Below are positions 1-35,816 of a DNA stretch of 35,816 nucleotides, piece by piece; within the stretch, counting starts at the first letter, position 1, and each line of letters begins with the position of its first letter. The notes beneath the pieces are model-generated. The model was not told the origin of the DNA. It did not search any database and worked only from the letters and a program-made list of their open reading frames with translations. Both the position numbers and the translations under genes were made by a program. Source of the DNA: Thiobacillus sp. 65-29 (GTDB taxonomy: Bacteria; Pseudomonadota; Gammaproteobacteria; Burkholderiales; Thiobacillaceae); assembly GCA_001899775.1 (NCBI GenBank), contig MKWN01000050.1, positions 1 to 35,816 on the forward strand. Reading direction: 5' to 3'.

Positions 1-151
1 TCGAGGGAAGGTCAATAGTGAGGCGGCTCGTCCCATCCGGTAGCGCACTCGCGCGCGCCGAACCCGGCCACCACCCCCGCAAACCGCTCATTTGCGCGGC
101 AAACCGTGCTCCGTCAAGCCCGGGGCACGAACGTCGTTGGGCGCTCCACAC

Positions 152-514
152 TCAACCCTGGTCCGGATCGCGCGCCTCGAGATGCAGCTGATAATGGCGC
201 ACGAAGATGCGTTCAAGCTCGTCGATGACTTCCGTGGCGGCAACGCCGTGGATGAGATGGCGCGTCATCTGTGACGAAGCCTCGTGAAAGATGCGGTTGC
301 GTTCGAGCATGGGATAGGTCTGCATCAGGCGCTGGATCGCCTTGACGACATTCTCCTCGGCCGGTCGCGGAATCGCCAGTGGCTCGGTCGGCAGGGCATT
401 CGCCGTATCGTGCTCCTCGCGCGAAGCGAGAAACTCGGCATATTCAAGCAGTGCCGCCTTGCGCCCGGGCGACAAGGCACGAAACAGCGATAACAACTGC
501 CTGCTGTCGCGCAT
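152..514 (-). CDS. Small conserved hypothetical protein coupled to LysR regulator
   Basis: A 120-residue soluble protein starting MRDSRQLLSL. The chosen ATG overlaps the stop of the upstream LysR gene as TGATG, which indicates translational coupling; a longer in-frame start lies inside the LysR gene and has no support. The N-terminal 35 residues (helical, LSPGRKAALLEYAEFLASRE) resemble the start of DUF2281-type small proteins. The C-terminal half is predicted helical and rich in charged residues. There is no signal peptide or membrane segment. I do not recognise a function. Co-translation with the regulator suggests a partner or modulator of it, but that is inference only. Confidence 0.6.
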   Translation of the reverse strand: MRDSRQLLSLFRALSPGRKAALLEYAEFLASREEHDTANALPTEPLAIPRPAEENVVKAIQRLMQTYPMLERNRIFHEASSQMTRHLIHGVAATEVIDELERIFVRHYQLHLEARDPDQG

Positions 515-1458
515 CAGCGCCCGCGGCCCTTGGAGGAACGCTTCACCGGAACGACTTTTACACCGCAATCCTGGAATCTGTTCTCGACGAAGCCGATGAA
601 GGCGTCGAGCAGTTTGCTGCGGAATTTCTCGTTCGCATAGACCATCGACAGCACGCGCGTCAGGCGCGGTTTCAGCGGCACTGCCGCCAGCGTGCCGAGC
701 TGGATTTCCTTGACCACCGTGGATGCGGACATGATCGCCACGCCGAGGCCCGCCTCGACTGCCCCCTTGATCGCCTCGGGACTACCGAGCTCCATCTCGA
801 TACGCAGGTCGTCAGGATTGACGCCGTTGCCCTTGAAGAAATCGTCGACGACCTCGCGGGTACCGGAACCGTGCTCGCGCGACACGTAAGGATGTTCCGC
901 GATCTCCTTCGCCGTAACGCTGTAGCGCGACGCCAGGGGGTGATTCGGCGCACAGATCATCACCAGCTCGTCCTCGCAGCAGGCGAGCGTAGTGAGATGC
1001 GGGTTGTGCGACGGGGCCTCGATGAGACCGACGTCAAGGCTGTGCTCGGCCACCTTGGCGGCGACGGTTTCGGAGTTGGCGACCGTGAGGCGGGCCTGTA
1101 CCTGGGGGAAACGCTCCTTGAATTCGCCAAGGATACGCGGCAGCTGATACTCGGCAATGGTGGTCGACGCGCCGATCATCAGCGGCCCGGTCACCATGCC
1201 GGTCAGTTCGCCGACGCGCGCTTCCATTTCCGCAGTCAGCGCGAGGATGCGCTCGGCATAGCCCATCACCAGTTCACCCGCCGGGGTGAGGGAAATCTTG
1301 CCGTGGCTGCGCTCGAACAGACGCGTGGTGAAGTGTTCTTCAAGCTGCTTGACCTGGAAGGTCACCGCCGGCTGGGTCATGTACAAGAGGTCGGCGGCGC
1401 GCGTGAAACTGAGCTGTTTGGCGACGGTGTAGAATACTTGCAGTCTGCGGTCGGCCAT
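514..1458 (-). CDS. LysR-family transcriptional regulator
   Basis: A 314-residue regulator. Residues 1-60 form the LysR winged helix (FTRAADLLYMTQPAVTFQVK), and residues 90-290 form the periplasmic-binding-protein-like effector domain. The start at MADRRLQVF is chosen because GGGAGGG lies about 8 nt upstream; an ATG seven codons earlier has no ribosome-binding site. The linker GASTTIAEYQLPRILGEF resembles CbbR/CysL-like regulators, so a metabolic co-inducer is plausible but not determinable. It is coupled to the small downstream gene and transcribed divergently from lplT, the usual arrangement of a LysR regulator and a target. Whether lplT is the target is inference. Confidence 0.9.
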   Translation of the reverse strand: MADRRLQVFYTVAKQLSFTRAADLLYMTQPAVTFQVKQLEEHFTTRLFERSHGKISLTPAGELVMGYAERILALTAEMEARVGELTGMVTGPLMIGASTTIAEYQLPRILGEFKERFPQVQARLTVANSETVAAKVAEHSLDVGLIEAPSHNPHLTTLACCEDELVMICAPNHPLASRYSVTAKEIAEHPYVSREHGSGTREVVDDFFKGNGVNPDDLRIEMELGSPEAIKGAVEAGLGVAIMSASTVVKEIQLGTLAAVPLKPRLTRVLSMVYANEKFRSKLLDAFIGFVENRFQDCGVKVVPVKRSSKGRGR

Positions 1459-1563
1459 AAACTCGCCCTCCCGGGTCAAAAAAGTTTTTTATTCAACCAC
1501 AAACCCGCCCGTGTTGAAAGCACCCCGACCCGCTCTTGCTGGTTGTCCACAGCTTCCCACAGC

Positions 1564-2781
1564 GTGAACCGCGCCTTCTACACCGTCCTGCTGGCGCAGT
1601 TCCTCTCGGCTCTCGCGGACAATGCCCTGCTGTTCGCCGCCATCGGCTTGCTGCTGTTTTTCGCCGCGCCGGACTGGCATTCGCCACTCTTGCAGACGGT
1701 GTTCGTCATCGCCTACATCGTGCTGGCGCCGCTGGTCGGGCCATTCGCCGACGCGGTGCCCAAGGGGCGCGTCATGCTGATCGCCAACAGTGTCAAGTTC
1801 GCCGGCACAGCAGTAATGCTGGCCGGGCTGCATCCCCTGCTCGCCTATGCCATCGTCGGCATCGGCGCGGCCATGTACTCGCCGGCCAAGTACGGCATTC
1901 TCACCGAGCTGTTGCCGCCGGACCGGCTGGTCGTCGCCAACAGCTGGATGGAAGGCACCACCGTCGCGGCCATCGTGCTCGGCGCGATCATCGGCGGCGT
2001 ACTCATCAATCCCGAGCTCGCCGCGCAGACGCTTGCGGCGCTGGGCATGCAATCGACGCTCATCGCACCAAAGTTCGCCATCGTCATCATCGCCGGTCTG
2101 TATCTCGCCGCGGCACTCGCCAACCTGTTCATTCCGCGCCTGCCGATCGATCACGCGCTACCGAGCAAAACGCCCGCATTCATCCTGCACGACTTCTGGC
2201 ACAGTTTCACGCTGCTGTGGCGCGACCCCCTCGGCCAGGTCTCGCTCGCGGTCACCACGCTGTTCTGGGGTGTCGGCGCGACGCTGCGCCTGCTGGTCAT
2301 CACCTGGGCCGCGCTCAACCTGAAATTCGGCCTCGACCAGGCCACCCAGCTCACCGCCGCTTCCGCCGTGGGCATCGCCCTCGGCGCAATGTTCGCCGGC
2401 AGGTTCGTGCGCCTGCAGAATGCCATCGGCGTATTGCCGGCCGGCATCCTGCTCGGTTTCGTGCCCATCGCGCTGATCTGGGTGGAAAGCGTGCTGCCCG
2501 CCGCGCTGCTGCTGCTGCTCGGCGGCGTGCTGGCGGGCTACTTCGTGGTGCCGATGAATGCGCTGCTGCAACATCGCGGCCATCTGCTGATGGGGGCCGG
2601 ACATTCGATCGCGCAGCAGAACTTCAACGAGAACATCAGCATTCTCGTGCTTACCGGCGCCTACGCCATGATGATGCGCGCCGAATGGCACATCCACACC
2701 ATCATCTGGGTATTCGGCCTGTTCATCAGCGCGGTGATGACGGCCATCTGGCTACGCCACCGCAACGACGTCATCCACTGA
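1564..2781 (+). CDS. lplT: Lysophospholipid transporter LplT (MFS)
   Basis: A 405-residue inner-membrane protein with about 12 hydrophobic segments. It closely matches LplT, the flippase that moves lyso-phosphatidylethanolamine inward for re-acylation. Diagnostic stretches near the N-terminus are LLAQFLSALADNALLFA, FADAVPKGRVMLIANS and AAMYSPAKYGILTELLPP. The frame is open far upstream, but the homologous part begins at VNRAFYTVLL, so the GTG at 1564 is the likely start; it has no strong ribosome-binding site. In E. coli lplT sits with the acyltransferase gene aas, which is absent here. The gene is divergent from the LysR gene and ends 3 bp from the convergent qmcA stop. Confidence 0.85.
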   Translation: MNRAFYTVLLAQFLSALADNALLFAAIGLLLFFAAPDWHSPLLQTVFVIAYIVLAPLVGPFADAVPKGRVMLIANSVKFAGTAVMLAGLHPLLAYAIVGIGAAMYSPAKYGILTELLPPDRLVVANSWMEGTTVAAIVLGAIIGGVLINPELAAQTLAALGMQSTLIAPKFAIVIIAGLYLAAALANLFIPRLPIDHALPSKTPAFILHDFWHSFTLLWRDPLGQVSLAVTTLFWGVGATLRLLVITWAALNLKFGLDQATQLTAASAVGIALGAMFAGRFVRLQNAIGVLPAGILLGFVPIALIWVESVLPAALLLLLGGVLAGYFVVPMNALLQHRGHLLMGAGHSIAQQNFNENISILVLTGAYAMMMRAEWHIHTIIWVFGLFISAVMTAIWLRHRNDVIH

Positions 2782-2784
2782 ATT

Positions 2785-3714
2785 TCAAGACGGATCGCTG
2801 CTGCCGGCTTGCTGGGCCTTGACCACGCTCATCGCGCCGGCGATCAACGTGGCGAGATCGGCCATATTGGACGGCACGATCAGGGTGTTGCCGGTCCTGG
2901 CGATACCGGAGAAGGCTTCGACGTATTTTTCCGCGACCTTGAGATTGACCGCCTGCATGCCACCCGGTTTTTCGATCGCCAGCGCGACGCGGGCAATCGC
3001 CTCGGCGTTGGCAGCGGCGATCGCCTTGATCGCCTCGGCCTCGCCCAGGGCGACGTTGATCGCCGCCTGCTTGTCACCCTCCGATTGCTGGATCGCCGCC
3101 TCGCGCTCGCCGCTGGCAAGGTTGATCTGTTCCTGCATGCGGCCCTCGCTGGAAGCGATCAGCGCGCGCTTCTCGCGCTCGGCGGTGATCTGCCGCTGCA
3201 TGGCGGTGAGGATGTCCTTGGGTGGCGTAAGGTCCTTGATTTCGTAGCGCAGCACCTTCACCCCCCAGTTGACCGAGGCCTCGTTCAGCGCCATGACCAC
3301 GCCACGGTTGATTTCCTCGCGCTCCTCGAAGGTTCGATCCATTTCCATGCGGCCGATCAGCGAACGCAGGGTGGTCTGCGCCAGTTGGGTGATCGCCCCG
3401 ATGTAATCGCTCGATCCGTAGGACGCCATTTTCGGGTCGGTCACCTGGAAGTACAGCACGCCGTCGACGGCAAGTTGCGTGTTGTCGCGGGTGATGCAGA
3501 CCTGACTCGGCACGTCGAGCGGCACCTCCTTCAGCGAATGCTTGTAGGCGACATTGTCGATGAAGGGGATCACCAGATTGAGCCCCGGCGCGAGGACGGC
3601 GTGAAACCTGCCGAGCCGCTCGACCACCCAGGCGTTCTGTTGCGGCACCACGCGCACGCCCTTGGCGATGACGATGGCGATGACAGCGAGCAGAACCAGT
3701 GCGACGATATCCAT
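2785..3714 (-). CDS. qmcA: SPFH/Band 7 membrane protein, QmcA-like
   Basis: A 309-residue stomatin/prohibitin-family protein. It has one N-terminal membrane anchor (residues 3-20), then the SPFH domain (VVPQQNAWVVERLGRF to about 190), then an alanine/glutamate-rich coiled coil containing EREAAIQQSEGDKQAAI and repeated AEAIKAI-type heptads. The length matches E. coli QmcA (about 305). Such proteins oligomerise on the membrane and are linked to quality control of membrane proteins through FtsH-like proteases. GGAGAC precedes the ATG. It lies 17 bp downstream of nfeD, the usual partner, so the two form an operon and probably a complex. Confidence 0.9.
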   Translation of the reverse strand: MDIVALVLLAVIAIVIAKGVRVVPQQNAWVVERLGRFHAVLAPGLNLVIPFIDNVAYKHSLKEVPLDVPSQVCITRDNTQLAVDGVLYFQVTDPKMASYGSSDYIGAITQLAQTTLRSLIGRMEMDRTFEEREEINRGVVMALNEASVNWGVKVLRYEIKDLTPPKDILTAMQRQITAEREKRALIASSEGRMQEQINLASGEREAAIQQSEGDKQAAINVALGEAEAIKAIAAANAEAIARVALAIEKPGGMQAVNLKVAEKYVEAFSGIARTGNTLIVPSNMADLATLIAGAMSVVKAQQAGSSDPS

Positions 3715-3731
3715 GTTTGTCTCCGTTGTTG

Positions 3732-4139
3732 TCAGTTGCCCAGCACCAGCACGTTACCGCGCACGGCGCGGATGAAAAGCGGCCGCGCAGGGTCGACCGC
3801 GGCCGATTCCGCTTCCGCGTCCCACAGCGCGCCACGGTAACGCACCTGCCCGCGCCCGTCCTGCCACGACTCCAGCTGCACGCTCTGGCCAATGTCCATG
3901 TCCTGCACGCTCGCTTCGGGATGGCCGGTATCGCGCTTCCAGCGGTTGAGCAACACCTTGCCGAGCACGGCGACCACCCCCGCCGACAGCAATTGCACCA
4001 GAAAGCTTGCGCCGAGCCAGGCGGCGAGGCCTGCCGCAGCGGCGGCGATGCCGTACACCAGCAGATAGAAGGTACCACTGGTGAGTTCGAGACCCACCAG
4101 CACCGCTGCCAGAATCCACCACCCTACGTATGCCTGCAT
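3732..4139 (-). CDS. nfeD: NfeD-like membrane protein
   Basis: A 135-residue protein starting MQAYVGWWIL. Two or three membrane helices fill the first 70 residues, followed by a C-terminal OB-fold-like domain (DIGQSVQLESWQDGRGQVRYRG to the end) typical of short NfeD proteins. The start is set by GGGGAGATGAA just upstream; the longer frame starting at 4223 runs through the preceding gene. NfeD short forms pair with Band 7 proteins, and here qmcA follows 17 bp later. The upstream neighbour stops 1 bp before this start, so it may belong to a single lemA-to-qmcA transcription unit. Confidence 0.85.
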   Translation of the reverse strand: MQAYVGWWILAAVLVGLELTSGTFYLLVYGIAAAAAGLAAWLGASFLVQLLSAGVVAVLGKVLLNRWKRDTGHPEASVQDMDIGQSVQLESWQDGRGQVRYRGALWDAEAESAAVDPARPLFIRAVRGNVLVLGN

Positions 4140-4140
4140 T

Positions 4141-4647
4141 TCATCTCCCCAGTATGAGTGGCCGGTCATCCAGTTCATTGCGATTATGCGCCGGCGGCGG
4201 ACAATGGAGGGCAAGCAGGGCATTCACCGCCGCAATGCCGGCCAGTGCACCGCGGGCGAAGTCGCCCTGACGGAACGCGCTTTCCATGCTGCGCGCGATC
4301 GCTTCCCACTCCGCGCGCACCACCCGCGCGGCGATGCCGCGGTCGGCGACGATCTCGATGTCGCGGTCGGCGAGCAGCAGGTAGATCAGCACGCCGCTGT
4401 TGGCCTCGGTGTCCCACACGCGCAATACGGAGAACAGCTCGAGCGCACGAACGCGCCCGCTGGTGCCGCCCCACGCCAGCCGGAGCGGCAGGCTGTTTTC
4501 GATGACGAAGCGGATCTCGCCAGCGTGGTGCCGCTCCGAGGTGCGGATCGCCGCTTCGATGGTGTCGAGTGTCGCCTGGGGAAAGGCGCGTTTCCAGGCC
4601 CAATGCGGAGTGAACAGTTGGCGCAGTACACGCTTGAGTCTCACCAT
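4141..4647 (-). CDS. TPM-domain protein, cytoplasmic-type
   Basis: A 168-residue protein of the TPM (DUF477/YgcG) family. FPQATLDTIEAAIRTSERHHAGEIRFVIE marks the start of the domain and LADRDIEIVADRGIAARV its core. It has no signal peptide and no clear membrane anchor, unlike its neighbour. It overlaps the upstream ygcG-like gene by 7 bp and so is translated with it. LemA plus two TPM proteins is a common proteobacterial trio with a proposed envelope role. Plant relatives are linked to photosystem repair and weak phosphatase activity; the bacterial function is unproven. Confidence 0.8.
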   Translation of the reverse strand: MVRLKRVLRQLFTPHWAWKRAFPQATLDTIEAAIRTSERHHAGEIRFVIENSLPLRLAWGGTSGRVRALELFSVLRVWDTEANSGVLIYLLLADRDIEIVADRGIAARVVRAEWEAIARSMESAFRQGDFARGALAGIAAVNALLALHCPPPAHNRNELDDRPLILGR

Positions 4648-5462
4648 CGCCCCGATGCGCCTCCGCCGCCGAATCCGCCGCCACCGCCGCCCCAGGAACT
4701 ACCACCGCCGCCACCCCAGGAGCCGCCACCGCTCGACCACCCCGTGCCGCCGCGTCCGCCGCCGGCGACCATGACGAACACGAAGATCACCAGGAAAAAC
4801 AGCAGCGGGCTCAGGCCGAACAGCATGGCGCCGGCCACGCCGCTACCGAGCGCGGCCAGGCCGCCCGCGGCCGGCCGGCTCATCAGCAGGGAGAGCGCCC
4901 AGCCGGCGACGATGCCGCCGATCACCAGCAGCATGAAGCGGCCCTCGTCGGCGCCGGAGGCGGGTGCCGATGCGGGCGGAGGCAGCGCTTCGCCCTCGAT
5001 CAGACGCATGAGCTGGGTAACGCCCGCGTCGATGCCGCCGGCATAATCACCATCGCGAAAGTGCGGCACGATGATCTCCGCGATCACCCGCTTCGCCACC
5101 GCGTCGGGAATCGCGCCTTCCAGACCGTAACCGACTTCCAGGCGCAGCGTGCGGTCGTCCTTCGCCACGATGAGGATCACGCCGTCGTCGACGCGGGCGC
5201 GGCCGATCTTCCACGCTTCGGCAACACGGATGCCGAACTGCGCGATGTCCTCGGGTGCGGTGCTGGGCACGATCAGTACCGCAATCTGGCTGCCCTTCTG
5301 CGCCTCGAATGCGGCAAGCCTTGCTTCCAGCGCCGCGACCTGCGCCGCATCGAGCGTCGCTGTCAGATCGGTGACGCGGCGCGCCAGATCCGGCACCGCC
5401 ACCTGTGCCCAGACCAGCAGCGCGCACAGCGCAAGCGCGAAGCCAAGGGCGGAACGCCGCAT
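4641..5462 (-). CDS. TPM-domain membrane protein (YgcG family)
   Basis: A 273-residue secreted or membrane protein. An N-terminal signal (MRRSALGFALALCALLVWAQ) is followed by a TPM domain at about 22-165 (AQVAALEARLAAFEAQKG; IGRARVDDGVILIVAKDDR). Two hydrophobic segments lie around 178-240, and the tail of about 40 residues is glycine/serine/tryptophan-rich (repeated SWGGGGG). The domain faces the periplasm and the glycine tail is probably cytoplasmic. The start at 5462 fits the signal peptide and lies 7 bp after the lemA stop. The glycine tail is seen in many YgcG homologues and explains the GCC/CCG-repetitive DNA at 4660-4740. Confidence 0.85.
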   Translation of the reverse strand: MRRSALGFALALCALLVWAQVAVPDLARRVTDLTATLDAAQVAALEARLAAFEAQKGSQIAVLIVPSTAPEDIAQFGIRVAEAWKIGRARVDDGVILIVAKDDRTLRLEVGYGLEGAIPDAVAKRVIAEIIVPHFRDGDYAGGIDAGVTQLMRLIEGEALPPPASAPASGADEGRFMLLVIGGIVAGWALSLLMSRPAAGGLAALGSGVAGAMLFGLSPLLFFLVIFVFVMVAGGGRGGTGWSSGGGSWGGGGGSSWGGGGGGFGGGGASGRW

Positions 5463-5469
5463 GCGCGCG

Positions 5470-6078
5470 TCAGTTCGCGGGTGCAGGGGCGGCCGGCGCG
5501 CCGAAATCGACCTTGGGCGGCGTGGCGATCGCCTTTTCGTTTTCCACCGTGAAGCTGGGTTTGGTCGTGTAGCCGAACAGCATCGCGGTGAGGTTGGACG
5601 GGAAGGCACGCACCGTGACGTTGTAGGCCTTGACCGCGTCGATGTACCGGTTGCGCGCGACGGTGATGCGGTTCTCGGTACCCTCCAGTTGCGCCTGCAG
5701 GTCGCGGAACAGGCCGTCCGCCTTCAGTTGCGGGTAATTCTCGGCGACCAGCAGGAGCCGGGAAATCGCGCCGGTCAGCTCACCCTGCGCGGCAATGAAT
5801 TTCTGGAAGGCCGCCTCGTCATTGACCAGCTCCGGCGTCGCCTGCATGGCACCGACCCGCGCGCGCGCTTCGGTGACTTCCATGAACACCTTTTCCTCGT
5901 GCGCAGCGTAGCCCTTCACCACATTGACGAGGTTGGGGACGAGATCGGCACGGCGCTGGTACTGGTTCAGCACCTCCGCCCAGGTCGCCTTGATGTCCTC
6001 GTCGGTGGTCTGCAGGGTGTTGTAGCCGCAGCCGGACAGGGCCAGCGCCATGAAAACCGTCATCAGCCATTTCAGCAT
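5470..6078 (-). CDS. lemA: LemA family lipoprotein
   Basis: A 202-residue LemA protein. The signal sequence ends in a lipobox (ALSGC at residues 13-17), so it is probably lipid-anchored. The hallmark LVPNLVNVVKGYAAHEEKVF and long helical bundle (NYPQLKADGLFRDLQAQLEGTENRI) follow. The start has AGGAGACGTGCG directly upstream; the frame extends far beyond it into the next gene without meaning. It is the first gene of the lemA-TPM-TPM(-nfeD-qmcA) minus-strand set. LemA is a helical membrane protein of unknown biochemical role. Confidence 0.9.
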   Translation of the reverse strand: MLKWLMTVFMALALSGCGYNTLQTTDEDIKATWAEVLNQYQRRADLVPNLVNVVKGYAAHEEKVFMEVTEARARVGAMQATPELVNDEAAFQKFIAAQGELTGAISRLLLVAENYPQLKADGLFRDLQAQLEGTENRITVARNRYIDAVKAYNVTVRAFPSNLTAMLFGYTTKPSFTVENEKAIATPPKVDFGAPAAPAPAN

Positions 6079-6113
6079 CGCACGTCTCCTGTATGAATTA
6101 TCGCAACAGCATA

Positions 6114-7169
6114 TCAGGGTGCCACGCCCCAGGTCGCAAACAGCGGATCCGATTCCGGCAGGCGGTCGGCATAGCGGTCGTCCTTCGGCCGCTTGAGACC
6201 GTGTTCGACGTAGGTCTTGATCTTGCCGAAGCCGGCCGCCGCAAGCAGGCTCGCGACCCAGGCCATGCGCTCCATCGGATGCAGTTGCGTCCACAGGCGA
6301 ATCACCTTGGGCGGAAAGTAGCGATGCGACAGCGTCACCACGAACACGCCACCCGGCTTCAGCACGCGCCGGACTTCGTCGACCACCGCCTGCGGCTGCG
6401 TCAGATATTCGAACGAGAGACTGCATACCACGGCATCGAAGCTGGCGTCGGCAAACGGCAGACGCGGTTCGGTATTGAGGTCGTGCACGACGTGCTCGGC
6501 GAGTTGCGGATTGTCCGCCATTTCCTCGGCGTTCATGCCAAGGCCGACCGCCGGCGTCACGGTGTCGGGCAGGTGCGAGCGCCAGCCCGCCATGAGGTCG
6601 AGCACCCGCGCCTGCGGCGGCAACACGGTGCGGTACAGGGCCTGGATGCGGCGTGCGCACACCGCGTCGACGTGGGTCAGCCGGCGCGCTTCGGCATAGA
6701 ACACGCTGTCCGGCGTCTCATCGTCGCGTGCGAACGCGTCCGGCGCGCTGAAATCCGCTGGTGTGTCGAGTGCGCCCTCCATGCCGGCCCATTGCAGCAG
6801 GTGTTCGAGCTTGCCCACCGGCTCGGTCGGCATGTCCGCCTTGCTGCTGTCGACGGTGAATACGCGCGCCTGCAGGGGGTGGCTGAAATCGGCGACGAAG
6901 CGCGTGGCGTCGCACTTCAGCACGCGGAACATCGGCGCCGGCGCATCGTCGAGCTTCAGCAGTTGCGATGGATAGAAACGGCCCACGCGCAACGGCGCGA
7001 TGTCGCTGCGAAACGTTTCCACCGGCAGTTCGCGTTCGATACGCTCGCCGAGGTCGATCTGTGCCTCGCCGTGCGATACGTCACCGGGCAGCCAGAGCGC
7101 CAGTTGGTGATGGCCGAGCGGGGACATGTAGAGCAGGCGAACCTTGAGGGCGGGGTGCAGGAGTTTCAT
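6114..7169 (-). CDS. SAM-dependent methyltransferase with FKBP-like N-terminal domain
   Basis: A 351-residue two-part protein. Residues about 5-115 resemble an FKBP/SlyD-type segment: YMSPLGHHQLALWLPGD, then VADFSHPLQARVF, reminiscent of the DFNHPLAG signature of SlyD. Residues about 185-300 form a class I methyltransferase: VLDLMAGWRSHLP (a degenerate motif I, GW in place of GxG), DAVVCSLSFEYLTQP and VLKPGGVFVVTLSHRYFP. The substrate is unknown. It precedes the uracil-DNA glycosylase gene's stop by 15 bp but lacks a good ribosome-binding site. The FKBP reading is inference from short similarity; the methyltransferase call is firmer. Confidence 0.75.
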   Translation of the reverse strand: MKLLHPALKVRLLYMSPLGHHQLALWLPGDVSHGEAQIDLGERIERELPVETFRSDIAPLRVGRFYPSQLLKLDDAPAPMFRVLKCDATRFVADFSHPLQARVFTVDSSKADMPTEPVGKLEHLLQWAGMEGALDTPADFSAPDAFARDDETPDSVFYAEARRLTHVDAVCARRIQALYRTVLPPQARVLDLMAGWRSHLPDTVTPAVGLGMNAEEMADNPQLAEHVVHDLNTEPRLPFADASFDAVVCSLSFEYLTQPQAVVDEVRRVLKPGGVFVVTLSHRYFPPKVIRLWTQLHPMERMAWVASLLAAAGFGKIKTYVEHGLKRPKDDRYADRLPESDPLFATWGVAP

Positions 7170-7177
7170 CGAAGGAG

Positions 7178-7201
7178 TCAGGGGTCAGGGGTCAGGGGTC
7201 A
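7178..7201. repeat. TCAGGGG heptamer tandem repeat
   Basis: Three perfect copies of TCAGGGG followed by TCA. The second copy contains the stop codon of the uracil-DNA glycosylase gene on the minus strand, so slippage by one unit would change the protein's last residues. It lies between that gene and the next methyltransferase start. Confidence 0.7.
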
Positions 7202-7853
7202 TGGTCATCGTGCGCCGTGCCAGGCACAGGTCCTCCCATGCCCGCGCCTTGTCCGGCAGGTTGCGCAGGAGGTAGGCGGGATGATAGGTGACGATGAGGG
7301 GTATGCCCCGGAATGCGTGCACGCGGCCGCGCAGACGGGCGATGGTTTCGTCGGTTTCCAGCAGCGTCTGGGCGGCGACACGGCCGAGGGCGAGAATGAT
7401 CTTCGGCCGGATGAGCGCGATCTGGTTCAACAGGTACGGCAGGCACGCGGCAATCTCGTCGGCTTCGGGCTGACGGTTGCCCGGCGGGCGCGATTTCAGG
7501 ACATTGGCGATGTAGACGTTGGCGCCGCGCGCAAGGCCGATGGCCGCGAGCATGGCATCGAGCAGCTTGCCCGCCTGGCCGACGAAGGGCTCGCCCTGGG
7601 CGTCCTCATCGGCGCCGGGTGCCTCGCCGACGATGAGCCAGTCGGCGTTGCGGTCGCCGACACCGAGCACGCCCTGGGTGCGCGTGAGATGGAGCTTGCA
7701 CGCCGTGCAGCGCGCCACGGCGTCGGCCAGCGCATCCCAGTCGATGACGGGCGCGGGGTGAGCGGTCGGCGGCGCGTCGGCCGCGGATGCGTCACGCAGA
7801 CGCCAGACCGGGCCGATGCCGAGTTCCTCGAAGACCTCGGCGCGGCTCAGCAT
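7185..7853 (-). CDS. Uracil-DNA glycosylase, family 4-like
   Basis: A 222-residue family 4-type uracil-DNA glycosylase that removes uracil from DNA. The motif GEAPGADEDAQGEPFVGQAG starts at residue 76, and the HPAYLL motif is at 191-196. Family 4 enzymes hold a [4Fe-4S] cluster with four cysteines. Here C49, C52 and C137 are present, but the expected cysteine in the NVLKCRPP context is S121 (NVLKSRPPGNR). The gene overlaps the rimI stop by 7 bp, forming a tsaB-rimI-udg operon. Length is normal for the family, with an N-terminal extension of about 40 residues. Confidence 0.88.
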   Translation of the reverse strand: MLSRAEVFEELGIGPVWRLRDASAADAPPTAHPAPVIDWDALADAVARCTACKLHLTRTQGVLGVGDRNADWLIVGEAPGADEDAQGEPFVGQAGKLLDAMLAAIGLARGANVYIANVLKSRPPGNRQPEADEIAACLPYLLNQIALIRPKIILALGRVAAQTLLETDETIARLRGRVHAFRGIPLIVTYHPAYLLRNLPDKARAWEDLCLARRTMTMTPDP

Positions 7854-8314
7854 GTCAGGTCACGCCGCATGATGAGCGCATCCTCGCGCCCGTCGCGCGC
7901 GGGATAGTAGCCGCGCCGCACCGCCAGATCGACGAAGCCGCTGCTGCGGTAAAGGGCAATGGCGGCGGCATTGGAGAGGCGCACTTCGAGAAAGAGGTTT
8001 TCCGCGTGGTGTGTGCGTGCGCTAAGGACACTGTGTTCCAGCATTTCGCGCCCCAGACCGTGGCGGCGCCAAGTGGGTGCGATGGTGAGATTGAGCAGAT
8101 GGGCTTCGCCCGCCCCGGCCATGAGGACATAGTAGCCGATGATCTCGCCGTCGGCCTCACGCACCCACATGCCGTAGCCGGCAACGAGCGAGTCGGAGAA
8201 ATTGCGCGGTGTCCAGGGATGGGCATGGCTCGCCAGTTCGATATGGTGAACGCGCGGCAGGTCCGCCGCGTCCATCGGACGCACGCTGTGCCGGACTTCG
8301 AACACGGCGCTCAT
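7847..8314 (-). CDS. rimI: Ribosomal-protein-alanine N-acetyltransferase RimI
   Basis: A 155-residue GNAT acetyltransferase. The acetyl-CoA loop WRRHGLGREML lies around residues 82-92, preceded by the strand HLLNLTIAP. The typical NAAAIALYRSSGF motif and Y in GYYPARDGREDALIM complete the domain. RimI acetylates the N-terminal alanine of ribosomal protein S18. Its start overlaps the tsaB stop as ATGA; the tsaB-rimI pairing is common in proteobacteria and supports the name. Confidence 0.9.
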   Translation of the reverse strand: MSAVFEVRHSVRPMDAADLPRVHHIELASHAHPWTPRNFSDSLVAGYGMWVREADGEIIGYYVLMAGAGEAHLLNLTIAPTWRRHGLGREMLEHSVLSARTHHAENLFLEVRLSNAAAIALYRSSGFVDLAVRRGYYPARDGREDALIMRRDLTC

Positions 8315-9000
8315 GCCGTCTGTCTCGCGCGGCGCTCATCCACCGTCAGCGCCACCTTGTCGCGCAAATAGAGGGGCGCGGCGAGTGCGGCGTCGACGGC
8401 TGCACCACGCTCCAGCGCACGCACCGCGAGTCGCGCCATCGCCGCGGCGTCCGGCACCAGCGTGTCATCGATGCGCACGAGTCGCGACACCAGGCGCGGA
8501 GGCAGGACGTCCGCCAGGGCCGCAAAACCGTTGCCCGCGCCGACCCAGGCGCCCTCTCCGGGAACGGTCACCGTATCCGGCACCGCCAGTTGCGGCGCGC
8601 ATACGGTGCGCCAGCCCGCGCCGTCGCGGCGGTAGGCCGCCCAGTACACCTCGGCCATGCGCGCGTCGAGGACGGTCAGCACCTGTTCGGCACCGGCCTG
8701 CTCGGCGATCGATTCCAGCGTGGACACGCCGACCACCGGCAGCCCGGCGCCGAACGCCAGCCCCTGCGTCACCGCGCAGGCGATGCGCAAACCAGTGAAC
8801 GAACCAGGCCCCGCGCCATAGGCGATGGCGTCGAGTTCGCGCAGCGCCACGCCCTGCTCGCGCAGCAGCGCATCGATCATCGGCAGCAGCAGGCTGCTGT
8901 GCCGCTGGCCGGCGTGCACGCGGCGCGCTTCGACGCGGCCGTCGAGCCATAGCGCGGCCGAGCACCATTCGGTGGAGGTGTCCAGAACGAGGAGCTTCAT
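8311..9000 (-). CDS. tsaB: tRNA threonylcarbamoyladenosine biosynthesis protein TsaB
   Basis: A 229-residue ASKHA-fold protein: MKLLVLDTSTEWCSAALW at the N-terminus, HSSLLLPMIDALL, and YGAGPGSFTGLRIACAVTQGLAFG. TsaB is the scaffold of the TsaBDE complex that makes t6A37 on ANN-decoding tRNAs, including tRNA-Thr. The start at 9000 is the first residue of the conserved domain; a longer frame exists but has no support. The modification it helps make would apply to the element's tRNA-Thr at 20061 as well, because A37 is retained there. Confidence 0.93.
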   Translation of the reverse strand: MKLLVLDTSTEWCSAALWLDGRVEARRVHAGQRHSSLLLPMIDALLREQGVALRELDAIAYGAGPGSFTGLRIACAVTQGLAFGAGLPVVGVSTLESIAEQAGAEQVLTVLDARMAEVYWAAYRRDGAGWRTVCAPQLAVPDTVTVPGEGAWVGAGNGFAALADVLPPRLVSRLVRIDDTLVPDAAAMARLAVRALERGAAVDAALAAPLYLRDKVALTVDERRARQTA

Positions 9001-9010
9001 CGCGCACATT

Positions 9011-10126
<1,116 letters not shown>

Positions 10127-10284
10127 CCGCCCAACCTGCCCGCGCGAGTGAAAACGGACATTGTAATGACAAATCCGCGTGCCGAAACCCGAGCAAAGGC
10201 CTCCACCGATTTTGTATGCGCAGCGCCACAAGCCGCCATCGCCTTGTTGTAGGATGAACGCACCTGCAACTTCGTGCCGCCAAC

Positions 10285-11682
10285 ATGCCGAGAAAATCCG
10301 CTGCCCAGACCAAGCTCTTCGTGCTGGATACCAACGTGCTTATGCACGACCCCACCAGCCTCGTGCGTTTCGAGGAACACGACATCTTTGTGCCGATCGC
10401 CACTCTGGAAGAGCTCGACCAGCACAAGCGCGGCATGAGCGAGGTGTCGCGCAACGCACGTCAGGCCAGCCGCTTCCTCGACGAAATCATCTGCAAGCTC
10501 GACAACATCGAGCAGGGCGTCCCGCTCGGCCCGTTCAGCCACAACGCGGCGACCGGCAGGCTGTTCCTGCAAACGCAGGTGATTACCGGCGACATTCCCC
10601 TCAGCCTGCCCACCTCCAAGGTCGACAACCAGATACTCGGCGTGGTGCTGTTCCTGTCACGCCTGCATCCCAAGCGCCAGGTCATCCTGGTGTCGAAGGA
10701 CATCAACATGCGCATCAAGGCGCGTGCGCTGGGACTGCCGGCCGAGGACTACTTCAACGACAAGGTGCTGGAGGATACCGATCTCCTCTACAGCGGCCTG
10801 CGTGAGCTGCCGGGCGATTTCTGGGAGACCCACGGCAAGGGCATGGAATCCTGGCAGGGCAATGGCCACACCTATTACCGCATCAAGGGTCCGCTGGTAC
10901 CCACGCTGCTGCCCAACGAATTCGTCTACCAGGAAGGGCCCAATCCTCTTTACGCCAAGGTACTGAAGGTGGAGGGCAAACAGGCGGAACTGGTGACGGT
11001 GAAGGATTACAGCCATCACAAGAACAACGTGTGGGGCATCACCGCACGCAACCGCGAGCAGAATTTCGCGCTCAACGTGCTGATGGATCCCGAGATCGAT
11101 TTCGTCAGCCTGCTCGGCCAGGCCGGTACCGGCAAGACCCTGCTGACGCTGGCCGCCGGACTGGCGCAGGTGCTCGACAAGAAGCTCTACAGCGAGATCA
11201 TCATGACGCGCGTCACCGTTCCGGTGGGCGAGGACATCGGCTTTCTGCCCGGCACCGAGGAGGAGAAAATGACGCCGTGGATGGGTGCGCTGGAGGACAA
11301 CCTCGACGTGTTGAACAAGAGCGACGACGAGGCCGGCGACTGGGGACGCGCCGCGACGCAGGATCTGATCCGTTCGCGCATCAAGGTGAAATCGCTGAAC
11401 TTCATGCGCGGCCGCACCTTCCTCAACAAGTTCCTCATCATCGACGAGGCGCAGAACCTCACCCCGAAGCAGATGAAGACGCTCATCACGCGCGCGGGGC
11501 CCGGCACCAAGGTGGTGTGCCTCGGCAACATCGCACAGATCGACACGCCCTACCTCACCGAGGGCAGTTCCGGCCTCACCTACGTCGTCGATCACTTCAA
11601 GGGGTGGCCGCACAACGGACACGTGACCCTGCAGCGGGGTGAGCGTTCGCGCCTCGCCGACTATGCTGCAGAAGTGCTGTAG
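10285..11682 (+). CDS. PIN-PhoH family ATPase/ribonuclease (PhoH2-like)
   Basis: A 465-residue fusion. The N-terminal PIN nuclease domain (about 10-150) carries acidic motifs FVLDTNVLMHDP, LEELD and LVSKDINMRIKA. The C-terminal PhoH ATPase (about 240-465) has Walker A GQAGTGKTLL, Walker B FLIIDEAQNLTPKQMK and sensor-like CLGNIAQID. Homologues act as ATP-dependent RNA helicase/ribonucleases in vitro. Domain order and length are normal for this class. There is no obvious Shine-Dalgarno; the ATG at 10285 is the first codon before the PIN motif. It is followed 24 bp later by the DUF4197 gene. Confidence 0.92.
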   Translation: MPRKSAAQTKLFVLDTNVLMHDPTSLVRFEEHDIFVPIATLEELDQHKRGMSEVSRNARQASRFLDEIICKLDNIEQGVPLGPFSHNAATGRLFLQTQVITGDIPLSLPTSKVDNQILGVVLFLSRLHPKRQVILVSKDINMRIKARALGLPAEDYFNDKVLEDTDLLYSGLRELPGDFWETHGKGMESWQGNGHTYYRIKGPLVPTLLPNEFVYQEGPNPLYAKVLKVEGKQAELVTVKDYSHHKNNVWGITARNREQNFALNVLMDPEIDFVSLLGQAGTGKTLLTLAAGLAQVLDKKLYSEIIMTRVTVPVGEDIGFLPGTEEEKMTPWMGALEDNLDVLNKSDDEAGDWGRAATQDLIRSRIKVKSLNFMRGRTFLNKFLIIDEAQNLTPKQMKTLITRAGPGTKVVCLGNIAQIDTPYLTEGSSGLTYVVDHFKGWPHNGHVTLQRGERSRLADYAAEVL

Positions 11683-11706
11683 CCTCCCCCGTCTCAGGAG
11701 ATCATC

Positions 11707-12471
11707 ATGCGCCCGCTGATTGCTTCGACCCTGCTTGCCGCCGGCCTTGCCCTGGCCGTGCCCGCCTACGCCTTCGACTGGGGCGAGATGCTCAAGGGTG
11801 TGATCAACAAGCCCGCCAGCCCGTCCACGGCGCCGGCTGCCAGCGGCGTCGACGCGCTGCCGGGCAGCGACATCAACGCGGGCTTGAAGGAGGCGCTGAT
11901 GCGCGGCGCCGAGGCCGCGGTCGCTCAGCTCGGACAGAAGGACGGTTTCTTCGGCAACGCGGCGCTGAAGATCCCGCTGCCGCCCAGCCTGCAGAAGGCG
12001 GAAAAGGCGATGCGCATGGTTGGCCTGGGCCGGCAAGCCGACGAACTGGTGCTATCGATGAACCGCGCCGCGGAAGCCGCCGTGCCCGAAGCGAAGACGC
12101 TGCTGGTCGACGCAGTGAAGGAAATGACGCTGGAGGACGCGAAGGGCATCCTGACCGGCGGCAAGACCTCGGCAACCGATTTCTTCCGCGGCAAGACCGA
12201 GACGCAACTCACCGAGCGCTTCGGCCCCATCGTCAAGGCGACCACCGACCAGGTGGGCCTGGCGCGACAATACAACCAGTACGCTGGCATGGCCGCGCAG
12301 TTCAACCTCATCGACAGGGAACAGGCGAGTGTGGACCACTACGTCACGCGCGAGGCGCTCGACCGCCTCTACACCGTGATCGGCGAAAAGGAGGCCGCGC
12401 TGCGCGCGAACCCGATGCAGGCCGGCAGCGATCTGCTGAAGAAGGTGTTCGGCGCCATGCTGGGCAAGTAA
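11707..12471 (+). CDS. DUF4197 exported protein
   Basis: A 254-residue exported protein with signal peptide MRPLIASTLLAAGLALAVPAYA and a DUF4197 body (INAGLKEALMRGAEAAVAQLG; FFGNAALKIPLPPSLQKAEK; FFRGKTETQLTERFGPIV). The family is helical, periplasmic and of unknown function. CAGGAGATCATC precedes the ATG. It lies 24 bp after phoH on the same strand and may be co-transcribed. Confidence 0.88.
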   Translation: MRPLIASTLLAAGLALAVPAYAFDWGEMLKGVINKPASPSTAPAASGVDALPGSDINAGLKEALMRGAEAAVAQLGQKDGFFGNAALKIPLPPSLQKAEKAMRMVGLGRQADELVLSMNRAAEAAVPEAKTLLVDAVKEMTLEDAKGILTGGKTSATDFFRGKTETQLTERFGPIVKATTDQVGLARQYNQYAGMAAQFNLIDREQASVDHYVTREALDRLYTVIGEKEAALRANPMQAGSDLLKKVFGAMLGK

Positions 12472-12518
12472 GCGCACGGCTGCGGTATGCTTGCGGCACT
12501 TTTGCCCATTCAACACGC

Positions 12519-13007
12519 ATGAAACGCCGAGCCGTCGCCCTCCTCGCCACCGCCCTGGTCACCCTGCCCGTTCACGCCTGGGAAGTCGGTGAATTCCGCA
12601 ACGGCATGACGCGGGCCGAAGTCGAACAGGCGCTGAAGTCCTGGAGCTTCGACAAATCGATACCGGTGGGCAACGACGCCCTGTTCGTCTACGACGACGC
12701 CAACAACGCCGGACGCCGCTTCCTGTTCACCTTCTGCAACGACAAGCTGGTGGCGTTCGATCAGGAGATCGCGCCGGCGTTTCGCCATTTCATCGTCGTC
12801 GCCTCGAACTATTCCAACCTCTACGGCAACCCGCTGAAGGTCATCCCGCAGTCGAGCGTCGTCGCCAGCGGCGAGAAAAACCTGCTGGCGATGTTCTGGC
12901 GCAAGGGTTCGGACTACCTTGGCGTGAAATATGTCCTGTATCCCGGCAGCGAGCAGCTCTCGCTCACCTGGCAGATCAACAACAACTGCTGGCAGGCGCC
13001 GCGCTGA
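12519..13007 (+). CDS. Exported hypothetical protein
   Basis: A 162-residue protein with a clean signal peptide (MKRRAVALLATALVTLPVHA) and a mature part starting WEVGEFRNGMTRAEVEQALK. That stretch recalls SmpA/BamE-like or small outer-membrane-assembly modules (GMTxxEVxxxL), but the remainder is not recognisable. Two cysteines (in TFCNDK and NNNCWQ) could form a disulfide in the periplasm. It follows the DUF4197 gene by 47 bp and is convergent with the diguanylate cyclase gene, 3 bp apart. Confidence 0.7.
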   Translation: MKRRAVALLATALVTLPVHAWEVGEFRNGMTRAEVEQALKSWSFDKSIPVGNDALFVYDDANNAGRRFLFTFCNDKLVAFDQEIAPAFRHFIVVASNYSNLYGNPLKVIPQSSVVASGEKNLLAMFWRKGSDYLGVKYVLYPGSEQLSLTWQINNNCWQAPR

Positions 13008-13010
13008 CGC

Positions 13011-13895
13011 TCAGTGTCCGGCGATGACCCAGCGGTCGCGGCCGGCCTGCTTGCCCTGATAGAGGGCCGCGTCGGCACGCTCGACGACGGCTGTCAGCGT
13101 ATCGTCTTCCCGCACCTCGGCCAGTCCTGCCGTCACCGTGAGCGGCAACATCCCGCCATCGGGTAGCGGGGCGGGAGCGGCACGCACTGCCGACACGATG
13201 CGCTCCGCGGTCTGGGCCGCCGCCTCGACCGTCCGGCACTGCGCCAGCACGAGGAATTCCTCGCCGCCGAAGCGGTACAACGGCTCGTTACCGCGCACGC
13301 TGCGGCGCAGGGTATCGGCCAGATGGCGCAATACCGTATCTCCCACGGGATGACCCCAGGTGTCGTTGACGCGCTTGAAACGATCGATGTCGATCATCAC
13401 GACATACAGCCGCAAGCCATTGCGCGCGGCCTCTTTCCTGATCTGGCTGAAATCGTGCTCGATGCCGTGTCGCAGCGGCAGTCCGGTCAGCACGTCACGG
13501 CGCGCGGCGTGGGTGAGGATCAGCGTCTTGAAGCGCGCCAGCAGCGCAAGCAACTCGTCCTGCGCGAGCTCGAAGGCCTGCAGGTCGGTCAGGCGGCCCG
13601 GCTGGTCGGCCAGGACGGTGGCGCAGATACCTCGAATCGCCTCGTGCATGCTGAGGTGAACGATCTCTATGCGCTGCGTCGACAAGGGATCGAGCGCCTC
13701 GAAATGTTTGCGATGGCTGCGAAACCAGCCGCCGAAGCGGCACAGCGTGTGCGCCTCGGGCGCCATCACGTCGTCGCCGGGAGTCACCCGCAATACCGTG
13801 CAGCGCAGTACGCGGCGCGTCCAGTCCATGTGCGCCTCGACGGCGGCGTCCAGTTCGGCGACGAACTGGTCGATTTCAGGCGCGAACTCAGTCAT
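13011..13895 (-). CDS. Diguanylate cyclase with N-terminal CZB zinc-sensing domain (DgcZ-like)
   Basis: A 294-residue cytoplasmic protein. The N-terminal CZB domain has zinc ligands H22, C52, H80 and H84, almost exactly the spacing of E. coli DgcZ (22, 52, 79, 83). The GGDEF domain occupies about 130-290, with RFGGEEF at 208-214, so it should make c-di-GMP. The inhibitory I-site is degenerate: RGNE in place of RxxD five residues before GGEEF. The start is at MTEFAPEID because GGAGCCTGC precedes it; the upstream ATG at 13916 lacks a site. Zinc-inhibited cyclase activity is inferred from DgcZ. Confidence 0.9.
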   Translation of the reverse strand: MTEFAPEIDQFVAELDAAVEAHMDWTRRVLRCTVLRVTPGDDVMAPEAHTLCRFGGWFRSHRKHFEALDPLSTQRIEIVHLSMHEAIRGICATVLADQPGRLTDLQAFELAQDELLALLARFKTLILTHAARRDVLTGLPLRHGIEHDFSQIRKEAARNGLRLYVVMIDIDRFKRVNDTWGHPVGDTVLRHLADTLRRSVRGNEPLYRFGGEEFLVLAQCRTVEAAAQTAERIVSAVRAAPAPLPDGGMLPLTVTAGLAEVREDDTLTAVVERADAALYQGKQAGRDRWVIAGH

Positions 13896-13967
13896 GCAGG
13901 CTCCGTCCTTGCGCAATCGATACGGCCATTGTAAGCGCCCTTTGCACCGCGGTGTCCATCCCGCGGT

Positions 13968-15473
13968 TCACGCGATCAGCAAGCCCTGCCGTGCGAATTG
14001 CCAAAGCTGTCGCGCCGTCAGCGCGTCGACCTGCGTGCGCGCCAGTTCCAGCCCGCTGCCTCGCAGATTTGCGTGCATGTGCGCCGAGAGCGCGTCCTGC
14101 GTGAGCGTGCCGTCCAGGCGAGCGAGCAGCTCACGCCCCGCGGCGTCGAGATCCAGTGCCACATGACGCGTGCCGCTGACCACCCAGTCCGGCCGCACTG
14201 CCTGCAACCTGGCAAGCGCGTGCGCGACCGGCCGCTCGCCCGGCTCGCCGCCCGTCGCCCCCGTCCACACGGTGGGCATGACACCATGCACCATGACCAG
14301 ACGAAACAGGGCGTCCTGCAGCACCATCGCATCGATCTCTCCGGCGGCGCCGAAATCGGCCATCACCCCGTGCGCTGCATCGAGCAGCGCCGCGTAGGTC
14401 AGCGCACGCGGATAAACCATCGACAACGCCATGACGGCGGCCTTCATCGCCGGTTCGGCGACCGCAAAGCGGTTGCCTGCCGGGTTGACGAAAACCTGCT
14501 CGTTCGCTGCGTCGAGATCGATTTCCTCGTCGCTCGCCAGGTCCGCGTAGAACGCCAGTGAAGCCAGGCGCTCCACCTGCGGGGGCTGCGCGCACTCGGC
14601 ATCCGCGCGCGCGACCAAGACACGACGAAAGCGCGTGCCCAGCACCGCATCGAGCGCGCCCTCGGCATCGTGCCAGCGTCCCGTCATCCCCTCCGGCGCA
14701 AGGCCCCAGGCGTCCTCGAGTTCGACCACCGCGCGCCGTGGCCCCACTTCACCCACGTAACGCAGGTCGTGGCTGTCGAGGCGCGCGGCGAATGAGGCGA
14801 AGTCGATCGCCTCGTTGAACTCGGCGAGATATTCGTGGAACAGGTATGAAGGCGGGGCGCTCCGGAGGTAGGCGATTTCTTTTCGCAGTGCCGCATCGGA
14901 CCACTCCCCCGCCAGCTCGTCCAGCACACGCAGTGCCTGACGGCAGCGTGCCGGCGCCGGCAGCGCCGCATCGGTGCGCTCGCGCAGCGCGGCACGCAGG
15001 GGCGCCAGAGGCGCCCAGCCGGCGGCAACGTTGAAGCTGACATAGGCAAGCCCCTGCGGCGACAGATGACGGCGGCACGCATCGAGCAGGGCCTGCTGCA
15101 CGGCAGGGGGCACCCAGGAATACACGCCATGCGCGATGATGTAGTCGAATTCGCCGAGATCGCCCGGCAAGGCGGCAAGATCGCCGTGCAGGATGCGCAC
15201 GTTCTGCAGCCCCAGGTGCGCGACGAAATCGGCACCGGCAGCCGCCTGCACCCGCGAAAGCTCGATGCCGATGCATTCGCATGCGGGCCAGCGCCACGCC
15301 AGCGGGATCAGGTTGCCACCCTGCGCGCAGCCCAGTTCGAGGATACGCGCGCGTGTCGGGTCCTGGGCGTCGAAGCCGTGCAGGCGCGCCACGGCAGCGA
15401 TGACGTCCGGCTGCGTCTCCGGTAGCGGCAGACTGTCGTAGGGCAGTTCGTCGTAGCTTGCGAGCGTGTCCAT
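13968..15473 (-). CDS. Methyltransferase with regulatory domain (PKMT-type)
   Basis: A 501-residue protein. Residues about 30-180 form a class I SAM fold (ILELGCAQGGNLIPLAWRWP; GDLAALPGDLGEFDYIIAHGVYSWVPP). A central region with the family sequence SYLFHEYLAEFNEAIDF matches the methyltransferase regulatory domain (PF10119-like), and a C-terminal winged-helix-like segment follows. This is the layout of rickettsial protein-lysine methyltransferases. The start at 15473 is chosen because the fold begins immediately after it; the longer frame overlaps the divergent gene. The substrate is unknown. Confidence 0.82.
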   Translation of the reverse strand: MDTLASYDELPYDSLPLPETQPDVIAAVARLHGFDAQDPTRARILELGCAQGGNLIPLAWRWPACECIGIELSRVQAAAGADFVAHLGLQNVRILHGDLAALPGDLGEFDYIIAHGVYSWVPPAVQQALLDACRRHLSPQGLAYVSFNVAAGWAPLAPLRAALRERTDAALPAPARCRQALRVLDELAGEWSDAALRKEIAYLRSAPPSYLFHEYLAEFNEAIDFASFAARLDSHDLRYVGEVGPRRAVVELEDAWGLAPEGMTGRWHDAEGALDAVLGTRFRRVLVARADAECAQPPQVERLASLAFYADLASDEEIDLDAANEQVFVNPAGNRFAVAEPAMKAAVMALSMVYPRALTYAALLDAAHGVMADFGAAGEIDAMVLQDALFRLVMVHGVMPTVWTGATGGEPGERPVAHALARLQAVRPDWVVSGTRHVALDLDAAGRELLARLDGTLTQDALSAHMHANLRGSGLELARTQVDALTARQLWQFARQGLLIA

Positions 15474-15507
15474 GCAAAGAATTGTAGCTTCGGCCATACT
15501 TCGCGGC

Positions 15508-16782
15508 ATGCGCCGTACCCGATTCCTGTCGCACTTTCCGCTCGCCGCCTGGGCGCTGCTCGTGTGCGCCCTGCTGATGCCGCGCGCCCACGCCGACACC
15601 CCCTGGATCGAACCCGGCACCGACGGCCAACCGGTCGTCCACCTGTATTTCTTCTGGTCGCTTGCCTGTCCGCATTGCCTGGAGGCTCGGCCGTTCATCG
15701 AGGCCATCCCCGAACAGCGACCATGGGTGAAGCTGCATTCGCTCGAACTCACCCGCCATGCCGAACATGCGCGCCATTACATCGCGCTTGCCGAGCAGGT
15801 CGGGCAGGCGGCGCAGTACGTGCCGGCGCTGCTGTACTGCGGCCACATGGAAACGGGCTGGGACGACGATGCGACAAGCGGGGCAGCGCTGCTCGCCGCG
15901 CTGGATACCTGCCGCGCCGCAGCACAAGGCGGCAGCACGCGCGAGGCGGCCGCTGCCCTGCCGGCACCCGCGTTCCAGGTGCCGTTTTTCGGCGAAATTG
16001 GGCTGGACACCTATTCGCTGCCGCTGTTGACGGTGCTGATCGCCGGCCTCGACGCCTTCAATCCCTGCGCCTTCTTCGTGCTGCTGTTCCTGCTCTCGAT
16101 GCTGGTCCACCAGAAACGCCGGGGGCGCATGCTGGCGATCGGCGGCGTGTTCGTGCTGGTATCGGGGCTGATGTATTTCGCCTTCATGGCCGCCTGGCTC
16201 AATCTGTTCCAAGTGCTCGGCCATCTCGCCTGGGTCACGCTCACCGCCGGTGCGCTAGCGCTCGTCGTCGGCCTCGTCAACGTGAAGGATTTCCTCTGGT
16301 TTGGACGGGGCGTGTCGCTGTCGATTCCGGAGGCGCGCAAGCCGGCGATCTATCAGCGCACCCGCGCCATCCTGGCGGCCGGAAGTCTCCCCGCGATGCT
16401 CGCCGCGACGGTGCTGCTGGCGGTCGCGGTCAATTTCTACGAGCTCCTGTGCACCGCCGGCTTTCCCATGGTCTACACGCGGCTGCTGACGCTGCGCGAC
16501 GTCGGCAGCGCGCAGCACTACCTTTACCTCGCGCTCTACAACCTGGTGTACGTGATTCCGCTCGCCGTCATCGTGACCGTCTTTGCATTCACGCTGGGGG
16601 CGCGCAAGCTCTCCGAACGCGAGGGCCGGCTGCTCAAGCTCGTCTCCGGCCTGATGATGCTGCAACTGGGCGCGCTGCTGGTGCTGGCGCCGGACGCGCT
16701 CAACCGGCTGGGCATGGCCTTCGCGCTGATTGCCGTCGCGGTCGGCCTGACCTGGCTGGCGGCGCGCCTGACGCGCCGCTGA
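15508..16782 (+). CDS. Thioredoxin-like/DsbD-like membrane protein
   Basis: A 424-residue protein. A signal peptide precedes a periplasmic thioredoxin-like domain with a CPHC active site (FFWSLACPHCLEARPF). A membrane domain of about seven helices follows, with cysteine motifs NPCAFF and NFYELLCTAGFP, resembling the paired cysteines of DsbD/CcdA electron carriers. It probably passes reducing equivalents from the cytoplasm across the membrane to the N-terminal domain. The order (periplasmic thioredoxin first, DsbD-beta-like second) differs from E. coli DsbD. The intergenic gap to the divergent methyltransferase is only 34 bp, so both promoters must overlap or lie inside genes. Confidence 0.78.
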   Translation: MRRTRFLSHFPLAAWALLVCALLMPRAHADTPWIEPGTDGQPVVHLYFFWSLACPHCLEARPFIEAIPEQRPWVKLHSLELTRHAEHARHYIALAEQVGQAAQYVPALLYCGHMETGWDDDATSGAALLAALDTCRAAAQGGSTREAAAALPAPAFQVPFFGEIGLDTYSLPLLTVLIAGLDAFNPCAFFVLLFLLSMLVHQKRRGRMLAIGGVFVLVSGLMYFAFMAAWLNLFQVLGHLAWVTLTAGALALVVGLVNVKDFLWFGRGVSLSIPEARKPAIYQRTRAILAAGSLPAMLAATVLLAVAVNFYELLCTAGFPMVYTRLLTLRDVGSAQHYLYLALYNLVYVIPLAVIVTVFAFTLGARKLSEREGRLLKLVSGLMMLQLGALLVLAPDALNRLGMAFALIAVAVGLTWLAARLTRR

Positions 16783-16784
16783 GA

Positions 16785-18188
<1,404 letters not shown>

Positions 18189-18326
18189 GTAGGGTTCCTG
18201 CGACGGCCTGTTGCGCATGTGGCAACACCAATCGAGGCAGACGGACGTGATCGGGATGATCGCTGCAAAACCCGGGTCGATTGGCAGACACGGGACACCC
18301 GGCGGGTCCGGGCGTGGGAATTCGGG

Positions 18327-18401
18327 TGGTGGGCAGTACAAGGTTCGAACTTGTGACCCCCGCCGTGTGAAGGCGATGCTCTACCGCTGAGCTAACTGCC
18401 C
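18327..18401 (-). tRNA. tRNA-Val(CAC)
   Basis: A full cloverleaf can be drawn: acceptor GGGCAGT/ACTGCCC, D-arm AGCTCAGCGGTAGAGC, anticodon loop TTCACAC with anticodon CAC, and a T-arm containing GTTCGAACC. The encoded 3' end is ACCA. The promoter at 18415-18444 drives it. Confidence 0.95.
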
Positions 18402-18414
18402 CGAAGCGGGCCGA

Positions 18415-18444
18415 ATTAAAACACACACCGACCGCCGCGGTCAA
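18415..18444 (-). promoter_or_regulatory. Promoter of tRNA-Val
   Basis: On the minus strand, a -35 TTGACC (18439-18444) and a -10 TTTAAT (18415-18420) are separated by 18 bp. Transcription would start a few bases before the tRNA 5' end at 18401. Confidence 0.6.
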
Positions 18445-18499
18445 TTTTCGCGCGCGGCGATCCGGTAAAATGGCAGCTTTTTTCCAGTCGGCCCGAGTC

Positions 18500-19888
18500 A
18501 TGATCCGCACCCGCTTCGCCCCCTCCCCCACCGGCTACCTGCACATCGGCGGCGCGCGCACCGCCCTGTTTTCGTGGGCATTCGCGCGGCATCACGGCGG
18601 CCAGTTCATTCTCAGGATCGAAGACACCGACATCGCGCGCTCGACCCCGGAGGCGGTGCAGGCCATCCTCGACGGCATGGCCTGGCTCGAGCTCAATCAC
18701 GACGAGGGCCCGTTCTACCAGACCAAGCGCCTGTACCGCTACAAGGAAGTCATCGAGCAGATGCTTGCCAGCGGCGACGCTTACTACTGCTATTGCAGCA
18801 CCGAGGAACTCGACGCCATGCGCGCGGCGCAGCGCGCGCGCAACGAAAAGCCGCGTTACGACGGCACCTGGCGCCCCGAGCCCGGCAAGACCCTGCCGGT
18901 CGCGCCGTCGGGCGTGCAGCCGGTGGTGCGGTTCCGCAATCCCACCGCGGGGACGGTGGCGTGGAAGGACCTGGTCAAGGGCACCATCGCGTTTGCCAAC
19001 GCCGAGCTCGACGACCTCATCATCGCGCGCGCCGACGGCACGCCCACCTACAACTTCTGCGTGGTGGTCGACGACTGGGACATGCAGATCACCCACGTCA
19101 TCCGCGGCGACGACCACGTCAACAACACCCCGCGCCAGATCAATATCCTGAAAGCGCTGGGCGCGACCGTGCCGCAGTATGCGCACCTGTCGATGATCCT
19201 CGGCGACGACGGCACCAAGCTGTCCAAGCGCCACGGCGCGGTTTCGGTCATGCAGTATTTCGAGGAAGGCTATCTTCCGGAAGCAGTGATCAACTATCTC
19301 GCACGGCTAGGCTGGTCGCACGGTGACGCGGAACTGTTCAGCCGTGAGCAGTTCGTGCAGTGGTTCGACCTCGACCACATCACCCCCTCGGCCGCGCAGT
19401 TCAACACGGAAAAATTGCGCTGGCTCAACCAGCAGTACATCAAGGCCACCGACAACGCGCGGCTGGCCGAGCTGGCCCGCCCCTTTCTGGTGCGCAACAA
19501 TGCCGATCCCGACAACGGCCCTGACCTCGTCGCGGTCGTCGCCCTGGTGAAGGAGCGCGCCGTCACCATCGCGGACCTCGCCGACGTCGCCACCCTGTTT
19601 TATCGCACGCTGCATGCGACGCCCGAACTGCTTGCGCAGCACGTCACCGCGGACGTCCTGCCGGCCCTGGCCGGCCTGGTGGCCCGACTCGAAGGTATCG
19701 ACTGGGAGCGCAGCGCGATCAGCGCCGCGTTCAAGGAAACGCTCGCCGCGCACGACCTCAAGATGCCGAAGCTGGCGATGCCGGTGCGCGTGCTCGTCAC
19801 GGGCGAGCCGCAGACCCCGGCCATCGACGCCACGCTCGAACTCATCGGTCGGGAAAAAGTCCTCGGCCGGCTGAAGGCCGCCCTGTAA
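18500..19888 (+). CDS. gltX: Glutamyl-tRNA synthetase
   Basis: A 462-residue class I synthetase that charges tRNA-Glu. The HIGH-equivalent is HIGG at 15-18 ([17 protein letters not shown]), KMSKS is KLSKR at 240-244, and [13 protein letters not shown] is the usual GluRS core. The start at [10 protein letters not shown] is standard for the family. The C-terminus ([15 protein letters not shown], [16 protein letters not shown]) is complete. It lies just upstream of the interrupted tRNA-Thr gene and is transcribed towards it. A TAAAAT box near 18467 could be its -10. Confidence 0.97.
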
Positions 19889-19907
19889 AACGGGCTGCGG
19901 ATTCCGC

Positions 19908-19920
19908 TATAATGCGCGCT
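19908..19920 (+). promoter_or_regulatory. Host tRNA-Thr promoter (-10 and discriminator)
   Basis: A consensus TATAAT at 19908-19913 is followed by a GC-rich discriminator (GCGCGC) typical of stringently controlled stable-RNA promoters, 15 bp before the tRNA 5' end. The -35 is weak (CTGTAA at 19883). It survives the insertion on the host side and now points into the mobile element. Confidence 0.6.
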
Positions 19921-19927
19921 GCCTTAC

Positions 19928-19965
19928 GCCGGCATAGCTCAGTTGGTAGAGCAGCGCATTCGTAA
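19928..19965 (+). pseudogene. Host tRNA-Thr(CGU), 5' half (split by the element)
   Basis: This is positions 1-38 of a tRNA: acceptor strand GCCGGCA, D-arm TAGCTCAGTTGGTAGAGCA, anticodon 5' stem GCGCA and the 7-nt loop TTCGTAA with anticodon CGT. The matching 3' half (stem TGCGA, T-arm, TGCCGGC-ACCA) lies at 31505-31542. Joined at the shared loop, the two give a 76-nt tRNA-Thr with a G27/A43 mismatch at the base of the anticodon stem. The bases after 19965 do not continue a tRNA, so the gene is interrupted. Confidence 0.93.
19959..19965. repeat. attL core (anticodon loop)
   Basis: TTCGTAA, identical to 31498-31504. Flanking bases differ on both sides (GCA before and GTA after here; TCT before and TGC after at attR). 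The crossover therefore lies within exactly 7 bp, the overlap length used by lambda-type tyrosine integrases and also the full tRNA anticodon loop. Confidence 0.9.
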
Positions 19966-20014
19966 GTAGCACGTCCAGAGCCAGAAAAGCCAGTAACGGC
20001 GCGGGCTTACGGGG

Positions 20015-20043
20015 TTGCAGGGCAAGGCTAATAAAGGTTTAAT
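20015..20043 (+). promoter_or_regulatory. Candidate promoter for the element tRNA-Thr
   Basis: TTGCAG (20015-20020) and TTTAAT (20038-20043) with a 17-bp spacer. Transcription would begin about 10 bp before the tRNA 5' end. The -10 overlaps an arm-type integrase site, so integrase binding could affect it. Readthrough from the host tRNA promoter is an alternative source of transcript. Confidence 0.4.
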
Positions 20044-20046
20044 AAC
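20027..20046 (+). repeat. Left arm-type integrase sites (paired)
   Basis: Two TAATAA cores at 20029-20034 and 20040-20045, 11 bp apart (one helical turn). The same pair with the same spacing and orientation occurs at the right end (31359-31364 and 31370-31375); CTAATAAAGGTTTAATAAC and its counterpart match at 16 of 19 positions. Position and symmetry fit arm-binding sites for the integrase N-terminal domain. Confidence 0.6.
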
Positions 20047-20060
20047 GGTTTCAGGAGTGC

Positions 20061-20136
20061 GCCGCTTTAGCTCAGTTGGTAGAGCAACCGCTTCGTAAGC
20101 GGTAGGTCATCTGTTCGAGTCAGATAAGCGGCACCA
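20061..20136 (+). tRNA. Element-encoded tRNA-Thr(CGU), replacement copy
   Basis: A 76-nt tRNA with every stem perfectly paired: acceptor GCCGCTT/AAGCGGC, D-arm GCTC/GAGC, anticodon stem ACCGC/GCGGT, T-stem ATCTG/CAGAT, and encoded ACCA. The loop TTCGTAA gives anticodon CGT (threonine, ACG codons). Threonyl identity bases G1-C72, C2-G71, G35 and U36 are present. The D-region is identical to the host tRNA for 19 nt and the anticodon loop is identical, but acceptor, anticodon and T stems differ. It is followed by a terminator. It most likely supplies the decoding function lost when the element split the host gene. Confidence 0.95.
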
Positions 20137-20149
20137 TCTTCAAGGCGAG

Positions 20150-20175
20150 CGGCCATCCTCCGGGGTGGCCGTTTT
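20150..20175 (+). terminator. Rho-independent terminator after the element tRNA
   Basis: CGGCCATCC and GGGGTGGCCG form a 9-bp stem (one G-T pair) with a 4-nt loop, followed by TTTT. It lies 13 bp after the tRNA 3' end and would separate tRNA transcription from the convergent terminase gene. Confidence 0.75.
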
Positions 20176-20193
20176 GCTATGGGGCGTCTGACC

Positions 20194-21585
20194 TCAGACG
20201 TACATCACCCGGTCCCCGGTATCGGGCAGGCGGCGCGGCGGCGAGAAGTCGCCCACGGCTACATGCCCAGAGGAGGCCCCGGCGATCAGGTAGGACGTAG
20301 CATCAAGGGCGTGATCGACCGCCCGTGTATCAACGTCCTCCGGGTTCCGCGGATCGCGGGGCAGCGCCGGGACGGTCTGCAACCAGAACCGGCAGCGCGA
20401 GGTGACAAAGAACTCGCCCTGAACCATCAAGGACTTCAGGGCCTCGAAGCGAGGCACCCGCGGCCCCTTCCGGGCGGGCGTCACCCTGACCCCGGCTTCC
20501 CGGAACAGGTCGCTGATACTCGCCTCCATCCGGCCCGCCGTCCGGGCTTCCGCGGCGGAGTCGATCACGCCCCGGGCGCGGATTCCGTTCCGGGCGCAGA
20601 CGGCGTGAAGGGCGGGCGCAATCTGGCCCGGGGTCCGGCCCGTCCCACGGCTCAGGTTCCGGGGGTCGAACTCCGCGTGTTCGTCGTACAGGACCCAAGC
20701 CCCCTTGGGCAGTACCCGGTCGTCAGGCAGGCGCACGTCATAGGCGAGCTGTCCGCCCAACATGGCGACCATCGGGGCGGCGGAGCCCCAGTCAATGCCG
20801 AGCTTCAGCGAGGCGAACAGGTGCGGCGGTAGGTCGTGGTGGTCGATGACCATTTGATCGGCCCGCCACGTCCCGGCGAAGAAGTCCCCCGTGATCGCGG
20901 ACCAGTCGCCCGTCCGCATCGCCTTGTACAGCGCCGGGTCCGTATGGCGCAGCACCTCGAAGTTCCGGCGGTAGGCGTCCGGGAGGTGCGGGTTGTCGTC
21001 AAGGACGCTGGGGCAATACACCCAAGAGTTCCCCCCGAACTCGAACGGCACGAAGGGCTCCCGGCCCGTGACGTACCGCTCCGCGAGGGCGGAGTGATTC
21101 GCCCCGCCCGGGTTCCCGGCAAGGATCATGCGCAGGGGGACGCCCGGGGCGCGGAGCGATAGCCCGAGCTGGTCAATCACCTCCATCCCCGGGCCTTCGC
21201 CCGCCTCATCCACGGCGATGAGCGAGAAGTTCATGCCCTGGGCTACGTCGCTGATGGAGCTGGAGGACTCGCAGTGCGTGAGCTGGATCGTCCCGCCGTT
21301 GGGCAGGCGGAAGATCGAATCATTCATGTTGAATTGGACGCCCGGCCCGAAGGCGGACCGGAGCAGCGCCCGCAACTCCTCCGCGAACTGGAGCAGCGAC
21401 TTCAAGCGGCGGCGCGTCACGAGGACCCGGGCGCGGTTCTTGTACTGCTGGACGTGTCGCAGGATCAGGAGTTGTAGGCCGAAACTCTTGCCGCCCCCGC
21501 GGCCACCGCCAAGGAACAAGAAATGGTCCTCCGGGACCATCAGGACCTGAGCTTGGAACGGGGTCGGGCGGATTGTTTGGGTCAT
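20194..21585 (-). CDS. terL: Phage terminase large subunit
   Basis: A 463-residue DNA-packaging motor that looks intact. The ATPase half has Walker A GGGRGGGKS (26-34), Walker B LIAVDEAGEG (122-131) and the coupling motif LAGNP (155-159). The nuclease half has acidic residues D265 (LGIDWGS), D342 (GVIDSAAE) and D424/D428 (DHALDATSYL), the RNase H-like pattern of TerL. The start at 21585 has GGAGGGAGG upstream; the longer frame above it is not coding. It is the last gene of the leftward late-type operon. No portal or capsid gene accompanies it. Confidence 0.9.
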   Translation of the reverse strand: MTQTIRPTPFQAQVLMVPEDHFLFLGGGRGGGKSFGLQLLILRHVQQYKNRARVLVTRRRLKSLLQFAEELRALLRSAFGPGVQFNMNDSIFRLPNGGTIQLTHCESSSSISDVAQGMNFSLIAVDEAGEGPGMEVIDQLGLSLRAPGVPLRMILAGNPGGANHSALAERYVTGREPFVPFEFGGNSWVYCPSVLDDNPHLPDAYRRNFEVLRHTDPALYKAMRTGDWSAITGDFFAGTWRADQMVIDHHDLPPHLFASLKLGIDWGSAAPMVAMLGGQLAYDVRLPDDRVLPKGAWVLYDEHAEFDPRNLSRGTGRTPGQIAPALHAVCARNGIRARGVIDSAAEARTAGRMEASISDLFREAGVRVTPARKGPRVPRFEALKSLMVQGEFFVTSRCRFWLQTVPALPRDPRNPEDVDTRAVDHALDATSYLIAGASSGHVAVGDFSPPRRLPDTGDRVMYV

Positions 21586-21788
21586 GTTGCCTCCCTCCAT
21601 ACGCCAACCCCTTCCCGCACCCGGCCCCACGTCATCGGCGGAGCCCGCACACCGCCCAAGACACCGGGCGCGGGAGGAGTTGAACAGGGGACAGCCCCGG
21701 AGCCTTCCGCCGCCCCGCGCCTCGTGAGGGGCGAGGCTGAGTGCGTGAGGTTGGACGGCTTCCGGCCCGGGGCTGAACTCGGTTGTTG
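21586..21788. other. Non-coding gap upstream of terL
   Basis: 203 bp with no convincing gene. It contains the terL ribosome-binding site and a 14-bp motif (21628-21641) that recurs with one change at 23322-23335, at a similar distance upstream of the next large gene. This could be a regulatory or packaging site; nothing else stands out. Confidence 0.5.
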
Positions 21789-22043
21789 TTAGATCGGGTC
21801 GCCGCCGCGGGTCATGCCCAAGAGGCTGACCACGTCGCCTTCGATCCAGACGGCGGTATCCGCGGGCAGCGTGCTCACGTCCCGGGCGGTCCAAGAGGCG
21901 GGAACCTCGGTGGAGCCGTTCGGGGCTTGGGCGTTGGCGACGGCGCGGGCGGTCGCCTCGTCAGCCGCGGTCACGATGACGGCCTGAAGGCCGCTGGGGT
22001 TCCGGTCCTCGGGGCGGGTACGGTAGAGCAGGAAAGTTGCCAT
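21789..22043 (-). CDS. Small hypothetical protein (84 aa)
   Basis: An 84-residue soluble protein with GGAG 9 nt upstream of the ATG. The first half (FLLYRTRPEDRNPSGLQAVI, then AADEATARAVANAQAP) reads like a small alpha/beta domain; the end is VWIEGDVVSLLGM. I do not recognise it. It sits between the zinc-finger gene and terL in the leftward cluster. Confidence 0.65.
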   Translation of the reverse strand: MATFLLYRTRPEDRNPSGLQAVIVTAADEATARAVANAQAPNGSTEVPASWTARDVSTLPADTAVWIEGDVVSLLGMTRGGDPI

Positions 22044-22065
22044 GATTCAAAACTCCTTCAGTTGT

Positions 22066-22254
22066 TCAAAGTTCGCGGGCCTTCTCGATACAGGCCGCAC
22101 ACATTCGGTTTCCAGCGTGCGCGCTCCAGAAGTCGCCGCCACACATCAGGCAGCGGCGGACCTTCACGCGCGGGTCATCGTCACGGAAGAACCGGGCATT
22201 GGCCCCGGCCCGCGGACGGGCGGGGAGGCGGGAGGACTTCGCCTTCGCGTTCAT
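22066..22254 (-). CDS. Small zinc-finger protein (62 aa)
   Basis: A basic N-terminus (about 30 residues) precedes a C-x2-C (CLMC) and C-x2-C (CAAC) pair separated by 14 residues, a classic small zinc ribbon. Phage and satellite genomes often carry such proteins near terminase genes. A DNA- or RNA-binding role is likely, but no specific function can be given. Confidence 0.7.
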   Translation of the reverse strand: MNAKAKSSRLPARPRAGANARFFRDDDPRVKVRRCLMCGGDFWSAHAGNRMCAACIEKAREL

Positions 22255-22263
22255 CGCCGCCGG

Positions 22264-22515
22264 TCACTTGCCGAAGTAGTCCCGCAGGCCCACAAGGAAC
22301 AGGGCCACGGAGCCGGTGATGAAGATGCTCAACAAGGTAAGCATCCCCTTGCTGCGCAGGTCCTCCCCGGCCCTCCGCCATTGGCGGAGGTGCTGGAAGT
22401 CCCGCTGCATCTCAATCGGGTTCGATGGGTCGGCCCCCATCTGCACGAGGGTTTCCCGGACGGCCTCCGCGATGAGCTTCTTCAGGTCGTCATGGGTCAT
22501 GTTTTGGAGGCTCAT
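22264..22515 (-). CDS. Small membrane protein (83 aa), holin-like size
   Basis: The N-terminal 55 residues are charged and helical (MTHDDLKKLIAEAVRETLVQMG). One membrane helix at about 59-77 (LTLLSIFITGSVALFLVGL) is followed by a short tail. Size and position would suit a holin or a membrane-bound superinfection factor, but there is no lysin gene beside it, so the holin reading is weak. It starts 2 bp after the stop of the 251-aa gene and is surely co-transcribed. Confidence 0.7.
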   Translation of the reverse strand: MSLQNMTHDDLKKLIAEAVRETLVQMGADPSNPIEMQRDFQHLRQWRRAGEDLRSKGMLTLLSIFITGSVALFLVGLRDYFGK

Positions 22516-22517
22516 GC

Positions 22518-23273
22518 TCAGGCCTCGCTTTCATCGTCGGCTTCGGCAATCGCCTGACGGGACAAGGCCAGCGACAGGTTCGTGATCCCGTCCGCCTTGC
22601 CGCGGACAAACTCGCGGTCAGCGGCGACGGCGGACTTGTAGGCGAGCTGGACGCCTTCGAGCTTCGCCGTCATGCGCTTCCAAACCTCGCCCAGCATCCG
22701 ATCCGCGAAAGCCTGCACGGCGAACGGGCGGCGATCCTTCGGGCGGCGGTCGATCACGGTGGCGATGGCAGCGCCCAGCACGAGGTCCGCGGTCATGATC
22801 GCGGTCCGGGCGGCGGTTTCCATTTCAACCGGCCCGGCCCCTTCGAGCTGGAGCTGGTATTGGGTGCGCTTCGGATCGCCCAAGGCGACACGGCCCAGCA
22901 TCGTCGCGGGCGAGGTGTACACGGCTTGGATGGCGGCGGCTTCCGCTGCGATGGTCTGGAGGCCCTTGAGCATCGCGGCGCGGTCCGCTTCGGAACTGGC
23001 GATGAGCTGGCGGTGGATGTTCGCGGCCTTGTTCGCGGCGTTCTTCTTGGCGAAGGCGCGAGCGGTGGCGCGATCCTCCGGGGAGGCGGAGGTGATGAAT
23101 TCTTCGGCTTCCCGGGTGTAGTTGTTCCGGGCGTCCATGACCGTGTTTTGCAGCTTCTCAACCTTGCGGGAGAAGGCGGTGGCCGTTTCGGCGGCACGGT
23201 CGCTGAGGTATTGCGCGCGTTCCTCGTTCAGCGTCACGCCGGAGGGAACGGTGTTGAAGTCGATGGTTGCCAT
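22518..23273 (-). CDS. Helical hypothetical protein (251 aa)
   Basis: A 251-residue, alanine-rich, strongly helical soluble protein with long coiled-coil-like stretches (SRKVEKLQNTVMDARNNYTR; AFAKKNAANKAANIHRQLIA). It has no cysteine and no signal. I do not recognise it. Its position at the head of the late-type cluster, ahead of terL, would suit a scaffold, capsid-modifying or packaging factor. That is speculation, and structure prediction would be needed to place it. Confidence 0.65.
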   Translation of the reverse strand: MATIDFNTVPSGVTLNEERAQYLSDRAAETATAFSRKVEKLQNTVMDARNNYTREAEEFITSASPEDRATARAFAKKNAANKAANIHRQLIASSEADRAAMLKGLQTIAAEAAAIQAVYTSPATMLGRVALGDPKRTQYQLQLEGAGPVEMETAARTAIMTADLVLGAAIATVIDRRPKDRRPFAVQAFADRMLGEVWKRMTAKLEGVQLAYKSAVAADREFVRGKADGITNLSLALSRQAIAEADDESEA

Positions 23274-23442
23274 GTTTCGGGTTCCTCGGAAAAGTCATCA
23301 CGACTAGGAAGGCCACCAAAACACGTCATCGGAGGGGCCATTCCCACCTACACGCCGGGCGCTGGTGCCCGGTCGCTTTCGAGGAACCATACTGGACGAA
23401 TGTACAGCGCGGCAAGGACTATTTCTTGTATAACTCCTTGAT
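23274..23442. other. Intergenic region with candidate late promoter
   Basis: 169 bp. On the minus strand, TTGCCG (23410-23415) and TATGGT (23386-23391) are spaced by 18 bp and could drive the leftward 251-aa-to-terL operon. A 9-bp inverted repeat (GGTTCCTCG at 23280-23288; CGAGGAACC at 23380-23388) and a 6-bp hairpin (23355-23372) lie in the predicted leader. The 14-bp motif shared with 21628-21641 is at 23322-23335. Confidence 0.4.
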
Positions 23443-23766
23443 CTACTTTACTTTTTCGGCTTCGAGTGGGGTGCAGACAATGGCCCGGTCCAGCGGTCGG
23501 CTGGGGTCCGGGCGGCAGTCCATGCGCTCGAACCGGGACGGCTCCGGCCTCCTGCTCAGGGGCTCCGCCGGTGCGACCCGGACGGGCGGAGCGAGGCGCG
23601 GCGAATGCGTGCCGACCTGCGCCCGGCGGACCGTATCCAAGGCGGAGTATGGGCGGGGCTCCTCCGGTGCCGCCTGCGTGGCGAGGGGCAGCAGGACGCC
23701 CAAGGCGAGGACGGCGAACCGCCGGGCGGCGCGGCTATGCGTCGCGGTCGTTGATGTTGATGACAC
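23443..23766 (-). CDS. Exported hypothetical protein (107 aa), GTG start inside terS-like gene
   Basis: The protein starts at GTG 23766, with GGAGGAG 7 nt upstream, and overlaps the preceding gene's 3' end by 32 bp in another frame. A signal peptide (RRFAVLALGVLLPLATQA, AxA-type cleavage) leads into a proline- and arginine-rich periplasmic part of about 70 residues with two cysteines. There is no lipobox, so it is not an obvious Rz1 spanin. The function is unknown. A longer in-frame ATG at 23898 lies deep inside the upstream gene and is rejected. Confidence 0.6.
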   Translation of the reverse strand: MSSTSTTATHSRAARRFAVLALGVLLPLATQAAPEEPRPYSALDTVRRAQVGTHSPRLAPPVRVAPAEPLSRRPEPSRFERMDCRPDPSRPLDRAIVCTPLEAEKVK

Positions 23767-24175
23767 GGCTGTACTCCTCCGCCGACAGGGCGGCGTTGAT
23801 CTGGATGAGGACCCGGGGCTGGTCGTTGTTCCCGTCGCCCTTGTTGATCTGAAAGATGTTCGAGGCGAGCCATTCCGCGGCCTTGAAGTCCCCCTCATTC
23901 TTCATCTTGTCTTTCATGAAGGCGACAATCTCCCCGGCTCCGTCCGCCCGGCCCTCCTCAAGGGCGAGCTGTAGCGGGCTCAGGTCCCCGTCCTCGCCGT
24001 CCGCCTCCTTCAGGCGCTTCCACTGGCTCGGGGTGAGGGATAGCGCCCGCCGGATCGTGTGCTCACGGTTCCCCTCCGCGGCGAGCATCCGCACGAGTTC
24101 GAGGTGTCGCGGTTCGAGGTCGGGCAGCGCCAGCGCGCCCCCGGTCGGGTTCTTGGTCAGTTGGTTGTTGGACAT
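23735..24175 (-). CDS. Possible terminase small subunit (HTH protein, 146 aa)
   Basis: Residues about 28-60 form a helix-turn-helix (AAEGNREHTIRRALSLTPSQ), followed by a helical linker containing LALEEGRADGAGEIVAFMKD and a hydrophobic end. That pattern (HTH, then an 'EEGRA' helix) is common in small terminase subunits and in phage HTH regulators. The presence of terL in the same operon favours TerS, which would recognise the pac or cos site. It overlaps the recombinase gene's stop by 19 bp. Confidence 0.55.
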   Translation of the reverse strand: MSNNQLTKNPTGGALALPDLEPRHLELVRMLAAEGNREHTIRRALSLTPSQWKRLKEADGEDGDLSPLQLALEEGRADGAGEIVAFMKDKMKNEGDFKAAEWLASNIFQINKGDGNNDQPRVLIQINAALSAEEYSRVININDRDA

Positions 24176-24768
24176 GATTCCATTTCCTTCTTGATGCGAT
24201 AGATGGCTGATACTCCGACCTGCGCGATGCGGCGGATGCGGTTGATGGGCGTCCCGGCCTTGAGCAAGGCGGCGATCTTCTGTTCCTTGCCCGGGGAGAC
24301 GGTCGGACGGCCCAAGGTCTTGCCCTGCTTCTTCGCACGAGCAAGGCCCTCAAGCGTCCGCTCCCGGATCAGGTCCCGTTCGTACTCCGCGAGCACGCCC
24401 AGCATCCCGAACTGCATACGCCCGAACGGCGTGGAGGAGTCGAGGGCCTGCCGGTGCAAGAACAAATCGACGCCCAGCGCCTGTAGCTCGGTCCCGATCT
24501 GAACGAGGTGCGACAGCGAGCGGCCCAAGCGGGAGAGTTCCACCACGGCAACCATGTCGAACTTGCCCAGTACCGCGGCTTTCATCATGGCGTCCAGACC
24601 CGGGCGCTTGTCGCGGCCCTTGGCTCCGCTGATACCCTCATCGACAAACTCAGCGGCCAGCGAGTAACCCTTGGCGGCGATCCAGTCCGCGAGGACAAGC
24701 CGTTGGTTCTCCACAGTCTGGTCCTTGTGGGTGGATACACGGAGGTATGTGGCAACGCGGCGGGTCAT
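24157..24768 (-). CDS. Serine recombinase (resolvase/invertase family)
   Basis: A 203-residue small serine recombinase. The catalytic serine is S12 in YLRVST, with supporting arginines R10, R80 and R83 (ELSRLGRS). The long E helix carries EYERDLIRERT, and a C-terminal HTH (INRIRRIAQVGVSAIYRIKKE) follows. Length is standard for resolvases and invertases. Its role may be multimer resolution or DNA inversion; no inverted target pair was found. The start overlaps the GIY-YIG gene's stop as ATGA, so the two are translationally coupled. Confidence 0.9.
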   Translation of the reverse strand: MTRRVATYLRVSTHKDQTVENQRLVLADWIAAKGYSLAAEFVDEGISGAKGRDKRPGLDAMMKAAVLGKFDMVAVVELSRLGRSLSHLVQIGTELQALGVDLFLHRQALDSSTPFGRMQFGMLGVLAEYERDLIRERTLEGLARAKKQGKTLGRPTVSPGKEQKIAALLKAGTPINRIRRIAQVGVSAIYRIKKEMESCPTTN

Positions 24769-25238
24769 GGTGCGGCCCTCCCCAGCGATGACCGGAGCCG
24801 GGTGACGGCTTCCCCGAACTGCGACAACAGGGCCGGGTCATGGTCGAGCCGGGTCATGGTGCGGGCCAGCTCCTCCCGGTTTTTCGCGTACCAGTCGTCA
24901 GGATCGAACCGCTCGCCACCCCGGCCAAGGTTGTGATTGAAGCCGGTCGGGTGCAGGGTATCGAAGGCCCAGATGTAGAAGGTTTCGCGGTCGTCCAGCT
25001 CCTCCGGGGCGCACAGCTCCACGATCTCAAACAGGAATGTGTCCGGGCCTTCTTCCCACACCGCCCGCGCAAGGTGGGCGTTCCCTTCGGTCCTGCGGTG
25101 ATCGGCCCAGCGGCTGCGGATATTGACCGACTGGCCCACGTACCGCTTGCCCGTGGGGCGGTGCGTCAGGAGGTAGATGCCCGAAAGCGGGCCGGAGGCT
25201 TCGCCCAGCAGGCGGGCGGTCATCGTTGCGCGGTTCAT
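24765..25238 (-). CDS. GIY-YIG endonuclease
   Basis: A 157-residue protein with a GIY-YIG domain at about 18-105: GIY at 20-22, YVG at 33-35, catalytic-type R in NIRSRWADH, glutamate E85 (DDRETFYIW) and asparagine in GFNHNLGRGGE. The C-terminal 45 residues are helical and may bind DNA. No intron hosts it, so it behaves as a freestanding nuclease. It is coupled to the serine recombinase (4-bp overlap) and follows the 91-aa gene by 2 bp. Defence against a competing phage or a homing role are both possible. Confidence 0.88.
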   Translation of the reverse strand: MNRATMTARLLGEASGPLSGIYLLTHRPTGKRYVGQSVNIRSRWADHRRTEGNAHLARAVWEEGPDTFLFEIVELCAPEELDDRETFYIWAFDTLHPTGFNHNLGRGGERFDPDDWYAKNREELARTMTRLDHDPALLSQFGEAVTRLRSSLGRAAP

Positions 25239-25240
25239 GG

Positions 25241-25516
25241 TCAGACCTCCAAGCCTTCAATCTGTCCAAGGGCCTCAAGGGCTTCTTCGAGGCTCCCCGA
25301 TTCGAGGGCGTCCGCGGCGCTGGACAGGTTGCACGCCGCTTCCTCCATCGCCTGCCCGCGGTCCCCGCCTTGGAGCCCTTCGGGCATGTTGTCGAACTTC
25401 TCCTGTTCCGCGTCCGCTAGCTCGCGGAGTTCGCCCGCCAGCGCCTCCGCTTGGGCCTTCAGGGCTTCGATCTGGCTGATGATGGCGTTCGCCTTCTTCC
25501 GGTCTGTCGCGTTCAT
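25241..25516 (-). CDS. Conserved small phage/plasmid protein (91 aa)
   Basis: A 91-residue acidic helical protein (MNATDRKKANAIISQIEALK, then EEQEKFDNMPEGLQ-like EQEKFDNMPEGLQ, then AADALESGSLEEALEAL). This pattern recurs in phages and plasmids without known function. The start is at 25516 because AAGGAG lies 8 nt upstream; an ATG nine codons earlier does not fit the site. It is the first gene of the leftward operon, behind the promoter at 25563-25591. Confidence 0.75.
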   Translation of the reverse strand: MNATDRKKANAIISQIEALKAQAEALAGELRELADAEQEKFDNMPEGLQGGDRGQAMEEAACNLSSAADALESGSLEEALEALGQIEGLEV

Positions 25517-25562
25517 GGCTGGGGCTCCTTTTCGTGTTGGCATGAATCTTGCATATGACGAT

Positions 25563-25591
25563 AGTATAGCTGGAGCCTTACTGAAAACGAA
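25563..25591 (-). promoter_or_regulatory. Candidate promoter of the leftward operon
   Basis: On the minus strand, TATACT (25563-25568) with TTCGTT (25586-25591) 17 bp upstream. The predicted leader is about 40 nt and contains the strong ribosome-binding site of the 91-aa gene. The -35 matches only half of the consensus. Confidence 0.5.
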
Positions 25592-25765
25592 CCTATTCAG
25601 TGCGCGGGAAACGCGGGGTAGTGGCGCTGGAATCTATGGCGCTCCGCCGGTGTGGTTTCGGAGACGTTTTCGGAATTGTTGAATCAGGGCGCAGGGCGGC
25701 AGTGCGCGGGTGCCAACAGGCCCAAGCAGGGCGCTTCCTCCGGCTCCTTCTGTTCTTCTGCTTCC

Positions 25766-25937
25766 GGTAACAGGTAAGAGGTAACAGTAAGGGTTAGAAA
25801 CTTAGGAAGGCCGGAACGGAAGAACGGAGGAAGGGGAGCGGCGGCACCCCGCCCCTCTGGGCGCCTCCTCCTCCGCTTCCGTCCTCCGCCCCCCGGCGTC
25901 TAAACGAACCCATAGTGTTACCCCTTACCCTGTTACC
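25766..25937. other. Candidate replication origin with inverted iterons
   Basis: Direct repeats GGTAACAG at 25766-25773 and 25780-25787 (14 bp apart) are mirrored by the reverse complements at 25916-25922 (last base changed) and 25930-25937. Between them lies a purine-rich arm (around 25805-25840) answered by a pyrimidine-rich arm (around 25865-25890), forming a large imperfect inverted repeat. The region is the main non-coding gap of the element (25517-26091), near the AEP-VapE gene. As I recall, satellite P4's alpha protein binds GGTGAACA-type iterons, similar in style. Function is inferred. Confidence 0.5.
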
Positions 25938-26091
25938 TCAGCCGTCCGGCCTTCGCGCCTCATCGGAAGGCCCCGACCCATCAACGGATGGACTCCCCGG
26001 CACCCTCCAGCCCAGCGAGGGCGCGGCACCTCCGCCCGCGGTGCCATTACCTTCGCCGTCCGACCCGGAGGGCCGGAAGAACGGCGGCGGG

Positions 26092-26400
26092 TCAGTGCCT
26101 CACTTCGGCGTAGTCGATCACGTCTAGCATCAGCCCGAGTTGGTCAGCGAGGCGCTGCATGTCGGCGTCGCGTTCGCCTGCACCCGTCCCAGCTTCCCGT
26201 GTCGCATCCCACAGGAGGTCTTGCAGCAGGACGCCCAGAGCGGCGCGGAGGGTGCCTGCGTCGTGCCGCTGCTCATCTTCTTCGAGGTCCAGCAGCCTGA
26301 CGGCGAGGCTCTGCACGGCGCGGTGGCTGACATAGCGTTCGTCGGCCTCGTGGTGGGCAACGCGCAGGGCTTCGAGGGTTTCTTTCTCAGTCGTGTACAT
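26092..26400 (-). CDS. Small hypothetical protein (102 aa)
   Basis: A 102-residue acidic helical protein starting MYTTEKETLEALRVAHHEAD. The ATG at 26400 has AAAGGAG 8 nt upstream; an ATG two codons earlier is too close to the site. There is no signal or membrane segment. I do not recognise it. It lies between the primase terminator and the candidate origin, so it may be expressed separately from the primase. Confidence 0.65.
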   Translation of the reverse strand: MYTTEKETLEALRVAHHEADERYVSHRAVQSLAVRLLDLEEDEQRHDAGTLRAALGVLLQDLLWDATREAGTGAGERDADMQRLADQLGLMLDVIDYAEVRH

Positions 26401-26435
26401 CGTCATTTCTCCTTTACATACAAGATTTGCCGGGT

Positions 26436-26460
26436 AAAAAGGGCCACCCGGCAGTGGCCC
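26436..26460 (-). terminator. Terminator after the primase gene
   Basis: On the minus strand GGGCCAC and GTGGCCC pair (7 bp, 6-nt loop) and are followed by TTTTT. It lies 16 bp after the primase stop. Confidence 0.85.
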
Positions 26461-26476
26461 GTTAAAACTTGCGCAG

Positions 26477-28909
26477 TCAGAACGGCGGGCGGTGGCCGTC
26501 GCCTCCCGCGGTCGCGTCCTCGCTTTCGGGCTTGCCCGGTTCGCCTTCGCCTTCCCAGACGAAGATGTTGCTGGGCTTCCCATCCACCTTCACGGTCTGC
26601 GGGACCTTCTTCCAGCCCAGCGCCTGCATCGCGGTCTTGACCATCCGGGGGACCTTTCCCACCCGCTTGTCGCGGGTCAGTCCGAGGTGTCCATACACGG
26701 CGTCATTCGTCACGATCCACCGGCCCGCCCACTGCCCCGTTCCGCGCTGGAGGCAGGCGCTCAGGTCGTGGAGCGATTCCACGAAGCCCTCATCCACCAC
26801 CCGGCGGCGGTCCTGCTCCTGCTTCGCCAGCGCCTCCGCCTCCGGGCTCAGGAGCAGGCGGTGCGAGTCGGAGCGGTAGCGGGCCAGCGCCTCCGCCACC
26901 AGTTGATCGCGCACGGCGGCGAGCCCTTCGAGGTTTCCACGGGCCACCCGGACGGGCCAGAAGCGGCGGTTGCCGGTCGGGTCGTGTAGATAGCGGTCCT
27001 CGTTGGTCGTGCCTGCCAATACAAACCGGCGGGGGACGGTAACGGCGGTGCGGGCGTAGGCGAGGCGTCCTTTGTCCTCTTGGCGGGTGATCGCGGCCTT
27101 GAGGGTTTCCACCTCCTTCCGGCTCATGCCGTCCAGCTCTGCGCATTCGAGAATCCAGACGCCCGCCGTGACCTCCAAGACCTCGCGCGCATCACGCGCC
27201 CCGAGGAAGGAGGCATCAGAGAAGCGGTCAGCGCAGGTCAGGTCCAAGGTGCCGGTGGCGAGGACGCGCAGGGCGGTCGATTTGCCCAAGCCGGTCGCGC
27301 CCTCAAGGACCAGCATCTGGTCGAACTTCGCCCCGGGCTCGAAGGCCCGCACGATGGCCGCGGTCAGCCAAGCGGCCCCCGCCTCCCGGGTGTAGGCGTT
27401 GTCCTCCGCTCCGAGGTAATCCACCAGCCAGGTATCGAGGCGCGGCGTTCCATCCCACGGGGGCAGCGCGTGGAGGTGGTCGAGCAGCGAGTCAAAGCGG
27501 TTTTCCGTGCAGAGCGACAAGACCGCGTTGCGTGGATTCACCTCGCCCGGGTCGAAGCCGAAGCGGCGGATGATCGCGTCACGCAAGATGCGCTCCGCGT
27601 GGTCGGAGAAGTCGCCCGCGTACTCGTCCAGCTCGTGCGAGCCGATGAGGTGCCGATCCCGGAACTTGTCATAGCGGCATTCCACGCCCATCAGCATCAG
27701 CGCGGTCCGGGTGTTCCAGTAGCTCGGCAGCGGTTCGCCGTTCTGGTTCATCCGATCCCACGTCAGGACCTCGCCGCCCGGCAGCGTCCCGGCGGTCCCG
27801 TCCCCCTTCGCCACTTCGGCAAAGGCGCGATTGACTTGGCGCTCAACGTACCGGCGCTTGTTCCCCTTCTGCGCGCTGACGTGCTCGTAGAAGGCGGCGT
27901 TGTTCGAGTCGAGCAACAGCCCGGCGACCAGCTCCTTGGGCGCGCCCACCCGGGCGAGGTGGCAGGTAACGGCAAACACCATGTCGCTGCGGTCGCCGTC
28001 ATACTTCGAGGTGTCCCCGGTCGTCACCAGCGCCAGCGCCCAGTCGTCAATCGTCTTTCCGTTCGCATCGGCCCATGCGGTCAGCTCCGCCGTGCCCACG
28101 GTCGGCGGGATCGCGGCGTCAGCGATCTTCCACTTGTCCGCGGGGGGCTGCTTCGAGCGCGGCGCGACCTGTCCGGCGGTCGCCAGCGGCGCGGCCTCCT
28201 TGGGCTGGTCGGCGTATGCCTTCAGCTTGTCGAAGTCCTCCGCGGCGTAGCGGCGGGAGAAGTCCGCCCCCGGAACCAGCGAGGACAGGGCAGGCCCGCG
28301 GCCCTTCGCCGCCTTCTTCTTGTTGGGCACGTTGATAGTGCCCGGGAGGCGTAGGAGGCGCGTGCAGTCTTGGGTATTGTCCGCGCGGGCTTCGTCCTTG
28401 CTGTAGGCGTTCTGTAGGCCCCGGTTGATCGCCTCGCCCAACAGCAGCTCCGGCGGTTCGTTGCCTTCGCCCTTCCACTGCGGAATCATCAGCGGTTCGC
28501 TCAGCAGCCACACCGCCTGATACCCACCACCGCTCGAAACGATCAGCGAAGGCGACGGCACGCCGTCCCGCGGGGTCGTCAGCAGCTTGTAGATGCGCTC
28601 CTGCTCGCTGGCGAGTTCTTCCCCGGCCCGCGGATCAACATCAATATGGAAGGCGCGGAAACCGGCGATTTGCTCCTTGCTCGCTTTCTTGGTGAGGCGG
28701 GAGCGCACGAGGTTGATGTGGTAGTAGATTCCCCGCTTGCCCTGATGGCCTTCGATCCACGCGGCGGCGGCGTCCGCCTCGCTGGGCTTGAAGGTCCGCG
28801 TCTCGGCTCCGCCGTCCGGCTCGATTGCCGTGAGGCTCCAGCCGTGTTCCGGCGACAGGCGGCGCAGGAAGTCGATAGCGGCGGCGGTATCGTGTTTGAG
28901 TTGTTCCAT
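26477..28909 (-). CDS. Primase-helicase: AEP primase fused to VapE-type helicase
   Basis: An 810-residue replication protein. The N-terminal archaeo-eukaryotic primase domain has the metal pair D90 and D92 (FHIDVDP) and the SGGGYQAVW strand (126-134). The C-terminal VapE-type helicase has PPWDGTPRLDTWLVDYLG, Walker A EGATGLGKST (536-545), Walker B around ILECAEL (586-592) and NRRFWPV (647-653). The last 100 residues look like a winged helix. VapE/primase proteins drive replication in several phage-satellite families. The start at 28909 overlaps the AlpA-like stop as TGATG and has GGAGGG upstream. It very likely acts on the origin at 25766-25937. Confidence 0.92.
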   Translation of the reverse strand: MEQLKHDTAAAIDFLRRLSPEHGWSLTAIEPDGGAETRTFKPSEADAAAAWIEGHQGKRGIYYHINLVRSRLTKKASKEQIAGFRAFHIDVDPRAGEELASEQERIYKLLTTPRDGVPSPSLIVSSGGGYQAVWLLSEPLMIPQWKGEGNEPPELLLGEAINRGLQNAYSKDEARADNTQDCTRLLRLPGTINVPNKKKAAKGRGPALSSLVPGADFSRRYAAEDFDKLKAYADQPKEAAPLATAGQVAPRSKQPPADKWKIADAAIPPTVGTAELTAWADANGKTIDDWALALVTTGDTSKYDGDRSDMVFAVTCHLARVGAPKELVAGLLLDSNNAAFYEHVSAQKGNKRRYVERQVNRAFAEVAKGDGTAGTLPGGEVLTWDRMNQNGEPLPSYWNTRTALMLMGVECRYDKFRDRHLIGSHELDEYAGDFSDHAERILRDAIIRRFGFDPGEVNPRNAVLSLCTENRFDSLLDHLHALPPWDGTPRLDTWLVDYLGAEDNAYTREAGAAWLTAAIVRAFEPGAKFDQMLVLEGATGLGKSTALRVLATGTLDLTCADRFSDASFLGARDAREVLEVTAGVWILECAELDGMSRKEVETLKAAITRQEDKGRLAYARTAVTVPRRFVLAGTTNEDRYLHDPTGNRRFWPVRVARGNLEGLAAVRDQLVAEALARYRSDSHRLLLSPEAEALAKQEQDRRRVVDEGFVESLHDLSACLQRGTGQWAGRWIVTNDAVYGHLGLTRDKRVGKVPRMVKTAMQALGWKKVPQTVKVDGKPSNIFVWEGEGEPGKPESEDATAGGDGHRPPF

Positions 28910-29139
28910 CACACGCCCTCCGCGGTATGGTTTTGTTCGTTGGCGGTCAGCCACTCGTCAAGGGCGGCGCGGCGGTACAGGACCCGGCGGCTCAACTTCG
29001 CGTAGCGCGGGCCACCGCCCTTGACGCGCAGGCCTTCGAGGGTCTGGCGGGACAGGCGCAGGTAGATCGCGGCTTCCTCGGTCGTGAATACCGCGAGCTG
29101 CATCACCTGCTCGATGCTCAGAGGGTTACGCGCGTCCAT
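28909..29139 (-). CDS. AlpA/excisionase-like HTH protein
   Basis: A 76-residue HTH_17-type protein: FTTEEAAIYLRLSRQTLEGLR, then GGPRYAKLSRRVLYRRAALDEWL, the classic wing of AlpA/Xis-like proteins. It may direct excision or activate the operon. AGGAGGG precedes the ATG; the gene overlaps the upstream 205-aa gene by 14 bp and is coupled to the primase. Its C-terminal tail is short. Confidence 0.85.
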   Translation of the reverse strand: MDARNPLSIEQVMQLAVFTTEEAAIYLRLSRQTLEGLRVKGGGPRYAKLSRRVLYRRAALDEWLTANEQNHTAEGV

Positions 29140-29743
29140 CTTCGCGGCCCTCCTTCAGCAGGTACTCGATGAGCGACCGCCCAAAGCAGAGCGCGTGGGC
29201 TTCGTCCAGGTCATACAAGAGCTTCAGGAAGGGCTCGCTGTCGGTCAGCGCGGGGTCAGCTTCGATCCGCTGGCGCAGCTCCTTCTCGCGGCGCAGGACT
29301 TGGGCGACGGCCTGAATGAACAGCTCGCACACCTCATCGTCGGTGGCATCGCCGTGCTTCTCTGCCAGTTGCCGGACGCGCCCAGCCGGGAGGCCGGTTT
29401 CAGCGGTCAGCGCCTCAAGCGAGTCACCTCCGGCCAGCAGGAAGGCGGTGATGAAGGGGTGCGGGGCGTCGTCAGGGGTAGCGCGAACCTGATTGACCGC
29501 ATCGGCGCAGTGCCATGCGAGGTTCAGGACCTCTTTGCGGAAGGTGCGGCGCTTCTCCTGCTTTTCCTCATAGGCGTCGATTTCGTCCTTGTACCAAAAG
29601 GACGCGCGCCGCCCGGGGACCTTGTGCGGCTTCGGGAAGGTGGGATCGTGTTTGACTTTCCAGTAGATGTTTGCAACGGACTTCTTCGTGTGGAAGGCCA
29701 CTTCCGTCGCGTTGAGCTTGATGCGGTTGTTCTTCTCGGTCAT
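29126..29743 (-). CDS. AlpA-like DNA-binding protein with helical extension (205 aa)
   Basis: Residues 8-57 form an AlpA-like winged helix (KLNATEVAFHTKKSVANIYW, FPKPHKVPGRRASFWYKDEIDAYE). The remaining 145 residues are helical and unlike known families, with a second possible HTH around GGDSLEALTAETGLPAGRVR. First gene of the regulation/replication operon, so it may be a master regulator of the element, analogous to satellite Stl or AlpA in position only. Confidence 0.75.
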   Translation of the reverse strand: MTEKNNRIKLNATEVAFHTKKSVANIYWKVKHDPTFPKPHKVPGRRASFWYKDEIDAYEEKQEKRRTFRKEVLNLAWHCADAVNQVRATPDDAPHPFITAFLLAGGDSLEALTAETGLPAGRVRQLAEKHGDATDDEVCELFIQAVAQVLRREKELRQRIEADPALTDSEPFLKLLYDLDEAHALCFGRSLIEYLLKEGREDGRA

Positions 29744-29957
29744 GGTCGGGGACTCCGATCACGGCCCGCGCCACCAAAAAGAAAGGAGGCAGCGCAAGCC
29801 AATGTTTGGCTCACGACTGCCCCCTTGCATCACGCTCGGATTTGAGGTGGCTCCTGTCCGGCTATCGCATCACGCTCCGCCCCGGACTCTCGCCCACCTA
29901 GCAATCACTCAGGTCGCCCCGGATCACCCGGGGCTGATGGACTTATTCTAACCCTAA
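29744..29957. other. Structured leader/regulatory region of the regulator-primase operon
   Basis: 214 bp without a gene. It contains a nested inverted repeat (GGCAG/CTGCC around AGCCAA/TTGGCT, 29788-29821), a direct repeat GCATCACGCTC (29827-29837 and 29877-29887, 50 bp apart), and a hairpin CCCCGG/CCGGGG (29917-29933). These look like operator sites for element regulators or a folded leader RNA. No confident promoter was recognised. Confidence 0.45.
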
Positions 29958-29984
29958 GAAAAACCGTTTTAGAAGCGGTTTTTC
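29958..29984 (-). terminator. Terminator after the integrase gene
   Basis: GAAAAACCG and CGGTTTTTC form a 9-bp stem with a 9-nt loop and a T-tract in either direction. It ends leftward transcription of the integrase, whose stop is at 30029, and isolates it from the regulator operon. Confidence 0.8.
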
Positions 29985-30028
29985 GTGTCAGATACACCTC
30001 TAAGGGATTGATCTATATACTTTTTACT

Positions 30029-31345
30029 TTACTTTTTCGGGTCCTTTTCTGGCACAACTGCTTGTCCCTTCTGGCTTTTCTTCGAGCCCTCGCACAGGAG
30101 GCGCAGCCGGTCGGAAATCTGCTGCATCGGCCCGCGCAGGTACTCTTGGTCAGGGGTGTAGTAGTTGCGCGTGATCTTCCGGCTGGACCGGGCCGACACG
30201 GCGTGGTTCACCAAGACTTGAATGACCGGCTCCGGGATGCCGAGCTGGTACGCCTGCGTGATGAACGTATGGCGCAGCCCGTGAATCGAGAAGGGGACGG
30301 ACAGCTTCACCTTGGGCTCGCTGATGTGGCCGCTCGCGCTTTCCGCCGGGAACACATAGGGCGAGTTGGGGAAAGCCTTGTTGGTCAGCTCGCATTCCTG
30401 CCGCTTCTTCAACAAGTCAATGAGGTAGTCCGACAGGGGGAGGAAGAAGGCCCGATCCTTGCCGCCCTTCGGGTTGGGCACATACAGCGCGCGGTCGTCC
30501 CACTTCACATGATCCCATTCGACCTCCGCAGCGGAGCCCCGGCGCATCCCCGTGAATAGGACAAACAAGAGATAGTCCCGGCGGATCGGGTTGTCCAAGC
30601 CCAGCACCTCGGCAAACCAGCGGGGCAGGTCCTTGTCTGGGATGGCGGCGTCCCGCTCCTCCTCCCTGTACCAATCGACCGCGATGCAGGGGTTGTCGGG
30701 CATCCCTTCATACTGGCGGGCGGCGCGGTTGTAGATCGCCCGGAACACGCGCATGACGGAGTTGGCGGTGTAGCGGCCTGACTCCTCGGTGCGCTCTTTC
30801 TTGTAGGTTTTCCCGTTCTTCGGGGTCACGGTCGCGTACTTGCCCGCGGCGATGTCGGCCACGATCTGATGATGGCGGCTGTTCGCGTCCTCCCGGGTGA
30901 TCGAGGCCAGCGGCTTGTTCAACCAGTCCTCAAGGTAGCGCGTCATCAGGTACTCATAGTCACCGATGGTCCGGGCGCTGCGGCCCTTCGCCTTCATCGT
31001 CTTGAGCGTCAGCTCAAGCCCCTCCTTGAGGCTGATGGTCTGGTTCTTCGGCGCGAGCCCGACCCGGGCGGAGGACGGCGGCGCGAGCCCTTGCAGTTCG
31101 AGTAGTGCCGCCTTCGCCTTCTCGCGGCCTTGGTCAAGGGTCAGCTCCCCGTAATGCCCAAGGGTGACGCGGCGGCTCCCCCTCTGGGCAAAGAATGTCT
31201 TGGTCCTCGCGCCCACGACAACCCCGAAGCCTGGCAAGGCGGTATCGAACAGGACCCGTTGCCGGTTCCCCTTCTCAGTCGTCACAGGTTCGGCGCTGTC
31301 CAGTGCCGTCTTGGTCAGCTTGATCTTCTCGCTGTAGGTGCCCAT
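30029..31345 (-). CDS. int: Tyrosine recombinase (integrase)
   Basis: A 438-residue phage-type integrase. The N-terminal arm-binding region (DUF4102-like) has VTLGHYGELTLDQGREKAKA, followed by a core-binding domain at about 105-215. The catalytic domain shows R in TGMRRG (about 268), H355 and R358 in IHGLRHTF, H381 in VNHAVS and the nucleophile Y395/Y396 in RNYYTPD. The start at 31345 follows GAGGCGG; the ATG at 31357 has no site. It lies 152 bp from attR, and paired TAATAA arm sites lie just upstream, so the gene may be autoregulated. It is the enzyme expected to have cut the tRNA anticodon loop. Confidence 0.93.
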   Translation of the reverse strand: MGTYSEKIKLTKTALDSAEPVTTEKGNRQRVLFDTALPGFGVVVGARTKTFFAQRGSRRVTLGHYGELTLDQGREKAKAALLELQGLAPPSSARVGLAPKNQTISLKEGLELTLKTMKAKGRSARTIGDYEYLMTRYLEDWLNKPLASITREDANSRHHQIVADIAAGKYATVTPKNGKTYKKERTEESGRYTANSVMRVFRAIYNRAARQYEGMPDNPCIAVDWYREEERDAAIPDKDLPRWFAEVLGLDNPIRRDYLLFVLFTGMRRGSAAEVEWDHVKWDDRALYVPNPKGGKDRAFFLPLSDYLIDLLKKRQECELTNKAFPNSPYVFPAESASGHISEPKVKLSVPFSIHGLRHTFITQAYQLGIPEPVIQVLVNHAVSARSSRKITRNYYTPDQEYLRGPMQQISDRLRLLCEGSKKSQKGQAVVPEKDPKK

Positions 31346-31356
31346 AATCCGCCTCA

Positions 31357-31376
31357 TCTAATAAGGGTCTAATAAG
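31357..31376 (+). repeat. Right arm-type integrase sites (paired)
   Basis: TCTAATAAG occurs at 31357-31365 and 31368-31376, 11 bp apart, matching the left-end pair at 20027-20046. A further inverted TAATAA (TTATTA, 31464-31469) is closer to the core. They overlap the leader of the integrase gene. Confidence 0.6.
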
Positions 31377-31497
31377 CGACAGCGTAGAAGCCGGAGGGGT
31401 TTTGGACCTCCTAACCTGCTAACTTGCGCGCCGCAACTCCCCGTAGGATAAGGCTTTAGGCCATTATTAGGGAAGGGGCTGGGATTGGGGCTAGTCT

Positions 31498-31542
31498 TTC
31501 GTAATGCGAAGGTCGTAGGTTCGACTCCTATTGCCGGCACCA
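31498..31542 (+). pseudogene. attR core plus 3' half of host tRNA-Thr
   Basis: TTCGTAA (31498-31504) followed by anticodon 3' stem TGCGA, variable loop AGGTC, T-arm GTAGG-TTCGACT-CCTAT, acceptor TGCCGGC and ACCA. It completes the 5' half at 19928. The bases before 31498 (CTAGTCT) do not form a tRNA, so no functional tRNA is made here and the half has no promoter of its own. Confidence 0.93.
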
Positions 31543-31546
31543 TTCC

Positions 31547-31571
31547 AACGCCGCTCATCGAGCGGCGTTTC
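31547..31571 (+). terminator. Terminator of the host tRNA-Thr
   Basis: AACGCCGCTC and GAGCGGCGTT form a perfect 10-bp stem around ATC, ending in TTT. It marks the end of the original host tRNA transcription unit. Confidence 0.75.
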
Positions 31572-31616
31572 CATTTGGTTGATCCGCGCGGGGCGCAACA
31601 CGGCAGCACGCCTTGT

Positions 31617-32516
31617 TCAGGCCGGCTTCGCCGGATTGATCAGCAACACATCACACGCCGTCGAGAACGCCACGTCCTTGCTCACGCTGCCGAGCATCCA
31701 GTCCTGCAGCCCGCCCCCGTAGCCATGCCGGCCGATGACAGCGAGATCGATGCCGTTGGCCTCGATATCCTGGCAGATCGCGGCGGAGGCAAGGCCCGGC
31801 AGGAAGCGGCGACCGGCAGCCGCTCCGCCTTCGACCGATGCGAGCAGCGCATCCATCTGGTGCGCCGCCTCGGTACGTCGACGATCGAGCCACTCATTGA
31901 CATCGATACCGGCGAGTTTCGCCTTGCGCAGGCGACGCTCCACCTCGCTCCCAAGCACGTGCAGCACGTCCATCTGCGCACCGCCCGCGAGAGCAAGCGC
32001 ATGGCGCACCACCTCGACCGACACCGGCGAAAAATCCACTGCGGCCAGAATCTTGCGGTAAGGTCCGTCGCCCGGTTTGCGTACCAGCAGCACGGGGTAG
32101 GTGGCCAGACGCACCAACCGCGACGCCGTCGAGCCTAGCAGCAGATCCAGCAGCGAATTCTCGCCACGCGCACCGGCCACCACGAGATCGGCCCCGGTCG
32201 CCATCGCATACTCGGCGATTTCATTGTGCGGACGACCGATCCGGCTCGCCGCTTCGACACGAATGTCGAACGTGCTCACGATCTCGTCCGCCTGGTCGTC
32301 GAGGCGGGTTTTCCCGGCTTCCTGCACCGACAGATCGTGGCGGCCCAGCGTCTCCGCATCCAGGGTGATGCCAGGGTAGAGGTCAAGCGGGCGCACCACA
32401 TGCAACAGGTGCAGCACTGCATGCTGCTGCCGGGCAATGTGCGCCGCACGCCGGACCGCGCGGTCGGCCGCGGGCGAGAAATCGGTCGCGACGAGGACGC
32501 GCTGGATGCTCGACAT
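31617..32516 (-). CDS. Tandem UspA universal stress protein
   Basis: A 299-residue protein with two UspA domains (about 1-145 and 152-299). Each domain begins with the beta-strand/aspartate pattern (RVLVATDFSPAADRA; KILAAVDFSPVSVEV). The nucleotide-binding GxxG regions are ATGADLVVAGARGENSLLDL and NGIDLAVIGRHGYGGG. GGAGATCGCC precedes the ATG and a TATGAT box lies about 30 bp upstream. Its role in stress survival is inferred from the family. Confidence 0.9.
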   Translation of the reverse strand: MSSIQRVLVATDFSPAADRAVRRAAHIARQQHAVLHLLHVVRPLDLYPGITLDAETLGRHDLSVQEAGKTRLDDQADEIVSTFDIRVEAASRIGRPHNEIAEYAMATGADLVVAGARGENSLLDLLLGSTASRLVRLATYPVLLVRKPGDGPYRKILAAVDFSPVSVEVVRHALALAGGAQMDVLHVLGSEVERRLRKAKLAGIDVNEWLDRRRTEAAHQMDALLASVEGGAAAGRRFLPGLASAAICQDIEANGIDLAVIGRHGYGGGLQDWMLGSVSKDVAFSTACDVLLINPAKPA

Positions 32517-32597
32517 GGCGATCTCCTGAAAATAATTCGCTTTTGTATCATAGTCGGCGCGCCGCCGGTGTGCAGCGCGTGCGCGCGACCGGACACT

Positions 32598-32829
32598 TCA
32601 CTCGAACCAACCCTCGATTTTCCTTCGGTCCGGCAGGCCACCGGCGTGCACCAGCCTGCCGTCGACCACGACGCCGGGCGTCGACGTGACGCCGTAGCCG
32701 GGGATGATCGCCATGTCCTCGACCTTCTCCAGCCTGACCGCGACGCCACGCGCCTGCGCGACCGCCTCGATCAGCTCAGCGTGGCACGCAGTTGGCGCAA
32801 CCGCTGCCGAGCGCCTTGATGTCCTTCAT
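32598..32829 (-). pseudogene. Small redox thioredoxin gene with frameshift
   Basis: The start reads MKDIKALGSGCANC, the CxxC-containing N-terminus of small TM0996-type thioredoxins. The frame then stops at TGA 18 codons in. The rest continues in another frame: AELIEAVAQARGVAVRLEK, then IPGYGVTSTPGVVVDGRLV and a normal C-terminus ending GWFE. Two single-base losses near CCACGCTG would restore the usual protein. It follows arsM by 6 bp, the usual ars context. This could be a true pseudogene or a sequencing error. Confidence 0.75.
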
Positions 32830-32835
32830 GGCGTT

Positions 32836-33645
32836 TCAGCGGGCGGGCCTGACGGCCTCGATCGTCGCCGATGCGATGTAGTCCTCGACGCCCCGCCCCG
32901 GCGCCCACTGGCGGATGAACTCGCGGCTGGCGTCCTTGGGCGCGATGCGGATGTCGGCGAAGCCGGCCGCCCCGAGCATCGCGGCGAGTTCGTCGACGCT
33001 CGCTGCGCCGGCGATACATGCGGTGTAGAGCGCGACCTCCTGCTGCATGTCGGGCGGCAGCGGGGCGGTCATGACGATGTCGGAAATCGCCAGACGGCCG
33101 CCCGGCTTCAGCACACGGAAGGCGTCACGGAATACCTGCGCCTTGTCCGGCGACAGGTTGATGACGCAGTTGGAAATGATCACGTCGACCGTCGCGTCGG
33201 CGACTGGGAGGTGCTCGATCTCGCCGAGGCGGAAATCCACGTTGGCGTAGCCGCCTTGGGCCGCGTTGGCGCGCGCCCTGGAGACCATGTCGGGGGTCAT
33301 GTCGACGCCGATGACGGCGCCCTCCGCACCGACCTGGCGCGCGGCGAGGAAGGCATCGAAGCCGGCGCCGCTGCCGAGGTCGAGCACGGTTTCGCCGGGC
33401 TTCAATGCGGCGATCGCCTGCGGATTGCCGCAGCCGAGGCCGAGGTTGGCGCCTTCGGGGACGGCAGCCATCTCCTCGGCGCTGTAGCCGATGCCACGCG
33501 ACAGCAATTCGGCAAGGTCCTTGTCGGCGGGGGTGCAGCAGCCGGCAGCCGGCGCGCAGCAGCCCCCGGGCGACTCGGCCCGCGCGACGGCGCCGTAGGC
33601 CTCGCGCACCTGCTGGCGGATCGGGTCGTGTTCGTTTGCGTTCAT
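32836..33645 (-). CDS. arsM: Arsenite S-adenosylmethionine methyltransferase
   Basis: A 269-residue ArsM. The SAM motif [16 protein letters not shown] is at 87-102. The cysteines C72 (GLGCGNPQ), C160 (ISNCVINLS) and C210 (YTACIAGA) are the three arsenite-binding residues of the family. An N-terminal cysteine-rich segment (GGCCAP, GCCTP, at 28-37) is common in bacterial ArsM. The start at 33645 is chosen because the protein fold begins there; the longer open frame reads through the ACR3 gene in the wrong frame. It lies between ACR3 and the thioredoxin gene in the ars operon. Confidence 0.93.
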
Positions 33646-33710
33646 GTCAGACTCCTGGGTCGATGATGCCGCGTCCGCGGCGGAAACCTGCCTGCCCGCA
33701 TCGCCTGCCG

Positions 33711-34799
33711 TCATGGCTGGGGCAGCGAGCGCGCCCCCTTCTCGTACCAGCCCTTGCTGCGGTTGGCGAGCTTCACCACCAGCAGCATCACCGGCACCTC
33801 GATCAGCACGCCGACCACGGTGGCGAGCGCCGCCCCCGACTGGAAGCCGAACAGCGCGATCGCCGCCGCCACCGCCAGCTCGAAGAAGTTGGACGCGCCG
33901 ATCAGCGCCGACGGACAGGCGACGCTGTGCTTCTCGCCGACCTTGCGGTTGAGCCAGTAGGCGAGGCCCGAATTGAAGAACACCTGGATCAAGATCGGCA
34001 CCGCCAAGAGCGCGATGATCAGCGGCTGCGCGATGATCGCCTCGCCCTGGAACGCGAACAGCAGCACCAGCGTCGCCAGGAGCGCGAGGACGGAAGCGTG
34101 GCCGAGCCGTGCCATCGTCGCATCGAACGCTGCCTGGCCGCGCCTGAGCAAAGCCTTGCGCCAGATCTGCGCGAGGATCACCGGGATGACGATGTACAGC
34201 ACCACCGAGGCGAAGAGCGTGTCCCACGGCACCACGATCGCCGACAGCCCGAGCAGCAGGCCGACGATGGGCGCGAAGGCGACGATCATGATGGCGTCGT
34301 TCAACGCCACCTGAGACAGAGTGAAGTACGGGTCGCCGCCAGTCAGCCGGCTCCACACGAACACCATCGCGGTACACGGCGCGGCGGCCAGCAGGATCAG
34401 CCCGGCGACAAAGCTGTCGAGCTGTTCCGCCGGCAGATACGGTGCAAATAAATGCCTGATGAACAGCCACGCCAACAGCGCCATGGAAAACGGCTTCACC
34501 GCCCAATTGACGAACAGGGTGACGCCGATGCCCTTCCAGTGCGACTTCACCTGATGCAACGCGCCGAAGTCGATCTTCATCAGCATTGGGATGATCATCA
34601 CCCAGATCAGCAGTCCGACCGGGAGGTTGACCTGCGCCACCTCCATGCGCCCAAGCGCCTGGAACGGCGCGGGGAACAACTGGCCCAGCAGCACCCCGGC
34701 GACGATGCACAGCGCCACCCACAGGCTGAGCCAGCGCTCGAACACGCTCATCGGCGTGGCGGCCGAGGTCTTGGTGATCACGTCACACTGTGCGCTCAT
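33711..34799 (-). CDS. Arsenite efflux transporter ACR3
   Basis: A 362-residue membrane protein with about ten hydrophobic segments and the conserved cysteine C142 in [11 protein letters not shown], plus the [11 protein letters not shown] motif of ACR3. It exports arsenite formed by ArsC. It is preceded by arsC (17 bp apart) and followed by arsM. The start at 34799 is the first codon in frame and is near GAGGTGAAGGT on the minus strand. Confidence 0.92.
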
Positions 34800-34816
34800 A
34801 CCTTCACCTCACCTGC

Positions 34817-35240
34817 TCAGGCCACGGTCTGAAGGCCGAGCTTCGCGCGCACCGCTGAAACCAGCCGGCTGCGGATGTCGTCGCGCACCGCGAGGAAGCT
34901 CTCCAGCGGCTCGCCGTGCGGATCGTGGAAAGGCAGATGAATCGCCGGGATCGGCCTGGGGAAGATCGGGCAGGTCCTTCGCGTTGTCGCACACCGTCAC
35001 CACCAGGTCGATGGCCTCGCTCATCACCGCGTCGATATCCTTCGGGTGCAGGCCGTCGGTATTCAGGCCCGCATCCTTCAGCGCGGCGATCGCGCCGTCG
35101 GCCACCTTGGGCTGCGGCCGGATGCCGGCGGACAGCGCGCGCACCTGGCCGGCGAGATCGTGGTTCAGCAGCACTTCGGCCATCTGCGAACGGCAGGAAT
35201 TGCCGGTGCACAGCACCAGCACGGTGTAAGGGTGGGTCAC
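34817..35240 (-). pseudogene. arsC: Arsenate reductase gene with +1 frameshift
   Basis: Thioredoxin-type ArsC: GTG start at 35240 overlapping arsR as GTGA, then VLVLCTGNSCRSQMAEVLLN with the catalytic CTGNSCR loop. The frame is normal through VVTVCDNAKDLP. An extra G (C on the plus strand at 34967) then shifts it. Past the shift another frame gives the expected end: IFPRPIPAIHLPFHDPHG, then LESFLAVRDDIRSRLV and a stop at 34817. The key CDNAK cysteine is retained before the shift. Either a recent mutation or an assembly error. Confidence 0.82.
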
Positions 35241-35584
35241 GGGAGTTCCTTTTCGGTGGTATCTGGTTCGCATGCCGGCGAACACACCGGCGAGCAGGGA
35301 TTGCCGCCGCAGCAGTTGTCGGTGAGAAAGCCGAGCAGCGCATTCATGGTGCTGAAATTGGCGGTGTAGATGACGAAGCGCCCCGCCTGCTGCGAATCGG
35401 CCATGCCTGCGTGCGCAAGCTCCTTCAGGTGGAAGGACAGCGAGGACGGTGCGATGCCGGTGAGTTCGCCGATCCGCCCCGCCGCGAGCCCCGCCGGACC
35501 CGCCTGGACCAGGGCGCGGAATATCGCCAGACGGGAATCCTGGGCGAGTGCGGCGAGTGCGGCGAGTGCGGCTTTCGTTTCCAT
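35237..35584 (-). CDS. arsR: ArsR-type repressor with C-terminal cysteine-rich arsenite site
   Basis: A 115-residue winged-helix repressor (ELTGIAPSSLSFHLKELAHAG). The metalloid ligands are probably in the C-terminal tail (C91, C92, C97, C101, C105), unlike the CxC in the E. coli DNA-binding helix. A 9-bp tandem repeat (35544-35570, three copies) encodes the LAALAALA start. There is no Shine-Dalgarno: the promoter predicts a transcript beginning at or next to the ATG. It heads the ars operon and overlaps arsC. Confidence 0.88.
   Translation of the reverse strand: METKAALAALAALAQDSRLAIFRALVQAGPAGLAAGRIGELTGIAPSSLSFHLKELAHAGMADSQQAGRFVIYTANFSTMNALLGFLTDNCCGGNPCSPVCSPACEPDTTEKELP
35544..35570. 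repeat. Three 9-bp repeats within arsR
   Basis: GCGAGTGCG three times in tandem, in frame (LAA repeats near the arsR N-terminus). Changes in copy number would keep the frame. Confidence 0.7.
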
Positions 35585-35585
35585 G

Positions 35586-35620
35586 TTTCAAACAATATTG
35601 AAACATTGAGCCCAAAGCAA
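35586..35620 (-). promoter_or_regulatory. arsR promoter and palindromic operator
   Basis: Minus strand: TTGCTT (35615-35620), a 17-bp spacer and TATTGT (35592-35597). The 18-bp palindrome TTTCAATATTGTTTGAAA (35586-35603) covers the -10 and start, where bound repressor would block RNA polymerase. Transcription should start about 7 bp after the -10, on the ATG at 35584. Confidence 0.6.
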
Positions 35621-35638
35621 ATGAAATTTTTGTGACAG

Positions 35639-35654
35639 CCCGCGGAGCCGCGGG
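35639..35654 (-). terminator. GC-rich hairpin after the FAD dehydrogenase gene
   Basis: CCCGCGG and CCGCGGG form a perfect 7-bp stem with a 2-nt loop, but the T-tract on the minus strand is displaced by several bases. It may be a weak terminator. Confidence 0.4.
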
Positions 35655-35669
35655 ACTCACGAACGCACC

Positions 35670-35816
35670 TCAGTAGTCGCAGCCCGGCCCCGAACGGGCG
35701 CCGGACTTGGCCGCTTCGAGCCCCAGCATGTCGCGCGCCACCGCCTCGGCGACCTTGATGCCGTCCACACCCGCCGAAAGGATCCCGCCGGCATAGCCCG
35801 CGCCCTCGCCCGCCGG
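35670..35816 (-). CDS. FAD-dependent dehydrogenase, C-terminal part (COG2509-like)
   Basis: The last 48 codons of a gene that begins outside the window. PAGEGAGYAGGILSAGVDGI followed by KVAEAVARDML is the FAD-binding C-terminal signature of uncharacterised FAD-dependent dehydrogenases. It is upstream of arsR and separated by a hairpin, so it is probably not part of the ars operon. Confidence 0.75.
   Translation of the reverse strand, partial: PAGEGAGYAGGILSAGVDGIKVAEAVARDMLGLEAAKSGARSGPGCDY

What the first reader, a model, noticed from the sequence alone, without database searches (positions are those of the whole stretch)
19928..31542. Element splits tRNA-Thr(CGU) in its anticodon loop and brings its own tRNA-Thr(CGU)
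Seen: the host tRNA is cut into positions 1-38 (19928-19965) and 39-76 (31505-31542), sharing only TTCGTAA; neither att junction rebuilds a tRNA. Seen: a complete, perfectly paired tRNA-Thr(CGU) lies inside the left end (20061-20136). Known: most tRNA-targeting elements restore the gene by carrying a matching 3' (or 5') part. Here the element destroys the target and complements it in trans-like fashion with a non-identical tRNA. This looks like an unusual 'replace the gene you break' strategy that would also make the host dependent on the element.
Basis: partly seen in the sequence, partly recalled or inferred. Interest (0 to 1): 0.93.

Follow-up and report, generated by a model that had tools for sequence, protein, structure and literature searches.

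The report
Mobile element replaces tRNA it breaks
In a draft genome of a likely Thiobacillus, an 11.5-kb mobile element splits a threonine tRNA gene exactly at its anticodon loop and carries a complete tRNA with the same anticodon beside the break, the only such tRNA found in that genome; the carried copy likely takes over the lost job, probably driven by the broken gene's own promoter, and relatives of the element in other bacteria have the same layout.

Summary
Joining the flanks gives an intact 76-nt tRNA-Thr(CGU); the two ends share exactly 7 bp, the anticodon loop TTCGTAA; neither junction rebuilds a tRNA. A relative without the element has the intact gene at the same place. The tRNA at 20061-20136 is the only tRNA-Thr(CGU) found in the draft genome.

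It is not a one-off. Five related elements (terL 77-100% identical; a Thauera MAG and four IMG/VR contigs) show their left end, and all five carry a complete tRNA-Thr(CGU) 85 nt from the core; four lie in a split tRNA-Thr gene, the fifth beside another element. The carried tRNA equals a native Thiobacillus CGU gene in four; here and in one relative it is a Thiobacillus tRNA-Thr(UGU) body changed only at positions 32 and 34, in the anticodon loop. That switch to the broken gene's anticodon is the best evidence for replacement.

The principle is published as tRNA-dependent lysogeny. New here: a satellite-like element without recognised capsid genes, the tRNA just behind the retained host promoter, exchangeable tRNA cargo and an anticodon-switched tRNA. 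Expression and need are untested.

The parts
18470..19888 (+). host gltX (glutamyl-tRNA synthetase), left neighbour of the target gene
   Evidence: PF00749 and PF19269; conserved next to tRNA-Thr(CGT) in relatives
19908..19913 (+). TATAAT box of the host tRNA gene, kept in front of the broken half
   Evidence: sequence; same box 14-15 nt before the tRNA in 29 of 30 fetched loci of the genus; the strict promoter scan calls none here
19928..19965 (+). 5' half of the host tRNA-Thr(CGU), positions 1-38; last 7 bases are the attL core
19966..20060 (+). 95-nt left arm of the element between core and carried tRNA, with repeats TAATAAAGG (20029-20037) and TAATAACGG (20040-20048) that look like integrase arm sites
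   Evidence: sequence; 85 nt in the 5 relatives
20061..20136 (+). carried complete tRNA-Thr(CGU); tRNA-Thr(UGU) body with positions 32 and 34 changed
20150..20175 (+). hairpin with 9-bp stem and T4 behind the carried tRNA, terminator-like
   Evidence: stretch 20137-20185 folds at -30.3 kcal/mol; the strict terminator scan lists none here
20194..21894 (-). terminase large subunit (the 470 residues from 20194-21606 are those matched in relatives)
   Evidence: PF04466, phrog_2; 99-100% in three IMG/VR contigs
22518..23273 (-). protein of unknown function shared by relatives
   Evidence: no Pfam or PHROG match; found in 5 of 7 close relatives
24157..24768 (-). serine resolvase/invertase
   Evidence: PF00239, phrog_125
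24765..25238 (-). GIY-YIG nuclease
   Evidence: PF01541
26477..28954 (-). VapE-like primase/helicase
   Evidence: PF05272, phrog_256
28909..29139 (-). AlpA-like helix-turn-helix protein (excisionase/regulator type)
   Evidence: PF12728, phrog_66
29126..29743 (-). protein of unknown function shared by relatives
   Evidence: no Pfam or PHROG match; found in 7 of 7 close relatives
30029..31357 (-). tyrosine integrase with arm-binding domain
   Evidence: PF00589, PF13356, phrog_1
31358..31497 (.). right arm of the element, with repeats TAATAAGGG (31359-31367) and TAATAAGCG (31370-31378)
   Evidence: sequence; aligned with relatives
31498..31542 (+). attR core (31498-31504) and 3' half of the host tRNA-Thr(CGU)
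31617..32516 (-). host universal stress protein gene, right neighbour of the target gene
   Evidence: PF00582; adjacent to the intact tRNA in G097

Best explanation
An 11.5-kb satellite-like element splits the host's tRNA-Thr(CGU) gene in the anticodon loop without rebuilding it, and carries a complete tRNA-Thr(CGU) 95 nt inside its left end that likely replaces the lost gene, probably transcribed from the host gene's own retained promoter. Shown: the split, the 7-bp core, the intact gene in a relative without the element, the carried tRNA as the only CGU-anticodon tRNA-Thr found in the draft, and the same layout in related elements. Inferred: that the integrase at the right end exchanges strands across the 7-nt loop; that transcription from the conserved TATAAT box runs through the dead 5' half and the 95-nt arm into the carried tRNA and ends at the hairpin behind it; that RNase P frees the tRNA; that the cell benefits from it for ACG codons; and that exact excision would restore the host gene.
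For: Rejoined flanks are an intact tRNA-Thr(CGU) and the ends share only the loop. Intact gene between gltX and Usp in G097. One Thr(CGT) among 37 tRNA genes. Left ends of 5 of 7 close relatives are visible and 5 of 5 carry a complete tRNA-Thr(CGT); 4 of these 5 have a tRNA-Thr 5' half before it, and where both halves are whole (3 of 3: L117, L130, L131) they rejoin into tRNA-Thr(CGT). The carried tRNA is identical (76 of 76) in 4 relatives whose host 3' halves all differ. In the window the carried tRNA is a Thiobacillus UGU body that differs from the genome's own UGU gene only at positions 32 and 34, giving the anticodon of the broken gene, while all 30 UGU genes compared keep C32 and T34. 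Host TATAAT box kept. In G062 only 9 nt separate the host part from a carried tRNA, leaving no room for a promoter. ACG is 64 of 176 threonine codons in seven long host ORFs and no CmoB passes its cut-off, so the UGU tRNA may read ACG poorly.
Against: No expression data. In E. coli the CGU tRNA-Thr is, as I recall, dispensable. In L115 another element lies between the carried tRNA and any host promoter, so read-through cannot serve there unless that element supplies transcription. The strict scan finds neither promoter nor terminator in 19880-20200, not even the host box. G062 has a second intact gene. The draft lists no tRNA-Trp or tRNA-Ile, so it misses some tRNA genes and a second Thr(CGU) cannot be excluded.
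Confidence: 0.8

Rival explanations
1. The carried tRNA replaces the broken one but from its own promoter in the left arm, as shown for mycobacteriophage Fionnbharth; its place beside the core is incidental.
For: In L115 the host promoter is out of reach behind a second element. By eye the arms hold weak -10-like hexamers (TTTAAT in the window, TATAGT in relatives). Fionnbharth's upstream region drives a reporter (PMC10865867).
Against: Strict scan finds none in the arm; the hexamers overlap the repeats that look like integrase arm sites; G062's 9-nt spacer leaves no room; G090's complete tRNA lacks the conserved box directly upstream.
Confidence: 0.3
2. The carried tRNA is cargo without need: the host tolerates loss of tRNA-Thr(CGU) because tRNA-Thr(UGU) also reads ACG, and the tRNA serves the element (for example in lytic growth or against tRNA-cutting defences).
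For: Wobble makes the CGU tRNA dispensable in some bacteria (recalled). Phage tRNAs against defences are discussed in PMC10865867.
Against: The carried anticodon fits the broken gene in 6 of 6 family members with a visible left end and in G062's different element, and in the window a UGU body was changed to fit.
Confidence: 0.17
3. The two host halves are transcribed apart and joined in trans, as in archaeal split tRNAs, and the internal tRNA is extra.
For: Both halves keep their sequence.
Against: The 3' half has no promoter-like box in front by eye; I saw no long complementarity next to the halves (by eye, not scored); not known in bacteria as far as I recall.
Confidence: 0.02
4. Assembly artefact.
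For: Draft assembly of 61 contigs.
Against: The same layout occurs in other assemblies with different host halves.
Confidence: 0.01

Closest known systems
tRNA-dependent lysogeny of actinobacteriophages (PMC10865867; parts 1-5 of 8 read)
   Same: Tyrosine integrase, attB in a tRNA gene, common core of about 8-17 bp that does not rebuild the tRNA, element-borne tRNA of the same isotype; arm sites around the core.
   Different: Here a satellite-like element without recognised capsid genes, in a proteobacterium; tRNA beside the core behind the host promoter (Fionnbharth's lies elsewhere, with its own promoter); carried tRNA made from an isoacceptor with switched anticodon. Need not shown here.
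[quoted passage not shown] passages seen)
   Same: Integration inactivates a tRNA gene, tRNA-Leu(UAG), in its central part and the prophage holds a functionally similar tRNA.
   Different: Intact prophages; another tRNA; position and promoter of the carried tRNA not seen by me.
Lactobacillus johnsonii prophage Lj965 (only as cited in PMC10865867)
   Same: No tRNA rebuilt at a junction; prophage codes for a cognate tRNA.
   Different: Prophage of a Firmicute; original papers not seen.
Classical tRNA-gene islands (Islander, PMC4383910; passages seen)
   Same: Tyrosine integrase and anticodon-loop crossover; such islands sit in the same gene in G096, G070 and G055.
   Different: They bring a tRNA fragment that restores the gene; here no junction is restored and a whole tRNA is carried.
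Phage-inducible chromosomal islands and other phage satellites (recalled; passages of PMC10690885 seen)
   Same: Size, integrase, AlpA-like protein, primase, a packaging gene, no capsid set found.
   Different: Large terminase subunit found, helper unknown, integrase on the same strand as the other named genes.
Archaeal tRNA-Thr disruption by a mobile element in Caldiarchaeum (PMC3293823; abstract seen)
   Same: A tRNA-Thr 5' fragment left upstream of a complete tRNA-Thr by a recombinase-bearing element.
   Different: Archaeal, 1.8 kb, with tRNA introns; no replacement in an anticodon-loop att site described in the abstract.

Membership tests
tRNA-dependent lysogeny | Tyrosine integrase with attB inside a host tRNA gene | tested here: met
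   PF00589/PF13356; split tRNA-Thr(CGU). That this integrase made the junctions is inferred.
tRNA-dependent lysogeny | Short core; no functional tRNA rebuilt at attL or attR | tested here: met
   7 bp; no tRNA at the junctions
[quoted passage not shown]
   tRNA-Thr(CGT) at 20061-20136
tRNA-dependent lysogeny | Carried tRNA is expressed and needed for viable integrants | not testable with these tools
   Only copy found among 37 tRNAs; no experiment
tRNA-dependent lysogeny | Element is a temperate phage with lytic and lysogenic growth | tested here: inconclusive
   No capsid, portal or tail match among 15 element ORFs in PHROGs; it does not look like a complete phage, a satellite is likely
Classical tRNA-gene island (Islander type) | attP carries a tRNA fragment so that integration restores the tRNA gene | tested here: not met
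   Shared block is 7 bp and no junction holds a tRNA
PICI-type phage satellite | Integrase, AlpA-like regulator and primase, no capsid genes (definition recalled) | tested here: met
PICI-type phage satellite | Integrase divergent from the replication genes (recalled) | tested here: not met
   int and the other named genes are all on the - strand
PICI-type phage satellite | Induced and packaged by a helper phage | not testable with these tools
   Four relatives with left ends are IMG/VR records, which is suggestive only

The most novel reading that the evidence does not exclude
The element's left end is a promoter-trap tRNA cassette, and the integrase recodes tRNAs: because its 7-bp exchange region is exactly the anticodon loop, recombination between a captured Thiobacillus tRNA-Thr(UGU) and the CGU core swapped the loop, making a CGU-reading tRNA that replaces the gene the element breaks.
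Probability: 0.25. Interest if true: 0.85.

Novelty: new variant of a known kind. Interest (0 to 1): 0.62.

Why it matters
It takes the replace-the-tRNA-you-break principle from phages to a small satellite-like element family and gives a natural comparison at one gene: classical elements that bring half a tRNA and these that bring a whole one. The family carries tRNA genes identical to Thiobacillus ones into other hosts, so a host's tRNA set would change on integration. The anticodon-switched tRNA makes it directly testable whether site-specific recombination in an anticodon loop can recode a tRNA. Island finders that look for a tRNA plus a fragment of the same tRNA may misplace the ends of such elements (inference from the method described in PMC4383910).

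Tried and rejected
Rejected: a tRNA rebuilt at a junction; halves joined in trans (by eye only); assembly error (relatives). A split gene without any replacement tRNA was not noticed among the matches listed for 56 genomes, but one search does not list all matches.

Led nowhere: the integrase alone against IMG/VR (none; its alignment worked); INPHARED phages at E 1e-30 (none); plasmids at 1e-40 (one 34% Legionella hit, not pursued); 369 genomes of the class at 1e-70 (only the window's own); the attL pattern in 399 genomes of the order (only the window's own); terL in 117 genomes of the family at 1e-60 (only its own); G090's spacer in 56 genomes (only itself); two DNA patterns in IMG/VR, which returned only contigs already known; the strict promoter and terminator scan (none). 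Literature searches. Williams 2002 (PMC100330) is not held and was not read.

Dropped before the left-end counts: L090 and L094, close relatives cut off before their left end (their right ends fit). L096-L100 are distant integrases (27-33%) and were not analysed beyond.
Full report
1. Observation. The host gene is split as described. ARAGORN reads the joined flanks as tRNA-Thr(CGT), 76 nt, and the two ends share exactly TTCGTAA, the 7-nt anticodon loop. The window has two tRNAs only, tRNA-Val and the internal tRNA-Thr(CGT) at 20061-20136. The window is a whole contig of a 2.9-Mb, 61-contig genome.

2. Empty site. Of 56 genomes of the genus, 33 show a full-length match (positions 1-76, 88-100%) to the rejoined host tRNA in the listing; the rest show partial or weaker matches there, some of them to other tRNAs. 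In many of the loci fetched, tRNA-Val, gltX and tRNA-Thr(CGT) form a row, and in G097 the intact tRNA lies directly between gltX and Usp (L078). G087 has the rejoined 76-mer at 100% next to gltX; G062 has it as a second copy elsewhere. A TATAAT box sits 14-15 nt upstream of the tRNA in 29 of 30 fetched loci; the window keeps it 14 nt upstream of the 5' half. The exception is G090 (below).

3. Only copy found. The tRNA model finds 37 tRNA genes in the assembly. ARAGORN on loci covering all 37 gives one each of Thr(CGT), Thr(TGT) and Thr(GGT); the CGT gene is the element's. The list has no tRNA-Trp or tRNA-Ile, so the draft misses some tRNA genes although its completeness is given as 99.99%.

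4. The element. Between the cores lie 11.5 kb: a tyrosine integrase at the right end, an AlpA-like protein, a VapE-like primase, a GIY-YIG nuclease, a resolvase and, at the left end, a terminase large subunit. Fifteen element ORFs were scanned with PHROGs and 14 of them with Pfam; none matches a capsid, portal or tail family. I call it satellite-like; a helper is not shown. Repeats TAATAAAGG/TAATAACGG at 20029-20048 and TAATAAGGG/TAATAAGCG at 31359-31378 look like integrase arm sites on both sides of the core (by eye); the carried tRNA lies just inside the left pair.

5. Relatives. An alignment of 25 integrases found 2 loci in genome contigs and 10 in IMG/VR. Seven of these 12 have integrases of 48-50% identity and share further genes of the element: the AlpA-like, VapE and 29126-29743 proteins in 7 of 7, terL in 6 of 7 (77-100% identical; the seventh, L090, is a 3.3-kb fragment). 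Five of the 7 show their left end: a Thauera MAG (L089/L106) and IMG/VR 3300017652_000165 (L092/L115), 3300017544_000126 (L093/L116/L130), 3300010313_000057 (L091/L117) and 3300005281_000287 (L095/L131). All 5 have a complete tRNA-Thr(CGT) 85 nt from the core, the window 95 nt, with a hairpin behind it (seen by eye; folded for the window, L117 and G062's element). In L117, L130 and L131 both host halves are whole and rejoin into tRNA-Thr(CGT); in the Thauera contig only positions 16-38 of the 5' half are visible, the rest is N. The four host 3' halves differ from each other; the carried tRNA does not: it is identical in L106, L117, L130 and L131, and identical to the native tRNA-Thr(CGT) of Thiobacillus G096 and G097. 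L106, L117 and L130 are 98-99% alike over 1.4 kb beyond the tRNA, so they are not independent samples; L131 aligns to them there for only about 60 nt at 82-85%, and its tRNA does not adjoin terL. All 7 right ends examined (window, L089, L090, L094, L117, L130, L131) have TTCGTAA followed by a tRNA-Thr 3' half next to int. In L115, which carries the window's tRNA at 100%, the sequence left of the core is not a tRNA half but leads to another integrase (34% to the window's, 40% to L115's own), so two elements lie in tandem. Outside these records the element is rare: integrase in 2 of 117 genomes of the family at 1e-60 (itself and G079), 1 of 369 of the class at 1e-70 (itself); terL in 1 of 117 (itself).

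6. The anticodon switch. The window's carried tRNA differs from the tRNA-Thr(UGU) of its own genome and of G097 only at positions 32 (C to T) and 34 (T to C). Both changes fall in the 7-nt loop and give the loop of the broken CGU gene. In all 30 UGU genes compared, positions 32 and 34 are C and T. So the element carries an isoacceptor body whose anticodon fits the gene it breaks. Two point changes under selection explain this; so would a loop swap by the integrase, because the exchange region is the loop. I cannot tell these apart. A relative integrase (40-44% identical) in G079 sits next to a tRNA-Thr(UGU) 3' part that includes the loop CTTGTAA, with an intact UGU gene 10 kb away: I read it as a classical element that uses the UGU loop with the same geometry.

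7. Same gene, other solutions. G096, G070 and G055 have an intact tRNA behind gltX and a 3' fragment 7-9 kb downstream, like classical islands. G062 has the 5' part 1-47, then AAAGGTTTC, then a complete, different tRNA-Thr(CGT), then about 9.3 kb with another integrase, and the 3' part 29-76; its carried tRNA equals the rejoined host tRNA of L117. G062 also has a second intact gene more than 50 kb away, so there the carried tRNA is not the only one. G090 has the 5' half, 116 nt found in no other of 56 genomes, then a complete tRNA followed by the native downstream sequence (77-84% over about 199 nt in the better relatives). I read it as a scar left when such an element was lost by recombination between its tRNA and the 3' half; this is inference.

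8. Mechanism. The host promoter and 5' half stay upstream of the carried tRNA in the window; in G062 there is no room for a second promoter. This favours read-through from the host promoter with RNase P trimming. Against it, in L115 a second element lies between the carried tRNA and any host promoter, and the strict scan calls no promoter or terminator in 19880-20200 at all. I give promoter capture about 0.6 within the replacement model. ACG is 64 of 176 threonine codons in seven long host ORFs and 48 of 142 in seven element ORFs. No CmoB passes its cut-off in the genome (best 39.9 of 275 bits; in the control 1 of 14 genomes passes), so the UGU tRNA may lack the modification that widens its reading; that step is inference.

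9. Known and new. PMC10865867 defines the principle and proves it for mycobacteriophages (parts 1-5 of 8 read); it suggests wider use and cites Lj965. PMC11476347 reports a Sinorhizobium case (passages); PMC12429752 found none in phiLM21-like prophages (passages). In the searches made I saw no report in a satellite-like element, of a carried tRNA placed behind the host promoter, or of an anticodon-switched carried tRNA; the library holds open papers only, the lists were capped (one search showed 20 of 6,722), and most listed papers were not opened.

Noticed in passing
L115 (IMGVR 3300017652_000165), 11270-19551: A second element with its own integrase (34% to the window's) adjoins the left end of the window-like element at the core TTCGTAA: a tandem at one site.
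   Followed up: partly
L071 (G090), 7432-7662: tRNA-Thr 5' half, 116-nt spacer and a complete tRNA-Thr(CGT) with native downstream sequence: possible scar of a lost element that left its tRNA behind.
   Followed up: partly
L069 (G062), 5701-15187: A different element in the same gene with a carried tRNA-Thr(CGT) only 9 nt from the host part; the genome has a second intact copy of the host gene more than 50 kb away.
   Followed up: partly
L037 and L038 (G079): Element with a related integrase (40-44%) next to a tRNA-Thr(UGU) 3' part, with an intact UGU gene 10 kb away.
   Followed up: partly
L072 (G096) and L073 (G070): The two species share the same sequence behind the tRNA and before the 3' fragment, as if one classical island had entered both.
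   Followed up: no
window 30029-31357 and L089-L095: Integrases are only 48-50% identical between the window and close relatives while terL is up to 100% identical: the integration module seems to have been exchanged.
   Followed up: no
L090 (record titled Chthonomonas calidirosea MAG): A 3.3-kb contig with this element's right end and a tRNA-Thr 3' half; possibly mis-binned.
   Followed up: no
G000, whole assembly: The draft lists a tRNA-SeC but no tRNA-Trp or tRNA-Ile, so some tRNA genes are missing from it.
   Followed up: no
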